DNA of 64,000 nt from Daejeonella oryzae DSM 19973. GTDB lineage: Bacteria > Bacteroidota > Bacteroidia > Sphingobacteriales > Sphingobacteriaceae. The stretch lies in NCBI RefSeq assembly GCF_000422945.1, contig NZ_AUHA01000003.1, positions 248,001 to 312,000 of the forward strand. Reading direction: 5' to 3'. Position numbers and translations under genes: made by a program. Below are positions 1-64,000 of the stretch, piece by piece (the first letter of the stretch is position 1; each line of letters starts with the position of its first letter). The notes below the pieces were generated by a model that saw nothing but the letters and a program-made list of their open reading frames with translations, was not told the origin of the DNA and made no database searches.

Positions 1-357
1 CGTTCCCGGAGCTCTACCTAATCCTAAATCTATTCTACCCGGATATAAGGTGGCAAGAGTTCCAAATTGCTCTGCAATTACCAAAGGTGCATGATTGGGT
101 AGCATAATTCCCCCAGAACCAACTCTAAGCGTATTGGTTCCTCCTGCGATGTGGCCAATAAGAACAGAAGTTGCAGAACTTGCCACACTTTCCATATTAT
201 GATGTTCGGCAAGCCAGTAACGTGTATATCCCCAGTTTTCTACATTCCGGGCTAAGTCCAAACTGTTTCTAAAAGTATCAGCTGCTGTATGTCCTTCAGT
301 AACTCCGGCTAGATCCAGAACAGATATTTTTATATCATTAAGCTTTTGTTTATTCAT
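1..357 (-). CDS. LLM-class flavin-dependent oxidoreductase (luciferase-like monooxygenase), 3' part missing
   Basis: Reading the minus strand from the ATG at 357 gives 119 codons without a stop to the window edge, so only the N-terminal part is present. The protein starts [19 protein letters not shown] and continues with [15 protein letters not shown], a [11 protein letters not shown] stretch and [11 protein letters not shown]. These are signature segments of the MsnO8-like branch of bacterial luciferase-like monooxygenases, which fold as a TIM barrel and use reduced FMN to oxidise small molecules in the cytoplasm. The true substrate cannot be told from the sequence. The family is usually about 330-350 residues, so roughly two thirds of the gene lies outside the window. 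It diverges from the lipoprotein gene at 787 across a 429-base gap. Confidence 0.85.
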
Positions 358-786
358 CTTAACTATTTTCTTGGCAGCCGCAAAAATACAGCCATGGAAA
401 TGATTTTAAGTCTGAGAAATGTCTTTAATAGATTTTGATTTCTGAGAGATTTATCAATCGGGTGTATGTCTGATTATACAACTTGTGAAACTTCTTATTT
501 AAGTAATCCGGTAGTTGCTTTTCCAATTTCGGAGTCGGTTCAGAATATAGCAACCGTCTTTTTGCCTGTAAATTTCAGGTATGCACATTTGCTTTAAATT
601 AATTACAGTACTTTAACAGGATTTGAAGGATAGAATAGCAATCTGTATTATTATATTAATGATATTAGTCATAAAGTTTTAATAACTAAAACATTAGAAA
701 AAAACAGGCGTTAAAGTTGAATAAGCAGATACTATTTTTATATAACTTAATAAATTCTACTAACCATTGAATACTATTCTATAAAG
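358..786. other. Intergenic region between divergent genes, no gene seen
   Basis: This AT-rich stretch separates the divergent oxidoreductase and lipoprotein genes. I found no open reading frame with protein-like composition, no tRNA-like fold and no clear terminator. It must hold two divergent promoters. An AT-rich run around 730-755 is the most promoter-like part for the plus-strand gene, but it does not match the TAnnTTTG box cleanly. Confidence 0.4.
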
Positions 787-2178
787 ATGAAAAAGCTGGT
801 ATACCTAATATTTTTTTCAAGCTCTCTTTTCTATTCCTGTAAAAAAGACCCAATCATAGTTGATGAACCGCGAAAAACCGAAGTACTTCAGGGAGCTATT
901 ACCGAAGATAAAACTCTTAACAAAAACACAGATTATCTGCTAAAAGGGCAAGTGTATGTGAAAAATAATTCTACACTTACAATTCCGGAAGGAATTGAGG
1001 TTGTTGTAGAGAAAGCTGATAATCCATCAGACAAAGGGGCTTTGATCATCACAAAAGGATCAAAACTGAATATTGCCGGAACTCAGGATTTTCCGGTTGT
1101 ATTTACTTCATCAGCCATTAATAAAAATCCGGGCGACTGGATTGGAATTATCATTTTAGGCAAAGCGCCAACCAATTTGATAAACGCCCATATAAAAGGT
1201 TTAACAGAATCTACGGATACGGAATTTGGAGGAACTGTTTCTGATGATAATTCGGGTTCAATTAATTTTCTGCGTTTGGAATATACAGGCGGCTTAAATC
1301 CCAATCAGGAAGAAGAGTGGGAAATGGATATGGCCAGCGGATTAAGTTTAGAAGGAATAGGTTCTGCCACAAAAGTAGAGCATGTAATGGTTAAAAATTC
1401 TTTGGATGATGGTTTTCAATTTGTGGGAGGAACTGTTAACGGAAAGTACCTCATAAGTTTGAATAATCAGGATGATAATTTTGATTTTGACCGCGGTTAT
1501 ACCGGTAAATTACAATTTCTGATTTCTTATCATTCTGCCAGCTCAACTCACTCCATCCGTGCCAACGGTTTGGAAAGCTTAAACGATAAGGGAGCAACCG
1601 ATGCTCAGCCGTATACCAGACCAGTAATTTCGAATATGACCATTATTGGTCCGGATCATGATGAACTTTCAGGCAATCAAAGTCAGGGAATTTATATCAG
1701 AAGGAACACACGCTTTAATGTTCGAAACTCAATAATTGAAGGATATTCTAATGGTGGCCTGATGATGTGTCCAAAAACCAAACCGTTACTGCTCAATAAC
1801 CTGGGATCGCAATTTAAATACAACATGGTAAACAGTGATGACCGTTCGAGAGCATTTACCTATGATAATGGCCCTACAGGTATCAATATTATTCCTGATC
1901 CTGAAGTTGCAGCTTTGGCAGTTATAATGGATGATAATCTGATTACCAGACCGGCATTAAACAAAAATGTAATTATTGATAACACTCAGGAAATTGGGTT
2001 TAAGTCTCCGGGCTCTTCAGGAATTATAGATGTTTCTTTATCAGCTAATTCTCCTGCACTTTCAGGTGGTGATTTCTCAGATCCCGAATTCAGTACATTC
2101 TTTACAATCGTTCAATTTAAAGGTGCTTCAGGAACCGAAAGCTGGGCCTCTTCAGGCAATTGGGCTCAATGGGAATAA
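787..2178 (+). CDS. Secreted lipoprotein with right-handed beta-helix-like fold
   Basis: The 463-residue product starts with a short lipoprotein signal: a basic start (MKK), a hydrophobic run, then LFYSC with Cys18 as the probable lipidation site. After a short linker it has repeating short beta-strand motifs (VYVKNNSTLTIPEGIEV, GALIITKGSKLNIAG, VEHVMVKNSLDDGFQ, YIRRNTRFNVRNSIIEG). Such motifs are typical of parallel beta-helix surface proteins common in Bacteroidota. Relatives are sometimes labelled multidrug transporter in databases, but nothing here supports transport. No catalytic signature is visible, so the ligand or role is unknown. No start choice problem: ATG is followed directly by the signal peptide. 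It stands alone, with a PAS kinase gene 172 bases downstream. Confidence 0.75.
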   Translation: MKKLVYLIFFSSSLFYSCKKDPIIVDEPRKTEVLQGAITEDKTLNKNTDYLLKGQVYVKNNSTLTIPEGIEVVVEKADNPSDKGALIITKGSKLNIAGTQDFPVVFTSSAINKNPGDWIGIIILGKAPTNLINAHIKGLTESTDTEFGGTVSDDNSGSINFLRLEYTGGLNPNQEEEWEMDMASGLSLEGIGSATKVEHVMVKNSLDDGFQFVGGTVNGKYLISLNNQDDNFDFDRGYTGKLQFLISYHSASSTHSIRANGLESLNDKGATDAQPYTRPVISNMTIIGPDHDELSGNQSQGIYIRRNTRFNVRNSIIEGYSNGGLMMCPKTKPLLLNNLGSQFKYNMVNSDDRSRAFTYDNGPTGINIIPDPEVAALAVIMDDNLITRPALNKNVIIDNTQEIGFKSPGSSGIIDVSLSANSPALSGGDFSDPEFSTFFTIVQFKGASGTESWASSGNWAQWE

Positions 2179-2308
2179 GAATGTAAGTGGACAACAAATT
2201 AAGTTTTTCAATATCCGGCTTTCAGATTGAAAATCATGTTTAGATTTTTTCAGCCCCGAAATTATGCAACATTCGCTTCTCAGACTATTTAAAATATTTT
2301 AAATTTTC

Positions 2309-2316
2309 TATTTTTG
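2309..2316 (+). promoter_or_regulatory. Possible -7 box (TAttTTTG) for the PAS kinase gene
   Basis: TATTTTTG fits the Bacteroidota -7 consensus TAnnTTTG and lies 34 bases before the start codon of the kinase gene at 2351. I could not find a convincing TTG element at the expected -33 position, so this is only a candidate. Confidence 0.3.
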
Positions 2317-2350
2317 ACGCCAATATTAAATTCCATTACTACATCCCTGA

Positions 2351-4168
2351 ATGAGCTTTAATGAAAATGTTTATAAAAGTATCGTGGAGGTTTCTCCTTT
2401 CCCGGTGTATGTGTGTTCTGGTGATGAAATGATTATTACGGTGGCTAATAACGCCACTTTAAAAGCATGGGGCCGGGATAAATCAGTTATTGGACAACCG
2501 TTTAGTGAAGCATTACCCGAGCTTAAAGACCAGCCTTTTCGAGGTCTTCTCAGTCATGTTTATGAAACCGGAAATACTTATTTCTCAAGTAATGACCGTG
2601 CAGATCTGATGGTAGATGGAAGGATTCAAACATTCTATTTCAAATTTACTTATCAGCCTTTGCGGGATTCAAACAATATCATAACCAGTGTATTGTGTTT
2701 TGCTACAGATGTGACCGAACTAGAACGATCCCGGCAGGCTGTTGAAGCCAGTCAGAATACTTTATATAATATCATTAAGCAAGCGCCGGTCGCTATTTGC
2801 ATTCTGGATGCTAATGATTTAACTGTGCAGGTTGTAAATGATTCTTACCTGGAGTTAGTACGGAAGACCCGATCGGAGCTAGAAAATCAACCTGTATGGG
2901 AGGCTGTTCCTGAAGCCGCAGAATTATATGCTCCCATATTAAACAATGTAATTAAAACGGGAGAAACTTATTATGCCAAGGAACATGAGGTAATTTTAAT
3001 CCGTCAGGGAGCAGAAGAACTGGTATTTATTGATTTTGTTTATGAACCCATTTCGGATATTAACGGTAAAATTAATACTGTAATGGTAATTGGTATGGAA
3101 ATTACCGAGAAAGTCATTGCACGGCGCCTAATAGAAGAAGCCGAGGAACGTGCACGTTTGGCTATTGATGCCGCAGAAATAGGTTCATTCGATCTGGATA
3201 TGGCTACCGGTAATATGGTCACTTCCATCAGGTTCAACCAGATATTTGGTATTAGTTCTACTCCATCCAGAAATACTATTTTAGAACTGATTCATCCGGA
3301 TGATATTGCTTTAAGAGATGCTGCTTATGAATTTGCCCGCAATACCGGTAAACTATTTTACGAAGCAAGGTTTATATGGAAAGACGGCTCCATTCATTGG
3401 GTTCGGGTTCAGGGCAAGCTGTATTTAGGTACAGACACACATCCCACGAGAATTTTAGGTACCGTATTGGATATTACTGAATTCAAGCATTTGCAACAGC
3501 AAAAAGATGATTTTATAAGTGTAGCCAGCCATGAATTAAAAACCCCTCTTACCAGTGTTAAAGCTTCAATGCAGCTGCTTGAAAGACTGATCAGACAAGA
3601 TCCGACTTCTGACAAAGTCTCTTTATTTATTGATAAAGCCAACAGCAGCCTAACAAAAATGCATCATTTGGTCGAGAGTTTGTTAAATGTGTCTAAAATT
3701 GCAGCGGATCAACTGGTGTTGAATAAATCAAATTTTATTGCATCAGAAATGATAAAAGACTGCTGCGAGCATATTCGTTTAACCGGGAAATACAATCTGG
3801 TACTAAGCGGTGATATGGAATTGGTGTTTTATGCTGATAAAAACCGTATCGATCAGGTATTAGTTAATTTTATAAATAACGCAGTAAAATATGCACCGGA
3901 ATCTGATACTATAAATATTCATATCAGCAAAGAAGGAGATAATTCTAAATTGTCTGTTCAGGATTTTGGAAGAGGTATTCCTGCTGAAAAACTTCCGCAC
4001 CTGTTCGAGCGTTATTATCGTGTAGATTCAAGCGGGGTACAATATTCAGGTTTGGGTTTGGGGCTTTACATCAGTGCCGATATTATCGAAAGGCATGGCG
4101 GAAAGATTGGTGTTTATAGCGAAAAAGGCATTGGAAGTACGTTCTGGTTTACTTTACCAAGCGTTTAA
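2351..4168 (+). CDS. PAS-domain sensor histidine kinase (three PAS domains)
   Basis: The 605-residue protein has no membrane segment, so it is a cytoplasmic sensor. Three PAS domains occupy about residues 5-125, 135-255 and 265-380; the third ends with the PAC-type segment RILGTVLDITEFKHL. A HisKA dimerisation domain follows with the phospho-accepting His394 in VASHELKTPL. The HATPase domain carries the N box (NRIDQVLVNFINNAVKYAP), G1 (DFGRGIP), F box (LFERYYRV) and G2 (GLGLGLYIS). No receiver domain is fused and no response regulator is adjacent, so it is an orphan kinase. Its C-terminus closely resembles that of the 1604-residue kinase encoded at 4648-9462, suggesting a shared ancestor. The ligand of the PAS domains is unknown. 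Confidence 0.92.
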   Translation: MSFNENVYKSIVEVSPFPVYVCSGDEMIITVANNATLKAWGRDKSVIGQPFSEALPELKDQPFRGLLSHVYETGNTYFSSNDRADLMVDGRIQTFYFKFTYQPLRDSNNIITSVLCFATDVTELERSRQAVEASQNTLYNIIKQAPVAICILDANDLTVQVVNDSYLELVRKTRSELENQPVWEAVPEAAELYAPILNNVIKTGETYYAKEHEVILIRQGAEELVFIDFVYEPISDINGKINTVMVIGMEITEKVIARRLIEEAEERARLAIDAAEIGSFDLDMATGNMVTSIRFNQIFGISSTPSRNTILELIHPDDIALRDAAYEFARNTGKLFYEARFIWKDGSIHWVRVQGKLYLGTDTHPTRILGTVLDITEFKHLQQQKDDFISVASHELKTPLTSVKASMQLLERLIRQDPTSDKVSLFIDKANSSLTKMHHLVESLLNVSKIAADQLVLNKSNFIASEMIKDCCEHIRLTGKYNLVLSGDMELVFYADKNRIDQVLVNFINNAVKYAPESDTINIHISKEGDNSKLSVQDFGRGIPAEKLPHLFERYYRVDSSGVQYSGLGLGLYISADIIERHGGKIGVYSEKGIGSTFWFTLPSV

Positions 4169-4215
4169 ATCTAATCGATTTTAATTCGGTTTTAAATTCA
4201 AATTTCACTAATTCC

Positions 4216-4223
4216 TATATTTG
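4216..4223 (+). promoter_or_regulatory. Possible -7 box (TATATTTG) for the DUF3703 gene
   Basis: TATATTTG is an exact fit to TAnnTTTG and ends 19 bases before the ATG at 4243. The -33 TTG is not evident. If real, the leader would be only about a dozen bases. Confidence 0.35.
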
Positions 4224-4242
4224 GTTTAGTAGTACTTGATTT

Positions 4243-4611
4243 ATGAAATTCAATACAAAAATGCCGGCCGGCCTAAAAAAACATTTTAATTTTGAGATAA
4301 GTCAGTACCAATCTAATCTACAAAAAAGAGATTTTAAATCTTCATGGAATTATCTTGAGCGGGCTCATATTCTCGGCCAGTCCTATCCGTTAGAACACAG
4401 CAAAGTACACTGGCTAATGCTCAAAGAGGGGTTCAGACGAAAGAGCCTGAAAGAAATACTGGGTCAGTTTTTAAGATTGTTAACCGGTGGTTTTAAATCA
4501 TTAATTAATCTTGTTCCTATTGGAAATACCGGCGGTGCTAATGTTGCGCCATTAAAAGTCATGGAAATTCCTTACGATTTAAAAATGATATTGACCAAGT
4601 ATCTTTCTTAA
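4243..4611 (+). CDS. DUF3703 family protein
   Basis: This 122-residue cytoplasmic protein matches the DUF3703 pattern: a helical N-terminal half with SSWNYLERAHILGQSYPLEHSKVHWLMLKEGFR condensed around ERAHILGQ and HxxVHWxML, then a short C-terminal part with GNTGGANV. The family is usually about 115-130 residues, so it appears full length. Function is unknown. It lies 74 bases after the PAS kinase on the same strand with its own candidate promoter, and it converges on the large CheB-CheR kinase, with 36 bases between the two stop codons and no hairpin terminator in them. Confidence 0.75.
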   Translation: MKFNTKMPAGLKKHFNFEISQYQSNLQKRDFKSSWNYLERAHILGQSYPLEHSKVHWLMLKEGFRRKSLKEILGQFLRLLTGGFKSLINLVPIGNTGGANVAPLKVMEIPYDLKMILTKYLS

Positions 4612-4647
4612 ATAAATGATTCCATTAATTAGATTTCAAAAATATTA

Positions 4648-7600
4648 TCAAACTTCATTTTGTGCGTTAGAAATTGGAATAGTAAACCAAAATGTTGATC
4701 CTTTTCCTGGTTCACTATTTACACCAACTTTTCCTCCATGCCTTTCTATTATCTGGGCGGATATATAAAGTCCTAAACCAAGACCCGAAAATTTTGCAGA
4801 TGATTCCTGAACCCGGAAAAATCGATCGAATACATAATGTATTTTATCCTGAGAAATTCCAATTCCAAAATCGCGGACTTCCACTTTAACGACCGAATCA
4901 TCAGAACTAACATGAATTTTAATTAAGTCCGATCCCGGCGAATATTTTGCAGCATTCGATAGGAAATTAATAATGACCTGCTCAATACGATGCATATCTG
5001 CAAAAACTACTACGTCTGTGCTTCCTCCGACTTCTATTATATGCCTGGTATGAGAACTTGTAATTTGAAATGAACTTTCTTCAATAGCTTCGCCCATTTT
5101 AAACTCAGTCTTATTAAATTGTAGTTTTCCGGCCTGCAAACGGGTAACATCTAAAAGATCATTTACCAGCTCAGATAATTTATCAGCCTGACGGTTTGCT
5201 TTTTCAATAAAAAGGCTTACCTGCGGAATCTCTTTCTCTTTTTCTGTCAGTCGCTTCACAATTTGTAAAGAAGCTTTCATACTGGTGATAGGAGTTTTAA
5301 GCTCATGGCTTGCAATACTCATAAATTCGTCCTTCTTTTTCATCAGCAATTTGGTTGCCTGCTGAGCCATTTCCTGAGACGTAATATCTGTTAAACTGCC
5401 TATATAACCGGAAAGCTTACCAGTTTTCATCGGATTGCTCATGGCAAGCATCCAGCGATACTGGCCATCAGTACGTTTTATCCGAAATTTAGACTGGTAG
5501 GGAATATGCTTGTTTAAAGCTTCTATAAATTTTTCATACTCTATATTCTGTTCTTCGGGATGAATGACCGAACTCCAGCCCAAATCCATGCTATCTTTAA
5601 AACTGAGACCGGTAAATGTGACCCACTGTTTGTTGACATAGTTGCACAAACCTTTTTCGTTCACTTTCCAAATAAGAAAAGGGGTATTGTCGGCAACCGT
5701 TCTAAAATGATCTTCGCTGATTTTGAGTGCTTCTGAAATTACTTTCTGATCGTGGATGTCTGTATTGGTTCCCACCCACATAATAATCTGATCATCAGAA
5801 TTTCTTTGAGGTAAAGCCCTTGACAAATGCCAGCGGTATTCGCCTTCTTTATTTTTAAGACGCTGCTCCAGAGAAAACTCACGGCCTTCTTTTAAAGCTT
5901 CTTTCCAAATTTCTACCGCCGGGTCAAGATCATCCGGATGAACAATTTTATATCCGGCTTCTTTTATTTCTTCTAATGCAAGACCGCTGTAATCGGTCCA
6001 AACCTTGTTGTAATAACTTCCATTTCCCTCTCCATCGGTGGTCCACACCATTTGAGGGATTACATTTGCAAGTGATAAGAAACGATTTTCATTTGCCCGT
6101 ATTTCTTCATCGGCTTCAACCAAACGGGTCATGTCAAACATAGATCCAAGCATCCGGTAAGGCATTCCATCATCAGACTGAAGAATATAACCGCGATCGA
6201 GAATGTAGGCGTATTGTCCGTCGCTTCTCAGAAAACGGTATTCGGCTGCCCATTGCTTTTGATGGTCATTAATCAGGGTGTTTTGGCTTTCAATAACTTT
6301 TTCACGGTCTTCCGGATGAATTTTACTGATCCAGAATTTGCGTTTATTATCTATCTGATCTATTTTATAACCAAACATATTTTCAAAAGCCTCGCTCCAC
6401 CAGAAATTATTATTGGTTAAATCCCAATCCCAGATGGTATCATTGGTTGCTCTCGAAACCAATCTGAAACGCTCTTCACTTTCTGATAATTTACGTGTTC
6501 TTTCAATAACTTTATCTTCTAGGTTGCTGTTAAGCTTTTTAAGATTTTCGCGAACCTGGATGAGTTCATTGTAATTCTTTTTAAGTTTAACATCTGCCTG
6601 TTTCTTTTCAGTGATATCCGTTAAAGTCATCACCAATCCGTCCTGCATTTTAACAGCTACTATTTCCAGACAAATTTCCTGTTGCTTTCTGGTGATCTGA
6701 ATCTCATTATGTAACGTGTGATTCTTTTCCACAACTTTAACATACTTTTCAAATAATCCACTTTCTACCAGATCAGGAGCCAATTCTTTCAGGCTTTTGT
6801 TAATGATATCATCATTATCCCTCTGTATAATCTTTTCGGACGCATGATTGGCGCTGATGCATTTAAAATCTATAATTTTGTGATCTCCGTTGCGCACCGC
6901 AGTAATGGCTACAATGGCGCTTAAGCTGGAGTTAAAAGTTGCTTTTATAATATCATTCAGCTCTGTAATAGCGGTTATATCTACAAAAGAAAGAATCACA
7001 CCATCGGTAACTTTATCCAAACGGATATAAGGCATAATACGCATCAGGCAATGCGTGCTATTGTTAAGCTCCACTTCCCGTTCCAGCATTCGACCTGTTA
7101 TGAGTACTTTCTTAATTTCATCAACCAGAGATTCATCCGTAATGTTATTAGAGATGTGGGAAATAGGCCGGCCAAGATCCGTATCAATTAAATTTACAAT
7201 CTTAACGGCAGCCGGGTTAAATTTCCGGATATTCAGTGATTGATCAAGAAAAATCTGACCAATATCTGTACTGCGGAAATAATTGTTTAAATCATCATTC
7301 AGCTCAATAAGCTCACGTATTTTCAGCTGATGCTCGGTATTTAACGTATGCAGTTCCTCATTCAGAGATTGCAACTCTTCATTAGAACTCTGCAGCTCTT
7401 CATTAGAAGATAAAAGTTCCTCATTGCTCGACTGAAGTTCCTCATTGGTTGTTTCCATACTTTCTACAGCAAGCTGCAGATTGATACGGGTTTCATTCAG
7501 TTCAGCTTCAAGTTCGGTAACATATTCATTATCCTGCTCTCCCCAAACCGTGGCAGAAGCTTCGTTATCTTTTGCCTTGGTATTTTCTGTACTGCTTTCA

Positions 7601-9462
7601 CTAAAAATTATCAGATGAAAAGGTTTTCCTTCGGCAGGTTTTGCCGGTTTCACAGCAATGTTAACCATCGATCCTTTATCGCCGGAATTTACACGAAGAC
7701 TTTTAAGAAAAATACTTTTGCCTGTTTTTAGGGCTTTTCTTACAGCAGTGTTCAGGCTAACTGAAATTTCCTGCGGAAGCATTTTCAGTATATTTAAACT
7801 CAGCTTTTTATCAGGCAGAGAAAGATATTTATTGAAATCTCCAATGCTATCTTTTATATCATAATTGTGATCGATATAGAGGGCCGTATAGCCCATTTCT
7901 TCCAGAATTAATTTATTAAAATCTTCCTTTATCTGAGTGTTGGTAAGAGTACTGTTCCCTATATCTGAAGATCGTTTAGAATCAATAAATTTGTGAGTAC
8001 GGTCAGAGGTTCTGAAAATTTCCTGATGATTGAATTTGTAACCAGATTTTTTCTTAAAGATTTTCCATTTACTATCAACTTCAAGTAATCCATCTTTTAT
8101 ATATGAGCCGCTTTCGCTTGATCCTAAAAACAAAAAACCTGTATTTTCTAAAGAAAAATGAAAGGTTGCCAACACCCTTTTTTGTAGAGTGTGGTCCATG
8201 TAAATCAGCATGTTTCGGCAGCTGATTAAATCATTTTTAATAAATGGCGGATCTTTTATAATATTGTGTTTTGCAAAAACCACCTGTTTACGAAGCATTG
8301 GAATTACAGAAAAGCCTTTTCCATCTTTTACAAAATACGTTTTGAGAATATCTTCCGGAACGTCTTTTTCGATAGAAGATGGGTACAGATTTTTAGAGCA
8401 AAAGGTAAGATTGCGCTCATCTATATCTGTAGCAAATATTTTTACATCCAGACGCTTGCCTGTTTTTCGTAAATATTTATCAATTAATATGGCGATGGAA
8501 TAAGCTTCTTCACCGGTACTGCATGCACAAACCCAAACTTTAAGAGTCTCTCCATTACTTTTACCATTAATAATATCTGGTATGGCCAGTTCTTCCAAAC
8601 TTTTAAAGGCTAGCGGATCTCTGAAGAATTTAGTAACGTTGATTAGAAAATCCTGTCCGAGAGCTCTTACTTCCTGAGGACTATCCTGCAAATAATTTAC
8701 ATACGATTTCAGGTTTTTAAAACCACCTGTTTGCATTCTTTTACCCAGCCGCCTGATAATTGTTGGCGTTTTGTAAAGTTGGAAATCATGCCCGCTCGAC
8801 TGAAAGATCATCGTAAAAATTTCCTCAAGCAAAGTATCTTCAATTTTACCCTTGTTTAGCGTATGAACAGGGGTTTCTTTTATGTAATTATAAATTTCCT
8901 CGGGCATCATTTCGGGTGGCAAAATGAGGTCAGTAAAACCTGAGGAGATGGCGCTATTAGGCATTCCATCAAATTTTGCTGTTGCCGGATCCTGAACAAT
9001 CACCAATCCTCCGCTTTCTTTTATCGCAGAAATGCCTTTGGTGCCGTCAGTACCGGTTCCGGATAGGATAATTGCTATGGCTTTATCTTTCTGATCAGCA
9101 GCTAAAGAAAAAAGAAAACTATCTATAGCAGTATTGGGAGATTTATCAGCAATTTTCTCAGCAAGCTTCAGCTTGCCGTTGCCAATAGTCATGATTTTAT
9201 TATTCGGAATAATATATACACACTCTTTATGAATAGTCATATCATGCCCGGCTTCAAAAACCTTCATGTGTGTGTGTTTGGAAACCAGTTCCACCAGCAG
9301 ACTTTTATAATCAGGAGAAAGATGCTGGATAACCACAAAAGATAAACTGGCATTCTGAGGCATGTTGTCAAAAAACTCATGAATTGCTTCCAGTCCGCCT
9401 GCTGAGGCACCGATTGCAACTATAAAATGCTCGTTTTTTTCTTTTTTATCCTTTTTTAACAT
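4648..9462 (-). CDS. CheB-CheR-PAS-histidine kinase fusion, probable output of the phytochrome operon
   Basis: This 1604-residue protein fuses several signalling modules. Residues 10-190 are a CheB-type methylesterase with an apparent catalytic triad: Ser20 in GASAGG, His47 in IQHLSPDY and Asp139 in GTGTDGTKG. There is no N-terminal receiver domain. Residues 205-475 are a CheR-type methyltransferase with INVTKFFRDP, the SAM-binding ACSTGEEAYS at about 312-321 and NDLISCRNMLIYM. A coiled coil made of repeated (S/T)NEELQSSNEEL units spans about 655-735. About five PAS domains follow, then HisKA with His1386 (SHELKTP) and a HATPase with the usual N, G1, F and G2 boxes. It starts 32 bases after the phytochrome gene, which lacks any output domain, so the two probably act together. 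No chemoreceptor or flagellar gene is nearby, so the CheB/CheR parts may serve a non-chemotaxis role. Confidence 0.93.
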   Translation of the reverse strand: MLKKDKKEKNEHFIVAIGASAGGLEAIHEFFDNMPQNASLSFVVIQHLSPDYKSLLVELVSKHTHMKVFEAGHDMTIHKECVYIIPNNKIMTIGNGKLKLAEKIADKSPNTAIDSFLFSLAADQKDKAIAIILSGTGTDGTKGISAIKESGGLVIVQDPATAKFDGMPNSAISSGFTDLILPPEMMPEEIYNYIKETPVHTLNKGKIEDTLLEEIFTMIFQSSGHDFQLYKTPTIIRRLGKRMQTGGFKNLKSYVNYLQDSPQEVRALGQDFLINVTKFFRDPLAFKSLEELAIPDIINGKSNGETLKVWVCACSTGEEAYSIAILIDKYLRKTGKRLDVKIFATDIDERNLTFCSKNLYPSSIEKDVPEDILKTYFVKDGKGFSVIPMLRKQVVFAKHNIIKDPPFIKNDLISCRNMLIYMDHTLQKRVLATFHFSLENTGFLFLGSSESGSYIKDGLLEVDSKWKIFKKKSGYKFNHQEIFRTSDRTHKFIDSKRSSDIGNSTLTNTQIKEDFNKLILEEMGYTALYIDHNYDIKDSIGDFNKYLSLPDKKLSLNILKMLPQEISVSLNTAVRKALKTGKSIFLKSLRVNSGDKGSMVNIAVKPAKPAEGKPFHLIIFSESSTENTKAKDNEASATVWGEQDNEYVTELEAELNETRINLQLAVESMETTNEELQSSNEELLSSNEELQSSNEELQSLNEELHTLNTEHQLKIRELIELNDDLNNYFRSTDIGQIFLDQSLNIRKFNPAAVKIVNLIDTDLGRPISHISNNITDESLVDEIKKVLITGRMLEREVELNNSTHCLMRIMPYIRLDKVTDGVILSFVDITAITELNDIIKATFNSSLSAIVAITAVRNGDHKIIDFKCISANHASEKIIQRDNDDIINKSLKELAPDLVESGLFEKYVKVVEKNHTLHNEIQITRKQQEICLEIVAVKMQDGLVMTLTDITEKKQADVKLKKNYNELIQVRENLKKLNSNLEDKVIERTRKLSESEERFRLVSRATNDTIWDWDLTNNNFWWSEAFENMFGYKIDQIDNKRKFWISKIHPEDREKVIESQNTLINDHQKQWAAEYRFLRSDGQYAYILDRGYILQSDDGMPYRMLGSMFDMTRLVEADEEIRANENRFLSLANVIPQMVWTTDGEGNGSYYNKVWTDYSGLALEEIKEAGYKIVHPDDLDPAVEIWKEALKEGREFSLEQRLKNKEGEYRWHLSRALPQRNSDDQIIMWVGTNTDIHDQKVISEALKISEDHFRTVADNTPFLIWKVNEKGLCNYVNKQWVTFTGLSFKDSMDLGWSSVIHPEEQNIEYEKFIEALNKHIPYQSKFRIKRTDGQYRWMLAMSNPMKTGKLSGYIGSLTDITSQEMAQQATKLLMKKKDEFMSIASHELKTPITSMKASLQIVKRLTEKEKEIPQVSLFIEKANRQADKLSELVNDLLDVTRLQAGKLQFNKTEFKMGEAIEESSFQITSSHTRHIIEVGGSTDVVVFADMHRIEQVIINFLSNAAKYSPGSDLIKIHVSSDDSVVKVEVRDFGIGISQDKIHYVFDRFFRVQESSAKFSGLGLGLYISAQIIERHGGKVGVNSEPGKGSTFWFTIPISNAQNEV

Positions 9463-9494
9463 GGGTGTGATGGAAATTGAAGAAATAGATTGTG

Positions 9495-11012
9495 TTAACG
9501 TGTGGCAAATTCGTACAGAAAACTTCTGAAACTTTCTGAAACAGCAATCTCGGCCGGATACCAGGGTTGTGAAGTTTGCTTAACGGTTTCTTTCCAGAGT
9601 TTGAAAGAATTTCTGGGATGATAGGTTTTATTATCCTCTTCAAAATTAATTGCTTCATTCGGATTGCCTCCCCATTTAATGGTTTTAACAAATTCAGGTC
9701 TGAAACCAATTATATATTCGCTTTTACTTTGATTAATCGGAATTACAAGAATACCGCTGGCAACATGCTGTTCATCTCCAGCCTGGTCGTATACATTAGC
9801 CAGATTATTTTCGTGATAAACGGTGTTTGTATTTTTAGCATCAAGCCAGTAGCTCAGGTTTTCTATGAATTCTTTGTTGGGTACATTTCCCACAGTTTCT
9901 ACCCGACCATCGTATAAAACAGCAGCACCTTCTGAATTTAAGATGTTTAAAATATGATTTTCAGAACTTATCAGACCTTTAAGTATATCATCTTCGGTAT
10001 AAATCTGATCAATAATCCGGGCTCTTGCTTCGTTTAGCTTATTGCTAAGCAGATAGGTTTCTTTATTTAAAATGGCCGTTATTTTATTGGATATGATGTT
10101 GGAGAGCAACTCAAAAATAGAACAGATTTCATAGTTTAAACTTTTTTCTGTCTTGCTATGACAAGAAATTAAGCCCCAGAGTTTTTCATCTTTAATAACC
10201 CTTATAGACATGGAAGCTTTTACATCCATGTTTTTAAGATACTCCAGATGCACTTTCGGTACACCCCGCAAATTGCAGTCAGACAGATCCAGAAAAGTTT
10301 GAGTTAGCGGATTAATAACCGGATAAAATCCCACAGGTTTATAATCGCGATCGGGGATAAGCCGATAGGCATTTTTTAAATACAAAGCTCGTGCTTGCTT
10401 TGGAATATCACTTGCGGGGAATTTTAACCCGAGATAACTTTCATATAAGCTTTCATCAATGTCTTCGGCAATGACGGTTCCGTTCCAGTCTTCATCAAAC
10501 TGGTACATCATCACACGGTCAAAGCCTGAAATTTTCTTTAATTCATTGATGGCCGCCTTACAAACCGAATCAAGAGAAGTTCCTTTTTCGATGGCATTTA
10601 CAGAATAGCGTAAATCCTGGTAAACCTTTACAAAGCTATTTTTAATCTCATCATTCAGAAGTTCCATCTCCAGAATAATCAGCTCCTCTTTCTGATGGAT
10701 AATGGTTAAAAGTTCACGGCTTATTTTATTTACTTCAACTCTTAAAGTTAAAGGAATACGATCCTGCAGATTTGTGGCTGCTTTCTCTTTAAATTCCGGT
10801 TCCTGCTGATTATCCAGAAAAGATAAAAATGAATGATTTAGAATAGATTTAACTGAACAATCCCAGAGATTTGCAACATTATCACTGGCCTGAATAACAG
10901 ACAAATCTGATTTATTAAGTACAATTACATATCCGTAAGGCTGAATTGTATTGATTAAATGCAAAGGTAAACTTCCGCAAAAGTCTGAATCATAATTGGT
11001 TCTGCTGTTCAT
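9495..11012 (-). CDS. Bacteriophytochrome photosensory core (PAS-GAF-PHY) without output domain
   Basis: The 505-residue protein is the biliverdin-binding light sensor of a bacteriophytochrome. Cys12 in DFCGSLPLHL sits where bacterial phytochromes attach biliverdin, upstream of the PAS domain (QPYGYVIVLN). The GAF domain keeps Tyr170 (MMYQFDEDWNGTV), the Asp202-Ile203-Pro204 motif in FPASDIPKQAR, His255 (VHLEYLKNM) and His285 (GLISCHS), all residues that contact the chromophore in known relatives. The PHY domain ends with the tongue motif HPRNSFKLWKE. The protein stops about 40 residues after this motif with only a short helix and has no HisKA or HATPase domain. Its start overlaps the end of the heme oxygenase gene by 23 bases, and a CheB-CheR kinase follows 32 bases later. 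This is strong operon evidence for a split photoreceptor. Confidence 0.93.
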   Translation of the reverse strand: MNSRTNYDSDFCGSLPLHLINTIQPYGYVIVLNKSDLSVIQASDNVANLWDCSVKSILNHSFLSFLDNQQEPEFKEKAATNLQDRIPLTLRVEVNKISRELLTIIHQKEELIILEMELLNDEIKNSFVKVYQDLRYSVNAIEKGTSLDSVCKAAINELKKISGFDRVMMYQFDEDWNGTVIAEDIDESLYESYLGLKFPASDIPKQARALYLKNAYRLIPDRDYKPVGFYPVINPLTQTFLDLSDCNLRGVPKVHLEYLKNMDVKASMSIRVIKDEKLWGLISCHSKTEKSLNYEICSIFELLSNIISNKITAILNKETYLLSNKLNEARARIIDQIYTEDDILKGLISSENHILNILNSEGAAVLYDGRVETVGNVPNKEFIENLSYWLDAKNTNTVYHENNLANVYDQAGDEQHVASGILVIPINQSKSEYIIGFRPEFVKTIKWGGNPNEAINFEEDNKTYHPRNSFKLWKETVKQTSQPWYPAEIAVSESFRSFLYEFATR

Positions 11013-11568
11013 GTTGAGTTATCAGAAGCTTAAAATGTTTAAACGTATTATTGGCGCTTTTTACCACCCGCAATTGTTGTTCCCCAGTAGCGGGAAATTG
11101 GTCTAAACTTTCTTTAAATGATTTCCACATAGACATTGTGTTCTCTCCGTAACTATTAAAATAGGTTAGAAACTCCTTGTTTTGCAATCCCAGCCGGTCT
11201 GAAATCATTTTGCTGATTATACTCCCGCCAATGGTTGAACCTTCCATAACATATAAGGCACCGAGCGCATCATAAACATTCTCAATTTGAACTCCGGTTT
11301 GCCTGGGATTTTCCGGGAGTGTGCCGTTTACTGATATTATATCATGAGCTAAGGAAGCAGATTTTCTTCGTTGTGAATAATCATTGAGAATATTTTCGGA
11401 TATGTATTGATCAACCTGCGATTCTATGGGACTATAAAAATTGTAAAACCAGTTTAAAATCTCGCTGTAATCTTCTAATGTATTAACCGATTTTATCTTT
11501 TGAATCAGTACTTTTTCCAGAGCCTGATGAGATTCCAGAGTTTCTTTTTTTAGTTTTTCACTTAACAT
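10990..11568 (-). CDS. bphO: Biliverdin-producing heme oxygenase (BphO type)
   Basis: The 192-residue product matches bacterial heme oxygenases, which open heme to biliverdin, CO and iron in the cytoplasm. The N-terminal helix LKKETLESHQALEKVL carries His14 at the place of the proximal heme ligand. The segment ALYVMEGSTIGGSIISKMI matches the conserved distal helix with its glycine-rich kink. Length is usual for the family. It is the first gene of the operon and overlaps the phytochrome gene by 23 bases, so the enzyme would supply the chromophore of the sensor encoded next. A TATATTTG box lies 43 bases upstream of the ATG on the same strand. Confidence 0.9.
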   Translation of the reverse strand: MLSEKLKKETLESHQALEKVLIQKIKSVNTLEDYSEILNWFYNFYSPIESQVDQYISENILNDYSQRRKSASLAHDIISVNGTLPENPRQTGVQIENVYDALGALYVMEGSTIGGSIISKMISDRLGLQNKEFLTYFNSYGENTMSMWKSFKESLDQFPATGEQQLRVVKSANNTFKHFKLLITQHEQQNQL

Positions 11569-11610
11569 AGTAGCTGTAAAAATCCTTCAATTCAAAAGAA
11601 TTAAATTCCG

Positions 11611-11618
11611 CAAATATA
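11611..11618 (-). promoter_or_regulatory. Candidate -7 box (TATATTTG) of the bphO-phytochrome-kinase operon
   Basis: On the minus strand this reads TATATTTG, an exact TAnnTTTG match, 43 bases upstream of the bphO start codon. The TTG triplets upstream are closer than the usual 19-21 base spacing, so the -33 element is uncertain. Confidence 0.4.
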
Positions 11619-11676
11619 TAGATTGCAAGCAATAAAACCATTCTGTAGCTTCAATTTGTGGCAATAGTCCGCAGTT

Positions 11677-11787
11677 ATGAGACTGGTATTTAAAGAAATA
11701 CCAAACAGTTTTATTTTTCAGGAAAACCCATTTTATCCGCTCAAACCCGATTATATTTCAGATTGTTTGGATCGAAGTAACTATTAG
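11677..11787 (+). CDS. Possible small protein of 36 residues (doubtful)
   Basis: An ATG at 11677 opens a 36-codon frame ending at TAG 11785-11787. Its composition is protein-like (MRLVFKEIPNSFIF at the start, then proline and aromatic residues, ending SNY). I do not recognise it, and there is no clear ribosome binding site. It could be a small protein, a remnant of a larger gene, or chance. Confidence 0.2.
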   Translation: MRLVFKEIPNSFIFQENPFYPLKPDYISDCLDRSNY

Positions 11788-11912
11788 GAATGAAGAAGAA
11801 GTTGCTTACAATTATGTTTCGTTAGATTACCATTACTTTCGTTTATATTTAGAGATACTTACCAATCAAGTAGCAAATACTTTAGGACATAAACAGATAA
11901 AAATCATTTAAA

Positions 11913-13013
11913 ATGGAACTAAACAGTAAAAAGTTAGAACGTACATCTCGAATAATTTACTACTCCATTTCTATCATTTTATCCATATTTCTAATTCTGC
12001 TCTCCAATAAAATTATTGGGGATTTGGATAGTGCTACGCCGATACCCGAGCCTGAAAACTTTCAAAATAAAACAGTGCTTGCAAATTTGGATAGAGTTTT
12101 ACTGAGCTATAATTCAGAAACAGAAAACCTGAATAATAAAAAGGTAACTATTGAAAAAACCATAGCTACAGCAAGAGCCAACTACCGGAACGAAAAACAA
12201 TCTTTTGACAACTGGCTTCAAACCAGAAAAACATTGGGTTCTCCGGATAAAGATTTGGAAGTAATTAACAGGGCTAAAAAGCTTGATGAATTTTATAAAG
12301 TTGAGCAGGGATGGCGCTCGCAGCTCAACAACCTCGACGGTCAACTGGAGAGGGTAGATAAAAAACGACAGGAAGCATTAAATTCTATCCAGAAAGAACA
12401 TCTGAAAGCAGAAAAATTATATTCAAAGGAATTGAAACGCTACGAATTAAAAGTATTTCTAATCCGTTTACTTTTTGTAGCTCCCATACTGGCACTGGGT
12501 ATTTTCTTTTTTATCCGGTACCGCAACCATAAGTTCTGGCCTCTTTATTTTGGTTTTACACTTTTTTCAATTTACGCTTTCTTCTTTGGACTTATGCCGT
12601 ATCTGCCAAGTTATGGTGGTTATGTTCGGTATGCGGTAGGTATTTTATTATCTGCCGGACTGGGTTATTATGCCATCAGAACAATCCGGAAATTTATAGA
12701 AAAGAAGCAGGCTGAATTAAAAATATCTACCCAGGAAAGAGCAAAGAATGTACAAATTGGTGTTGCCGAGAAAGCCCTTCAAAATCATTTTTGTCCTTCA
12801 TGCGGTAAGGATTTCATACTTAAAAAATGGGAGTTCCCGCTAACAAAATCTTCAGAAAATGATGTGTATAAACTTGTAACAAACTTTTGCAGGCATTGCG
12901 GACTTCAGCTTTTTAAAAGTTGTACCACTTGCGGAAATAAAAACTTTGCGCATTTACCTTTTTGCGCTTCCTGCGGAAATGATATGGGTAAAAATAGCAA
13001 ACCTGCGGAGTGA
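11913..13013 (+). CDS. Membrane protein with coiled coil and C-terminal zinc ribbons
   Basis: The 366-residue protein begins with one membrane segment (about 15-34, IIYYSISIILSIFLILLSN). A long charged helical region of about 130 residues follows, with EKLYSKELKRYELK near its end, which is likely a coiled coil facing the periplasm. Then come two to three more membrane segments (about 185-260, from FLIRLLFVAPILALGIFFF onward). The cytoplasmic tail has four CxxC pairs: CPSCGKDF, CRHCGLQL, CTTCGNKN and CASCGNDM. These are arranged as two zinc-ribbon units, similar to double zinc ribbon tails. I do not recognise a named family. It stands alone and its stop is 10 bases from the convergent pentapeptide gene. 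Confidence 0.75.
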   Translation: MELNSKKLERTSRIIYYSISIILSIFLILLSNKIIGDLDSATPIPEPENFQNKTVLANLDRVLLSYNSETENLNNKKVTIEKTIATARANYRNEKQSFDNWLQTRKTLGSPDKDLEVINRAKKLDEFYKVEQGWRSQLNNLDGQLERVDKKRQEALNSIQKEHLKAEKLYSKELKRYELKVFLIRLLFVAPILALGIFFFIRYRNHKFWPLYFGFTLFSIYAFFFGLMPYLPSYGGYVRYAVGILLSAGLGYYAIRTIRKFIEKKQAELKISTQERAKNVQIGVAEKALQNHFCPSCGKDFILKKWEFPLTKSSENDVYKLVTNFCRHCGLQLFKSCTTCGNKNFAHLPFCASCGNDMGKNSKPAE

Positions 13014-13023
13014 ATTTTCTGAA

Positions 13024-13599
13024 TTAATCTTCGATAATAATTTGATGTTTATCCAATAAACCACTAATCCCTGAAAGGGAAAATTTAGCTTTTTTAATTC
13101 TGTTAAATTCCGGGTCAATAGAATAATGATAGGCGCTGCGGAAATCTGCTTTTTCTAATATACTTTGCTGAAAAATGGTGCGGGCAAGGTCGCAATTCAG
13201 AAACTCAGATGCTGTTAAATCTGCCTGAGAGAAATCTGCTTCTTTTATGGAGCAATCTTTAAATAGTGTTTTCGTAATTTTTTTGCCTGAGAAGGTTGAA
13301 TAATCTAAAAAGCAGTTCTGGAAACTAAATGCAAGTAGAAAATCTTTGCATTTAGTAAAATCAATTCCCATCAATTTACATCCCTTAAAGCTTATGGTTT
13401 TTAAACCTGTATTATTAAATTTTGCCATGCTGAAATTGCAATTTTCAAACCGGCAATCCATAAAGTCGCTGGTTGACAAATCACATTTGGAGAAATTACA
13501 ATCTATAAAAGTGCAGGCATCAAACTCGATATTTGTTAAGCTTTTTTCAGAATAATCAATCTTTGTAAAAGTTTTATTTTCTTCAAGTGTTTTGCTCAT
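13024..13599 (-). CDS. Pentapeptide repeat protein
   Basis: The 191-residue protein is built of A(D/N)LXX-type five-residue repeats, for example CTFIDCNFSKCDLSTSDFMD, FENCNFSMAKF, CKLMGIDF, CSIKEADFSQADLTAS and CDLARTIF. Such repeats form a right-handed four-sided beta helix. The high cysteine count is common in this family. Some relatives (Qnr-like) shield DNA gyrase, and this length is close to theirs, but I see no other basis for assigning that role. It is convergent with the zinc-ribbon gene and has its own upstream region of about 290 bases. Confidence 0.85.
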   Translation of the reverse strand: MSKTLEENKTFTKIDYSEKSLTNIEFDACTFIDCNFSKCDLSTSDFMDCRFENCNFSMAKFNNTGLKTISFKGCKLMGIDFTKCKDFLLAFSFQNCFLDYSTFSGKKITKTLFKDCSIKEADFSQADLTASEFLNCDLARTIFQQSILEKADFRSAYHYSIDPEFNRIKKAKFSLSGISGLLDKHQIIIED

Positions 13600-13891
13600 T
13601 TTGTAGGTTTTATATTTCTGGCAGGTTATTTCCGGATAATATTCAGCCCTAAATTAGTCAGAATGATTACACCTTATCCGGAATTTTTAAAATTTCATTA
13701 TCTTCTTTAGCGAATCGACTTTAAGGATTTAAAACCAAACGTTCATTCCGGAGCTTACCGCTAAAAAAACCACAGTCAATCATCCGGCTAATTAAAATCA
13801 TAGTGAGATGAAATATTTATCAGGTTTTAAAGGAATTCTTCTAATGATCTTTATTTAAGTACTAGATTATAATGAATTAAAATTTTTGATT

Positions 13892-14338
13892 ATGAAAAAA
13901 ATGACTTTATTATTTCTGCTGTTTTTATTATTTAATCAAACCGAAGTTGCAGCTCAGGATATGGAAAGAGAAAAGCAGCAGAAGCAGGATCGTATTCATA
14001 CCGAGGATCATCTCAGACTTCAGGATGGTCAATTGTATCTCTACAAAAATGGCGTGCAATCTCAGGTTAGAGAGAAAATTCAGCTGAAAAATGGCGGAAC
14101 TGTAAATCCGGATGGATCTTACATGTTGCAAAATCAGGAGCGGTTTCAACTTCGTAACGGCGAGTGCATGGATATGAACGGAAATCGCTACCTGAACCAA
14201 AATAAATTCAATAAAGGTATAATGATGAAAAATAAAAATATTGAAAGGATCAGAACCAAATCAGTAAACCAGAACCGGCCTGCAGGACAGGGAGGTGTTA
14301 AGAAAAAATCCGGTTCGAATAGAAATGAGCCTTTATAA
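13892..14338 (+). CDS. Secreted DUF6799 domain protein
   Basis: The ATG at 13892 is preferred over the in-frame TTG at 13886, because it directly precedes a signal peptide (MKKMTLLFLLFLLFNQ, cleavage near VAAQD). The 148-residue product then has a short charged linker and a DUF6799-like core at about 45-105: HLRLQDGQLYLYKNGVQ, IQLKNGGTVNPDGSYM and ERFQLRNGECMDMNG. This core resembles repeated beta-hairpins. The tail is basic and rich in Asn and Lys (KNKNIERIRTKSVNQNR). Function is unknown; it is likely periplasmic. A strong bidirectional terminator follows. Confidence 0.7.
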   Translation: MKKMTLLFLLFLLFNQTEVAAQDMEREKQQKQDRIHTEDHLRLQDGQLYLYKNGVQSQVREKIQLKNGGTVNPDGSYMLQNQERFQLRNGECMDMNGNRYLNQNKFNKGIMMKNKNIERIRTKSVNQNRPAGQGGVKKKSGSNRNEPL

Positions 14339-14370
14339 AAAAGGGAGGAGCTAAAACTCCTCCCTTTTTT
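14337..14370. terminator. Bidirectional intrinsic terminator
   Basis: A perfect 8-bp GC-rich stem (GGGAGGAG at 14343-14350 paired with CTCCTCCC at 14357-14364) has a 6-base loop. It is flanked by an A tract on the left and a T tract on the right, so it can stop transcription from both the DUF6799 gene and the convergent thioredoxin gene. Confidence 0.9.
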
Positions 14371-14398
14371 AATTCTATTAAAAAATTAATGCAGAAAC

Positions 14399-15004
14399 TT
14401 ATTTAGAAAGTTCCTTTAAAAAAGTTTCGGTTTCTCCCGAATCGTAATTTGCCATTCCCTCGTGTTTAAAAACAATTTCTCCTTTTTTATTTAGGATAAC
14501 GGTCGTAGGCAAATTGGTTTTAAACAACTCATCAGGAATAAAACTAGCCGGACCGTAAACATCCAGATTGTATTTATTTTTTTTCATAAATGCTTCAGAG
14601 CTTTGCAGCTGGTTTTCTACATCAATCAGTAAAAAAACCACATTTTTGTTGTCTTTTAGTTTCCCTGAAAGAGAATTTATAGAAGGCATTTCGGCAAGGC
14701 AGGGCGGACACCAGGTTGCCCAAAAGTTTATAAAAACAACCTTTCCTTTTAAGTTTTCAAGGCTTGTTGTTTTTCCGTCAGAAGTAATGAAACTTGCGGC
14801 AGGAGCCATTGGGCCTGCAGTAGTTTCCTCATTTGTTTCAGCAGGCTTGGGTTTTAAATTGCTTACGTCTGGCTGAAATAAGCCAATTTTTATAAGCCCA
14901 CGCATGACAAGGGCTTTTGCATTCGGATTTAATGCAATTACTAAAAATATAACGAGTCCGATTATAAATCCAATATTGGATTTGAATGATTTTATGATAT
15001 TCAT
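14399..15004 (-). CDS. TlpA/ResA-like membrane-anchored thioredoxin
   Basis: The chosen ATG at 15004 gives 201 residues. An in-frame ATG at 15052 would add 16 residues before the same anchor, and I consider it less likely because MNIIKSFKSN followed by a hydrophobic run is a normal signal anchor. The periplasmic domain has the redox motif WATWCPPCLAEMP, then LLIDVENQ and the cis-proline segment in NLPTTVILNKKGEIV. This is the TlpA/ResA family of thiol-disulfide oxidoreductases, which reduce or reshuffle disulfides in exported proteins. The partner is not apparent. The next gene upstream on the same strand (15091-15513) ends 86 bases before this start, so co-transcription is possible. Confidence 0.88.
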   Translation of the reverse strand: MNIIKSFKSNIGFIIGLVIFLVIALNPNAKALVMRGLIKIGLFQPDVSNLKPKPAETNEETTAGPMAPAASFITSDGKTTSLENLKGKVVFINFWATWCPPCLAEMPSINSLSGKLKDNKNVVFLLIDVENQLQSSEAFMKKNKYNLDVYGPASFIPDELFKTNLPTTVILNKKGEIVFKHEGMANYDSGETETFLKELSK

Positions 15005-15090
15005 GGTAATTTTTAATATTAATAAATTGATTGTCAATAAATCTAACATCATCTTTATAAAAAATAGAAATAGACTTTATCTAAAGAAAA

Positions 15091-15513
15091 TCAAATCAGT
15101 AATATTCTGTTTAGGATATAAATAGGAGTGCCGGGCTTCCTGAATTCAGACTTTGAGAAAGAAAATAATGAATTTCTGGAATCAGGAATGTAGGCCTGCA
15201 AACGATTAAACGAGATCAGGTACGCCGGAAAAAACAGCGATGCAGATAATAATCCGGGTTTATCCTGCTGCAAACTAATGAATGACTCCTTTTCAACGCA
15301 GGTTTTAGAATTTTCTGCAAACTGCTTTTGATTTACAGATAGTGATTTATTTGCAGGAACACTGTTTTCGATCTCCGGATAACCCGATGCCAAAATCTGA
15401 AGTCCTCTTTTAACCGGGCATAGGGTTAAAATAAAAAGCGAGATAAACACAAGCGCTAAAGCCTTTACAGACCTTTGCTGTTGATTATCTGATTTTTTTA
15501 AAACCTGCTGCAT
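15091..15513 (-). CDS. Hypothetical membrane-anchored protein
   Basis: The 140-residue product has one clear membrane segment at about residues 18-35 (ALALVFISLFILTL). A polar region with two cysteines (Cys37 just after the segment and Cys77) follows, then a C-terminus rich in aromatic and hydrophobic residues that ends in IYILNRILLI. I do not recognise the family. The cysteines and the downstream thioredoxin-like gene hint at a redox link, but this is inference. A small palindrome (CCTCATTTGAGG) lies about 53 bases upstream of the ATG. Confidence 0.55.
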   Translation of the reverse strand: MQQVLKKSDNQQQRSVKALALVFISLFILTLCPVKRGLQILASGYPEIENSVPANKSLSVNQKQFAENSKTCVEKESFISLQQDKPGLLSASLFFPAYLISFNRLQAYIPDSRNSLFSFSKSEFRKPGTPIYILNRILLI

Positions 15514-15907
15514 TTATATAAATTTTCACAAAAATAACAATTTAAGTTTACATGAAGTTCTGAAACCTCATTTGAGGGTAATTTTAGGCTTTTAAAGATT
15601 TTAAAAACGTAGTAATTATTAGATTATCTTGCCGTAAAGCAAAAATCTTTCTGGTACATTAGTTGTATACTCTTATTGAATTTTAAGGTTTTATATGTAA
15701 ACCTCATTTCTTCAGAACAATTGCTCTTGCATCCCAGATTATTCTGAATTGAATAGCCGGTTGATTTATAAGTATTTGCTTTGAGTACTTTAAAAAACTG
15801 AGATTCAAAATTTCAATACTCGTTCTGTAAAAGAGCTCCCGGAAAGGCCTCCACGCAGATTGATTTTATCAGCTGTATAATACTTCAAATTAATAAACCA
15901 ATATATT
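15514..15907. other. Divergent intergenic region upstream of ompA-like gene
   Basis: The region separates the hypothetical protein gene from the OmpA-like gene. Apart from the 12-base palindrome at 15566-15577 (listed separately), I see no gene, RNA or clear promoter box. Confidence 0.4.
15566..15577. promoter_or_regulatory. Palindrome CCTCATTTGAGG, possible operator
   Basis: Two perfect 5-bp arms (CCTCA and TGAGG) are separated by two bases and followed by GTAATTTTAGG. The right side resembles the tail of the site at 27081-27099 (GAGGG, then ATTTT, then AGG), but the arm spacing differs, so membership in the same regulon is weak. Confidence 0.3.
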
Positions 15908-16993
15908 ATGAACCTTAAAAAAATTACCTTATCACTTGCCATGCTGGTGGTGTTTTCGAGTTTTCACGTAAACGCTGATCCGCTGGCTTTAAAAAGCATT
16001 TCATCCCGAACTTCGGCTGAATCATTCGCAAAAGATTCTGACGGCGACGGAGTAAAAGACAGAAAAGATGAATGTCCGGATACCCCTGCGGGAGTTATTG
16101 TGGATACCAAAGGCTGTCCGGTTGATACCGACCGCGATGGAATTGTAGATTATCTGGATAAATGTCCTGAAGTTCCGGGAACAGATATGAACGGCTGCCA
16201 GGATAAAGACAATGACGGTGTTGCTGATAATTTAGACAGTTGTCCGGATGTTCCAGGTATTGCCCGGTTTAAAGGTTGCCCGGATAGCGATGATGACGGT
16301 GTGCCGGATTCAGAAGACAAATGTCCAAATGAAAAAGGATTAGACCGTTTTATGGGTTGCCCGGATTCTGACGGAGACGGTGTGGAAGATTCTAAAGATA
16401 AATGTAACGCTACGCCTGCGGGAATTAAAGTAGATGCAAACGGCTGTTCATCTGATAGTGATAGTGATGGTGTAATTGATGCAGAAGATAAATGTCCAAA
16501 TACACAAACAGGTACCAAAGTAGACGAAAAAGGTTGTCCTGCTGATACAGATGGCGATGGAGTAATTGATTCAGAAGATAAATGTCCTTCAGTTTCTGGC
16601 GATGCTTCCAATAAAGGTTGCCCGGTAATGAAAGTTGATGTTAAAAAGCGTTTGCAGTTTGCTGCCCGCGGAATCAATTTCGAAACAGGTAAAGCAACAT
16701 TAACCACTTCTTCTTTTCCCATGCTGGATGAGGTGGTGAGCATATTAAATGAATACGTAGATTATAATCTGAAAATGGGAGGCCATACAGATGCTGTTGG
16801 TGCCGATGCAAGCAATCTGTCTCTTTCTCAAAGTCGTGTGGATGCTGTAAAAGCTTATTTGGCGTCTAAAGGGGTGGTAGATAGCCGCATTGTAGCCACA
16901 GGTTATGGCGAAACCCGTCCGGTTGCCAGCAATGCAACCGCAGCCGGTAAAGCAAAAAACAGACGTGTTGAACTTGAATTATTCTTAAAATAA
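15908..16993 (+). CDS. OmpA-family outer membrane protein with thrombospondin type 3 repeats
   Basis: The 361-residue precursor has a signal peptide (MNLKKITLSLAMLVVFSSF, cleavage near NADP). From about 40 to 235 come seven to eight calcium-binding repeats of the type DSDGDGVxDxxDKCP, each with acidic residues and a cysteine pair. The C-terminal 120 residues are an OmpA-type peptidoglycan-binding domain: INFETGKATLTTSS, the strictly conserved GHTDAVGADASNLSLSQSR and NRRVELEL at the end. There is no N-terminal eight-strand barrel, so it is more likely a periplasmic or surface-tethered protein that links envelope to peptidoglycan. It is monocistronic, followed by a strong terminator. Confidence 0.92.
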   Translation: MNLKKITLSLAMLVVFSSFHVNADPLALKSISSRTSAESFAKDSDGDGVKDRKDECPDTPAGVIVDTKGCPVDTDRDGIVDYLDKCPEVPGTDMNGCQDKDNDGVADNLDSCPDVPGIARFKGCPDSDDDGVPDSEDKCPNEKGLDRFMGCPDSDGDGVEDSKDKCNATPAGIKVDANGCSSDSDSDGVIDAEDKCPNTQTGTKVDEKGCPADTDGDGVIDSEDKCPSVSGDASNKGCPVMKVDVKKRLQFAARGINFETGKATLTTSSFPMLDEVVSILNEYVDYNLKMGGHTDAVGADASNLSLSQSRVDAVKAYLASKGVVDSRIVATGYGETRPVASNATAAGKAKNRRVELELFLK

Positions 16994-17012
16994 ACGTTCT
17001 TCTTAATTCATT

Positions 17013-17046
17013 AAAAAGCAAGCCTAATTCAGGCTTGCTTTTTTTG
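17013..17046 (+). terminator. Intrinsic terminator of the OmpA-like gene
   Basis: A 9-bp stem (AGCAAGCCT at 17017-17025 with AGGCTTGCT at 17031-17039) has a 5-base loop and is followed by a T tract. Confidence 0.92.
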
Positions 17047-17389
17047 TATACACCAAAATCGGCTGATTGAATGAACCCTTCATTTTAAATATCCAACATC
17101 CTTTTCGGTTTCATTCCCTATCGGGATAAAATGGCTTTAAAAAAAGAAGTATTACTGTTTGAATAGGCCAGAATTAAAAGCAAATAGGCTCGATGTATTG
17201 AGTACATAGTCTTACGTTTCCCCAAAAAGCTATTTATTCAAGCCAGAAAAAGAATTGTTCCACCCCTAAGGCGTTTGTTCTATCAAAACAATTGATTGAA
17301 GAGGAAAATAGGCTTCCATTAAACTAAAACAGGGTTTTTGTTTTTACTATGGAATTTGGGCTTAATGATAAATACACTGGATCTGTTTA
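17047..17389. other. Convergent intergenic region, nothing recognised
   Basis: The 343 bases between the OmpA-like terminator and the stop of the multi-PAS kinase contain many stops in all frames. I see no RNA fold or mobile element remnant. Confidence 0.4.
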
Positions 17390-20092
17390 TCAGTTAGAAA
17401 TGCTTTCAGATAAATGTTTTTCATACAGCGGTAAAGAGAATGTAAACGTTGAACCTTTTCCATAGTCGCTTTCAATACTTATTAATCCGTGGTGCCGCTC
17501 AATAATTTCTTTGGTAATAAAAAGACCTATACCAAAACCTGAAAAAACGTTTTCGTTTTCGCCTTCAACCCTGTAAAAACGGTCGAATATTTTAAGGCGG
17601 TCGGTTTCAGTAATGCCAATACCAGAATCTTTAATACTTACTGATATCTGGCTATGATCACCGTTGTGCACTTTTACTTCAATTTTTTCATTAACCGGAG
17701 AATACTTGATGGCATTATTGATTATATTAATCAGCACTTGTCCGATTCTGTCTTTGTCGCCATAGATTGCACCAGTGTATTCATGTTTAATATCCAAAGT
17801 ATGCGTGGTTGAAGTGTGAAGAATGTCCTGCACCGTTTCAACTACCAGATCATTAAGATTGAAAATTTGATTATCCAGATTCAGCTTGTTTTCTTTTAGC
17901 CTGGAAAGATCTAAAATCTCATTAATCAGTTTTGTTAATCGTACAACCTGAACTTCTACACGTTTTAATGATGATTTAATGGGTAATGGAGCTAGTTTGG
18001 CTTCCTGCTCTTCTTTCAGCATGCTCAGCAAAAATTGCACATATCCTTTTATAGACGTTACCGGAGTTTTAAGTTCATGGCTAACCATTTTCATGAAGTC
18101 TTCTTTCTGCTTTTCTTCGTCCTTTAACTTTTGAATTTCTGAAGTAACACCCACCCACATCCGGATGGTTCCATCTTCATCCTTAACAGGTGATGCCAGA
18201 TTTAAATGCCATATATACTCGCCGTGTTTATTCAGAAATCGCATTTCCATTTCCAAATTGCTGCCGGTTTCGGCTGCTTTTTGGAAGCGTTTTGAAAACT
18301 CTTCAACTTCATCCGGATGCATGATCTTATGATATCCCAGTTCTTTTATTTCTTCAAAACTCATTCCGGTAAAGTCCATCCAGCTTTTATTGAAATAAAG
18401 AACGCTGCCATCAGACTTGGCATTACTAATTTTAGCAGGCATTAAATCAGCCATCAGACGGAAATGGGATTCACTTTCTTTTAATGCCAATTCAGCAAGT
18501 TTTTGATCATGCACATCAAAACCCACCCCCACGAAACCCGAAAATTCACCGTTGGGTAAATAACGGGGATTCGCCTTAACCATATGCCAGCGGTATTCGC
18601 CATCGTAACGCTTAACGCGGATAGAAGGTAGTAAATACGATTGGCGATTTTTAAAAGCTTCCCTATAAACCTCCATCATCCCAGCCACATCATCCGGATG
18701 TATGATTCCCTCCCAGGCACTTCCTAAAGCTTCCTGAATAGTTTGGCCGGTATAATCAAGCCAGGTTTTATTCCAGTAACTGATGGTGGCTTCCTCGTTT
18801 GGCTCAATATTAAAAACAAACATCGGCACCTGATCTGCCAGTGATTGGAAAAGCTCTTCTTTATCCTTTATTTTCTTGTTATATTCTACATGTTTTGAGA
18901 CCTCTGTGGCAATAATTGACACGCCTTCAATAATATTAGTTGAATCTCTCTGGGCTTGATAAATGAAGGTATAGTGGAATAATTCTTTTTCGCTACCCCG
19001 TACTATATATACCGGAACTTCGTATCCATAATACGGCTGCCCGGTAAAATAAACCTGTTTTAATATATCGTCAAATCCCTGTTCAACCAGTTCGGGCATT
19101 ACTGTTAATAGTGATTTCCCAATTACATCATTTCCCTTACCCCATGTTTCTAAAATGGCTTCATTTGCAACATTAATAAACATTTCTTCTCCCCTTAAAA
19201 TGGCAATCATTGAAGGTGACGATTTAACCATTTCCTGATAGCGATGTTCACTTTCTGCCAGTTTATCAGCCTCGATTTTTTGGAAGGTTATATCTCTGGA
19301 GACAGAAATGATGCTGGTTACTTTTCCGGGTATCGTGATATCCATCACCGGCGATACTTTTACATCCCACCATTTTGGAGTTCCTTTGGCGGTAACACAA
19401 AATGCCTGAAACTGGGAAGGCTCATTTTTTAAAGCTTTCTCTATGGATTCTTTCACGGTTTGCTCATTATCAACTCCCCATAATTCCCACCAAAACTTAT
19501 TGATATATGGCGTAAAATCATCAATCTCCATAATGCAAAGGCCATTGGCATTCATATAATGCAGCCGGCCTCCCGTATCTATTAATTTCATACAGTCCGG
19601 GCTGCTTTCTAATACAGTTTTGTTAAAAGCATAACTTTCTTCAATTTTTTTGCGAGCCAGAACCATATCAGTAACTTCTGTAATTACTGCAATAATCCCC
19701 GAGATAATTCCGTTCTGCTCCTGATAGGGCTGGTATACAAAATTGAAAAAACCCTGTTCCATTTGTTCATTTCTCAGAATTTGCAGTTCGCGTTCATCGG
19801 CATGATATGAAATTCCACTTTGAATTACCTGATCACTAATTTCTTTAATTCCCTGCGATTCAAGATCCGTAAATGATTCAAAAAAGGGTTTTCCAATTAT
19901 ATTCTCATCTTTTTGAAGTAATTGTAAATAGTGTCGGTTTGCATACTCAACAATATAATTTGATCCCTTATAAATACAAAGGGCAACCGGGGTTTTATCG
20001 GTACTCAAAATATTGGATTTTTTTTCACTAGGTATATATTCTCCGCCACCGGCTAAAAATTCAGGTATAGGTTTTTGGGCTGAGAATTTCAT
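17390..20092 (-). CDS. Multi-PAS sensor histidine kinase
   Basis: The ATG at 20092 (MKFSAQKPIP) is preferred over an in-frame TTG nine codons upstream, giving 900 residues. No membrane segment is visible. About five PAS domains run from residue 30 to 650. The last two are of the PAS_3 type, with repeated W-D/GY-x-HPDD signatures (GIIHPDDVAGM, KIMHPDEVEEF), each followed by a PAC segment ending in a mention of WVGVTSEI or FVGVGFDVHD. HisKA carries His672 in MVSHELKTPVTS. The HATPase has NIINNAIKYSP, DSGIGI, IFDRFYRV and FGIGLFI. Like the other kinases here it has no adjacent response regulator. A perfect hairpin (20131-20150) lies just upstream of its start. Confidence 0.92.
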   Translation of the reverse strand: MKFSAQKPIPEFLAGGGEYIPSEKKSNILSTDKTPVALCIYKGSNYIVEYANRHYLQLLQKDENIIGKPFFESFTDLESQGIKEISDQVIQSGISYHADERELQILRNEQMEQGFFNFVYQPYQEQNGIISGIIAVITEVTDMVLARKKIEESYAFNKTVLESSPDCMKLIDTGGRLHYMNANGLCIMEIDDFTPYINKFWWELWGVDNEQTVKESIEKALKNEPSQFQAFCVTAKGTPKWWDVKVSPVMDITIPGKVTSIISVSRDITFQKIEADKLAESEHRYQEMVKSSPSMIAILRGEEMFINVANEAILETWGKGNDVIGKSLLTVMPELVEQGFDDILKQVYFTGQPYYGYEVPVYIVRGSEKELFHYTFIYQAQRDSTNIIEGVSIIATEVSKHVEYNKKIKDKEELFQSLADQVPMFVFNIEPNEEATISYWNKTWLDYTGQTIQEALGSAWEGIIHPDDVAGMMEVYREAFKNRQSYLLPSIRVKRYDGEYRWHMVKANPRYLPNGEFSGFVGVGFDVHDQKLAELALKESESHFRLMADLMPAKISNAKSDGSVLYFNKSWMDFTGMSFEEIKELGYHKIMHPDEVEEFSKRFQKAAETGSNLEMEMRFLNKHGEYIWHLNLASPVKDEDGTIRMWVGVTSEIQKLKDEEKQKEDFMKMVSHELKTPVTSIKGYVQFLLSMLKEEQEAKLAPLPIKSSLKRVEVQVVRLTKLINEILDLSRLKENKLNLDNQIFNLNDLVVETVQDILHTSTTHTLDIKHEYTGAIYGDKDRIGQVLINIINNAIKYSPVNEKIEVKVHNGDHSQISVSIKDSGIGITETDRLKIFDRFYRVEGENENVFSGFGIGLFITKEIIERHHGLISIESDYGKGSTFTFSLPLYEKHLSESISN

Positions 20093-20130
20093 TTTATTCC
20101 AATTTATTCTTTCGACCAATGTAACCTATT

Positions 20131-20150
20131 ATTTCCGCTAATGCGGAAAT
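20131..20150. repeat. Perfect inverted repeat, ATTTCCGC-TAAT-GCGGAAAT
   Basis: Eight-base arms with a 4-base centre lie 39 bases upstream of the kinase start codon. There is no T tract, so it is more likely an operator or leader structure than a terminator. Confidence 0.5.
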
Positions 20151-20286
20151 GGAATTTAATTAGCTGATTTAATTGGATTTAGATGATTTAACCGAAGATT
20201 TAATCAAATTGTAAACTTTTGTAAAGCTTACCCGGTTATGAAGCAATAAACCTGACATAAATCTGAAGGGTGAAGCCTTTTTGAAT

Positions 20287-21045
20287 ATGCTTGATAAAAT
20301 GAATTCAATTTATACCGGAACCAGCGGATTGGTACTTCCGTTTCCAAATAAATTATCTTATCCGCCTGAATTCAGGGATAAAAGCCGGTTGACTTATTAC
20401 AGTTCATTATTTAACAGTATAGAAATCAATAGTTCTTTCTATAAAGTTCCTCAGGCTTCAACGGTTCAGAAATGGGCCGAAAGTGTGCCTCCTAGTTTTC
20501 AGTTTACATTTAAAGTATCGCGGGAGATCACCCATGTAAAATCTCTGGCTTTCAAAAATGAAGATGTGGACCATTTTATGCAGGCCGTAAATGGGGCAGG
20601 TCTCAACAAAGGATGTTTGTTGCTTCAGTTTCCTCCGGGTTTGCAAAGCGAAAATTTAGATCAGCTCGCTAAACTCCTGAACCACATCCGGCAGAATAAT
20701 CCCGGTAATCAATGGAAAATAGCAGTTGAATTCAGAAACCCGTCCTGGTATCAGCAAAATTGTTTGGAGATTCTTCAGCAGAATAATGCAACTATCGTGA
20801 TGCATGATATGCCTTCATCGGGTATTTTTAATATCAATCAGAATACGGATTTTGTGTATTTAAGATTTCATGGCGCTAATGGTGATTACAGGGGCAGCTA
20901 TACAGATGATTTTTTGCATGAATATGCTGAATATATTAGTTCCTGGAAAGAAGAGGGCCGTACGATATATGTTTATTTTAATAATACCCGCGGCGAAGCC
21001 ATTCATAATCTCATCCTGCTAAATAGTTTTTTAGAAGATAAATGA
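20287..21045 (+). CDS. DUF72 family protein (YecE-like)
   Basis: The first ATG (20287) gives 252 residues; a second ATG at 20299 is also possible, and a TTG at 20281 is less likely. The protein has the DUF72 pattern: IYTGTSG near the start, YYSSLFNSIEINSSFYKVP, VPPSFQFTFKVSREITHVK, LLLQFPPGL, VEFRNPSW and a C-terminal YVYFNNT. The family adopts a TIM-barrel fold. Its biochemical role is unsettled. It is cytoplasmic and single, starting a plus-strand group with the small membrane protein and PRC-barrel gene downstream (91 bases and 18 bases apart). Confidence 0.85.
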   Translation: MLDKMNSIYTGTSGLVLPFPNKLSYPPEFRDKSRLTYYSSLFNSIEINSSFYKVPQASTVQKWAESVPPSFQFTFKVSREITHVKSLAFKNEDVDHFMQAVNGAGLNKGCLLLQFPPGLQSENLDQLAKLLNHIRQNNPGNQWKIAVEFRNPSWYQQNCLEILQQNNATIVMHDMPSSGIFNINQNTDFVYLRFHGANGDYRGSYTDDFLHEYAEYISSWKEEGRTIYVYFNNTRGEAIHNLILLNSFLEDK

Positions 21046-21135
21046 GCTGCCGGTTTTATTGATTTAGCCACACTGAAACTTAAATTAAAACCTTATACAG
21101 AAAAATGGTGTTTATGATTAAAAATACATAAAATT

Positions 21136-21324
21136 ATGGCTGAAATACATATACAACGCAAGCGCAAAAACCTTTGGTGGTTATGGCTTTTAATAATTCT
21201 GATCGTTTTAGCAGTAGTGTATTATCTGTACACCAATAACTATTTCGGTCAGCAGGAGTTAAACGTTTTCAACCTTTTATCTCCGGGATTTTCTTCAACG
21301 GAATTAACCACACAATTTTCTTAA
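21136..21324 (+). CDS. Small single-pass membrane protein
   Basis: The 62-residue product has a basic cytoplasmic start (HIQRKRKN), one strong membrane helix at about 14-32 (WWLWLLIILIVLAVVYYLY) and a polar 30-residue tail. I do not recognise a family. It lies only 18 bases upstream of the PRC-barrel stress protein gene, so the two are probably co-transcribed and could act together. Confidence 0.6.
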   Translation: MAEIHIQRKRKNLWWLWLLIILIVLAVVYYLYTNNYFGQQELNVFNLLSPGFSSTELTTQFS

Positions 21325-21342
21325 ACTTCTAAACATATTATT

Positions 21343-22317
21343 ATGTCATCAAACAACAATGATTACAGTCACTTAAAAGAACTTGGGAAAAGCAATTATG
21401 AAATTGCCGACGGAGAATCTGATATCCGGAACTGGGTGGTTAAAAATGAAACGGGTAATATTTTGGGCGAAGTTGATGAACTGATTTTAGACACCAATGC
21501 CGGAAAGGCTGTTTTTATAGTTCTTAATCTGGATAAGAATGAGCTTAATCTGAAAGAAAGAAAAGTATTATTGCCCTTGGAGTATGCCGAGGTTCATCAA
21601 TCATATAAGAATGTAATTTATAAAGGCCTGATGCCTAATGAAATTGCAGTGCTGCCTTCCTACGAAAAAGGAAAATTCTCCAGAAATTCCATTGATCTGA
21701 CCAGAAGTACTTTTTTATCAGCAATGAATAATGATAATTCGCAGCAGGCTCAATCAAAATCTTCTGCTTGTCAATCGGCAGAAGTTCATCCGGATTCTCC
21801 GGTTACATCGGAAAGATCGCATACCGAACTTCCGAATTCAGCTGCGCATAATTTAGACAGGGGAGAAACCCGTAGCTTTGTGGAGCATCAACGTACTAAT
21901 GCATCTGCATCAGATACTAAAGAATTTACCGTTGTCGGGGTTTTTGAGCATTCCCGTCAATCTCAGGCAGTGATCGAATATTTGCTTAATCACGGATTTA
22001 ATAAGGATGATGTTACGGTTTCGACTCGCCAGTCTGAATTGAGCCATGAGCATTACAATCGGGATGAAAGCGGTATAACCCATTTTTTTAAATCCTTATT
22101 TAATAATGAGGATGATGTGAAAAGATATTCTGACGCAACAGAACGTAATTATGTTGTAAGTGTGGATGTACCCTCTTCAGAACAGGCAGAAGAGGTGGCC
22201 AATATTCTTGATCAGCATGGAAGTTTAAACATGAGGAATGATCATAATGCGTTGGTCAATTCTGCTGATGGTAAAACAGGATATTCCAGGGTGTTTAAAC
22301 GTCACAGCAATAAGTAA
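21343..22317 (+). CDS. PRC-barrel and general-stress (YflT-like) domain protein
   Basis: The 324-residue cytoplasmic protein has a PRC-barrel domain at about 20-105 (DIRNWVVKNETGNILGEVDELILD, then KVLLPLEYAEV). A low-complexity polar linker follows at about 115-180. At about 188-275 is a domain that starts EFTVVGVFEHSRQSQAVIEYLLNHGF, like the heat-induced stress protein YflT/17M module. PRC-barrel proteins with such tails are common stress proteins in this phylum. No catalytic residues are visible. A terminator follows 45 bases later. Confidence 0.8.
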   Translation: MSSNNNDYSHLKELGKSNYEIADGESDIRNWVVKNETGNILGEVDELILDTNAGKAVFIVLNLDKNELNLKERKVLLPLEYAEVHQSYKNVIYKGLMPNEIAVLPSYEKGKFSRNSIDLTRSTFLSAMNNDNSQQAQSKSSACQSAEVHPDSPVTSERSHTELPNSAAHNLDRGETRSFVEHQRTNASASDTKEFTVVGVFEHSRQSQAVIEYLLNHGFNKDDVTVSTRQSELSHEHYNRDESGITHFFKSLFNNEDDVKRYSDATERNYVVSVDVPSSEQAEEVANILDQHGSLNMRNDHNALVNSADGKTGYSRVFKRHSNK

Positions 22318-22362
22318 AATACAGCTCATTAAGCCGTTAATGGCTCTATATTATTTTTTTCT

Positions 22363-22397
22363 GAAAAAGGGCAGGTCCGAAAGGTCTGCCTTTTTTT
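22363..22397 (+). terminator. Intrinsic terminator after the PRC-barrel gene
   Basis: AAAAAGGGCAGG and TCTGCCTTTTTTT form a stem with a GAAA-containing loop (about 22377-22384) and one bulged base, followed by a T tract. The 250 bases from here to the next gene show nothing else recognisable. Confidence 0.85.
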
Positions 22398-22650
22398 ATA
22401 GATTTATGCTCAATCAGCAATGTGCTATTTCTCGTTTCCAGTATCTGATAATCAGGTTTTTGTGGCATGACAATAGCGTATAACGTAATGTCGTGAACCT
22501 CTAAAACAAAATTTACGTAATATGGATCGTGATTTAAAAACCTGAATAGATACGGATAAGTTTTCCTGACAAATTCAGATCAAATAATATTTTAAAATAA
22601 TAAGCAATAAACTCTGGATTGATTTGCTGATTATGTCTTAAACAATTAAT

Positions 22651-25335
22651 ATGAGCACATCAAATCCTGCCAATGCATATCCTGAAAGCATACTTCCGGC
22701 AAGTTCTAAACATGCGGAAGAGACATTAAAAGATAATGAAGCTAAATATCGTTCTTTAGTTGAAAGCTCTATGGATGCCATTCTGCTGACGGTTAAAGAC
22801 GGTCAGATTCTGGAAGCAAACGCGGCTGCATGCGAAATTTTTCAAATGACATTGGATGAAATTTGCAAAGCCGGACGAGCAGACCTGGCAGATATCACAG
22901 ATCCCAGGTTAGCACCACTGCTTAAAGAACGGATTCTTAACGGTAGGGCCAGAGGAGAAATTACCTGTAAAAGGAAAGATGGAACCCGGTTTGAAGCCGA
23001 GATTACTTCTGTTATTTTTGTAGATAGACATGGACTGGAAAAAACGTCTATGACCATAAGAGATATCTCTGAAAGAAAAAAAGCAGAAGAAAATCTTGTA
23101 GCTACTTCTACTGCTTTGCAGAAAGCATTAAATGATCTGAATAAGCTGATGAATTCTTCAATGGATGTGATTTGTTCCAGGGATGAAAAAGGAATATTTG
23201 TTCACGTAAATGCTGCTTCCGAACAAGTTTTAGGTTATAAGCCGGATGAATTAATTGGCAGAAACTATATTGATTTTATTTTTCCGGACGATATGCAGCG
23301 AAGTGTTCGGGCGGATGAAGAAATTAAAAGTGTAGTACCTGATATTGTTTTAGAAAACAGATTTATTCACAAAAATGGAAGCCTGGTTAATCTTAACTGG
23401 TCGCTGCTCTGGGATGAAAAAGAGAATTTGCTGTATGGAATAGCCAAAGATGCAACAGAGAAAAAAATTCTTGAAAAAGCATTTGATGTTGAAAGACAGC
23501 GTTTTTTGGATATGTATTCTCAATCCCCATCCTGCATGGGAATTTTAAAAGGTCCAAATCATATCTATGAAATGGCCAATCCTCTTTATTTGCAATTGGT
23601 TGGTAAAACGGATATCATTGGCAAGTCTGTTAAAGAGGCCTTACCGGAAGTGGAAAGACAGGGAGTTTTAGAATTTCTGGATAATGTCTATAACACCGGC
23701 AAAACCTTTTATGCCAATGAAATGCTTATCCAATTCGATACGCATGCTTCTGGGAAATTGGTTGATACCTATCTTAATTTCATTTGTCAGGCTCATCGCA
23801 ATGCGGACGACCAGATTGATGGCATTTTCTTTTTCGCCATAAATGTTACCGAACAGGTTTTATCACGAAAAAGAATAGAGGAAAGTGAAAAGCAATACAA
23901 GCAGATCGTAGAAACTGCGCAGGAAGGAATATGTCTGATCGATGAAAAAGATAAAATTACGTTCGTAAATACAAAAATGGCAGAGATATTAGAATATTCA
24001 GCCGCTGAAATTACTGGAAAAGAAATCTATTCTTTTTTGGATGAGGAGGGAAAAGAGATAGCCAGGAATCTGATGCTGAAGAAAAAAGAGGATCATGCGG
24101 AAGAAAGGCATTTCAAGTACATATCGAAATCAGGTAAAGCCATCTGGACAAATGTATCTGCAACACCTCTTTTTAACGAAGATGGAACTTACAATGGCGC
24201 ACTGGCCATGGTTACAGATATTACCGATCGTAAAATGTTTGAGCAAAATCTGGCATCTAAACATGAAAGTTTAAAACAAGCGCAAGCCATAGCTCGTGTG
24301 GGCAATTGGGAAATCGATCTGGCGCATAACATCCATACCTGGTCTGATGAGATCTACAACATATTTGGAATTAAAAAAGCCGACGTCATTGCTAATGAAG
24401 AGAATTTTATGGGATTTTGCCATCCAGAAGACTTGAAATACGCCTATCAACGTATAGACGAAGGCTTTAAAAATTTGCAAAATATCACTTTTGAATTTAG
24501 GTTCATACGCAACGATGGAAGTGTTCGGTATTCATATAATGAATGGAAATATAAATTTGACAAAAACGGCAATGCAGTATCATTGTTTGGTATTTTTCAG
24601 GATGTTACAGACAGAAAACTGAGTGAAATAGAGCGTGCAAAAATTGTAAATGATCTCATTCTTCGTAACAATGATCTGGAGCAGTTTACATATATTGTTT
24701 CTCATAATCTGCGTGCTCCGGTAGCAAACATTCTGGGTATAGAAAACTTGTTAAATGATCCTGGTCTTTCTCCCCGGGATGTAATTTTTCTAAAGGAAGG
24801 GCTTCGCCAATCTGTTAACGGACTGGACAGTGTTGTTAGAGATCTAAGTCAAATCATCCAGGTTAGAAATCAGATTAATGAAACCAAAGAAAACATACTT
24901 TTTGCTGAAATAGTAGATGAAATAAAAATCAGTATCAAGAATTTAATTGATAGAGAAAATATAAATATCGAATCTGATTTTAATGAGATTGAGAGCATAA
25001 TAACTTTAAAAAGCTATTTATACAGTATTTTTTATAATCTGATATCCAACAGCATAAAATACCGTCAAAAACATATTCCGGGAATTATTACAATTAAAAG
25101 CCGCCGGTCAGAAAATAAAATTGAGCTAATTTTTACGGATAACGGAATGGGCATTGATCTTCAAAAAATTGGCGACCAGGTTTTTGGACTGTATAAACGG
25201 TTTCATTTAAATATTGAAGGAAAGGGAATGGGCCTTTTCATGGTTAAAAATCAGGTTGAAACCCTTGGCGGGAAAATATCTATTCAAAGCGAAGTAAATA
25301 AAGGAACAGAATTTACAATTGAATTTGTATGCTAA
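22651..25335 (+). CDS. Multi-PAS sensor histidine kinase with SHNLRAPV-type H box
   Basis: The 894-residue soluble protein has about five PAS domains from residue 25 to 665, with PAC-like ends such as MTIRDISERKKAEEN, GIAKDATEKKIL, MVTDITDRKMFE and GIFQDVTDRKLSE. The dimerisation domain has His685 in YIVSHNLRAPVAN, a variant H box (SHNLRAP rather than SHELKTP) seen in a separate Bacteroidota group. The ATPase domain has SIFYNLISNSIKYRQ, DNGMGID, VFGLYKRFH and GKGMGLFMVK. There is no receiver domain and no adjacent response regulator. The neighbouring oxidoreductase gene begins 79 bases downstream with its own ribosome-binding-like sequence. Confidence 0.92.
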   Translation: MSTSNPANAYPESILPASSKHAEETLKDNEAKYRSLVESSMDAILLTVKDGQILEANAAACEIFQMTLDEICKAGRADLADITDPRLAPLLKERILNGRARGEITCKRKDGTRFEAEITSVIFVDRHGLEKTSMTIRDISERKKAEENLVATSTALQKALNDLNKLMNSSMDVICSRDEKGIFVHVNAASEQVLGYKPDELIGRNYIDFIFPDDMQRSVRADEEIKSVVPDIVLENRFIHKNGSLVNLNWSLLWDEKENLLYGIAKDATEKKILEKAFDVERQRFLDMYSQSPSCMGILKGPNHIYEMANPLYLQLVGKTDIIGKSVKEALPEVERQGVLEFLDNVYNTGKTFYANEMLIQFDTHASGKLVDTYLNFICQAHRNADDQIDGIFFFAINVTEQVLSRKRIEESEKQYKQIVETAQEGICLIDEKDKITFVNTKMAEILEYSAAEITGKEIYSFLDEEGKEIARNLMLKKKEDHAEERHFKYISKSGKAIWTNVSATPLFNEDGTYNGALAMVTDITDRKMFEQNLASKHESLKQAQAIARVGNWEIDLAHNIHTWSDEIYNIFGIKKADVIANEENFMGFCHPEDLKYAYQRIDEGFKNLQNITFEFRFIRNDGSVRYSYNEWKYKFDKNGNAVSLFGIFQDVTDRKLSEIERAKIVNDLILRNNDLEQFTYIVSHNLRAPVANILGIENLLNDPGLSPRDVIFLKEGLRQSVNGLDSVVRDLSQIIQVRNQINETKENILFAEIVDEIKISIKNLIDRENINIESDFNEIESIITLKSYLYSIFYNLISNSIKYRQKHIPGIITIKSRRSENKIELIFTDNGMGIDLQKIGDQVFGLYKRFHLNIEGKGMGLFMVKNQVETLGGKISIQSEVNKGTEFTIEFVC

Positions 25336-25414
25336 ACATCCCGAATTAGATCGTTAGTTTGGATAGCAAGTTAAAGTTTAGCAATACTGCGCAGATTGAT
25401 TTAAAGGAATAATT

Positions 25415-26335
25415 ATGGGAGAAGTAATTGTAGTTGCAGGCGCAACCGGAAATCTGGGCGAAAGAATTGTAAGGGAATTACTTTCAAAAGGTGCTGAAGT
25501 TAGGGCGCTTGTTCGCAGCAGCAGTGATGCCGGAAAAGTAAACATGCTTGAAAATTCAGGTGTAAAGGTTTTTAAAGTTAATCTGCTGAATGCCGGGGAA
25601 GTTGCCCTTGCATGCCAGGGTGCATCCTGTGTAGTTTCGGCTTTAGCCGGCTTGCGTGATGTTATTGTAGATACTCAAAAAGTGTTAGCGGATGCAGCGG
25701 TACTGGCCGGTGTGCCACGCTTTATTCCCTCAGACTATTGTTTAGATTTTACAAATCTTCGGGATGGACAAAACCGCAACTTAGACGAAAGGAGAGAATT
25801 TCAGCAGTACATTGATAAATTGCCCATTGCAGCTACAAGTATTTTTAACGGTCCGTTTATGGATTTACTCACGGGCCCAATGCCCATGATTCTTTTTAAA
25901 TATAAACGGATTTTGTACTGGGGCAATGCCGATCAAAGCATTGATTTCACTACCATGGATGATACGGCTGCTTTTACTGCAAATGCCGCTCTTGACTCTT
26001 CAAGTCCACGTTTTTTGAAAATAGCCGGCGAACAAATCAGTGCCAGGCAAATGGCAGTGATCTTGAGCGAAGTGAGCGGTCATCATTTTAAATTGTTCAA
26101 GGCCGGTGGTCTGGGATTGCTGAACTTACTTATCAAAGTAGCCCGCACCATTTCCCCTGCAGAAAAAGAGCTTTATCCGGCCTGGCAGGGAATGCAATAC
26201 ATGCGTGACATGTTCGAAGGCCGGGCAAGAATTAGTCATTATGACAACGACCGATATCCCGGCATGCACTGGACGGGTTTAAACAAATGCTTTCAAAGCA
26301 AGAGGTTTCTGCAATCAGCAAATAAGTGGTTCTGA
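25415..26335 (+). CDS. NmrA-like NAD(P)-binding oxidoreductase
   Basis: The 306-residue protein opens with the Rossmann motif VAGATGNLGERIVRELL (GxxGxxG) and continues with RALVRSS, typical of NADP-preferring NmrA / isoflavone-reductase-like short-chain dehydrogenases. The segment RFIPSDYCLDFTNL and the later TTMDDTAAFTANAAL fit this atypical SDR group. It lacks the classical YxxxK in the usual position, so it may be a redox sensor or a reductase of unknown substrate. An AAAGGA sequence 7-12 bases before the ATG is a rare Shine-Dalgarno-like site in this genome. Confidence 0.82.
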   Translation: MGEVIVVAGATGNLGERIVRELLSKGAEVRALVRSSSDAGKVNMLENSGVKVFKVNLLNAGEVALACQGASCVVSALAGLRDVIVDTQKVLADAAVLAGVPRFIPSDYCLDFTNLRDGQNRNLDERREFQQYIDKLPIAATSIFNGPFMDLLTGPMPMILFKYKRILYWGNADQSIDFTTMDDTAAFTANAALDSSSPRFLKIAGEQISARQMAVILSEVSGHHFKLFKAGGLGLLNLLIKVARTISPAEKELYPAWQGMQYMRDMFEGRARISHYDNDRYPGMHWTGLNKCFQSKRFLQSANKWF

Positions 26336-26392
26336 TCTTTAAGTAATTCGTGAAAATATTCTTTAGCGGATTAGGAGAATTAGAATTTTATT

Positions 26393-26434
26393 AAAAAAAT
26401 GGATCAGATTTTTTAAGCCATAAAATCTGATCCA
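26393..26434 (-). terminator. Intrinsic terminator for the PepSY-like gene (and possibly the oxidoreductase)
   Basis: A perfect 13-bp stem (TGGATCAGATTTT at 26400-26412 with AAAATCTGATCCA at 26422-26434) is preceded by seven A on the plus strand. This places a T tract after the hairpin for minus-strand transcription. Confidence 0.88.
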
Positions 26435-26462
26435 TTGATAAATTGATATCATTTAACAGGCT

Positions 26463-26978
26463 TTACCTGTTACTTGCCACCGGACTGGTTATGCCTGTAG
26501 CATTTTTAAATCGGGATATTTCCTCCATCCCGCCATTCTCTACCCGGGCAATGATAAAATATTTGGGGTTTTCCAGATTAACAATCCAAATGTTTCTTTC
26601 ATCCTGATTAACATTAAACACACTGCCGATTTTATACTCATCATACTGAGATTTTACCTGCATACGCACACTTTCAGGAAGATTTTTTTCAAATCCATAG
26701 CCAATATGATATACCATGTAACCATTCTTTTTAAATGAAGCTTGGTGTAGCTGGTCATCCATAATGAATTTGACAATATAATTCTGATTTATTTTATACC
26801 ATTTCATATTCTGAGCATCTTTAAACTTATCGAAGAAAGCATTACGAACATCTTCACTAATGTTAGATTCGGCAGTAATGGTAACTACCGGCAAAAGATT
26901 ACTTTTTTGCTTTTGAGAATACACCTGATTTGCAGATAACATGCATCCGCAAATAAGAAAAATGATTAACGTTTTCAT
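26463..26978 (-). CDS. Secreted PepSY-like (DUF2874-type) protein
   Basis: The 171-residue precursor has a signal peptide (MKTLIIFLICGCMLSANQVYS, cleavage near YSQ). The mature part contains a KFKDAQNMKWYKINQNYIVKF segment followed by ASFKKNGYMVYHIGYG. This beta-alpha-beta pattern is the usual one of PepSY-like periplasmic proteins in Bacteroidota. These proteins are small beta-lactamase-inhibitor-protein-like folds of unknown ligand. The gene is monocistronic. An ATCACCC-N5-GGGGGAT palindrome lies about 103 bases upstream of its ATG, identical to one upstream of the propeller kinase gene, so it is a likely target of the LuxR regulator encoded next to it. Confidence 0.72.
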   Translation of the reverse strand: MKTLIIFLICGCMLSANQVYSQKQKSNLLPVVTITAESNISEDVRNAFFDKFKDAQNMKWYKINQNYIVKFIMDDQLHQASFKKNGYMVYHIGYGFEKNLPESVRMQVKSQYDEYKIGSVFNVNQDERNIWIVNLENPKYFIIARVENGGMEEISRFKNATGITSPVASNR

Positions 26979-27080
26979 GATTTATAATTTTTAGGTGAAT
27001 AATTGCTTCTTTACCCGGTTTTGTTGATGCAGTAAATCAAGCATTGTGAAATAAAGTTACGGTCTCTAAAATAGCTGTGT

Positions 27081-27099
27081 ATCACCCTTAGAGGGGGAT
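27081..27099. promoter_or_regulatory. Palindromic operator candidate, copy A (ATCACCC-N5-GGGGGAT)
   Basis: An imperfect palindrome with arms ATCACCC and GGGGGAT and a 5-base centre lies 103 bases upstream of the PepSY-like gene. The same 14 arm bases and spacing recur at 30989-31007. The sharing of the site between a regulator operon and a neighbouring gene suggests binding by the LuxR-type regulator encoded at 27273-27905. Confidence 0.6.
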
Positions 27100-27272
27100 T
27101 TTGAGGATATTAAATCTCTGCCGGGTAACAAAAGCATTACCTGTTGCCTGCATAAAAGGAGGTTTCTGCAGGCTATTATTAAATGAATACGGAATCAGAA
27201 GTTTTTGGCAAACCAAATGAGGAGAAGAAGAATTTTTTTCAGAAAAGAGAGCTGAAAATAATTGATTTTTTG

Positions 27273-27905
27273 TTAAATCAGTTTATTGAGACGGGCAGTT
27301 TTTAAGGCATCCGCACGGGAGTTTACATCCAGCTTGAGGTATATATTTTTAATGTGGCTTCTAACGGTTTCAAGGTCAATGAACAGTTCTTTAGCAATCT
27401 GACTCCGGCTCTTACCATTCCCTACCAGTTCAAGTACCTGGGTTTCGCGTTTGGATAAGGGTGAATTTTGGTTTCGCATAAATGATTTGATCACCATTCG
27501 GGCAATATTAATGCTCATGGGACCGCCGCCATCTTTAACTTCGCGTATCGATTCTACTATTTTTGAAGCGCTTGAATTTTTGGTGAGATACCCCGAAGCT
27601 CCGCTTGCAAGTGCATCAAAAATTAATTTCTCAGAATCATATACCGTTAAAATGAGCACAAAAGCTGTTGGAACAATTTTCTTCAATTTCGGCAGGGCAT
27701 CAATACCGTTGGTTCCAGGAAGTTCAATATCCAGAAGGATAACTTCGGGGTCGTCTTCTTTAATATTAAGTGCGGCGTCCTCAAAAGAGGCATACGTATT
27801 TACTATTCGGAAACCGGATTCTTTGCCAATTAGAAAGGCGTACCCGTTCCTGATGATCTCATCATCCTCAATAATTACTACCCGAATTACATCCTCAGTT
27901 ATCAT
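27273..27905 (-). CDS. NarL/LuxR-family response regulator
   Basis: The 210-residue protein has a receiver domain with the acidic pocket (Glu13, Asp14), phospho-acceptor Asp59 in VILLDIELPG, the conserved LILTVYDS threonine region and the lysine in YLTKNSS. The C-terminal helix-turn-helix has LSKRETQVLELVGNGKSRS, IAKELFIDLETVRSHIKNI and YLKLDVNSRADAL, a typical LuxR DNA-binding domain. Its ATG overlaps the stop of the propeller kinase gene (ATGA), so the two form a two-component pair. It should bind DNA as a dimer at a palindrome, and two matching sites lie nearby. Confidence 0.95.
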   Translation of the reverse strand: MITEDVIRVVIIEDDEIIRNGYAFLIGKESGFRIVNTYASFEDAALNIKEDDPEVILLDIELPGTNGIDALPKLKKIVPTAFVLILTVYDSEKLIFDALASGASGYLTKNSSASKIVESIREVKDGGGPMSINIARMVIKSFMRNQNSPLSKRETQVLELVGNGKSRSQIAKELFIDLETVRSHIKNIYLKLDVNSRADALKTARLNKLI

Positions 27906-30900
27906 ACTGCCGGTTTTAAATCTTTTAGAATAGATAAGGTTATAGTTGTTCCCTTGCCAATGGAAGAATCTAATGTAAGACGGGCACCAATTCGCCGGGC
28001 CCTGACAGCAATATTTGTTAAACCGCTGCCTTTGAGTGTGGGCTGAGGGTTAAATCCAACGCCATCATCTTTAAGGCTGATTTCTACTGATTTTTCAAGA
28101 TCAGTAACCTGAAAATTTACATGCCGAGCATTGGCATGACGTAAAATGTTGTTCAGCGATTCTTTAAATATCATGCTGATATTCCGACTGTACTCCATCG
28201 GGAATTTAATATTAGAAAACTGCTCATCAATACCCTTAAAATTAAATTCCACAGGTGTATCCTGGAAAAGCTCCATCCCGAATTCAGAGATGTGAGATAA
28301 AATTTCAAAGAGATTATCGCTCTTCGGATCCAGTGCCCATAGAATATCTTTTGTGCCTCGGTAAAGTGAAGATGCATTTTCTTTAATCTGGCCTATCAGG
28401 TGCTTTTCTTCCTCATGTTCGCCATTAAGCCGGGTATTTAAAATATCCGTAAGTATGGAAATTCTGGTTAATTTATTGCCCAGATCATCGTGAAAATCTT
28501 CTGCGGTTTGCCTTCTTGCTTTTAAGCGTTCTTCGCGTTTTAGATTTTCTATCAACTGCAGTTTTCGGTTTTTAAGACGATGCAAATATGCCTGTAAACC
28601 GATGCCGCAAAGAATCAGGAATAAAATAAAACCAATTCTGAATGGTAAAGTCTGGTAGAATGCGGGCTTAACGGAAAAGGGAAAGCGTAGCATATTGTCT
28701 GAAATTAGGCCGGAACGGGTTACCGCACGTGCCTCAAATACATAATCTCCCGGAGCTAAACTCTGGTAGTTTACGCTTGAATTGGAACCCGGAACAGAAA
28801 AAATATCATCAAGACCAACTAACCTGTACTGGTAGAGAACTTCGGCAGGATTGCTCAGATAAATTGCTTTAAAATTTAGGTTGATATGATTTTTACGATA
28901 CGCTATTTGTAAGTCTTTCGGTAAATAAAATCCGTCTAAACTACTGTAAGATTGCTCCTTATTTTTAATCACTGAATTGAAAAGTTTTACAGACTGAAGA
29001 ACGATATGCGGCTTTTCAGTAATTACTTTATTGGGTTTCAGATCAAATACCAATGCCCCTTTTGTAGTTCCCACCCATAATTTATCCCGGTTTAAAAACA
29101 TGGCGTTTTGATTGCACTCAACAATAATTCGCTGTGAATATTCGGCCCCCAAAATATCAAAGTTATTTCCGGCAGAATTGATCTTTATTTTATTAATACC
29201 TCGTCCTGTGCCGGCCCAGATGTTCCCAGTTTTATCTGCTATTAAACTGTAAATGGTATTTGAATATAATCCTTCTTTTCGGGTTAAATTTTTAAAGGTT
29301 TTTTTGTTTAAATTCCAAACCCAAATGCCATTTTCTCCGGTACCCAAAAATACCAGCCCTTTGTAGAAAGTCATGCAATATGGGACAGATTCTTTGATTT
29401 CTTTAGAAGAAATCTTTTGAATCTGATGATTTTTCCCGATTATTAAGAATAAGCTCTTATCAGAACTGACTAAAACAGAATCCTGTCCAATTTCGAGGAC
29501 TCCTACTGCAATTGCATTAAAATCTTTAACATGAGTAAATTTCCCATTATAAAAGATATAGCATCCGGTTGGAGTGGCCAGCCAAATGCCGCCATATCTG
29601 TCCTGAATAATATGACGAATTACTTTTGGTACTTTACCCGGCTGATCATGGAAACTTTTAAATGCCTTGCCATCATATTTCCATAAACCGGCGCCCAAAG
29701 TGGCAATCCATATATTACCATCTTTATCATTAAACAACTGACTGATCCTGTATGAAATTGAATCGGGAACCGGTAGGTTTATACTTATCAATTTTCCATC
29801 TTTTAGCTTCACCATACTACCACCAAAAGACAAGAGCCACAGGTTTCCCTGAGGATCGTTTGCAAAACTCATTACCACTTCATTAGATAATCCCTGTCCT
29901 TTATCCAAAATCATGGTTTGATCTCCGTTATATTTGTATATACCGGCCCCTTCGGTAGCAAACCAGAGATTGTTTTCCTGATCTCTGAATATCTGGTTTA
30001 CAGCATTATCTGTAAAACCATTTTCCGAATTGAAGTAGATTGTACTTTGCGCCCGGATGCAGTATGCACCCATCGAAGTTCCAATCCAGAGGTTTGATTG
30101 GTTATCCTGCGCCAATGAAAGCAAAAAAGTTCCTGCTGAATTTAAGGTGCTGTTGCTTACTTGTTCAAGTTTATTTTTTTGAGATATTAATATTTTTTCT
30201 GCAGTCAGAATCCATAGTTTATCGTGCTGCTGGATATCAAACTGCAGCTGACGAACCATAGCCGGTTTCGACATTTCGGGCAAGGACACTTTCAACTGCC
30301 AGGCAGAATTGTTTAATCTATAAATTCCTTTACCCCAAACAGCTACATAAATTAACCCATTGCGATCTGTAGTCAGCGCTGTTACATTGTCATTAGAAAA
30401 TTCAGTATTTTTAAGAAGCTGAATTTTATTTCCCGAAAAAATGAAAATCCGTTCGTTAACCAGTCCGTAGATTCTATCGTTTTTATCTTTAACCAGACAC
30501 TTAATCCAGGAATGACTTTCTGTATCCGCAAGCCTGAAATTGCGAATTTTTTTTCCGTCATACACAGATAATCCGTTTTTGGTTCCTATATATATTATCC
30601 CTTTTTTATCGCTGATCAGAGCAGTGGTGGCCATATCTGCCAGGCCATTTTCAGTTCGTGTTAGTGAATTAAACTGGGTTCCGTCAAAGCGGGAAACACC
30701 GCCCTGAGTAGCAATCCACAGGTGACGGCTCGGGCTTTGGGTAAAATACCTAACCTGCGATTGTATTAAACCATCTTCTATGTTGTATTGCGTAAAATTA
30801 TACCGCTGTGCCAGTGTAGCCTGACTGCAGCTAAGAAGGAACAGCGCCGCAATAAATAATTTAAAAGGGAGTTTACGCGGCTTAACAAATGGAATTGAAG

Positions 30901-30907
30901 TGTTCAT
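27902..30907 (-). CDS. Two-component regulator propeller histidine kinase
   Basis: The 1001-residue protein has a signal peptide or anchor (KLFIAALFLLSCSQATLAQ). A long series of beta-propeller repeats of the two-component regulator type follows (for example LWIATQGGVSRFDG, IYIGTKNGLSVYDGK, IWIATLGAGLWKYDG, IWAGTGRGINKI). A Y_Y_Y domain then precedes a membrane helix around 755-775 (IGFILFLILCGIGLQAYL). The cytoplasmic part is a HisKA_3 domain with His806 in EDFHDDLGNKLTRI and a HATPase of the NarX type with ESLNNILRHANARH, DDGVGF and GSGLTNI. This organisation senses a periplasmic ligand. Unlike the hybrid propeller regulators of gut Bacteroides, the response regulator is a separate gene, overlapping by 4 bases. 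A palindromic site sits about 82 bases upstream, suggesting autoregulation. Confidence 0.94.
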   Translation of the reverse strand: MNTSIPFVKPRKLPFKLFIAALFLLSCSQATLAQRYNFTQYNIEDGLIQSQVRYFTQSPSRHLWIATQGGVSRFDGTQFNSLTRTENGLADMATTALISDKKGIIYIGTKNGLSVYDGKKIRNFRLADTESHSWIKCLVKDKNDRIYGLVNERIFIFSGNKIQLLKNTEFSNDNVTALTTDRNGLIYVAVWGKGIYRLNNSAWQLKVSLPEMSKPAMVRQLQFDIQQHDKLWILTAEKILISQKNKLEQVSNSTLNSAGTFLLSLAQDNQSNLWIGTSMGAYCIRAQSTIYFNSENGFTDNAVNQIFRDQENNLWFATEGAGIYKYNGDQTMILDKGQGLSNEVVMSFANDPQGNLWLLSFGGSMVKLKDGKLISINLPVPDSISYRISQLFNDKDGNIWIATLGAGLWKYDGKAFKSFHDQPGKVPKVIRHIIQDRYGGIWLATPTGCYIFYNGKFTHVKDFNAIAVGVLEIGQDSVLVSSDKSLFLIIGKNHQIQKISSKEIKESVPYCMTFYKGLVFLGTGENGIWVWNLNKKTFKNLTRKEGLYSNTIYSLIADKTGNIWAGTGRGINKIKINSAGNNFDILGAEYSQRIIVECNQNAMFLNRDKLWVGTTKGALVFDLKPNKVITEKPHIVLQSVKLFNSVIKNKEQSYSSLDGFYLPKDLQIAYRKNHINLNFKAIYLSNPAEVLYQYRLVGLDDIFSVPGSNSSVNYQSLAPGDYVFEARAVTRSGLISDNMLRFPFSVKPAFYQTLPFRIGFILFLILCGIGLQAYLHRLKNRKLQLIENLKREERLKARRQTAEDFHDDLGNKLTRISILTDILNTRLNGEHEEEKHLIGQIKENASSLYRGTKDILWALDPKSDNLFEILSHISEFGMELFQDTPVEFNFKGIDEQFSNIKFPMEYSRNISMIFKESLNNILRHANARHVNFQVTDLEKSVEISLKDDGVGFNPQPTLKGSGLTNIAVRARRIGARLTLDSSIGKGTTITLSILKDLKPAV

Positions 30908-30988
30908 TCATCCAGATTTAACCTGATCTGATTATTGAAAAAGATCTTAATATGCATTACAAATTACGATTTTTTACTTCCAATTACA

Positions 30989-31007
30989 ATCACCCCGAAA
31001 GGGGGAT
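30989..31007. promoter_or_regulatory. Palindromic operator candidate, copy B (ATCACCC-N5-GGGGGAT)
   Basis: Same arm bases and 5-base spacer as the site at 27081-27099, followed by a similar AT-rich tail. It lies 82 bases upstream of the propeller kinase start and also 133 bases upstream of the divergent YtfI-like gene, so it could affect both. Confidence 0.6.
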
Positions 31008-31139
31008 ATTTTAATTGCCCCATTTCTTAAACCTGCTATTTTGCTATTTTCAGATGTAAATCATCAGCGGGGTTGACTATCATCATTCCTGGGGAATTTG
31101 TAAAGTTTCATCTTCGTAAAGATTTAAATAGCTGCCTAA

Positions 31140-31628
31140 ATGATACTGTTAATTCTGTTTCTTATAATATTGCTGCTGCTTGTTTATCTGCTTTTTGCGC
31201 CCATATATCTGGAGATAAACAGTATTAGTGGGCTATTCAGACTCAGATTTCACAAACTGGCAAGCGCCTGTTTAATAATGAATGAAAATTCTTTAAAGGT
31301 TCATATGAGAATCGCAGCATGGAGAAAGCAAATTGATCTGCTGTCTGCAAAAAAGAAGAAAGTAAGACCTGCCTCCTCCAAAAAAGATAGATATAAGGTT
31401 TCCCGAGTGAAGATAAAGTCTTTAATCCGGAGCTTTCAAATAAAAAAATTTCATTTGACAATTGATACAGGAGAAATGCCCGTCAATGCTGTTTTATATC
31501 CTGCTTTTTATTTCTTAGGCAAATACAACAACAAAAGCATTGAAATGAATTTTATGAATCAAAATGATATTGTTCTTGAAGTCAAAAACAACTTTGCTCG
31601 AATGATCCGGGCATATTACTTTTCATAA
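31140..31628 (+). CDS. Membrane-anchored DUF2953-like (YtfI-like) protein
   Basis: The 162-residue protein has a single N-terminal membrane segment (MILLILFLIILLLLVYLLF) then a beta-rich start (YLEINSISGLFRLRF). A very basic linker follows (about 70-95), then IKKFHLTIDTGEMPVNAVLYP and a C-terminal strand. The layout resembles DUF2953 proteins such as Bacillus YtfI. Similarity is only moderate and I call it mainly because the next gene is YtfJ/GerW-like, the same neighbour as in Bacillus. It may help assemble or place that protein at the membrane. Confidence 0.5.
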   Translation: MILLILFLIILLLLVYLLFAPIYLEINSISGLFRLRFHKLASACLIMNENSLKVHMRIAAWRKQIDLLSAKKKKVRPASSKKDRYKVSRVKIKSLIRSFQIKKFHLTIDTGEMPVNAVLYPAFYFLGKYNNKSIEMNFMNQNDIVLEVKNNFARMIRAYYFS

Positions 31629-31653
31629 ATGTGTTCATCAAAAAAATGAAATC

Positions 31654-32034
31654 ATGGAAAATTTTAATGACATGCTCGGTAAAATGACCGAGTTCCTAAA
31701 ATCAGAAGCAAAAACTGAAACCGTTATTGGTCAGCAATTTCAATTAGGAGAATTTATGTGCGTACCGGTAATGTCTTTTGGACTCGGACTTGGAGGTGGA
31801 GCAGGAGAAGGGAAAAATAACGGTAAAAATACAGGCGCTGGAGAAGGTATAGGTTCCGGAGCGGGAGCAGGGCTGGGTATTAGTCCGGTTGGATTTTTAG
31901 TATCCAGAGGTAATGATATTCAATTTATTCCTACCCGCTCATCAAAAGGACTTGGAGCCGCTTTTGAAAAAATACCTGACTTGCTTGAGAAATATTTAGG
32001 AAATAATAAGAAAAAGGAAACAGAAAAGGTATAA
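31654..32034 (+). CDS. GerW/YtfJ-family protein
   Basis: The 126-residue protein fits the GerW (YtfJ) family: KTETVIGQQFQLGEFMCVPV at the start, then a glycine-rich middle (GLGLGGGAGEG, GAGEGIGSGAGAGLGISP) and PVGFLVSRGNDIQFIP. In Bacillus the family is linked to spore germination, but members are widespread in bacteria that do not sporulate, where the role is unknown. It starts 25 bases after the YtfI-like gene, so the two are probably one operon. No signal peptide is seen, so it is likely cytoplasmic, at the membrane through its partner. Confidence 0.75.
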   Translation: MENFNDMLGKMTEFLKSEAKTETVIGQQFQLGEFMCVPVMSFGLGLGGGAGEGKNNGKNTGAGEGIGSGAGAGLGISPVGFLVSRGNDIQFIPTRSSKGLGAAFEKIPDLLEKYLGNNKKKETEKV

Positions 32035-32380
32035 ATTTCTTTAGTTCCTTTTGTAATACATCGGTTAAATCTTAGGAATTGAATTGTACGCTGTTGCGGA
32101 AAATATTCCCTGTGGCTTAGGAGGGAATTTGTTTAATCACTTAAAAATTTTCGCTGATTATTAATTCTCAATTTTGCCTGTTTTGAAATTTAGAAGGCTT
32201 TCCCCTTCTTCTTCCGGAAAAGCTATGTCACCTCTATCTGAAATTTAAGATTTTCATCTTATTGTTATTTGTCATTTCCGGACTATTGGATCATTAGGAA
32301 CTTTAATCAAATCAGAATATATTAGAGTAAGAAAGTAATTACCCTAATTATACTGCCATTTAATATTAAACCTAAACCAT
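32035..32380. other. Intergenic region upstream of the metalloprotease, nothing recognised
   Basis: The 346 bases contain no open frame of note, no terminator hairpin with a T tract and no clear promoter box. They presumably hold the protease promoter. Confidence 0.4.
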
Positions 32381-34954
32381 ATGAGAAAAATTCTATTTGC
32401 TGCTGTTTTACTGTCCCTTGGTATTTCCGGATTTGAGGCAGCGGCACAAAAAAGGTCTAAGAAAGGTTCTGCGCAAAATGCATCTGCTTCGAAAGCTCCG
32501 GATGCAGGAAAAGCAAAAGAAGCCACGCTTGCTGAAAAAGTAAAGTCGAGTAAACGGTCTGATGGATTACTTACCATTTACCAGGATACGCTTACAGGTT
32601 CTGTTCAGTTATACATCAGAAAAGATCAGCTGAATAAAGAATTCATTTATCAAAGTTTTTCAATAAGCGGGCCGACCAGCCTGTATTTGAATCAGAGTAT
32701 GCACCGTTCAAATGCGGTATTTAAAATAGTGAAAGCTTTTGATAAGCTTGAATTTCACCAGATAAATACCAATTTTTATTATGATCCGGAAAATGCGGTT
32801 AGCAAAACTGCCGGGGTGGATGTGCCAGAATCTGTAATATTATCTGAAAAATATTCGGTTGCAGATTCATCAGGCTATCTTATCAATGCCGACGCCCTTT
32901 TCCTTAGCGAAAAAATGGATCCGGTAAAACCTCTGGCACCAATTGGAATTCCGCCAACTTCTTTTTTTAATCTAGGTACCTTAAATGCATCCAAATCCAA
33001 ATATCATAAAGTAAAATCATTCCCTGATAATACAGATATTCAGGTCGACCTGGCGTATGACAATCCGGCTCCTTATAACGGGGGAGGAAAAGATATTACT
33101 GATGCCCGATATATCCGCGTTCGGATGCAGCACAGTTTTATTGACATGCCCGATAATAATTTCAGGCCCCGGTTAGACGATCCAAGAATTGGATATTTTA
33201 CTCAGGAAATAAATAACCTGACCAGTGTAGACGCGGTTAATTACAGGGATTTTATTAACCGCTGGCATCTGGTAAAAAAGGATCCGGCAGCTGCCTTAAG
33301 TGAACCTGTTGAGCCAATTGTTTGGTGGATAGAAAATACCACCCCTGTAGAATTCCGCCAGACCATAAAGGAAGCCGGAGAAAAATGGAACGAAGCCTTT
33401 GAAAAAGCAGGTTTCAAAAATGCCATCATCATGAAAATTATGCCCGATCAGGTGGATTGGGATCCAAGTGATATCCGCTACAATGTTATCCGATGGGTAT
33501 CATCTGCAACTCCGCAATACGGCGCTATCGGCCCAAGTTTTGTGAACCCAAAAACAGGCCAGATACTTGGATCGGATATTACTGTAGAATGGTATAGCGG
33601 CAATGCAACGCCCATTATCGATGAACTTTTCAGCGCTCCATCTTCCGAACAACTTACTTTTCCGGGAATTAAATATAATGCAACCTGCACATTGGCGCAT
33701 GAATTAAAGGCCCAGTACTCTGCCGGTTTAACTACGCTTGAAACAAGTGATGCATCGGTTATTGAAATCAAAAAAATGCACAAGCAGTTTTTATATTATC
33801 TGATGTTGCATGAAATGGGTCATACGTTTGGTCTGAACCATAACATGAAATCAAGCCAAATGTTAAAACTATCAGAACTGAATAACACAGAAATTACTCA
33901 TAAAAGAGGCTTGATGGGAAGTGTAATGGATTATCCTGCCATTAATATCAGTCTTGACAGAAGCAAACAAGGAGATTATTATACCAGCAAACCCGGACCA
34001 TATGATTTGTGGGCTATTGAGTTTGGCTACAAACCCGTTACAGCGTCTGAGGAAGATAATTTCCGTAAAAAGATATTAAGCCGCAGCACCGAACCAGATC
34101 TGGTTTTTGGAAATGATGCGGATGATATGCGTGCTCCCGGTAAAGCTATTGACCCGAGAGTAAACGTAAATGATATGAGCAGCGATGCAATTGGCTATGC
34201 TCAGGAAAGGTTTGCCCTGGTGAATTCCATCATTCCTAAATTAAAAGATAAATACAGCAAGGAGGGAAGAGGTTACGTGGAACTAAAATCAAGGTACAAC
34301 ACCCTTAACGGACAGCGTATGGGAATGATTAATGCAGTAAGCCGTTATGTTGGTGGAGTGTATGTTGACAGGAGTTTTGTTGGGCAGAATGCAGTTAGTA
34401 AACCTTTTACCCCGGTTCCGCTGGCAACTCAAAAAAGAGCAATTGAGGTGCTGAACAAAAACGTTTTCTCACCCGATGCTTTTAAAGAAGATGCGTATCT
34501 GTTGCCTTATCTTCAAAGTCAGCGCCGCGGGTTCAATTTTATGGGAGATACAGAAGATCCCAAATTAAGTATGATTTACAATCAGTTGGGCAGCTCTGCT
34601 TTACTTCATATTCTTCATCCGGCCACTACCCAGCGTATCACAAACAGCAGAATGTATGGAAATCAGTATAGTCTTTCTGATGTTATGAGCGACTTAAGTA
34701 AAGGAATATTTGATGCAGATATGAAAGGGAATGTAAACACTTACCGACAGTATTTACAAACCTCTTATGTAAAACAGCTTGCCATGCTTGCGGATTCTAA
34801 ATCTCCTTCGGACGAGGTTTCGAAAGCGGCCGCACGCTATGCATTAAAAAATGTAAAAAGCCGGATGGCAGCAAGCTTTTCTTCAAATGAAGAAACCAAA
34901 GCACACAGAAGCAACCTTGTTTATTTAGTTGATAATGCGCTCACAGTAAAATAA
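32381..34954 (+). CDS. Secreted zinc-dependent metalloprotease (DUF5117/DUF5118 type)
   Basis: The 857-residue precursor has a signal peptide (MRKILFAAVLLSLGISGFEA, cleavage near AAAQK) and a low-complexity Lys/Ala linker. The N-terminal region is of the DUF5118/DUF5117 type (about 60-310, LTIYQDTLTGSVQLYIRKDQL, then YNGGGKDITDARYI and VEPIVWWIENTTPVEF). The protease core has the zinc-binding HExxHxxGxxH motif: His477, Glu478, His481 and His487 in LHEMGHTFGLNHN, with a downstream Met-turn-like GSVMDYP. This is the metzincin arrangement. The C-terminal 300 residues are alpha-helical as in relatives. The substrate is unknown. The protein likely acts in the periplasm or outside the cell. Confidence 0.9.
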   Translation: MRKILFAAVLLSLGISGFEAAAQKRSKKGSAQNASASKAPDAGKAKEATLAEKVKSSKRSDGLLTIYQDTLTGSVQLYIRKDQLNKEFIYQSFSISGPTSLYLNQSMHRSNAVFKIVKAFDKLEFHQINTNFYYDPENAVSKTAGVDVPESVILSEKYSVADSSGYLINADALFLSEKMDPVKPLAPIGIPPTSFFNLGTLNASKSKYHKVKSFPDNTDIQVDLAYDNPAPYNGGGKDITDARYIRVRMQHSFIDMPDNNFRPRLDDPRIGYFTQEINNLTSVDAVNYRDFINRWHLVKKDPAAALSEPVEPIVWWIENTTPVEFRQTIKEAGEKWNEAFEKAGFKNAIIMKIMPDQVDWDPSDIRYNVIRWVSSATPQYGAIGPSFVNPKTGQILGSDITVEWYSGNATPIIDELFSAPSSEQLTFPGIKYNATCTLAHELKAQYSAGLTTLETSDASVIEIKKMHKQFLYYLMLHEMGHTFGLNHNMKSSQMLKLSELNNTEITHKRGLMGSVMDYPAINISLDRSKQGDYYTSKPGPYDLWAIEFGYKPVTASEEDNFRKKILSRSTEPDLVFGNDADDMRAPGKAIDPRVNVNDMSSDAIGYAQERFALVNSIIPKLKDKYSKEGRGYVELKSRYNTLNGQRMGMINAVSRYVGGVYVDRSFVGQNAVSKPFTPVPLATQKRAIEVLNKNVFSPDAFKEDAYLLPYLQSQRRGFNFMGDTEDPKLSMIYNQLGSSALLHILHPATTQRITNSRMYGNQYSLSDVMSDLSKGIFDADMKGNVNTYRQYLQTSYVKQLAMLADSKSPSDEVSKAAARYALKNVKSRMAASFSSNEETKAHRSNLVYLVDNALTVK

Positions 34955-34975
34955 AATCTAATATCAGTTTCAAGT

Positions 34976-35010
34976 AAAGGCTATCTCAAAAGAGGTAGCC
35001 TTTCTTATTT
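34976..35010 (+). terminator. Intrinsic terminator after the metalloprotease gene
   Basis: AAAGGCTATCTC and GAGGTAGCCTTT pair through 12 bases with an AAAA loop (34988-34991), then a T-rich run. It lies against the stop codon of the convergent DUF2200 gene. Confidence 0.85.
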
Positions 35011-35382
35011 AGAATCCGTACTAAGCCGCAAAATTTTTTCCATCTTAAGTCCCTTCGCCAGTTCATCAATTAACTTGTCTAAATATCTTACCTGTTGTGT
35101 CAATGGATTTTGGATTTCTTCAACCCGATAGCCGCAAATGACTCCGGTAATGAGATGAGCATTCGGATTTAGTACAGCATTCCGGAAGAATTTTTCAAAC
35201 GTTGCATTTTCTTCAATAAGTTCTTGCAATGTTGCTTCATCATAACCAGTCAGCCACTCAATTACCTCATGCAATTCCTCCCTGGTTCTGTTTTTCTTAA
35301 TAACTTTTGCCAGATAATGCGGATATACCGAGGCAAATGTCATTTTTGCAATACGCTCATTTTGTATGTCGCTGTTATTCAT
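35005..35382 (-). CDS. DUF2200 family protein
   Basis: The 125-residue protein has the DUF2200 signature: IAKMTFASVYPHYLAKVIKK, REELHEVIEWLTGYDE and NAHLITGVICGYRVEEI, then RYLDKLIDELAKG. Length fits the family. It is cytoplasmic and all-helical in appearance, of unknown function. It is a single gene convergent with the metalloprotease, whose terminator abuts its stop. Confidence 0.85.
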   Translation of the reverse strand: MNNSDIQNERIAKMTFASVYPHYLAKVIKKNRTREELHEVIEWLTGYDEATLQELIEENATFEKFFRNAVLNPNAHLITGVICGYRVEEIQNPLTQQVRYLDKLIDELAKGLKMEKILRLSTDSK

Positions 35383-35574
35383 AGATGGTTTTTTTAATTG
35401 AAACCGATCGGTACTTTCTTAATTTTATTAAATATAAAAGGCACATATTAAATATCAAGTAAGCGTAATAATAATTCTGTCTTCAAACTTTTTTAGCCTC
35501 CGATCATTTATTATTCTTCGAACCGCAGGATGAAATCAATACCTGCTAGTTAAAAGTAAAAATAAACAAGATTA

Positions 35575-37284
35575 ATGGAGATTATAACTAAGAAGCGCAT
35601 CGCTATTTTAGGCGGAGGTCCTGCCGGACTATTCATGTTTAAAAGATTGGTAGAAAGCAACAGAAAAGACCTCACGATACATGTTTTTGAAAGAAAGAAA
35701 CAGCTTGGTGCTGGAATGCCTTACAGTGAGGAAGGTGCAAACCAGGAGCATATTACCAATGTATCCGGTAACGAAATCCCCGACCTGGTTAGTCCCGTGT
35801 CTGAGTGGATCGAAACCGTGCCGAAAGAAACGCTGAGCCGGTATGCTATAGATCCGGAGAACTTCAATGATTACAAGGTGCTGCCACGCTTATTGTTTGG
35901 ACAATATTTATCCGCACAATTTGAATTAATTGTTAATAAGGCAGAAAAGGACGGTATGGATGTTGAAGTTTTTCGTGGTGTTGAAGTAACAGATTTGGTA
36001 GATTTGCCTAAGTACGAAAAAGTGATGGTGATGACGGATGCCAACGATAAACCGGAATACGATCATGTGATTATCTGTACGGGCCATAACTGGCCTCACA
36101 AAGTAGAGGGCTCTGTATCCGGATATTTTGATTCACCATACCCGCCGGCAAAACTTGCTTTCAAAACAAATGATGCTGTAGCAATTCGCGGCTCATCACT
36201 TACCGCCATTGATGCCATCCGAACTCTATCCCGTGCAAACGGAACATTTACCAGGGAAAATGGGCGGCTCATCTTTAAAAATTCAGAAGACTGCCCAAAT
36301 TTTAAGATGATTATGTTTTCTGCAAGCGGCATGTTGCCCGCCATCCGATTTCATCTGGAAGATTCGCATTTGCAAAAAGATGCGGTATTGAGCAAAGCGG
36401 AAGTGGATCAGAACAGATTGCAGAACGAAGGTTTTCTTTCTCTGGATTATGTTTTTGAAAAGAATTTCAAGGAAATGTTCAGGGAAAAAGAACCAGCTTT
36501 CTATGAACAGATCAAGGACATGAAAATGGAAGATTTTGTTGCTGCGATGATGGATTTGCGGGAACGTCTGGAACCTTTTCAATTGTTTAAAGCCGAATAC
36601 ACACAGGCAGAAAAATCTATCAAACGCAAAGAATCTATTTACTGGAAAGAAATGCTGGCAGTGCTCAGCTTCGCCATGAATTACCCGGCGAAATATTTTT
36701 CTGCCGAAGACATGATGCGTTTGCGCAAAGACCTGATGCCGCTGATTTCCATAGTGATTGCTTTTGTTCCGCAGGGATCTGCTGAAGAAATGCTTGCATT
36801 GTATGATGCCGGCATACTTGAATTGGTTAAGGTTGATATCGAAAGCAAAGTATTGCCTCAGAGTGAGGGAGGAATAATCTATCAGTATAATGACGAACAG
36901 GATCAACCGCAGTCCCCATATTTTAAAACCTTTGTGGATTGTATCGGACAACCGGCTCTTTCATTTCAAGATTTCCCTTTTAAAAGCCTAGTTCAAGATC
37001 AACGGATTAGTTCTGCGAAATTAAAGTTCAGAGATCCCGCTGTTGCCATGAGCGAAATGAAGAATGGAAATGAGAAAGTGGAAACCAATGGCACAGAAAA
37101 TTATTACCTGGATGTGCCGGGAATTGCAATCAATGATAATTTCCAGGTAGTTGATGCGTACGGCGCTTTTAATGAGCGTATTTATATTATGGCTGTTCCG
37201 TATATCGGTGGCTACAACCCCGATTACTCAGGACTGGATTTCGGTGAGGCTGCGTCTGCCGCTATTATCGAAAGTCTGGTTTAG
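35575..37284 (+). CDS. FAD/NAD(P)-binding oxidoreductase
   Basis: The 569-residue protein opens with the dinucleotide-binding motif AILGGGPAGLFMFKRL, then HVFERKKQLGAGMPYSEE with an acidic end of the second strand as in FAD proteins. A second nucleotide-binding region is near 185-225 (AIRGSSLTAIDAIRTLS), preceded by HVIICTGHNWP. This fits the FAD-NAD(P)-binding family (PF13454 type) of poorly characterised flavoproteins. The C-terminus ends with MAVPYIGGYNPDYSGLDF, a probable flavin-facing segment. Substrate unknown. A DUF1543 gene follows after 20 bases and probably forms an operon with it. Confidence 0.85.
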   Translation: MEIITKKRIAILGGGPAGLFMFKRLVESNRKDLTIHVFERKKQLGAGMPYSEEGANQEHITNVSGNEIPDLVSPVSEWIETVPKETLSRYAIDPENFNDYKVLPRLLFGQYLSAQFELIVNKAEKDGMDVEVFRGVEVTDLVDLPKYEKVMVMTDANDKPEYDHVIICTGHNWPHKVEGSVSGYFDSPYPPAKLAFKTNDAVAIRGSSLTAIDAIRTLSRANGTFTRENGRLIFKNSEDCPNFKMIMFSASGMLPAIRFHLEDSHLQKDAVLSKAEVDQNRLQNEGFLSLDYVFEKNFKEMFREKEPAFYEQIKDMKMEDFVAAMMDLRERLEPFQLFKAEYTQAEKSIKRKESIYWKEMLAVLSFAMNYPAKYFSAEDMMRLRKDLMPLISIVIAFVPQGSAEEMLALYDAGILELVKVDIESKVLPQSEGGIIYQYNDEQDQPQSPYFKTFVDCIGQPALSFQDFPFKSLVQDQRISSAKLKFRDPAVAMSEMKNGNEKVETNGTENYYLDVPGIAINDNFQVVDAYGAFNERIYIMAVPYIGGYNPDYSGLDFGEAASAAIIESLV

Positions 37285-37304
37285 CAGTTTATATTATTTG
37301 TAGG

Positions 37305-37916
37305 ATGGATAAATTAAATCACGAGAACACAGATCTTAAACTGTACATGATTCTATTGGGATCAAAAGCGCCGGGCAGGAATGTAGAGCAGCATGATTAT
37401 TTCTTTGGAATCGCCACCGGTTTGGCCGGGCTTCTTCCGCAAATTAAATCATTCTGGCCGGAAGCCGGAAAGAGTATTCATATTGATGGATGGAGAGAAG
37501 TAACCGTAGTTGATGGTTATAGCATCAACGTGGTTTTAAAATCTGAAACTGAAAATTTATCGGCAAAAAAATTGTTTTTCATCAATCTGGGCGGATATCA
37601 GTCCGGTAAATTAGAAGAACAGCATTATACGGTATTAACCGTTCAGGATGACCGCTTGCCTGCCATACAGTCGGCCAAGAAAACCATCTTTTTCAAAACA
37701 CATTCTGTAGAATCTGTGAAAGGGGCAAACTCTCATATAGACGAAAAATATGGCATTGACGTAGACGATATCTATAGAATTGAAGATATTTTATCGCCTG
37801 AGCAAAAAGAAAAATATCATCTGCAAATTACCTCTTCCGAAAATCTGAAAGAAGATCATGTTCATTTAGGCTATCTCACACTGGATAAACTTGCCAGGCT
37901 TAAAGACCGGAATTAA
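37305..37916 (+). CDS. DUF1543 domain protein
   Basis: The 203-residue cytoplasmic protein carries two DUF1543-like units: LKLYMILLGSKAPGRNVEQHD at the start and a second one around 75-130 (FINLGGYQSGKLEEQHYTVL). Conserved RNxEQHD and EQHY features recur, consistent with an internal duplication. Function is unknown. It starts 20 bases after the FAD protein and is closed by a terminator 40 bases downstream, so the pair is likely a two-gene operon. Confidence 0.8.
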   Translation: MDKLNHENTDLKLYMILLGSKAPGRNVEQHDYFFGIATGLAGLLPQIKSFWPEAGKSIHIDGWREVTVVDGYSINVVLKSETENLSAKKLFFINLGGYQSGKLEEQHYTVLTVQDDRLPAIQSAKKTIFFKTHSVESVKGANSHIDEKYGIDVDDIYRIEDILSPEQKEKYHLQITSSENLKEDHVHLGYLTLDKLARLKDRN

Positions 37917-37956
37917 GTTCGAAATAAGACTATATACAAGAAAGAAGTAATTGTTT

Positions 37957-37990
37957 AGAAGCCGGGATGATGGACATCCCGGTTTCTTAT
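37957..37990 (+). terminator. Intrinsic terminator after the DUF1543 gene
   Basis: The stem AGAAGCCGGGATG with CATCCCGGTTTCT (one G-T pair) has a loop of five bases and a following TATATTTT run. Confidence 0.85.
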
Positions 37991-38037
37991 ATTTTATAAC
38001 AGGGATTCTAAAAAAACATTCCGCCTGCCAATCGAAC

Positions 38038-39447
38038 CTATTGGCGTCTTTGCTCAGTAGGTTCTGGTTGTGGAAATAGTGCCTGTGCTCCGGAAGTAAC
38101 TTTGTCGCTTATAGCCACCTCATCCAGGCTTAAAGCTTGGGGACTGGCGAGACCCGCATGTTTTTCTTCATTTGCATCAACTGAAATATCTTCTGCAAAA
38201 ATTGTTTCTTCTGAACTGTGTATAGCTCTTTGATACGCTTCCTCATCAAACTCCTTTTCGCTTTTAGCGATAACAATGGTTGCCACCCCATTGCCGATTA
38301 AATTAGTAATTGATCTTGCTTCTGACATAAACCGGTCAACGCCAAGAAGAATTGCGACGTTTTCAATCGGCATAATCTTCATAGAAACCAAGGTTGTACT
38401 CAAAACAATGAATCCGCTACCAGTTACGCCTGCGGCACCCTTAGAGGTCAGCATTAAAACACCCATGGCAGTAAGCTGCTGGCCAATAGTGAGGTCAATT
38501 TGAAATACCTGCGCCAGAAAGATCAAGGCCATAGAGAGATAAATCGAAGTTCCGTCAAGGTTGAAAGAATATCCGGTAGGAATAACCAACCCTACAACCG
38601 ATTTAGAGCATCCAATACGTTCCATTTTTTGCATCATACTTGGCAATACGGATTCAGAAGAAGATGTTCCTAGTACCACCAGGATCTCCTGACGGATGAA
38701 CTTTAGATATTGCCATAAGCTAAACTTATATATGTAACAAATAAAGTTTAGGATCCCAAAAATGAACAGAAAGCAGGTCAGATAGACTGCTCCCATAATC
38801 TTGCCCATCGGTATAAGTGTGTCCAAACCGTAGTTTCCTATGGTAAAAGCCATTCCTCCAAAGGCGCCAAGTGGAGCCAATTTCATGATGAACTTCATCA
38901 TGTTGAAAATCACCTGAGATATCCGATCGAAGGTAGCCAATAGTGGTGCGCCAGCTTCCCCCATTTTACTCAATCCGAAACCGAAAAGTATAGCGAAAAA
39001 TAAGATCTGAAGGATATCTCCCTCTGTAAAAGACTGAAAAATATTATGCGGAATGATATGAGAAATAAATTCTATCCAGTTCATTTCCGCCGCGGGAGTC
39101 TGAGCAAGGGGAGGAGCGCTGCTTGTAAGGGGGGTTACACCTTTTCCTGGCTGAAGCAGATTAGCAACCACCAAACCAATAAAAAGTGCAATGGTGGTTA
39201 CAACCTCAAAATATAATAAGGCCCGTCCGCCAACGCGGCCTACTTTTTTCATATCGCCCATCCGGGCTATTCCCAGTACAATAGTGAAGAAGATAATAGG
39301 AGCGATTAACATGCTGATCATGTTAATAAAGGTTTTGCTAATGATACGGGCTGTGGGAGCAAAGACCGGAAAAAAAACACCAACGAGAATCCCCAATATA
39401 ATGGCAAGAATTACCTGAAAGGTTAAGTTTTGATAAATTTTATTCAT
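38038..39447 (-). CDS. Dicarboxylate/amino acid:cation symporter (DctA/GltP family)
   Basis: The 469-residue protein is a DAACS family secondary transporter that imports dicarboxylates or acidic amino acids with Na+ or H+ into the cytoplasm. It has about eight membrane helices. Conserved elements are the serine-rich GTSSSESVLPSMM in the HP1 hairpin, the VGLVIPTGYSFNLDGTSIY segment of the substrate-binding helix, and TSKGAAGVTGSGFIVL in HP2. The C-terminal 60 residues form a longer polar tail than usual. It is the last minus-strand gene after the PUL, but a strong hairpin separates it from the PIG-L gene, so co-regulation with the PUL is not proven. Confidence 0.92.
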   Translation of the reverse strand: MNKIYQNLTFQVILAIILGILVGVFFPVFAPTARIISKTFINMISMLIAPIIFFTIVLGIARMGDMKKVGRVGGRALLYFEVVTTIALFIGLVVANLLQPGKGVTPLTSSAPPLAQTPAAEMNWIEFISHIIPHNIFQSFTEGDILQILFFAILFGFGLSKMGEAGAPLLATFDRISQVIFNMMKFIMKLAPLGAFGGMAFTIGNYGLDTLIPMGKIMGAVYLTCFLFIFGILNFICYIYKFSLWQYLKFIRQEILVVLGTSSSESVLPSMMQKMERIGCSKSVVGLVIPTGYSFNLDGTSIYLSMALIFLAQVFQIDLTIGQQLTAMGVLMLTSKGAAGVTGSGFIVLSTTLVSMKIMPIENVAILLGVDRFMSEARSITNLIGNGVATIVIAKSEKEFDEEAYQRAIHSSEETIFAEDISVDANEEKHAGLASPQALSLDEVAISDKVTSGAQALFPQPEPTEQRRQ

Positions 39448-39480
39448 TCTGTTTACTATTACAGTGTCTTGAAGCTGTAA

Positions 39481-39521
39481 AATAATAGACAGATTAGCAA
39501 GCCCTAAGGCTGCTAATCTGT
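39481..39521 (-). terminator. Hairpin terminator between the large PIG-L gene and the symporter gene
   Basis: ACAGATTAGC-A-AGCC and GGCTGCTAATCTGT form a 14-bp stem with one bulged base and a CTAA loop (39489-39521), followed on the minus strand by CTATTATTTT. This probably ends the PUL transcript. Confidence 0.75.
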
Positions 39522-39548
39522 ACTGGATTTATGGTTAGTCTTAAAGAC

Positions 39549-42047
39549 TTACTTGCCCAAAGAAATTAAATTGGTGAATATCCGATATGCCCCCGGAACA
39601 CCGGCAGGTAATTGTCGGAACCAGGAAAATCCGGTGTAAATAAAATTTCCTTTTCCATGTTTAGCAATCAGTAATCCTCCATTCAACTGCGACTCTCCAG
39701 CATCGCCTGAGGCTACTATAGCCTGGTATTCTTTGCTCCACTCGTTCGGGTAGTATAGGCCCCGCTCCTGAACCCAGCCGTCGAAATCTGCTTTTGTAAT
39801 CTTGTTTGGTATATTTAATACCGCATGTTCCGGCATTAATAAAGTGACGCCTGAACCCTCCACTGTAACTCGTTCGCGGGAGATTTTAAAAGGATAAGGA
39901 CCCGGGTTGAGAACCTTCAAACCGTTATTGGTATTATATTGTACGATCAGGTTTCCACCTTCTTTTACATAATCCATTAGCCTTTCGTGAAAAAAGCCAA
40001 TCCGATCGACTGTATTATAGGCACGAACTCCTAGTATTACCGCATCATATTTCTTGAGGCTTTCCTGGTTTATATCCCCATCTTTTAATAAGGTGACTTC
40101 ATATCCGATTTGTTCCAATGAACCCGGCAATTCGTCACCGGCTCCCATCAAATATCCAATTTTCTCACCTTTTTTATTCAAGTCTAATTTAACCGCTTTC
40201 GCTGACGAAGCCGGGAATGAAACCTGTGCCGGAAAATGGTCGTATTTGATGGTATTTAAACCATTGCTGTAAGTTTTTCCGTCAATGGTTATCTCCGCTT
40301 GCATTTCTGCTTCATGAGATTTTGAAGGAGGCGAAACCATAAATTTAAAAGTCTCTTCTAATCCCTCTGATGTCATATTAAACGGGAAAGAAGCAGGTTC
40401 AACTTTCCATTGATCTGGTAGTTTCAACTCCAGCTTGCCAGTAGCATTCTCTTTTCCGGATCTCATTACAACGCTTACCTGTTTGGGCGTTCCATTTGCA
40501 AACATGTAAACCTTTTCTTGAATGTTGGCAAATGCCGGAGGAGTTATAATAAAGGGCTGATATATTTCTCCATTTACAGGATGATTATACTTGTAAACTA
40601 CCGGAACGGTATATTTAAAAGGTATTCCCCCAACTGTTAAGTTTATTGTTACATTAGCCGCAGGCCTGTTTTCTGGTAATCCAACATCTTCCTGTTTGTC
40701 GATGAAAAACAAGCCAAGCGAATCGGGTCTTTTAAGCCAATACGGCTGGGAATAATCCGCATTTTTTGGCACCTGAACCGTGCTAAGAAATTTCTTTCCG
40801 GTATTATTTTCAAGAGGGCTATTTACAATTGAATCCCCTTTGAAAGGATAGACAATTGAAGTAATGGTTATTGGAACAGCCGAGCGGTTTATAGCTTCTA
40901 TCTGCACTTTAACAAGTTCGCCGGGAGTTGCAGCAAAATTGCTTGCAGTCGCTTCCAGATAAAGACCAGATGCATCTTTGATTACGGTTTCAATCTCTTG
41001 TAATTTTGATTTTTTCCAAAAACTATCCTGAAGTTTTAACAGCTCAGTTCTTGCCAGTAAAAGGTCGGCAACGACTTTGGATGGCTCTGCACCGTTGTAA
41101 CCTGCGATAGCTTTGTTTATAGCAAGCTGTACCTTTGCGCTGCCTTTTAGTCTGGACCAGTTTGTATTTACGCCTTCAAAAAGGTCGGTTTTTGCCGAAT
41201 CTCCCAATGTGTGCTGAAAGTAATCCATGTATGCACCGCGACTCCCTGTAGAGCCAAATCCCTGGCTTTTATGCATGCTCCGGCTTTCTGCCGAGATCTC
41301 GCCGTAGGATTTTCCCAATAAAGGATTAAAAGCACCCACATCTACTTTCAGCAGGGTTTTAGCCACCTTATCAAATTCTTTTGGATCTCTGAAGGCCCAT
41401 GAACTTAAGTTCCATAACAAACGTTTCGCCTGCCAAACCTCCACATATTTAAGTTGTTCAGGAAATCGTTTAGGATCAGCGGCTGCAGTAAATGCATCTT
41501 CTGCAAGTATTGAAGAGACACTATGCTGGCCATGCCCTGCACGTGAATCTTTTGGAAACCGGGTTACGATAACATCCGGTTTAAAATTTCGAATTACCCA
41601 TACCACATCCGCGAGAAGCGTTTCTCTGTTCCATATACTGAAAACTTCTTCGGGGTTTTTAGAAAACCCAAAGTCATTAGCACGAGTGAAAAATTGGCGG
41701 CCACCATCAGTTCTTCTTGCCTGAAGAAGCTCCTGAGTACGAATAACCCCTAATCCTTCACGAATTTCGGGACCAATGAGGTTTTGACCTCCGTCCCCTC
41801 TAGTGAGCGATAAATAAGCTGTGTTATATAGTTTATGATTAGCCATGTATGAGATCATGGTGGTGTTTTCATCATCCGGATGAGCTCCAATATGTAGAAG
41901 ACTTCCCAGAACATTTAGCTTTTTAAGGTCCTGTAATATTTTCCCCGATGCTGGTTTAATTGGCGCCTGCGCATTTGCACTACTTTTAATCAGAACCAAG
42001 GTTAAAGAGAAGGAAAGAGTTAGTGTTAAAAATCGAAGAAGTTTCAT
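39549..42047 (-). CDS. Large PIG-L family deacetylase with extra C-terminal domains
   Basis: The 832-residue precursor has a signal peptide ending near ANAQ. Residues 45-180 form a PIG-L/LmbE deacetylase with the metal-binding HPDDE motif (His56, Asp58, Asp59, Glu60) and a downstream AGHGQHS (His172, His175), which supply the second zinc ligand. This family removes acetyl groups from N-acetyl amino sugars. The middle (about 370-620) is beta-rich, with repeated sandwich-like sequences. The segment at about 650-790 (SLEQIGYEVTLLKDGDI, AVILGVRAYNTV) resembles a glutamine-amidotransferase-like fold. The protein acts in the periplasm or on the surface as the last gene of the PUL. A long hairpin precedes it at 42157-42194. 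Confidence 0.88.
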   Translation of the reverse strand: MKLLRFLTLTLSFSLTLVLIKSSANAQAPIKPASGKILQDLKKLNVLGSLLHIGAHPDDENTTMISYMANHKLYNTAYLSLTRGDGGQNLIGPEIREGLGVIRTQELLQARRTDGGRQFFTRANDFGFSKNPEEVFSIWNRETLLADVVWVIRNFKPDVIVTRFPKDSRAGHGQHSVSSILAEDAFTAAADPKRFPEQLKYVEVWQAKRLLWNLSSWAFRDPKEFDKVAKTLLKVDVGAFNPLLGKSYGEISAESRSMHKSQGFGSTGSRGAYMDYFQHTLGDSAKTDLFEGVNTNWSRLKGSAKVQLAINKAIAGYNGAEPSKVVADLLLARTELLKLQDSFWKKSKLQEIETVIKDASGLYLEATASNFAATPGELVKVQIEAINRSAVPITITSIVYPFKGDSIVNSPLENNTGKKFLSTVQVPKNADYSQPYWLKRPDSLGLFFIDKQEDVGLPENRPAANVTINLTVGGIPFKYTVPVVYKYNHPVNGEIYQPFIITPPAFANIQEKVYMFANGTPKQVSVVMRSGKENATGKLELKLPDQWKVEPASFPFNMTSEGLEETFKFMVSPPSKSHEAEMQAEITIDGKTYSNGLNTIKYDHFPAQVSFPASSAKAVKLDLNKKGEKIGYLMGAGDELPGSLEQIGYEVTLLKDGDINQESLKKYDAVILGVRAYNTVDRIGFFHERLMDYVKEGGNLIVQYNTNNGLKVLNPGPYPFKISRERVTVEGSGVTLLMPEHAVLNIPNKITKADFDGWVQERGLYYPNEWSKEYQAIVASGDAGESQLNGGLLIAKHGKGNFIYTGFSWFRQLPAGVPGAYRIFTNLISLGK

Positions 42048-42061
42048 AAGGATTTATAATA

Positions 42062-42089
42062 ACGGATAGGCGGCCAGGCCCTTATCCGT
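42062..42089. repeat. Inverted repeat upstream of the large PIG-L gene
   Basis: ACGGATA at 42062-42068 pairs with TATCCGT at 42083-42089 and the stem may extend inward. It lies 15 bases before the PIG-L start codon on the minus strand, so it could be a leader structure. Confidence 0.5.
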
Positions 42090-42156
42090 ATAGGTATCAT
42101 TTATCTGTTTTATCAAAAAAGTGCCACCGGACGGTACATTTTATAATGTTCCATAG

Positions 42157-42194
42157 CTAAAATCAGCCGGTGGCTATTTACCGGCTAATTTTAG
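42157..42194. repeat. Long hairpin between SusD and PIG-L genes
   Basis: CTAAAATCAGCCGGT at 42157-42171 pairs with ACCGGCTAATTTTAG at 42180-42194 (15 bp with one mismatch), with an 8-base loop. No T tract follows on the minus strand, so it may stabilise or attenuate the susCD transcript rather than end it outright. Confidence 0.65.
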
Positions 42195-42207
42195 ATTACA
42201 GATTAGT

Positions 42208-43584
42208 TTATTGAGGATTCTGAGTATAGGAAGTGTTAATATCCAGCTCTCGCTGGGGTATCAGGAATAATAATCTTGCATTCTTTCCCTGAGCTGCCAT
42301 AAGCTCTTTAGCTTTTCCAAACCGGAGTAAGTCAGGCCAGCGATGGTTTTCAAATGCCAGTTCAACTCGTCTTTCACGAAGCAATTTATCATCAAAAGTG
42401 CCTGGCGTTAAGGAGCTTATTGGTCCTAAACCTGCCCTTGTACGTACCTGATTAATAAGACCATACGCCTCATCAGATTCGCCAACTGCTTCAGCAAGCA
42501 TTAATAGAACATCTGCATATCGTAAGACGATAAAATTATAATCGGCATCTCCTTCGTTATAAGCGGTTGTAGTGCCATATTTTAAAATGAAGCGGCCTGC
42601 ATTCAGCGGACCATTTAAAGGATTCATTGATGCTGCAAGACGTTTGTCATTGGGTTCGTATGCAGCTTCCATTTCCGGAGTTGGCCGATTCTTATATCCA
42701 CCGGTGGATTGAATCAACAAAGCAGAGAAATTATTTGTGAACGCATTTCCGGTATTGGTACCCCCACCTTTAAACTGAACTTCGAAGATCGATTCTGCAT
42801 TGTTTTCATTAGCCAGGCCCCAGAGACTACCATAATTTGGTAAGAGTGAGTAGCCATAGCTACCAATTATTCTGCGTAGTACCGTGGCAGCCGAAGTTTT
42901 ATCGCCACTTGTTAAATAAATTTTAGCAAGCAGGGTTGCAGCAGCTCCTTTTGTTGCTCTTCCAACGTCAGACCCCGTGTATCGTAAGGGAAGAATCGTT
43001 TCAGCTTGCACCAAATCGGTGATCAGCTGCTTATAGATATCAGCTGCAGGTGTTTGTGGATACGTTCTGCCCTCAGCCACTGATATTTCAGAAATAACCA
43101 AGGGAACTCTGCCGAAATTAACAGCCAGGTTGTAATAGTAAAGTGAGCGTAAGAACAAAGCTTCGCCTTTTATACGGTTCTTAAGTGCCTCATCCATAGT
43201 TACTCCGTCAATTCTGCTGATAACCAAGTTAGCCCTGCTGATTCCGACATAGCTGTCGAGATAAGCTGCAGTAATTAATTCTGCGGTCGCAGCATTTTCA
43301 TTGAAATTGTCGATGATGTTCATATTGGCACCTAAACCTGTATTATCAGCACCACCATCTGTATTATCAGAACGCATTTCGTTCAGTATCCAGTAGCTTT
43401 GATTATAAGTTCCGGTTAGATGTAAGCCTTTATAAGCTGCATTTACCGCTGTAATCATATCGCTTCCATCTCTGTAAAATTCATTCACGTTCCTTTGTGA
43501 GATTGGACTTAAATCTGTAAAATCGTCACTGCATGCGCTTAAAATGGAGGAAAGCACGATTGCAAAAGCTATTTTCTTATTCAT
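42208..43584 (-). CDS. SusD/RagB-family glycan-binding lipoprotein
   Basis: The ATG at 43584 (MNKKIAFAIVL) is chosen because it starts a lipoprotein signal ending in LSACSDDF with lipidated Cys18. An upstream ATG at 43617 would lie inside susC. The 458-residue product matches SusD/RagB: FYRDGSDMITAVNAAYKGLH at the start, tetratricopeptide-like helices (EALFLRSLYYYNLAVNFG, VGRATKGAAATLLAKIYL), and ending ERRVELAFENHRWPDLLRFG. It works at the cell surface as a lid over the SusC transporter, capturing the glycan. It starts 16 bases after susC. Confidence 0.94.
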   Translation of the reverse strand: MNKKIAFAIVLSSILSACSDDFTDLSPISQRNVNEFYRDGSDMITAVNAAYKGLHLTGTYNQSYWILNEMRSDNTDGGADNTGLGANMNIIDNFNENAATAELITAAYLDSYVGISRANLVISRIDGVTMDEALKNRIKGEALFLRSLYYYNLAVNFGRVPLVISEISVAEGRTYPQTPAADIYKQLITDLVQAETILPLRYTGSDVGRATKGAAATLLAKIYLTSGDKTSAATVLRRIIGSYGYSLLPNYGSLWGLANENNAESIFEVQFKGGGTNTGNAFTNNFSALLIQSTGGYKNRPTPEMEAAYEPNDKRLAASMNPLNGPLNAGRFILKYGTTTAYNEGDADYNFIVLRYADVLLMLAEAVGESDEAYGLINQVRTRAGLGPISSLTPGTFDDKLLRERRVELAFENHRWPDLLRFGKAKELMAAQGKNARLLFLIPQRELDINTSYTQNPQ

Positions 43585-43600
43585 CTTTTTGTTATTAGAT

Positions 43601-46600
43601 CTACCTAAAAGTTGCATTTATTCCAAAAGTGAAGTTTCTTGATAATGGATAAGCACCATAATCTTCGCCTTGTACACCCGTAGATGTTGATTGATTGTTA
43701 ACTTCCGGATTGTAGCCAACATAATTCGTGTTAGTAAATAGGTTAGTCCCTGAAATATAGGCTCTCATTGCTGGGAAGAATCTGCTTACAAGTTTTTCAG
43801 GAAATGTGTATGCCACCGTCACATTTCTCAGGCGCAAGTAAGAAGCATCTTCCACCTGGTAACTTGATGGGCGGTTATTGAAACCATGCAGATCACTAAG
43901 CCGGTCGGCACGAGGAACACTTCCATTACCTGGTTGAGATGGCGAAACCCATCGATCATTTAGGGTGGTAAATGAGTTCACGTTTGCTTCTCCATTAGCC
44001 AAATGTCTTCTGGTTAAGTTCAAAACTTCTGATCCCTGAACGCCCTGAATTAGAAAGCTCAGTTCAACTTTTTTATAACTGAATCGGTTTGTGATACCGT
44101 AAGTGAAATCTGGTTGATAATTACCGATTACAGTTCGGTCATTATTATCTATCACACCATCTCCGTTTACATCTTTAAATCTAAAATCACCTGGCGCAGG
44201 TTTGGGAGCCAACTTATCAACCGGAGCGTTCGCTATTTCTTGCTGAGTTTGATATATACCTTCCACAACATGACCATAATAACTTCCAATAGGCTCACCT
44301 ATTCTGGTGATGTGACGAATACCTGCACCACCACTGCTTAGAATTGGATCGCCGGTGAGACCAAGTTTTAAAACCTTGTTTTTATTAGCAGAGAAATTGA
44401 CATCCGTGCTCCAGGTAAATTTGCCCTCAAGGGTGTTGCTGGTTATTGAAGCTTCGAAGCCTTTGTTTTCAACTTCACCAATATTCTGAAGCGGATTCGA
44501 ATTTCCAAATCCAACAGCAGCCGGAACCTGAACGTTAAGAAGTAAATCAGAAGTTACTTTCCTGTAATAATCGAACGATGCATAGATTCTGTTTTGCATA
44601 AATCCTATATCCAAACCAATATCTGTCTGCGTATTCTTTTCCCAGGTTAAGTTTGGATTGCTGGGAGTGGAGGGGGCAATGCCGTTTGAAACCACATTCC
44701 CGAACACATAGTTAAAAGGGTTTAAAAGCCCTATAGATGCGTAATTAGGAATTAAGAAGTTACCTGTCTTTCCCCAGCTTGCTCTTAATTTCAAATCATT
44801 CATAAAGCTCAAGCCTTTCATGAAATTTTCGTCTGAAATTCTCCAACCCGCGGAAACGGAAGGGAAATACCCAATCTTGTTTCCTTCACCGAAGCGTGAT
44901 GCCCGGTCAGAACGAATTGTAGCTGTCAGAAGGTATTTTCCTTTGAAAGAGTAGTTCATCCGGCTCAGATATGATACCAACGACCATTCTTCTTCAGAAG
45001 CAGTACCGCCAGTAACTTGTCCGCCGCTCACGGTCTGAACAAGGTCATCAGGAAAGTTCTCTGCCTGCACCTGGTTCATTCGAATTTTGTCTTTTTGAAA
45101 TGTGTATCCCCCCAATATGGAAAATTCATGGTTTCCTAAAGACTTATCGTAATTCAATGTATTTTCTACAAGCCAGTTTGTTTCCAGAGAGGTATTAGAC
45201 TGGCCGAACGGTACACCTACAGTTGCATTTCTGTCTAAAAATGCTCTCTCACGGTAATAATTTTTATTGTAATTATTGATATCTGTACCGGCCATTAGTC
45301 TGTACTTTAAGCCGGGTAAAAATGAATATTCGGCGAAAGTATTGGCAAAAGTTCTGAACTGGGAAAGATTGTCGTTAATGTGCTTTACAACCGCCAGAGG
45401 ATTACTGGAAGCAGTCATGTTCGCTGCTCTTCCTTCCGGAGTATTCAGATGCGACTGGTTGTTGGTTTGGTTTATTGAACCATCAGGCAGGTAAGGGCTA
45501 ACCGTTGGTGAATGTACCAGCGCAGTATAGACTGCCCCCGGAGGATCCGCGAAATAAGGAGCACTTGTTGAACCGCGAGACTGATCTGTGAAAGAAGGGT
45601 TAAGGCTGAAACCGAGTTTCAGGTTTTTTATAGGATCCGATTCCAGGTTTACACGGAAGCTGTACCTTTTAAAACCAGTACTTCCCACAATACCTCCCTG
45701 GTTGAAATAATTTCCTGACACATAATAGCCCAGTTTTTCGGATCCACCTGAAAGTGAAAGATTGTAATTTTGGACCGAGGCAGGTTGATATAATACGTCC
45801 TGCCAATCAGTATCAACCCCAGTAGGGTTTAAAAAGTCTGTTGGAATTTGGTAACTGGTATTGGTTGATCTGGCAAATCTAGTATTGTTATTATCACTAA
45901 TGCTGGCGTTCGGGAAATCCTGAATATAGGCGTTGTTTTTGGCTTCAATTACGTATTTAGTTAGCTCAGCAGAATTCATCAGGGACACCTTATTGGCGAG
46001 CGTTTGAACGCCATAGTAAGAATCAAAGCCTACTACAGGAGTTCCATCCCTTTTACCTTTTTTGGTAGTGATGATGATTACTCCGTTAGATCCTCTGGAT
46101 CCGTAAATTGCCGCTGCCGCCGCATCTTTCAACACTTCTACCGACTGAATATCCCCTGCACTGATTGTACCGAGTGGATTGGATGGAGCTGGGCGAAAAG
46201 CAACTGTCCTTCTGGCTACATCTCCCTGCACACCAGATTCAACGTTTTTTGATATTGGAAAGCCGTCAACGACATACAAAGGCTCATTACCAGCCGAAAT
46301 CGATCCAATACCACGGACCCGAATGGTTGTTGCTGCGCCTGGTTCACCACTGGGTTCCTGTACCTGTACGCCTGCAAGCTGACCCTGAATTGCGTTTTCA
46401 AAACTGGTAACCGCGATATCTTTAATGCTTTTTGACGTAACGGACGCGATAGAACCGGTCAAATTTCTTTTTTGCTGTGTGCCATAACCGACAACCACAA
46501 CCTCTGTCAGGCTTTTCTGATCTGCAACTAGCTTAACGTTTACTACACTTGCCCCGGTCAGCTGAACTTCTTTGGTTACATACCCTATATACGAGAACAC

Positions 46601-47200
46601 AAGTGTGCCGCTGCCGGGAATCTGCAGGACATATTTACCATCTGCGTTAGAGGCTGTACTGATGGTTGTACCTTTTAAATTTACAGATACTCCGGGAAGT
46701 GTTTCTCCACTGGTCGCGTCTGTTATGATGCCGCTGATCTGCTGTTGCTCACTTTTAGAAGAAGGCTTTTCGAGGGATGGATTTGAGCCTTCATCTTTGA
46801 TAGTTTTCGATTTTATATCAATGTTATTAGAGTTTTTAGATGCAGCCGGAATTTCATTCTTATCGTTACTATTGATAATGTAAAATTCATTTGAAATTTT
46901 CTTGAATTTGAAATTGGTGGATTCCAGGAGCCTGGTCAGCGTTGCTTCCAGGCCTTCCCTAATTGATGCATCGGCAGGTACGGATACCTTTTCAATCAGT
47001 TTGCTATTAAACATGATAGAAACTTTGTGGATTTCCTCAAGTTCTTTTAATACATCCTTTAAAAGCTTGTTTTGAGTGCGGTCTTTTTCTGCATATCCAC
47101 CGGAAACAGCTCCCCGGTAGGCAAATGATTGTGCATTACTAAATGCCTGGGAAAACCCAAAAATTAATAGAATGATTAGCAAGCGTATAAATCTTTTCAT
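43601..47200 (-). CDS. SusC/RagA-family TonB-dependent transporter with N-terminal STN domain
   Basis: The 1199-residue precursor has a signal peptide (LIILLIFGFSQAFS). A secretin/TonB short N-terminal (STN) domain at about 42-115 (LLKDVLKELEEIHKVSIMFN) follows. This domain is the contact point with a FecR-type anti-sigma factor, and fecR lies just upstream. Then come a carboxypeptidase-like beta sandwich at about 150-232 (ISGIITDATSGETLPGVSVN) and the plug with SVVNVKLV, VVVVGYGTQQKRNLTGSI and VLKDAAAAAIYGSRGSNGV. A large outer membrane barrel follows, ending in YPLSRNFTFGINATFR. It imports oligosaccharides into the periplasm using TonB energy and signals substrate presence through FecR to the ECF sigma factor. 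Confidence 0.95.
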   Translation of the reverse strand: MKRFIRLLIILLIFGFSQAFSNAQSFAYRGAVSGGYAEKDRTQNKLLKDVLKELEEIHKVSIMFNSKLIEKVSVPADASIREGLEATLTRLLESTNFKFKKISNEFYIINSNDKNEIPAASKNSNNIDIKSKTIKDEGSNPSLEKPSSKSEQQQISGIITDATSGETLPGVSVNLKGTTISTASNADGKYVLQIPGSGTLVFSYIGYVTKEVQLTGASVVNVKLVADQKSLTEVVVVGYGTQQKRNLTGSIASVTSKSIKDIAVTSFENAIQGQLAGVQVQEPSGEPGAATTIRVRGIGSISAGNEPLYVVDGFPISKNVESGVQGDVARRTVAFRPAPSNPLGTISAGDIQSVEVLKDAAAAAIYGSRGSNGVIIITTKKGKRDGTPVVGFDSYYGVQTLANKVSLMNSAELTKYVIEAKNNAYIQDFPNASISDNNNTRFARSTNTSYQIPTDFLNPTGVDTDWQDVLYQPASVQNYNLSLSGGSEKLGYYVSGNYFNQGGIVGSTGFKRYSFRVNLESDPIKNLKLGFSLNPSFTDQSRGSTSAPYFADPPGAVYTALVHSPTVSPYLPDGSINQTNNQSHLNTPEGRAANMTASSNPLAVVKHINDNLSQFRTFANTFAEYSFLPGLKYRLMAGTDINNYNKNYYRERAFLDRNATVGVPFGQSNTSLETNWLVENTLNYDKSLGNHEFSILGGYTFQKDKIRMNQVQAENFPDDLVQTVSGGQVTGGTASEEEWSLVSYLSRMNYSFKGKYLLTATIRSDRASRFGEGNKIGYFPSVSAGWRISDENFMKGLSFMNDLKLRASWGKTGNFLIPNYASIGLLNPFNYVFGNVVSNGIAPSTPSNPNLTWEKNTQTDIGLDIGFMQNRIYASFDYYRKVTSDLLLNVQVPAAVGFGNSNPLQNIGEVENKGFEASITSNTLEGKFTWSTDVNFSANKNKVLKLGLTGDPILSSGGAGIRHITRIGEPIGSYYGHVVEGIYQTQQEIANAPVDKLAPKPAPGDFRFKDVNGDGVIDNNDRTVIGNYQPDFTYGITNRFSYKKVELSFLIQGVQGSEVLNLTRRHLANGEANVNSFTTLNDRWVSPSQPGNGSVPRADRLSDLHGFNNRPSSYQVEDASYLRLRNVTVAYTFPEKLVSRFFPAMRAYISGTNLFTNTNYVGYNPEVNNQSTSTGVQGEDYGAYPLSRNFTFGINATFR

Positions 47201-47215
47201 TTTAAGAGTGTTAGG

Positions 47216-48070
47216 TTAATAATGAAGATGTTTAGATGAAATAATTAATGTGTCCCCTTTTTTAATAAGTTCAAGGTCAAAAATTTCAGAAAGGCCCTTA
47301 ATTAACATGTCAATGTTTTGGGTAGGGGCTGATCCGGATACTTTCATATTCAGAAGTTGCGGGTCTTGTGTTTTTACATGTAATCCATATGTATCGTTAA
47401 TTATTTGAGCGATTTCTCTAAGCGAAGTTTTATCAAATATCAATCTGGAAGTCCTCCAGGATGAGTGAACTTGTGGGTCTACAACTTTTTTAATAAGCAT
47501 ATTGGTGTTGCTTTTGTATTCGATGAGATCCCCCGGCTTCATGATAAAACTTTCATCTTTGTTGTCCTTTTGCTCATCGGGTGTGAATCTGATTTTACCG
47601 GAGTTTAAGATCACTTTTGTTCCCTCACCTCTGGTAAAAACATTAAACTCGGTCCCTAAAACCTCTACTGAAGAGCGATTCGCGGTTTTTACGAAAAATT
47701 TCTGATCAGATTTGGTGTGGCGGACTGAAAAATAGGCTTCACCTTTTAATGTCACAGAGCGATCTCCGCTTCCGAAACCGCTTTTGCGATAGCTTAATGT
47801 AGAATTACCATTTAAAGTTACTTCCGAACTATCAGGAAGAAATAGAGTTTGTGTTTGCCCGTATTGGGTGGTGTAACTAACCTCCTTAAAATAATTATTC
47901 ATAAAGACAGCCCCACCGATAGACAAAAACAAAAGAATGGCTGCCGCCGCAACCAAATGCTTGTATCTAACTGATCTTACCGGTAAAATATCGCGATCCT
48001 CGAGAAGTGGTTCTAACTTGTTCCATGCTGCATCCACTCGCTCCCGATCACTCTTGTGTTTTCTATTCAT
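47216..48070 (-). CDS. FecR-family anti-sigma factor
   Basis: The 284-residue protein has a short cytoplasmic start, one membrane helix at about 44-62 (HLVAAAAILLFLSIGGAVFM) and a periplasmic FecR domain (TQYGQTQTLFLPDSSEVTLN, RSVTLKGEAYFSVRHT). A C-terminal DUF4974-like STN-binding part follows (about 210-280, SLREIAQIINDTYGLHV). In this system the SusC STN domain signals to FecR, which releases the sigma factor. The cognate sigma factor is probably the one at 56986-57585, separated from fecR by five genes of the same locus. FecR and SusC are 15 bases apart. Confidence 0.93.
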   Translation of the reverse strand: MNRKHKSDRERVDAAWNKLEPLLEDRDILPVRSVRYKHLVAAAAILLFLSIGGAVFMNNYFKEVSYTTQYGQTQTLFLPDSSEVTLNGNSTLSYRKSGFGSGDRSVTLKGEAYFSVRHTKSDQKFFVKTANRSSVEVLGTEFNVFTRGEGTKVILNSGKIRFTPDEQKDNKDESFIMKPGDLIEYKSNTNMLIKKVVDPQVHSSWRTSRLIFDKTSLREIAQIINDTYGLHVKTQDPQLLNMKVSGSAPTQNIDMLIKGLSEIFDLELIKKGDTLIISSKHLHY

Positions 48071-48159
48071 TTTATCTTTTGATACTTCCTTTTGATTAAG
48101 ACATCATCCGGATTGATTTGTACTGTTTAATTTGATTTTATTTTTTTCTGCGGGAAGAT

Positions 48160-50850
48160 TTATCTGCGGCCGATTCCTGCAGCATTATTTTTCTTGTTTT
48201 CTGCTTCTGACTGATTAAGCCAAAAAACCAGATAAGGTATGTTATATATGTGAGTCCAGCCGAAGATTCGCAAGCCATTAGTAATTTTCCATATAGCTTC
48301 ACCCCGAGAGCTTTCAGTATCCTCCGGCATATGACTCACCTTTTCTAGCGCCACAGCAAAATCTTTTTGAGTTTTGAAGCTGGCTGGCAACTGGGGGAGA
48401 GGGTCTGTATATAAATTTTTCGCCCTTTCCGTGGCTTCTGTTAAATAGTTAGGATCTCTTGTAAACTCATATCCAATCAAAAGGCTGGGAATTGAAGCCA
48501 TATATGACTCCATCTTATGGTTCAATGACGGGTTATCCAGCTGCCATTTTGCATGCCTTATCAAAGCATTTTTTACTTGCTGGTCCCCTGTGATTTGATA
48601 ATATTTATAAAGACCTTGTGAAATATATACTTGTGAGTATCCATATCTTTCAATAATCAGGCTGCCTCCCTGTTCACTTTCCTTCTGCAGTTCAAGCAAT
48701 ATGGAAACCCGGTCCCTTAATTCGTCCAGATACTTCTGTTTTTTATTGGCATCATAGATCTCAGTGAGATTCCAAATTGAAAGGTAAAGCCGACGACCTC
48801 TGAGATCATGCTCACCAAATTCTCTTCGCAAGTAGAAATCCCCGGTTTGTTCAGCTATATCAAGTCCACGGTGATTACCCGCTAAGTAATACGAGGCAAT
48901 CCAGCCGGGCACCCAAACATGGGCGCTCAATAAAGATGTGTAATGCTGGGCGGCATGCCTGCGTCCCATTCCTAAATACGGAGTTGCCTTAATGGGTGGC
49001 GAATCTTTCGAATCAAAAAAATCTTTGGAGCTGTTTGTGTTCCCACTATAGACCGGGAAACCAGGCCAGTGAATATTGTCAACGTCCATTGTATGCTGAC
49101 TGGCGGCCCATCCCGATAGAAAATATTCCCGGTTTCCTGTCCTCATAAATTCCAGCCACCACATAAAATCATTGCCAGGTTCATTATTCGTCCAGGTGCT
49201 CCACTCGCGGTTTCTATAATAGGTTTGATAATCTCCATAGTCAAGCATACCGTACCAGGGTTCCCATTTTTGGTTGAATTGCATCCATGCAAATTTGTAA
49301 TCTAAACCCCGTTCAAGTTTTCCATGGTACGCGTCTTTGGGAGCGAAAGAACCATAAACCTTGCTGTCAGCATACCATTGGGGAGGCGCATGACTGACAG
49401 GCGGAACCATAAAATATTTGAAATTGTTAATGAATACCTCGTCTTCAATACCTGCTTTATTAAACTGGTAAATAATTTCGGTAGTTTTTGCCAGGCCCTG
49501 GGCAAAATTGCCAATCATTTCGCTATCAACCGATCCGTTGGCCCGTGCGAAACTCATAGGCGAAACATTCGGCGACCAGATATAGCTAAAAATCCGGGAG
49601 CTATCTCCATGAATAGCCAGTTCCTTGGGATATTCTTCAAAAAAGTTGCGGATACCTACTCCAATACTCCATTTTTTATCTGATGTCTGAATCCATCCTG
49701 ACATTCGTTCTTTCTCGATTGCATTCTCGCCCGTAATACTGATTGTCCCTTTAAATCCTGTGATCTGTTTTTCATCTGTAGAATTTGAAAAAGGTGGAAT
49801 TCTGCTAATATTCTCCGCTGTCTGAAGTACCGAAACATTTGCGGAGGGATTTAAAATTGTCTGGAAAATTTGTTCTTTTTCTGGATCAGACCATATGCCA
49901 TTAAAATAACCTGATTTGAATGTTTTTTCACCCTTGAGATGATATTTCAGCATAAGCCCTGCTTTAGCAATCTGGTCGTTCGGCTTTGTCCATCCAGGGT
50001 CGTCCTTCAGGGTTTTCTCATCTATAATTTCAGAATTCTGGGTGGCTATTGATCCATATTCACCCTTGGGTTTTGTATGCTGATCCGGCTCTCCTGTATA
50101 TACCATGGAATGAAGAACCCGAACATAGGATTTGCCGGCATATGCATGAATCCGAATAACAAAGGGAGACGGATTATTGTCTTTTCTACTATACTTATAA
50201 ATGCCCTCTACCTTTATGATAGCATGCAATGGGCCTGAACCCTTTTCTACTGTTGTATTTACAATCTGAGCTGTAGACAGATCAATTCCCGCCTGATCAA
50301 TAATGTCGAGAAAGGATCCCCGGCCTTTATCAGATTCGGCAATAAGATCGTTTTTGTCAAATCCGTCACCATCCATGTCGAGTTCTACAAAATCAAGGAA
50401 GCTTCCTCCGGATCTACTGATAGAAAATTGAAGTGGGCCCGTATTCACCCGCACTCTACCCCCAGGGCGGGTGTTGTTCTCAACGGTTACCCTTGTGCCA
50501 GCAAAGTTCTTCCGCTGTACATCCTTGCCAAATTCTAATGTGTACTGATCTTTATCATCAGAAAAGAAAAAAACCCAAATCCACATAACGCTTTCTGAAA
50601 GCGGGGCCCAGGTGTTCACGATGGTAATTTGGGAAGGGATTTCCTGTCCCTTGCTGTTCAATACTCGCAGCTGATCTGAGTTTTTTAATTTATTTACTGG
50701 AAATGGAATGCCCAATAGCTGAGGTGATCCCGCTATATTTTGTTTCACTAACAGAGGTACACTTTCGACAGCATATATTGCGGTGGTATAACCTGAGAAA
50801 AGGATTACAAGGCCGACATTGACCGCGATGATTAAAAAATAGCTTTTCAT
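48160..50850 (-). CDS. PcRGLX/YetA-like (RIFT barrel) protein, candidate polysaccharide lyase, copy 1
   Basis: The 896-residue precursor has an N-terminal signal (VNVGLVILFSGYTTAIYA). The first domain resembles the N-terminal RIFT-barrel domain of the exo-rhamnogalacturonan lyase PcRGLX/YetA group (PL26-like): LLGIPFPVNKLKNSDQLRVL, GQEIPSQI and SVMWIWVFFF, the last matching a W-x-W motif after a size-conserved spacing. The C-terminal half is helix-rich, with conserved HTMDVDNIHWPGFP near residue 590 and RHAAQHYTSLLSAHVWVPGW. It is about 30-40 percent alike to the gene at 51908-54583 by eye, so the two are paralogs. Activity on rhamnogalacturonan or a similar glycan is inference from family resemblance only. 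It probably acts in the periplasm. Confidence 0.65.
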   Translation of the reverse strand: MKSYFLIIAVNVGLVILFSGYTTAIYAVESVPLLVKQNIAGSPQLLGIPFPVNKLKNSDQLRVLNSKGQEIPSQITIVNTWAPLSESVMWIWVFFFSDDKDQYTLEFGKDVQRKNFAGTRVTVENNTRPGGRVRVNTGPLQFSISRSGGSFLDFVELDMDGDGFDKNDLIAESDKGRGSFLDIIDQAGIDLSTAQIVNTTVEKGSGPLHAIIKVEGIYKYSRKDNNPSPFVIRIHAYAGKSYVRVLHSMVYTGEPDQHTKPKGEYGSIATQNSEIIDEKTLKDDPGWTKPNDQIAKAGLMLKYHLKGEKTFKSGYFNGIWSDPEKEQIFQTILNPSANVSVLQTAENISRIPPFSNSTDEKQITGFKGTISITGENAIEKERMSGWIQTSDKKWSIGVGIRNFFEEYPKELAIHGDSSRIFSYIWSPNVSPMSFARANGSVDSEMIGNFAQGLAKTTEIIYQFNKAGIEDEVFINNFKYFMVPPVSHAPPQWYADSKVYGSFAPKDAYHGKLERGLDYKFAWMQFNQKWEPWYGMLDYGDYQTYYRNREWSTWTNNEPGNDFMWWLEFMRTGNREYFLSGWAASQHTMDVDNIHWPGFPVYSGNTNSSKDFFDSKDSPPIKATPYLGMGRRHAAQHYTSLLSAHVWVPGWIASYYLAGNHRGLDIAEQTGDFYLRREFGEHDLRGRRLYLSIWNLTEIYDANKKQKYLDELRDRVSILLELQKESEQGGSLIIERYGYSQVYISQGLYKYYQITGDQQVKNALIRHAKWQLDNPSLNHKMESYMASIPSLLIGYEFTRDPNYLTEATERAKNLYTDPLPQLPASFKTQKDFAVALEKVSHMPEDTESSRGEAIWKITNGLRIFGWTHIYNIPYLVFWLNQSEAENKKNNAAGIGRR

Positions 50851-50924
50851 TTATTTTTTATTGGCAGAGAACAAAAGGTGAGGGTGGAAGCCGTATTAGT
50901 CCGGCACAGACATTACTCTTCCAG

Positions 50925-50944
50925 TCCCGCACATACATGCGGGA
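50925..50944. repeat. Small inverted repeat between PcRGLX-like copy 1 and PIG-L genes
   Basis: TCCCGCA pairs with TGCGGGA around a 6-base loop. No T tract follows; a leader or processing structure is possible. Confidence 0.4.
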
Positions 50945-50975
50945 TAGGGTTACATTAAATACAAACTATCAATTG

Positions 50976-51875
50976 TTATTTCTGAAGCATCGGGAAAAGC
51001 CGCCTTATTTCGGCCTCAGAAGGCTGAGCTCCGTATTCAGTAATCTCGAAAGACTCTGCAAATTTTACGTTCGCAGCCCCTTCCTTTCCATACCATTTTT
51101 CAAGCCCTTTGCGCTGTTCCGGACTAATTTGTCGGTTTACCCATTTTTCTTTCAACCACTTTTTGCGCAGCTCAGGATCTTTAGGTACATCATCAATATT
51201 GCCGGCATTGCCAATCCAGGGTAGCCACTCGTACATTTGAGATGTGTGTTCGTTTAATCCATTCACTTTCTTATCAATGGACTTGTCAATAGCTACCACA
51301 ATATCATGACTGAATGGATTTGGTTTTTTAAAATTATCCTGCATATACAGAAATACGGGATTCTTTTTTAGCGCCGGCACATCTGAAGCTACATTAGGTA
51401 CGGCTACCATGTAAGATGCATCTTCTACTGCTTTGCCCGCATTGCGGTGGTCGGGGTGATAATCATTTGGGCGAAGGCCAAGAACAATATCGGCTTTCCA
51501 GTTTCTGATCTCCCGAATCACCTGTAATCTTACATTCAAATCCGGCATCAGTTCACCATCGTGGTTATTAAGAACGGTGTATTCTTCAATTCCATATTGT
51601 TTCGCTGCTCTTTGAGCTTCTTCTCTACGACGTTTTCCTAAGACGCCTCCGCCTTCTGCATAATGCCCGGCGTCGCCGTTGGTTAGTGAAACGAACTTTA
51701 CAGCTGCGCCCATTTCCGCTAAAAGCGTTGCGGTTCCACCCATCTTTGAATCTGCATCATCGGGATGAGCAAAAATGGCGATCACCCGGATTCTTTCCTT
51801 TTGCTGCCCATAAGAATTAAATGAGAACTGCAAGGCGCCCAGGATAAGAAGGGCTACAATAAATGAATTTTTCAT
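50976..51875 (-). CDS. PIG-L family N-acetylglucosaminyl-type deacetylase
   Basis: The 299-residue precursor has a signal peptide (ALLILGALQFSFNSYGQ) and a PIG-L/LmbE core: IAIFAHPDDADSKMGG with the HPDD motif (His37, Asp39, Asp40), TNGDAGHYAEGG and YHPDHRNAGKAVEDAS with the second His. These are the zinc ligands of metal-dependent N-acetyl-sugar deacetylases. It is the shorter of the two PIG-L proteins of the locus and lies between the two lyase-like genes, 32 and 125 bases from them, so the three are one unit. It probably deacetylates the same glycan in the periplasm. Confidence 0.9.
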   Translation of the reverse strand: MKNSFIVALLILGALQFSFNSYGQQKERIRVIAIFAHPDDADSKMGGTATLLAEMGAAVKFVSLTNGDAGHYAEGGGVLGKRRREEAQRAAKQYGIEEYTVLNNHDGELMPDLNVRLQVIREIRNWKADIVLGLRPNDYHPDHRNAGKAVEDASYMVAVPNVASDVPALKKNPVFLYMQDNFKKPNPFSHDIVVAIDKSIDKKVNGLNEHTSQMYEWLPWIGNAGNIDDVPKDPELRKKWLKEKWVNRQISPEQRKGLEKWYGKEGAANVKFAESFEITEYGAQPSEAEIRRLFPMLQK

Positions 51876-51907
51876 TATGGTAAATTTAAATGGTTTGATT
51901 TATCGGG

Positions 51908-54583
51908 TTACTCGCCTGTGGGCTTTACAATTGAATTCTGTGCATTTTTATTGCTTTCCGGATTTCTCAGCCAGTACAGAAGATAAGGCAAATTGTATGC
52001 ATGTGTCCAACCAAAAACCCTCAGGGCATTTCTGGAATCCCATTCGGCGTACTCCTTTTCGGGATCCTGGGGAAGGCGACTAACTTTCAGTAGAGTTTCA
52101 GCTAACAATTTTTGTGTTGCCGAATCATCAAATTTCACCTTTGTTTCATTGGTTTTTAATACTTCTGCTCTCTCCAAAGCAGTATTTAAAAAGCTTTTGT
52201 CTTTTGTGAATTCATACCCAACTAATAAACTGTGAATCGAGGAAAGATATGATTCCATATAATAGGCTATCGGTTCATTGTCACGAACTGATCTGGCGTG
52301 TTTAATAAGTGCATTTTTAACTTTTTCATCTTCTGTTATCTGGTAATATTTTCTTAAACCCTGTGACGCATATACTTGCGAATAGCTGTACCGATCAATA
52401 ACCAGACTGTTATTCTGCTCTGAACTGTTCTGAAGATTTAACATTTGTTGAACGCGACCTTTCAGATCTTCCAAATATTTTGGGTCTTTTGTTGCATCCC
52501 AAACTTCTGTCATATTCCATGCAGACAGATAGAGTCTTCGGCCCATCAGGTCGTGATCGCCCCAAATGCGTTTCACGTATGTATCAGCAGTTTGCTTTGC
52601 CATATCTAATCCGCGATGATACCCGGTAAGGTAGTAATCTGCCAGCCAGCCCTGAACCCAAACATGTGCGCTTAGTACAGCAGACCACTGCTGATCACCA
52701 TGCCTTTTCCCAATACCCAGGTAAGGGGTTGTTTCATCAGCCATTTCCTTGCTCTGTAAATAGTCAAGGGTAGGGTTAGTATCACCAAAATAGGTTGGTT
52801 TTTTAGGCCAGTGAATGTTATCAACATCCATTGTATGGCGGCTGTTGGCTTCTGCTGCTTTGTAGAATCGCGGATCACCTGTTCTTAAAAAATGCATCCA
52901 AAGCATGTAATCCTGTGCCGGCTCATTATTGGCCCACATTGACCACTTGTTGTTGATGTAATAGTTCTTAAAATCACCATGATCAAACATACCGTACCAT
53001 GGAGCCCAGTTTTGATTGAAAAGAACCCAATCCATTCTGTAGTCCATCCCACGTTCAAATTCCGGGAAATCTTTTCCTTTTGGTGAGTAGGAGCCAAAAA
53101 CCTTTGAACTGGCATACCATTCCGATGCGGCGTGGGCAGCGGGTGGATTTAAAACGTAGTTAATTGACTTTTGAATTTCGGCCGAAGATTTATTTGATTC
53201 GTGGAAATAGTAAACGAGTTCGCTTGTTTTGGCCAGACCCTGAGCAAAGTTCCCCAGGATTCCGTCGTCAGGAGAATTAGTATCTCGGGCAAAGCTCATT
53301 GGTAAAGATTGCGGCGACCATAAAAAAGCAGTAGCCATTTTATTTGCCCCATCTATAGCTAGCTCTTTTGGGTATTCTTCAAAGAAATTTTTGATTCCAA
53401 TGCCGATTCCCCATTTACCGTCAGTAATGTCCATCCAGCCACTTGCTTTAGTTTTAGTAAACTGTTCTTTTTTGTCGGAGAAGAGAGTCGCTGAAAACCC
53501 TTCAATGCGTTTAACATCGGAGGACTCCGGAACGGGAGCGGCTCGGTTGGGTTTAGGGCCGGTTTGAAACAGAGAAGAACTTTTTGAATCAGTAGAAGTG
53601 AACTGATAAACTTTCTCTGTTGGATCTTCCCACCAGTTTCCATCTTTGTACCCTACTTTATGATTTATTAAACCGCTGAGATTGTAGTTTAGAGAAAATC
53701 CTACCGCAGAAATCTGATCATTGGGCTTATTCCATCCTTGTTCAGTACTGCTTTCTTCTGAAAGAATATCTTTGGTTTGGGTAGCGATGCGGGCATGCTG
53801 GCCTTTAATAATTTTATGCTGATCCGGGACACCGGTATACACAAACGTATGCAGCACTTTAACATAAGATTTACCTGCATAAACATGTATCCTGAGTACA
53901 AAAGGTGCTGAATTATTGTCTTTACGGGAATATTGATATTCACCCTCCAGCCGGATGATTCCGTGAAGAGGCCCTGAGCCTTTTTCAATAACACTTCTGG
54001 TAATAATTGCCTTCGACTTATCAATCCCTGAAGGGTCAATCAGATCTAAAAATGAGCCTCTTTCTTTATCTCCGGTGGCGATTACGTCTTTGGCGTCAAA
54101 ACCATTTTTATCTGTATCCAAATGAACTACCTCGAAGAAACCGCCTTTGTCTTTTTTAATTTTAAAATTAAGCGGACCTGTACTTACCTCCGTATCACTT
54201 CCCAGCGGCTGCACGTTACGAATCACAACCCGTTCTCCTTTATAGGTCATTCTTTCTACATCCTCACCATACTCCAGCGTGTAACTATCACCGGCTTCGG
54301 CAAAGAAGAAAACCCAAATCCATTTGATACTGCTGTTTAGCGGTTGCCAGTTATTAACTTCCGTGATCTGAGAAGGGATTTCTTTTCCATTTTTATTAAG
54401 CAGACGGACATGATCAGGTGAATTAAGAGCTCCGTTTGGAAAAGGAATTCCCATTGTAACCGGAGCACCTTCAGCATGATTTTTAATCTTAAGAGGGATT
54501 TTTTCTGAACCCAGCAAAGTGCTGGCTGAAAAAATCATTGAAACGAAAAGCAGAAGTTTCATCCTGGATGTGCGCATAATCAT
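51908..54583 (-). CDS. PcRGLX/YetA-like (RIFT barrel) protein, candidate polysaccharide lyase, copy 2
   Basis: The 891-residue precursor (ATG at 54583; a second ATG eight codons on starts the signal peptide MKLLLFVSMIFSASTLLGS) has the same layout as the copy at 48160-50850. It starts with VTMGIPFPNGALNSPDHVRLLNKNG condensed around GIPFPNGAL, with GKEIPSQI and SSIKWIWVFFF. It then has GSGPLHGIIRLEGEYQYSR and a helix-rich C-terminal half with RHTMDVDNIHWPKKP and DRYSYSQVYASQGLRKY. Having two paralogs within one locus may allow cleavage at two linkage types. The specific reaction is not proven by sequence. Confidence 0.65.
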   Translation of the reverse strand: MIMRTSRMKLLLFVSMIFSASTLLGSEKIPLKIKNHAEGAPVTMGIPFPNGALNSPDHVRLLNKNGKEIPSQITEVNNWQPLNSSIKWIWVFFFAEAGDSYTLEYGEDVERMTYKGERVVIRNVQPLGSDTEVSTGPLNFKIKKDKGGFFEVVHLDTDKNGFDAKDVIATGDKERGSFLDLIDPSGIDKSKAIITRSVIEKGSGPLHGIIRLEGEYQYSRKDNNSAPFVLRIHVYAGKSYVKVLHTFVYTGVPDQHKIIKGQHARIATQTKDILSEESSTEQGWNKPNDQISAVGFSLNYNLSGLINHKVGYKDGNWWEDPTEKVYQFTSTDSKSSSLFQTGPKPNRAAPVPESSDVKRIEGFSATLFSDKKEQFTKTKASGWMDITDGKWGIGIGIKNFFEEYPKELAIDGANKMATAFLWSPQSLPMSFARDTNSPDDGILGNFAQGLAKTSELVYYFHESNKSSAEIQKSINYVLNPPAAHAASEWYASSKVFGSYSPKGKDFPEFERGMDYRMDWVLFNQNWAPWYGMFDHGDFKNYYINNKWSMWANNEPAQDYMLWMHFLRTGDPRFYKAAEANSRHTMDVDNIHWPKKPTYFGDTNPTLDYLQSKEMADETTPYLGIGKRHGDQQWSAVLSAHVWVQGWLADYYLTGYHRGLDMAKQTADTYVKRIWGDHDLMGRRLYLSAWNMTEVWDATKDPKYLEDLKGRVQQMLNLQNSSEQNNSLVIDRYSYSQVYASQGLRKYYQITEDEKVKNALIKHARSVRDNEPIAYYMESYLSSIHSLLVGYEFTKDKSFLNTALERAEVLKTNETKVKFDDSATQKLLAETLLKVSRLPQDPEKEYAEWDSRNALRVFGWTHAYNLPYLLYWLRNPESNKNAQNSIVKPTGE

Positions 54584-54688
54584 TTTGTGGTGGTTTAATA
54601 GAAGACACTTCTATTTGGGAATTGTACTTGGTTTATTTCGAAAAATTGAGTTTGAGGGTCCAAGTAAAATTTGGATGAGGTGAAACTT

Positions 54689-55558
54689 TTAGAAATGCTG
54701 GTTCTCAAGCGGATTGGAATCAAAAAATAGAGCTGCAGCACCTAAGATTGCTACGTTTTCTATAAGCGACTGTTCAATTAGTATATTCTTAATTACAGGC
54801 TTGTAAGGAAAGTCCTGAAGATTTTGCATTAATGGCTCTTTAAAGTATTCAAAGGCTTTACTCACCGAACCACCCAGTATGATGATATCCGGGTCAACCG
54901 TATACAGAACAGCTTTGATAGCGAAACTTAAGTGTTTAGCGTATTGAGCAAATATATCTAATGCCTTATAATCACCGTTTTGTGCATCTAAAGATATCTG
55001 CTCTCCGGTACTATTGTGGGCTTGCTTAAAATAGTTGCCGCTGCAATAATATTCCAGGTTATGATTAAGGTATGGAAGCATACCAAATTCTCCTGCGCCG
55101 CAATTTCTACCCTCATACAGTTTATTGTTTAAGATAAGCCCTGCCGCTACACCGGTTCCAAGAATCAAACCGGCTACATTACTATATCCTTTCCCTCTAC
55201 CATAATGCCATTCGCCGGCAGCAAAGCAATTTGCATCATTATTCAGATACACCGGAACATTAAAATGCTGCTGGATTATTGATTTCAGGTGTATCTCTTT
55301 CCAGGAAGGGATATTTTGTACATCGTACACAATTCCCTGCTTGGTGTCCAGTATTCCCGGTACTCCGATACCAATTGATTTTACGTCTTTGTTAAAGACA
55401 TCATCGATACACTGGATAATTTCAGAAATTACTTTATCACTGGTTCCTTCCGAACTAATTTTTATGGAAGATGTTTTAATCAGATTTTCTCCATGAACCA
55501 GTCCCGAGCGAACGTTTGTTCCTCCTAAATCTACACCAATTAAAAGGGGGTCATTCAT
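54689..55558 (-). CDS. ROK family sugar kinase or regulator-like protein
   Basis: The ATG at 55558 (MNDPLLIGVDLGG) is chosen because it overlaps the MFS gene stop by 8 bases (ATGAATGA); an upstream ATG at 55585 would add nine residues. The 289-residue protein has the ATP-binding start GVDLGGTNVRSGLVHG, IGIGVPGI with NNDANCFAAGEW (the catalytic Asp) and GTGVAAGLILNN. There is no HTH. The usual zinc motif CxCGxxGCxE is degenerate: only CSGNYF-like residues after GEFGMLPYLNHN remain. It probably phosphorylates a sugar taken up by the locus, in the cytoplasm. Confidence 0.85.
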   Translation of the reverse strand: MNDPLLIGVDLGGTNVRSGLVHGENLIKTSSIKISSEGTSDKVISEIIQCIDDVFNKDVKSIGIGVPGILDTKQGIVYDVQNIPSWKEIHLKSIIQQHFNVPVYLNNDANCFAAGEWHYGRGKGYSNVAGLILGTGVAAGLILNNKLYEGRNCGAGEFGMLPYLNHNLEYYCSGNYFKQAHNSTGEQISLDAQNGDYKALDIFAQYAKHLSFAIKAVLYTVDPDIIILGGSVSKAFEYFKEPLMQNLQDFPYKPVIKNILIEQSLIENVAILGAAALFFDSNPLENQHF

Positions 55559-56828
55559 TTTCAAGTGCCACTTTATTATTTCCAAACGATTTCAGAGAAA
55601 TCACTTCATTATTTACCAATGGTTTTGCCCAAAATCCAACACTAACTATATATAATAATGGAACAAACATAAAAGTCATTCCTGCCTTTAATCCAACTAA
55701 ATCACCAATCCAGCCGATAATTAATGGCAGAATAGCACCACCGCAAATCCCTGTAACCAGTATTCCAGATAAGGCTCCGTGGTGTTGTTTCATCGAATTT
55801 AAGGCCAGAGAAATGATGATTGACCACATGACAGACGCAAAAAAACCTACCAACGGAAATGCCCATATTGAAACTTGTGAAGGCCCGAATAAGGCAAATG
55901 CCAAACTGACTATGGAGGCTGAGGTAAATAAAATCAGCACTTTTCGGCTGTCCATAAGCTTTAATAGGAGCAGACCTAGCAAAGTCCCGATTGTAAGGAG
56001 GCCCCAGAACCAGGAAACGGCTGAAGCACCTGCGGTTTGCGGATCTATCCCGTGATATTTATTTAGAAATTCAGACATCCAGTTGGCAACGCCCTGCTCA
56101 ATTCCAACATAAGAAAATATAGCCAGGAAGAAGAGAATGACCATTGGATTTTTAATCAGGTCAATATTTGTTTTTAAGCCCCCAACTTTTTCATCGCCCT
56201 GTAAGTTTACTTTGGGCAATTTTATCAATCCTATGACTATAACCATAAGGAGCGAGGTTATAGCGAATATCCAATACAACGAGATCCAGGGCAATTCCGG
56301 AGGTATAATTGACTCGAAAAGGGAAATAATCAAATATTGGTCTACTTCCGGTTTACCGATATTCAGAACTAAAAAAGAGTATACAAGTGGACTCAAAAAG
56401 GATGCGAGTCCGAAGAAAAACTGTGCAAGTACAGAATTAAAGGCAAAGTGTTCCTGTCCTCCCGAAACCCGCAATAAGGGATTGATTGCTACCTGAAGCA
56501 TGGCCATTCCGACACCGATGAAGAAAAGTGAAAACATGTAAGTGAAATAGCCCGGGGAAAGTACAAATGCCATTGCGCCCAGAAATGAGATAAAAAAAGC
56601 TGCAGCCATTACTCTCTTTTCTCCAAAACGCTCAACAAGAATTCCAGCAGGGATGGACATGACGCCATAGGCGATGAAAAACGCAAATGGAAGCAGGGCG
56701 ACTGTTGTCAGACTTAAGGAAAAACTTTTTATGATATCCGGAACCAGCGGACCCAGGATGTTCGTCAGAAAGGAAATGACGAAAAAAGTCAGAAAAATCA
56801 ATCCAAGCACTAAGTGGCTTTTTTTCAT
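55551..56828 (-). CDS. Sugar MFS transporter (FucP-like)
   Basis: The 425-residue protein has twelve membrane segments and resembles the FucP group of MFS sugar permeases: FVISFLTNILGPLVPDII at the start and MSIPAGILVERFGEKRVM in the first intracellular loop (the conserved GxLxDRxGR-like motif). MFSLFFIGVGMAMLQVAINPLL in the fourth helix follows. It imports a monosaccharide across the inner membrane. The stop overlaps the ROK kinase start by 8 bases, which suggests that the imported sugar is the substrate of that kinase. Confidence 0.9.
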   Translation of the reverse strand: MKKSHLVLGLIFLTFFVISFLTNILGPLVPDIIKSFSLSLTTVALLPFAFFIAYGVMSIPAGILVERFGEKRVMAAAFFISFLGAMAFVLSPGYFTYMFSLFFIGVGMAMLQVAINPLLRVSGGQEHFAFNSVLAQFFFGLASFLSPLVYSFLVLNIGKPEVDQYLIISLFESIIPPELPWISLYWIFAITSLLMVIVIGLIKLPKVNLQGDEKVGGLKTNIDLIKNPMVILFFLAIFSYVGIEQGVANWMSEFLNKYHGIDPQTAGASAVSWFWGLLTIGTLLGLLLLKLMDSRKVLILFTSASIVSLAFALFGPSQVSIWAFPLVGFFASVMWSIIISLALNSMKQHHGALSGILVTGICGGAILPLIIGWIGDLVGLKAGMTFMFVPLLYIVSVGFWAKPLVNNEVISLKSFGNNKVALENE

Positions 56829-56985
56829 AATAATGATCGTTGCTTCAGTGATTTTAAAAACATACAGGATGTTTACACTAAGCAGACGACATAGAAAGTG
56901 AACTGTACTCGCTTATTGAGAAAGTTTTTTGGAGATAAGGTCGATCTCAGGAATAAACCTCCTTAGCTTTCGTCAGGAGACGTTT

Positions 56986-57585
56986 TTACAGAAGTTTTGT
57001 CAGGAGGTTTGCCAGCATCACCGTAAAAAAAGTACTGCCCTCCATGTTTTTTCTCAGCACTTTCACGGCTTCGTGAACACAGTTACGGATCGCCTGATAC
57101 TTAATTGGGATAATCTCAGCAATTTGCTTGTAAGATAGCCCTTCAAAATAATAAAGTACTACCACTTGCTTTTGTCTTTTACTGAGATGCTTCAAAGCCG
57201 TATGCAGATGCTGGTTAATTTCTGTTCCTGACTGATCATTAATTAGTTTTTCTTCTATACTTACTTCACTTTCTTCGATTGGAAGATCTACGCCACGATA
57301 CGTGCGGCCCGCTTTTTTTAGAGCGTCATACAGAGTGTGCTTTAAAGCTCTGAACAGGTAATGTTTAATGGAAACTACATCTGCGAGGTTTTCACGGTTA
57401 TTCCATAATTTCAAAAAGAGATCTTGAAGGCAGTCTTCAACCAGGTCCTCATCAGTCGAAGTCTTTAATCCAAATCTGAATAACAGAATATAATATTTGT
57501 AGTAAATTGCTTTAAATGCAGCCTTATCGCCCGATTTAAAGCTCGCCCATAGTTGATATTCTAAAGATTTATCGTTTAATTCCAT
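56986..57585 (-). CDS. ECF RNA polymerase sigma factor (Bacteroidetes sigma-70 type)
   Basis: The 199-residue protein has region 2 at about 20-90 (FKAIYYKYYILLFRFG, EDCLQDLFLKLWNNRENL and SIKHYLFRALKHTLYDA) and region 4 at about 130-185 (LSKRQKQVVVLYYFEGLSY, KQIAEIIPIKYQAIRNCV). It lacks a signal peptide. It is the leading gene of the locus. The likely partner anti-sigma factor is FecR (47216-48070), five genes away, since no other fecR is in the window. It should recruit RNA polymerase to the susC promoter when the glycan is present. Confidence 0.93.
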   Translation of the reverse strand: MELNDKSLEYQLWASFKSGDKAAFKAIYYKYYILLFRFGLKTSTDEDLVEDCLQDLFLKLWNNRENLADVVSIKHYLFRALKHTLYDALKKAGRTYRGVDLPIEESEVSIEEKLINDQSGTEINQHLHTALKHLSKRQKQVVVLYYFEGLSYKQIAEIIPIKYQAIRNCVHEAVKVLRKNMEGSTFFTVMLANLLTKLL

Positions 57586-57970
57586 GTGCGTTGAGAATCA
57601 CTTAGTTAATATAGAATTAACAAGGTATTAATATTCTTAATAAAAGTAAAATAAATTAAGTTCGGAGAATTTGAATATCCTATTATAAGAAAATAGCTAT
57701 GAATCTTATTATGTTTCCTCGGTTTTGAATAGGGAGATTCGCTTTCTGTGGCTTGCGGGTTGACAGAAGCTGGTGCGAACAGGGTTTTGTGAAAGGGTGG
57801 CACCGGCGGGTGGCAGAGGGGTAATATTTGACTACCTCAATTTAATTGATTTTAGTGGTCAATTCCTTACTTCAAGTACCAGTTTCCATGTGCGGGGCAT
57901 CTACAGGTTTTGCTTCAAGTGAACCATACTGTCTGAATTTCTATCTGATAAAATAATAATCATACCTGCA
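57586..57970. other. Intergenic region upstream of the sigma gene, with a GC-rich patch
   Basis: The 385 bases between the sigma gene and the small PAS kinase include an AT-rich part (about 57600-57715) that should hold the sigma gene promoter. A GC-rich patch at about 57739-57821 holds the octamer GGGTGGCA twice (57795-57802 and 57808-57815). A 65-codon minus-strand open frame (57606-57803) has no recognisable protein features and I do not regard it as a gene. No tRNA-like fold was found. Confidence 0.4.
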
Positions 57971-59047
57971 CTAAACCGCTTTTAAAAAAATTACAAATTC
58001 AGAACCTTCCCCAGGCTTACTCTCTAATTCAATCCTGCCTCCTGAGGAAGTCACCATTTCCTTAACTAAATAGAGGCCGATGCCGGAACCTTCAATTGAA
58101 TTTTCCGCCCTGAAGTATTTTGAAAAAATTTTTTCTTTCATTGCCGGATTAATGCCGGTACCATTGTCCTTTATAGAAATTCTGATCATATCACCTACCA
58201 TGGCGGTTTTGATTAGTATATATGGTGGTCGGTTGGGGGACCTGAATTTGATGGAATTTATCACCAGGTTATAAATGATGCTTCGCAATTTCCGCCGAGA
58301 GAATACTATTTCAGATACTTCCAGTTCAGACTTTATTATAGCTGAAGATTCTAAAATATTAGCTGTAATAGTTAGCCTCACATCTTCTAAGATATGTCCG
58401 AAATTTAAGAGTTCTTCTTCAGTTTTAAATTTATGTTCATCTTTTCGTGAATCGGTCAATTCAGTAATAATGTTACGCATCTTCTTAACACCACTTTCAA
58501 TGATGTTTAAAAGCTGCTTAGATTGTTGTGAATTTTCAGGAGAAAGATTTTTTAAGCGGTCAATTGAAAGGGCCAGGCTTGTAAGAGGCGTTTTGAAATC
58601 GTGCGAAAGGCTATCTAAAAGGATTTCATAGTCGTATATCAACTTTTCCTGTTCTTTCAGGTCCTTAATCCTCATTGTTATTTCTACGAAAGTAATGATA
58701 ACCCCATTTGGTTGATTAGTCTTAGCAATTACATAGGGTATAATATTCATTTGGTACCACCTGAAGTCGGTGGTTTGAATTTCCTTCTCCAGGATTTCAT
58801 TATTTGTAATTACATATTGGATATTTTCAATAATACTGGGAAAACGAAAGTGTTCTTTAACGTCAGTTATTGACTTCCCTAAGTCGGAGATAGACAAACT
58901 GAACTGTTTCATTGCAGGAGGAGTAAATTTGCGCAGTATCAGATCGGCATCAATAAACAATTGAGGGATAATTGTATTCCTGAAATAGTTTTCCAGCTCA
59001 TCATTTAGTTCGATAAGCTTTTCTAGCTGGGCATCTATTTTCGACAT
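57971..59047 (-). CDS. Small PAS-domain sensor histidine kinase
   Basis: The 358-residue soluble protein has one PAS domain at about 5-125 (LEKLIELNDELENYFRNTII and a PAC end near GVIITFVEITMRI). A HisKA domain has His149 in SLSHDFKTPLTSL (the variant SHDFKTP). The HATPase has IIYNLVINSIKFRS, DNGTGI, IFSKYFRA and GSGIGLYLVK. The PAS domain closely resembles the PAS after the coiled coil in the CheB-CheR kinase (both start with LIELND-LxNYFRxT), so this gene could be a fragment of such a larger ancestor. No response regulator lies adjacent. Confidence 0.9.
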   Translation of the reverse strand: MSKIDAQLEKLIELNDELENYFRNTIIPQLFIDADLILRKFTPPAMKQFSLSISDLGKSITDVKEHFRFPSIIENIQYVITNNEILEKEIQTTDFRWYQMNIIPYVIAKTNQPNGVIITFVEITMRIKDLKEQEKLIYDYEILLDSLSHDFKTPLTSLALSIDRLKNLSPENSQQSKQLLNIIESGVKKMRNIITELTDSRKDEHKFKTEEELLNFGHILEDVRLTITANILESSAIIKSELEVSEIVFSRRKLRSIIYNLVINSIKFRSPNRPPYILIKTAMVGDMIRISIKDNGTGINPAMKEKIFSKYFRAENSIEGSGIGLYLVKEMVTSSGGRIELESKPGEGSEFVIFLKAV

Positions 59048-59361
59048 ATTAGCAATTGTTTTAATTGATGTAATTGATTAATCAATTCTATTTCTTCTAG
59101 GATAAGATTGTTTATAACTAGCGAAACAACTTACATATTATGAAAGTTTCAAAAACTTTGTACTATTTTTAATTACTAGCTTCGTGGTAATAATGCATTC
59201 AGGACTATATGAAAATCAAATAAGCAAGTAATAAACTCTGAGGGATGTGATTTCTAACCCGGCAAAACATCCGCAACTCTAAAATCAACAAAGCCGAAAC
59301 AGATTCTGTACAAAATAAATTTTACGGTAGCTTTGCGTGGCAATTCCATAAACCTGTAAAA
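59048..59361. other. Divergent intergenic region between PAS kinase and radical SAM genes
   Basis: The 314 bases hold an open frame continuous with the radical SAM gene back to a stop at 59248-59250, but with no ATG, GTG or TTG start on the way. The region has no recognisable RNA gene. A 14-base palindrome ATTGATTAATCAAT lies near 59070-59083 within the leader of the kinase. Confidence 0.4.
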
Positions 59362-61560
59362 TTGAGTCCGACCATCCTTTTCATTACTCCACCTTTTACC
59401 CAGTTAAATACGCCTTATCCTGCTACAGCTTATTTAAAAGGATTTCTGAACACAAAAAACATTTCCTCTCATCAAATGGATTTGGGCATAGAGGTGATTT
59501 TAGCCTTGTTTTCATTTGCCGGATTAAGTAACCTGTTTTTAGAAGCAGCTAAAAAGCAGCTTTCCCTATCGGACAACAGCCGGAGAATTATTCACCTCCA
59601 GAAAGAATATATTAAAACGATAGATGCCGTTATTAACTTTTTGCAGGACAATAACCCAACCTTAGCCCATCTGATCTGCCAGGGTAATTACCTGCCTGAG
59701 GCCTCCAGGTTTGCGCAGCTGGATGATCTGGAATGGGCTTTTGGCACCATGGGAACCCGCGATAAGGCGAAGCATCTGGCCACACTTTATCTGGAAGATA
59801 TTTCTGATCTGATAATCGAGGCCATCGATCCGCATTTTGGCTTTAGCCGCTATGCCGAAAGGCTGGGCAGGTCGGCGTCTACCTTTGATGAACTGGACAG
59901 GGTTTTAAATCAACCGGACACTTTTATTGACCGCATTTTAATCGATATTTTAAAAGAAAAAATTGAGCATGTAAAACCGGATTTAGTTTGTCTTTCGGCG
60001 CCGTTTCCGGGAAACTTATACAGTGCCTTTAAATGCGGACAATGGATCAAACGAAATCATCCCTCCATAAAAATTGCTTTGGGTGGGGGATATGCAAATA
60101 CCGAACTACGATCATTGCAGGAACCAAGGGTTTTTAATTACCTCGATTTTATCACACTGGACGACGGAGAAGCACCAATTTTTCATCTGATTGAATATTT
60201 AAGAGGCGATCGCGGCAAAGCCGATTTAAAAAGAACCTTCACCCTGGAAAATGGCGTTGTTACCTATTTTAATGGTTCGAAAGAGTTTGACTATGCCCAA
60301 CGGGATGTAGGCACGCCGGATTATTCTGATCTGCTCTTAGATAAATACCTGTCTGTTATTGAGCTGGCTAACCCGATGCATCGTTTGTGGAGCGACGGCA
60401 GATGGAATAAATTAACACTTGCACATGGTTGTTATTGGGGCAAATGTACTTTTTGCGATATCTCATTAGATTATATCAAACGATATGAACCTGTTACGGC
60501 CGCTTTGCTCTGCGACCGCATTGAAGAAATCATAAAACAAACCGGTCAGAACGGGTTTCATTTTGTGGATGAAGCAGCGCCGCCTGCATTGCTGCGGGAT
60601 CTGGCTCTGGAAATTATTCGCCGGAATTTAACCATCGTATGGTGGACAAATATCCGCTTTGAAAAAAGCTTTACTCTGGATTTATCGATACTCTTAATGG
60701 AATCGGGTTGTATTGCCATTTCCGGTGGACTGGAAGTGGCTTCGGACCGCTTGCTGAAACTGATTGATAAAGGGGTAACGGTTGCGCAGGTCGCAAAAGT
60801 TACCGAGAATTTAACCAAGGCCGGCATTATGGTGCATGCCTATTTAATGTATGGTTTTCCTACACAAACCGCCCAGGAAACGATTGATTCTTTGGAAGTT
60901 GTCCGGCAGCTTTTTGAGAATGGTGTTTTGCAATCCGGCTTCTGGCATCAGTTTGCCATGACCGCTCACAGTCCGGTTGGCTTAAACCCGGATCAGTTTG
61001 GCGTAAAACGCGTGAGCCAAAAATTAGGAACTTTTGCGAATAATGATTTAGAGCATATTGATAAAAGCGGCGCCAGACACGAGGCATTCAGCGAAGGATT
61101 GCGCAAGTCATTATTTAACTACATGCACGGTATCTGTTTTGATTTTAGCCTGGATAAATGGTTTGATTTCAAAGTGCCGCGTACCACCATATCTCCCAGA
61201 TTTATAGAACAGGCACTGGCTTCACCTGAACCCAAAGTCATCAAAGCAAGCACAAAGTTTGTTTGGTTAGGTAGCACACCCGTTGTTAAATATTACGTCA
61301 AAAAAGGAAAAAAGAATCCGGTAAACATGGCCGCCCTAACCTTCCACAATAAAAAAGATTTTTTTGTGATACAAACCAAAGAAGAATGGGGACGGTGGCT
61401 TATTGAAACCTTGCCCTTGCTTTCGGTAAATTCTGACACAGTATCTTCTTTTGCAGAGGTAGAACAATCTTTTAATGATTCCGGAGCCGGCGATTTTCAA
61501 ATTTTCATGAATAGTGAGGCTTTTGTGGAGTTGAAAGAGAATGGGTTGCTGTTTTTGTAG
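59362..61560 (+). CDS. B12-binding-domain radical SAM protein
   Basis: The 732-residue protein uses a TTG start; no ATG or GTG lies upstream in frame before a stop at 59248, and MSPTILFITPPFTQLNTPYP is the natural family start. Residues 200-270 carry the B12-binding-like region (KPDLVCLSAPFPG, IALGGGYANTELR), without the DxHxxG cobalamin-binding motif. The radical SAM motif is Cys357-x4-Cys362-x2-Cys365 in HGCYWGKCTFC, instead of the usual CxxxCxxC. Downstream are the TIM-barrel-like segments FHFVDEAAPP, ISGGLEVASDRLLKLIDKG and AYLMYGFPTQTAQETI. Substrate unknown. No peptide precursor gene was seen nearby. It stands alone before the Thoeris genes. Confidence 0.85.
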   Translation: MSPTILFITPPFTQLNTPYPATAYLKGFLNTKNISSHQMDLGIEVILALFSFAGLSNLFLEAAKKQLSLSDNSRRIIHLQKEYIKTIDAVINFLQDNNPTLAHLICQGNYLPEASRFAQLDDLEWAFGTMGTRDKAKHLATLYLEDISDLIIEAIDPHFGFSRYAERLGRSASTFDELDRVLNQPDTFIDRILIDILKEKIEHVKPDLVCLSAPFPGNLYSAFKCGQWIKRNHPSIKIALGGGYANTELRSLQEPRVFNYLDFITLDDGEAPIFHLIEYLRGDRGKADLKRTFTLENGVVTYFNGSKEFDYAQRDVGTPDYSDLLLDKYLSVIELANPMHRLWSDGRWNKLTLAHGCYWGKCTFCDISLDYIKRYEPVTAALLCDRIEEIIKQTGQNGFHFVDEAAPPALLRDLALEIIRRNLTIVWWTNIRFEKSFTLDLSILLMESGCIAISGGLEVASDRLLKLIDKGVTVAQVAKVTENLTKAGIMVHAYLMYGFPTQTAQETIDSLEVVRQLFENGVLQSGFWHQFAMTAHSPVGLNPDQFGVKRVSQKLGTFANNDLEHIDKSGARHEAFSEGLRKSLFNYMHGICFDFSLDKWFDFKVPRTTISPRFIEQALASPEPKVIKASTKFVWLGSTPVVKYYVKKGKKNPVNMAALTFHNKKDFFVIQTKEEWGRWLIETLPLLSVNSDTVSSFAEVEQSFNDSGAGDFQIFMNSEAFVELKENGLLFL

Positions 61561-61827
61561 CTGTAATATGCAGGGTTTAAAATGAGCTATTCATCAACGC
61601 TGTCTTAAACTTCGGAGATGACCAGCTGGTTATCCTTCTAAATAGAGTATTTAAGCCAATGATAGATTTGGAATTAAATATTTGCTCTGGAATTTACCGT
61701 TAACACAATAATACATACCGTTCACCCTTTTACCATGACAATATCAGTTTAAATTTTAAACTTAGAGATTATAATATTGTAAAAATGAGAATAGTTAATT
61801 TTGAAGCAAAATTTAAGTCAAAATGCT

Positions 61828-63267
61828 ATGACGACTGAACAAGAAAGTTTTATTAATGATTACTTAAAACATTTAATCAATGGAGATGCTGCAATTTTTG
61901 CCGGTGCTGGACTTTCAGTTGGGGCTGGCTACGTAGATTGGAAAGGTCTTTTGAAGGATATAGCAAAAGACATAGGCCTTGAAATCGATAAAGAATCAGA
62001 CCTAATTTCTTTAGCCCAATTTCATGTTAATGAAAGAGGCGGTAGAGGCCGTCTAAATCAAAAAATTATAGAAGAATTTACTGACAAGGCTGAACTTAGT
62101 GAAAATCATAAAATGTTAGCTAGGCTGCCAATAAGAACGTTTTGGACCACAAACTATGATTCTTTGTTAGAGGACTCTGTATCGAAGGCATTAAAACGTG
62201 TAGATGTTAAACACACACCTTCCCAATTAGCTAATCCGCTATATAAAAGAGAAGTCGTTGTATATAAGATGCACGGTGATGCCAAACATCCTCAACAAGC
62301 TATTCTTACAAAGGATGATTACGAACAATATCATAAGAAGAACGAAGGATTTATTACAACGCTAAGTTCAGATTTGATTTCTAAGACTTTCTTGTTCATT
62401 GGTTTTAGCTTTACCGATCCAAATCTGGATTACGTTCTGAGCCGGGTAAAGCTTTTTTTAGACAATAATTCCCGCCCTCACTATTGTATTATCAAGAAAC
62501 CTAGCCCAGATGATTTCAAAACTGATGCAGACTTTGACTATGCAACAAGGCGACAGTCTCTAATGATTTCAGATCTCCGTCGATTTCAGATTCAAGCTGT
62601 CCTTATAGACAAGTATCCAGAAATAGACTTAATGTTGTCTCAAATAGAGAAAAGATATAAAAGGAACACCATTTTTATTTCAGGAAGTGCTGCGACTTAT
62701 GCTCCTCACTCGGAACAAGAGTCTTTGGAATTCGTGCATAATTTAACCATGGAGCTAATTAAACAGAAGTATTCAGTTGTAAATGGCTTTGGAGTTGGAA
62801 TTGGAAGTGCAGTGATTAACGGGGCTTTAGAAGCAATTTATAGCGCTCCGAATAAGTTCAACGAAGAGCAGCTTATAATGCGCCCTTTTCCGCAAAAGAA
62901 ATCCGGCACAAAAGAACTGCCGGAATTGTGGCACGAATACCGGACTCGTATGATTTCATTTGCAGGCATTGCTATTTTTTTATTTGGTAATAAAAAAGAT
63001 CCGACAACTGGTGAAATAAAAACAGCGGATGGTATACAAAAAGAATTTGATATTGCAGTTAGCCAAGGACTTATTTTAATACCTATCGGCATTACAGGTT
63101 ACATTACTAACGACCTTTGGCAATTGGTGCAGGATAACTTTAAAGTCTATTATGGAGATTTTCCGAATTTAAATGAAGCATTTAAATCTTTGGGAGATTC
63201 CACTAAACCATTAAAACAGCATGTAAAAACGATTATGGAAATAATTAAGGTTATAAACGAAAAATAA
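61828..63267 (+). CDS. thsA: ThsA: Thoeris effector NADase (SIR2-SLOG)
   Basis: The ATG at 61828 is preferred over an in-frame TTG at 61801 and gives 479 residues, as in characterised ThsA (about 476). Residues 5-270 are a SIR2-like NAD-cleaving domain: AAIFAGAGLSVGAGY, TTNYDSLLE with catalytic Asn109, and YKMHGDAKHP with His149, plus FIGFSFTDPNLDYVLSR. Residues 280-475 are a SLOG domain (FISGSAATY, NGFGVGIGSAVINGALE) that senses a cyclic ADP-ribose isomer. Arg372 (EYRTRM) and Lys389 (FLFGNKKD) sit at the positions of the ligand-binding Arg371 and Lys388 of Bacillus cereus ThsA. On phage infection ThsB makes the signal and ThsA depletes NAD in the cytoplasm. thsB starts four bases after the stop. 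Confidence 0.95.
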   Translation: MTTEQESFINDYLKHLINGDAAIFAGAGLSVGAGYVDWKGLLKDIAKDIGLEIDKESDLISLAQFHVNERGGRGRLNQKIIEEFTDKAELSENHKMLARLPIRTFWTTNYDSLLEDSVSKALKRVDVKHTPSQLANPLYKREVVVYKMHGDAKHPQQAILTKDDYEQYHKKNEGFITTLSSDLISKTFLFIGFSFTDPNLDYVLSRVKLFLDNNSRPHYCIIKKPSPDDFKTDADFDYATRRQSLMISDLRRFQIQAVLIDKYPEIDLMLSQIEKRYKRNTIFISGSAATYAPHSEQESLEFVHNLTMELIKQKYSVVNGFGVGIGSAVINGALEAIYSAPNKFNEEQLIMRPFPQKKSGTKELPELWHEYRTRMISFAGIAIFLFGNKKDPTTGEIKTADGIQKEFDIAVSQGLILIPIGITGYITNDLWQLVQDNFKVYYGDFPNLNEAFKSLGDSTKPLKQHVKTIMEIIKVINEK

Positions 63268-63271
63268 TAAC

Positions 63272-63760
63272 ATGGCTCGCAAAGTATTTTTCAGTTTTCA
63301 TTATACAAGAGATTCACATAGAGTTTCTCAGATTCGTGAATGCAATAGTATTTCACAACATTTTACAAAATCACCATTTATTCCTAGATCCGAATGGGAA
63401 GCCCTTGAAAGAACGGGAACAACAGCAGTACGAAATTGGATTGATAAGAACATGGATGGTACATCTGTTGTCGTATTGTGCTTTGGCCTAGAAACCCATA
63501 CACGACCTTGGGTAAAATATGAATTAGAAAAGGCTCATAGGGAAAAAAGAGGCATAATTGCTATAGATTTAAGTGGCATGAGCACGATGCAACACCAAAT
63601 CGACTCAGCTGGAATTAATCCGCTTAGAAAAGCATTTGATTCATCAGGTACTGAATTATTTTATTACAGTAATTATAAAACCTACCATTGGATTAATAAC
63701 GATGGAAGAAACAATATCAATAAATGGGTGGAGAATGCTGCTCAACTAGTAGGCAGATAA
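63272..63760 (+). CDS. thsB: ThsB: Thoeris TIR-like signal synthase
   Basis: The 162-residue protein is a TIR-like domain of the DUF1863 / MTH538 type: MARKVFFSFHYTRDSHRVSQ at the start, the IPRSEWEALERTG region, SVVVLCFGLETHTRPWVKYELEKA with the catalytic Glu84 in WVKYE, and IIAIDLSG. The start and glutamate line up with ThsB from Bacillus cereus. TIR ThsB proteins detect phage and convert NAD into a cyclic ADP-ribose isomer that activates ThsA. It has no extra domain. The spacing (4 bases from thsA) and order match type I Thoeris. The phage trigger is unknown. Confidence 0.93.
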   Translation: MARKVFFSFHYTRDSHRVSQIRECNSISQHFTKSPFIPRSEWEALERTGTTAVRNWIDKNMDGTSVVVLCFGLETHTRPWVKYELEKAHREKRGIIAIDLSGMSTMQHQIDSAGINPLRKAFDSSGTELFYYSNYKTYHWINNDGRNNINKWVENAAQLVGR

Positions 63761-63769
63761 AATTAAGAT

Positions 63770-64000
63770 ATGACATTAGAAGAGTATCAAAAAAAATCTG
63801 TTTGCACCGTTCAATCTTATAACTCAAAAGATCAAGAAAATTATTTTTTAGGCTACCTCGGACTTGCTGGAGAAGCAGGATCAGTTTTAACTACATTAAA
63901 AAAGTTAATTCGCGATGGAGAAGGCTTCGGAAGTTTTAAAGAAAAACTTACTGAAGAGTTAGGAGATGTTCTATGGTATATTTCATCAATAGCTAGCCAT
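63770..64000 (+). CDS. MazG-like NTP pyrophosphohydrolase, 3' end outside window
   Basis: An ATG at 63770 opens 77 codons to the window edge: MTLEEYQKKSVCTVQSYN, then YLGLAGEAGSVLTTLKKLI and KEKLTEELGDVLWYISSIA. The paired LAGEAG and EELGDVLWY segments are the metal-binding helices (ExxE and ExxD) of MazG-fold all-alpha NTP pyrophosphohydrolases, which cut NTPs to NMP and pyrophosphate. It starts 9 bases after the thsB stop, so it probably belongs to the same transcript. The family is common in phages and in defence loci, but standard Thoeris systems have only thsA and thsB. It may be a third component or simply a downstream gene. Confidence 0.8.
   Translation, partial: MTLEEYQKKSVCTVQSYNSKDQENYFLGYLGLAGEAGSVLTTLKKLIRDGEGFGSFKEKLTEELGDVLWYISSIASH

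Follow-up and report, generated by a model that had tools for sequence, protein, structure and literature searches.

The question posed by this locus is how a phytochrome that ends without an output domain could hand on its light signal, and whether the large kinase encoded beside it serves as that output. Phytochromes are usually viewed as sensor and output on a single chain. The window analysed here, a stretch of 64,000 nucleotides from Daejeonella oryzae DSM 19973, had been predicted to carry three genes that overlap or lie at most 32 bases apart, and the corresponding open reading frames were found, all on the minus strand (window positions):

10990..11568, minus strand: heme oxygenase, bphO-like (biliverdin synthesis, judged from the family), 192 aa; Pfam Heme_oxygenase 2.1e-18
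9495..11012, minus strand: phytochrome without kinase, PAS-GAF-PHY only, 505 aa; Pfam PAS_2, GAF and PHY (8.8e-47)
10977..10979, minus strand: codon for Cys12, the cysteine expected to bind biliverdin; C in 49/49 family homologues and 37/37
9501..9557, minus strand: C-terminal PHY helix (aa 486-504), the chain end in place of HisKA; from DSSP of the model
4648..9462, minus strand: CheB-CheR-PAS-HisKA-HATPase partner kinase, 1604 aa; Pfam CheB, CheR_N, CheR, several PAS, HisKA and HATPase_c

The heme oxygenase and phytochrome reading frames overlap by 23 nt (10990-11012), phytochrome and kinase are spaced by 32 nt, and no membrane family appeared among the Pfam matches of the three ORFs. The Heme_oxygenase match agrees with the proposal that the first gene encodes a probable biliverdin-making enzyme.

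The product of the second gene has the make-up of a bacteriophytochrome photosensory module, namely PAS_2-GAF-PHY with the N-terminal Cys12, PASDIP at residues 199-204, conserved GAF residues and a PRxSF tongue motif (PRNSF at 466-470), after which, as the original prediction had it, the chain stops, ending with a single 19-residue PHY helix according to DSSP of the AlphaFold2 model. This model of the 505-aa protein has a pLDDT of 87.5 and was matched by Foldseek to the Agp1 photosensory module with a TM of 0.88. From conserved residues and fold we infer that the protein binds biliverdin at Cys12 and undergoes red/far-red photoconversion. Pfam detected no HisKA domain in the 505 residues, and the score against the NCBIfam BphP equivalog (281 bits, cut-off 1040) places the protein outside the canonical histidine kinase class. 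The PAS9 output domain that follows PHY in type 3 phytochromes is also absent, the chain ending at helix 486-504. Kinase-less phytochromes separated from 35 canonical ones with a support of 100 and form, as judged from this tree, a clade of their own within Bacteroidota. Thirty-nine positions, 27 of them in GAF, appeared phytochrome-specific; they were not used as a docking clue, because many merely mark the divergence of the canonical Bacteroidota proteins.

If the kinase is the partner of this phytochrome, the two genes should be found together elsewhere. The PHY sample was taken from the best matches listed, with 48 open frames of roughly 560 aa or less and four longer ones, and the loci gathered were merged into 98 unique pairs. 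In the window's family 49 kinase-less phytochromes were examined, and every one immediately precedes the kinase gene in the same orientation, with gaps of -56 to 41 nt; in the named sample 71/74 adjoin it, a further one lying in reversed order and one next to a shortened kinase. A phylum-wide draw added one more pair, from another family, while the kinase-less phytochrome L170 is solitary, with no adjacent partner. The Planctomycete L176 was discarded as an exception, being by eye a canonical phytochrome kinase. Thus the phytochrome-kinase pairing of the bphO-core-kinase neighbourhood is conserved among relatives, heme oxygenase being immediately upstream in 27/98 unique pairs. Apart from heme oxygenase and response regulator genes, no gene cluster recurred in more than 11/98 loci between four genes upstream and six downstream, which rules out general synteny as the source of the pairing. 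On these counts the pairing is far above chance, and on the CheB-CheR tree the label paired or unpaired takes 2 changes, compared with 19.7 when shuffled. Its distribution over Sphingobacteriaceae, Chitinophagaceae and Pontibacter indicates that the arrangement is widespread and old. The original prediction had called it unusual; this holds for the open-access literature searched, where we found no earlier description of a split phytochrome with a CheB-CheR kinase, but not for these bacteria. No fused phytochrome-CheB-CheR protein, which would act as a Rosetta stone, was present among the frames listed in the profile searches.

The third gene had been taken for a large kinase with CheB and CheR modules, and the Pfam domains on its 1604 residues agree. 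It has the features of a CheB-CheR fusion histidine kinase, with all domains on one chain and catalytic residues intact:

8878..9435, minus strand: CheB methylesterase domain (aa 10-195), without receiver domain; S20, H47 and D139 present
8083..8850, minus strand: CheR methyltransferase domain (aa 205-460); R281, D346 and RNxLIY motif present
7573..7920, minus strand: PAS_A, PAS-like segment following CheR (aa 515-630); assigned by eye, no Pfam match
7303..7521, minus strand: NEEL heptad coil, rich in Glu (aa 648-720); candidate helix for methylation
6973..7290, minus strand: PAS_B (Pfam PAS_10, aa 725-830)
6583..6915, minus strand: PAS_C (aa 850-960), within the partner-specific block
6448..6585, minus strand: signalling helix (aa 960-1005, LExKVxERTxELxxSEERF), partner-specific
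6103..6447, minus strand: PAS_D (Pfam PAS_3, aa 1006-1120), within the partner-specific block
5368..6072, minus strand: PAS_E and PAS_F (aa 1131-1365); number variable among partner kinases
5125..5343, minus strand: HisKA with phospho-acceptor His1386
4672..5019, minus strand: HATPase_c

The part of the kinase that goes with the phytochrome was sought by comparing 94 paired kinases (four pairs with kinases shorter than 1300 aa, L103, L132, L138 and L146, being left out of these counts) with 21 unpaired ones, drawn from the 25 long CheR ORFs without a phytochrome partner in the same 48 genomes. The signalling helix was present in 94/94 paired versus 0/21 unpaired kinases and PAS_D in 94/94 versus 2/21, whereas PAS_C, found in all 94 paired kinases, occurred in 1/21 unpaired ones by exclusive assignment and in 6/21 by independent search; for HisKA the counts were 94/94 and 13/21. 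A profile of this block, built from paired kinases, gave 41 full-length matches in 221 genomes, 39 of them with an adjacent phytochrome, and 17 in a second family, 15 of them so placed. Overall, 54/58 block-bearing kinases adjoin a phytochrome, a figure that includes 33 kinases from loci already sampled in these genomes and several others identical to, or included among, sampled loci; among the 16 that were new to the sample, 12 have the adjacent phytochrome (2/4 in the window's family and 10/12 in the second). The four kinases that lack it (L205, L207, L263 and L266) are all among these 16 and, together with the solitary L170, imply that neither protein strictly requires an adjacent partner. 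The partner kinase L155 has kept the block, the phytochrome, HisKA and HATPase, and has lost CheB, CheR, PAS_A, the NEEL coil and PAS_B. Distances of phytochrome and kinase correlate with r 0.89, and beyond CheB-CheR the correlation with the phytochrome is highest at PAS_C (0.38), PAS_A (0.36), PAS_D (0.30) and the helix (0.26), with values close to zero at PAS_B, HisKA and HATPase; these figures, drawn from related sequences, prove nothing alone, and PAS_A, a segment without partner specificity, reaches nearly the same value as PAS_C. Altogether, PAS_C-signalling helix-PAS_D appears as the most likely receiving surface on the kinase.

CheB and CheR catalytic residues are intact in all 94 paired kinases. 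No MCPsignal match was obtained in the own genome with a profile that was positive in 7/14 control genomes, and a chemotaxis role of CheB and CheR was rejected for this genome because it lacks a chemoreceptor (MCP). A different substrate may lie within the kinase itself. The NEEL coil, a run of five heptads, occurs in 93/94 paired kinases and forms one continuous helix in the predicted structure. With a profile derived from CheR kinases, the coil was detected in 72/74 long CheR ORFs of 48 genomes; conversely, 74/74 of the coil matches listed down to E 1.5e-14 fell inside long CheR ORFs when matched by hand, and weaker coil-like matches (2.9e-14 and weaker) fell in ORFs without CheR. Six stand-alone CheR clusters were also considered, four of them picked for a known adjacent coil; of the two from the own genome, not so picked, one has a coil, and at the other the neighbouring kinase of L214 has no detectable coil. 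In Bacillus cereus, the accessible part of one report describes methylation of the S-helix of RsbK by RsbM (PMC4574943). By analogy, CheR and CheB might tune the kinase through methylation of the NEEL coil.

Several other explanations of the locus must be weighed against a phytochrome that signals to this kinase. An ordinary phytochrome kinase broken in two by a frameshift, or by an error of sequencing or assembly, is ruled out: the phytochrome has no HisKA, 98/98 unique paired relatives extend at most seven residues beyond its end point, and the separate clade speaks against it too. We also regard as very improbable that the phytochrome core is a non-signalling chromoprotein, a light screen or biliverdin sink, as a chain that stops past PHY with no effector domain might suggest, for the kinase is its constant neighbour and the tongue motif is conserved in 49/49 homologues of the window's family. 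This motif is required for signal relay, not for pigment binding. Mere co-transcription, with the phytochrome acting on another protein and the kinase PAS domains sensing other signals, would fit the lone block-bearing kinases among the new matches and the variable number of PAS domains downstream of PAS_D; it is nevertheless unlikely, given that order and closeness are preserved across families while other neighbours change, that a partner-specific block goes with the phytochrome and that the latter lacks any output domain.

A further idea is that CheB and CheR themselves are the light-regulated output, as the original prediction allowed in naming methylation beside phosphorylation, with methylation of further proteins under phytochrome control while the kinase part takes other inputs. 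Active sites conserved in every partner kinase and a genome without a chemoreceptor substrate are in its favour, yet L155 remains paired with HisKA and HATPase after losing CheB, CheR, coil and PAS_B, and unpaired kinases carry CheR (21/21), CheB (20/21) and coil (21/21) too, so that the phytochrome is tracked by something other than CheB-CheR. We therefore think this alternative rather unlikely. A built-in adaptation device fits slightly better than CheB/CheR as light output, because CheB, CheR, coil, PAS_A and PAS_B were lost jointly in L155 and the pairing was kept.

The reading we prefer, and consider likely, is a phytochrome two-component system split over two proteins, with signalling in trans and adaptation through CheR and CheB. 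The heme oxygenase would supply biliverdin, as its family suggests, and the PAS-GAF-PHY protein would bind it at Cys12 and switch between red- and far-red-absorbing forms. Since the phytochrome has no output domain, it would pass its signal, through contact between the two proteins, to the CheB-CheR-PAS kinase of the neighbouring gene, the light signal being received at PAS_C-signalling helix-PAS_D and altering autophosphorylation at His1386. Light thus probably controls a kinase on a separate chain; conservation, phylogeny and the partner-specific domain block strongly support the original prediction to this extent. Phosphotransfer would then proceed from the kinase to a single-domain response regulator. 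Such a gene lies at most two genes away on the same strand in 17/98 pairs by a strict count, and Mucilaginibacter straminoryzae (L102) is an example of a four-gene locus with a response regulator; none adjoins the window's kinase, and in this genome the regulator would be one of the unlinked homologues (64, 60 and 42% identity). Finally, CheR might add and CheB remove methyl groups on the NEEL coil, resetting kinase gain under steady light. That a trans light receptor and a soluble kinase with its own methylation memory let red-light signalling adapt to the background level with neither chemoreceptors nor arrays, through methylation and demethylation of the coil, is a possibility we put forward tentatively.

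The PAS-GAF-PHY fold and the chromophore motifs are shared with the canonical bacteriophytochrome histidine kinases Agp1, DrBphP and PaBphP, which in contrast have their own HisKA-HATPase in cis, whereas the window phytochrome stops at one PHY helix and falls in a separate clade. As far as the accessible parts of their sources go, the type 3 proteins XccBphP and RpBphP1 resemble it in lacking a kinase output, RpBphP1 signalling through contact with PpsR2 (PMC6899989) and the PAS9 domain of XccBphP being thought to mediate protein interaction (PMC11021371); unlike it, they carry PAS9 or PAS9-HOS after PHY, and those parts name no CheB-CheR kinase as partner. The Myxococcus macrosporus operon, with HO, BphP, RR and an extra HK, likewise includes a separate histidine kinase, but its BphP has an HK domain of its own in the portion of the source available (PMC11832031). 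The coil proposal has its likeness in the RsbK-RsbM-RsbY system, where, in the part of the report at hand, a methyltransferase modifies a sensor-kinase signalling helix outside chemotaxis (PMC4574943). RsbM, however, stands alone as a protein and has no methylesterase paired with it, while the kinase of the window carries both CheR and CheB on its own chain and has a phytochrome on another chain as its probable sensor. CheB-CheR-PAS kinases without phytochrome have the CheB-CheR-PAS_A-coil unit in common with the paired ones, and mostly PAS_B too, but mostly lack the PAS_C-helix-PAS_D block.

Our analysis of gene neighbourhoods indicates that many soil and water Bacteroidota have an output-less red-light sensor gene adjoining this type of kinase, so a whole clade in several families would have its output on a dedicated partner. 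Such a natural split system might reveal how PHY transfers its signal when no unbroken helix leads on to the kinase, and it makes the role of CheB/CheR testable in bacteria without chemoreceptors, since light can be switched at will. For optogenetics, too, a two-protein kinase naturally controlled by red light would be a useful basis to start from.

A heme oxygenase, a phytochrome ending after its photosensory domains and a kinase with CheB and CheR modules lie in tandem in the window, identified as open reading frames with Pfam matches:

10990-11568, minus strand, heme oxygenase
9495-11012, minus strand, PAS_2-GAF-PHY phytochrome
4648-9462, minus strand, kinase with CheB, CheR_N, CheR, a series of PAS domains, HisKA and HATPase_c

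The ORF coordinates bear out the original prediction that these genes overlap or lie within 32 bases (23 nt are shared by the phytochrome and heme oxygenase genes, and 32 nt separate the phytochrome stop from the kinase start), and both modules that it assigned to the kinase were matched by Pfam. The phytochrome, sole PHY match in the 3.45-Mb genome, reached 281 bits, against a cut-off of 1040, with the NCBIfam BphP equivalog, aligning to profile positions 6-504 of 622. Its closest solved structures are phytochromes, mainly photosensory modules; its AlphaFold2 model (37 sequences, pLDDT 87.5), which ends in a helix at 486-504, matched the Agp1 module with a TM of 0.88 in Foldseek. In all 49 kinase-less phytochromes of the family Cys12 is kept, as are most residues of the PASDIP and tongue motifs, and the window protein probably binds biliverdin and would undergo a photocycle. 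Near the operon end, on the opposite strand, lies a 605-aa PAS-HisKA-HATPase kinase (2351-4168, plus strand) with a HisKA motif similar by eye to that of the partner kinase.

PHY is present in 172 of 301 genomes of the Sphingobacteriaceae, from which we took, among the matches listed, 48 loci with open frames up to ~560 aa and four longer ones. A CheB-CheR kinase lies directly downstream on the same strand in 49/49 kinase-less phytochromes (the 48 family loci among the matches listed plus the window's own). No such neighbour was found for any of 30 canonical phytochrome kinases of the family, most of these loci covering only ~3.5 kb; an ORF of ~139 aa adjoins a number of them. A scan of named genomes gave 80 loci, 74 kinase-less and six canonical (five cyanobacterial, one planctomycete), and the kinase is directly downstream in 71 of the 74. 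At locus L171 it stands upstream in broken pieces, at L155 the phytochrome accompanies a shortened kinase, and at L170 the phytochrome stands alone. Hosts include Mucilaginibacter, Pedobacter, Chitinophaga, Flavisolibacter and Pontibacter. In a phylum-wide draw PHY occurred in 40 of 395 genomes, with one kinase-less match from another family, again in the order heme oxygenase, phytochrome, CheB-CheR kinase. Around the pair, the other neighbours vary freely; heme oxygenase is immediately upstream in 27 of 98 unique pairs. A single-domain response regulator occurs within two genes in 17/98 (35 loci if clusters are counted loosely and on any side); one of these is by Pfam a receiver domain and nothing more. 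Beyond heme oxygenase and regulator, no cluster recurs in more than 11 of the 98.

The kinase-less phytochromes could have arisen by a recent gene break, and a frameshift or sequencing error had been named as what would undo the prediction. This origin is ruled out by the phylogeny: the 98 kinase-less phytochromes, with the three exceptions, stand apart from 35 canonical ones (local support 100), and on the CheB-CheR tree (94 kinases paired with a kinase-less phytochrome, 21 unpaired) the 'paired' label changes twice, against 19.7 times in shuffles. This tree holds two paired clades, of 81 and 13 members (those shown of the latter being Pontibacter), which unpaired clades both separate and surround. 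The partnership is therefore old and stable.

Segments of the window kinase were mapped onto the 94 paired and 21 unpaired kinases of the same genomes. CheB, CheR, PAS_A, the coil following it and mostly PAS_B are common to both groups, whereas PAS_C, a helix and PAS_D occur each in 94/94 paired kinases and in 1, 0 and 2 of the 21 unpaired ones (6, 0 and 2 with refined profiles). The helix, with the motif LExKVxERTxELxxSEERF, is similar to the 'signalling helix', which has an ERT motif. Searched with a profile of this block, 221 genomes yielded 41 matches over its full length (E <= 1.5e-98), the next best (4.7e-48) covering PAS_D only; 33 were pairs already in the sample, and six of the other eight have a phytochrome directly upstream. 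In a second family, 16 full-length matches and one slightly shorter gave an adjoining phytochrome in 15 of 17. Combined, a phytochrome adjoins 54/58 kinases, in searches only partly blind, as the sample already included four kinases of the group of eight and five of the group of 17; among kinases new to it the proportion is 12/16 (2/4 and 10/12), all four exceptions falling here. A further kinase, L269, has half the block and no phytochrome.

Where the phytochrome might dock is indicated by L155 (the same locus as L268). Downstream of heme oxygenase and phytochrome, its kinase retains PAS_C-helix-PAS_D-PAS_E-HisKA-HATPase and has lost CheB, CheR, a recognisable PAS_A, coil and PAS_B together, which suggests that docking takes place on the block rather than on CheB-CheR. 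Phytochrome and kinase evolutionary distances correlate with r 0.89; once the CheB-CheR contribution is removed, PAS_C (0.38), PAS_A (0.36), PAS_D (0.30) and the helix (0.26) give the highest residual values, PAS_B, HisKA and HATPase fall near zero and the coil gives -0.24. These correlations may be taken as supporting only, because the rows are related and PAS_A, though not partner-specific, does about as well as PAS_C. The phytochrome probably contacts the kinase and signals to it.

In 94/94 paired kinases there is no change in the CheB triad, in the arginine, aspartate and RN motif of CheR or in the histidine of HisKA; the roles of the CheB and CheR residues are those of the Salmonella enzymes. 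The genome has four CheR genes; no MCP was found in it by a search positive in 7 of 14 control genomes. The coil between PAS_A and PAS_B, a 34-residue stretch, shows five heptads in 93/94 paired kinases, is nearly invariant across 37 sequences, was modelled as a single helix of ~90 residues, and resembles the methylation helices of chemoreceptors. It is carried by 72 of 74 long CheR ORFs (48 genomes), and all 74 coil matches listed, down to 1.5e-14, fall in long CheR ORFs when matched by hand; weaker ones occur in other ORFs. Where CheR stands alone, the neighbouring kinase carries a related Glu-pair coil in five of six clusters; four of the six had been picked for that coil. The coil in L213 and L215-L218 reads QQAEELExQQEELRxTNEEL, and these clusters may represent the same methylation device in unfused form. 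A functioning precedent is the kinase RsbK, whose signalling helix is methylated by RsbM (PMC4574943). Together, the intact enzymes, the lack of MCP matches, the coil accompanying CheR and this precedent lead us to propose that CheR, CheB and a methylated coil may form a built-in adaptation device of the partner kinase. The joint loss of coil, CheB and CheR in L155, a single event, would fit such a device.

No response regulator lies beside the window's kinase; three homologues elsewhere in the genome (64, 60 and 42% identity) could include its target. In the second family, some loci of which match named Chitinophagaceae records exactly, 6 of 15 pairs have heme oxygenase as the gene just before and a regulator as the gene just after. 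Other signalling genes in the window include a 358-aa PAS_10-HisKA-HATPase kinase (57971-59047, minus strand), whose PAS belongs to the Pfam family of PAS_B, and the stretch 17390-30907, rich in such genes, with two further multi-PAS kinases, of 909 and 894 aa, together with a Reg_prop kinase beside a LuxR-type regulator. At 61801-63760 lies a likely Thoeris anti-phage system, in which a SIR2-STALD protein matches ThsA (8.9e-202), followed after 4 nt by a 162-aa ORF, by eye a TIR-type ThsB.

Type 3 phytochromes are likewise kinase-less and work through contact with other proteins, or are believed to, yet unlike those described here they retain PAS9 after PHY (PMC6899989, PMC11021371). In a myxobacterial operon a phytochrome kinase of the normal type is accompanied by a second kinase (PMC11832031). 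One genome is described as having phytochromes and also a CheB-CheR hybrid, the passages concerned drawing no link between them (PMC2890560); those of a further source touch on phytochromes only in passing (PMC8396549). We found no description of the pair among the papers listed in searches of an open-access library, with subscription papers and preprints mostly outside these searches, and it could have been published elsewhere. We read the pair as a phytochrome two-component system in which the sensor is one chain and the CheB-CheR kinase another. Four partner-type kinases have no neighbouring phytochrome (L205, L207, L263, L266): in L205 it is simply absent, and L207 has a shortened heme oxygenase gene and no phytochrome, which looks like one deletion. 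These loci offer natural cases for asking what drives a partner-type kinase without light.
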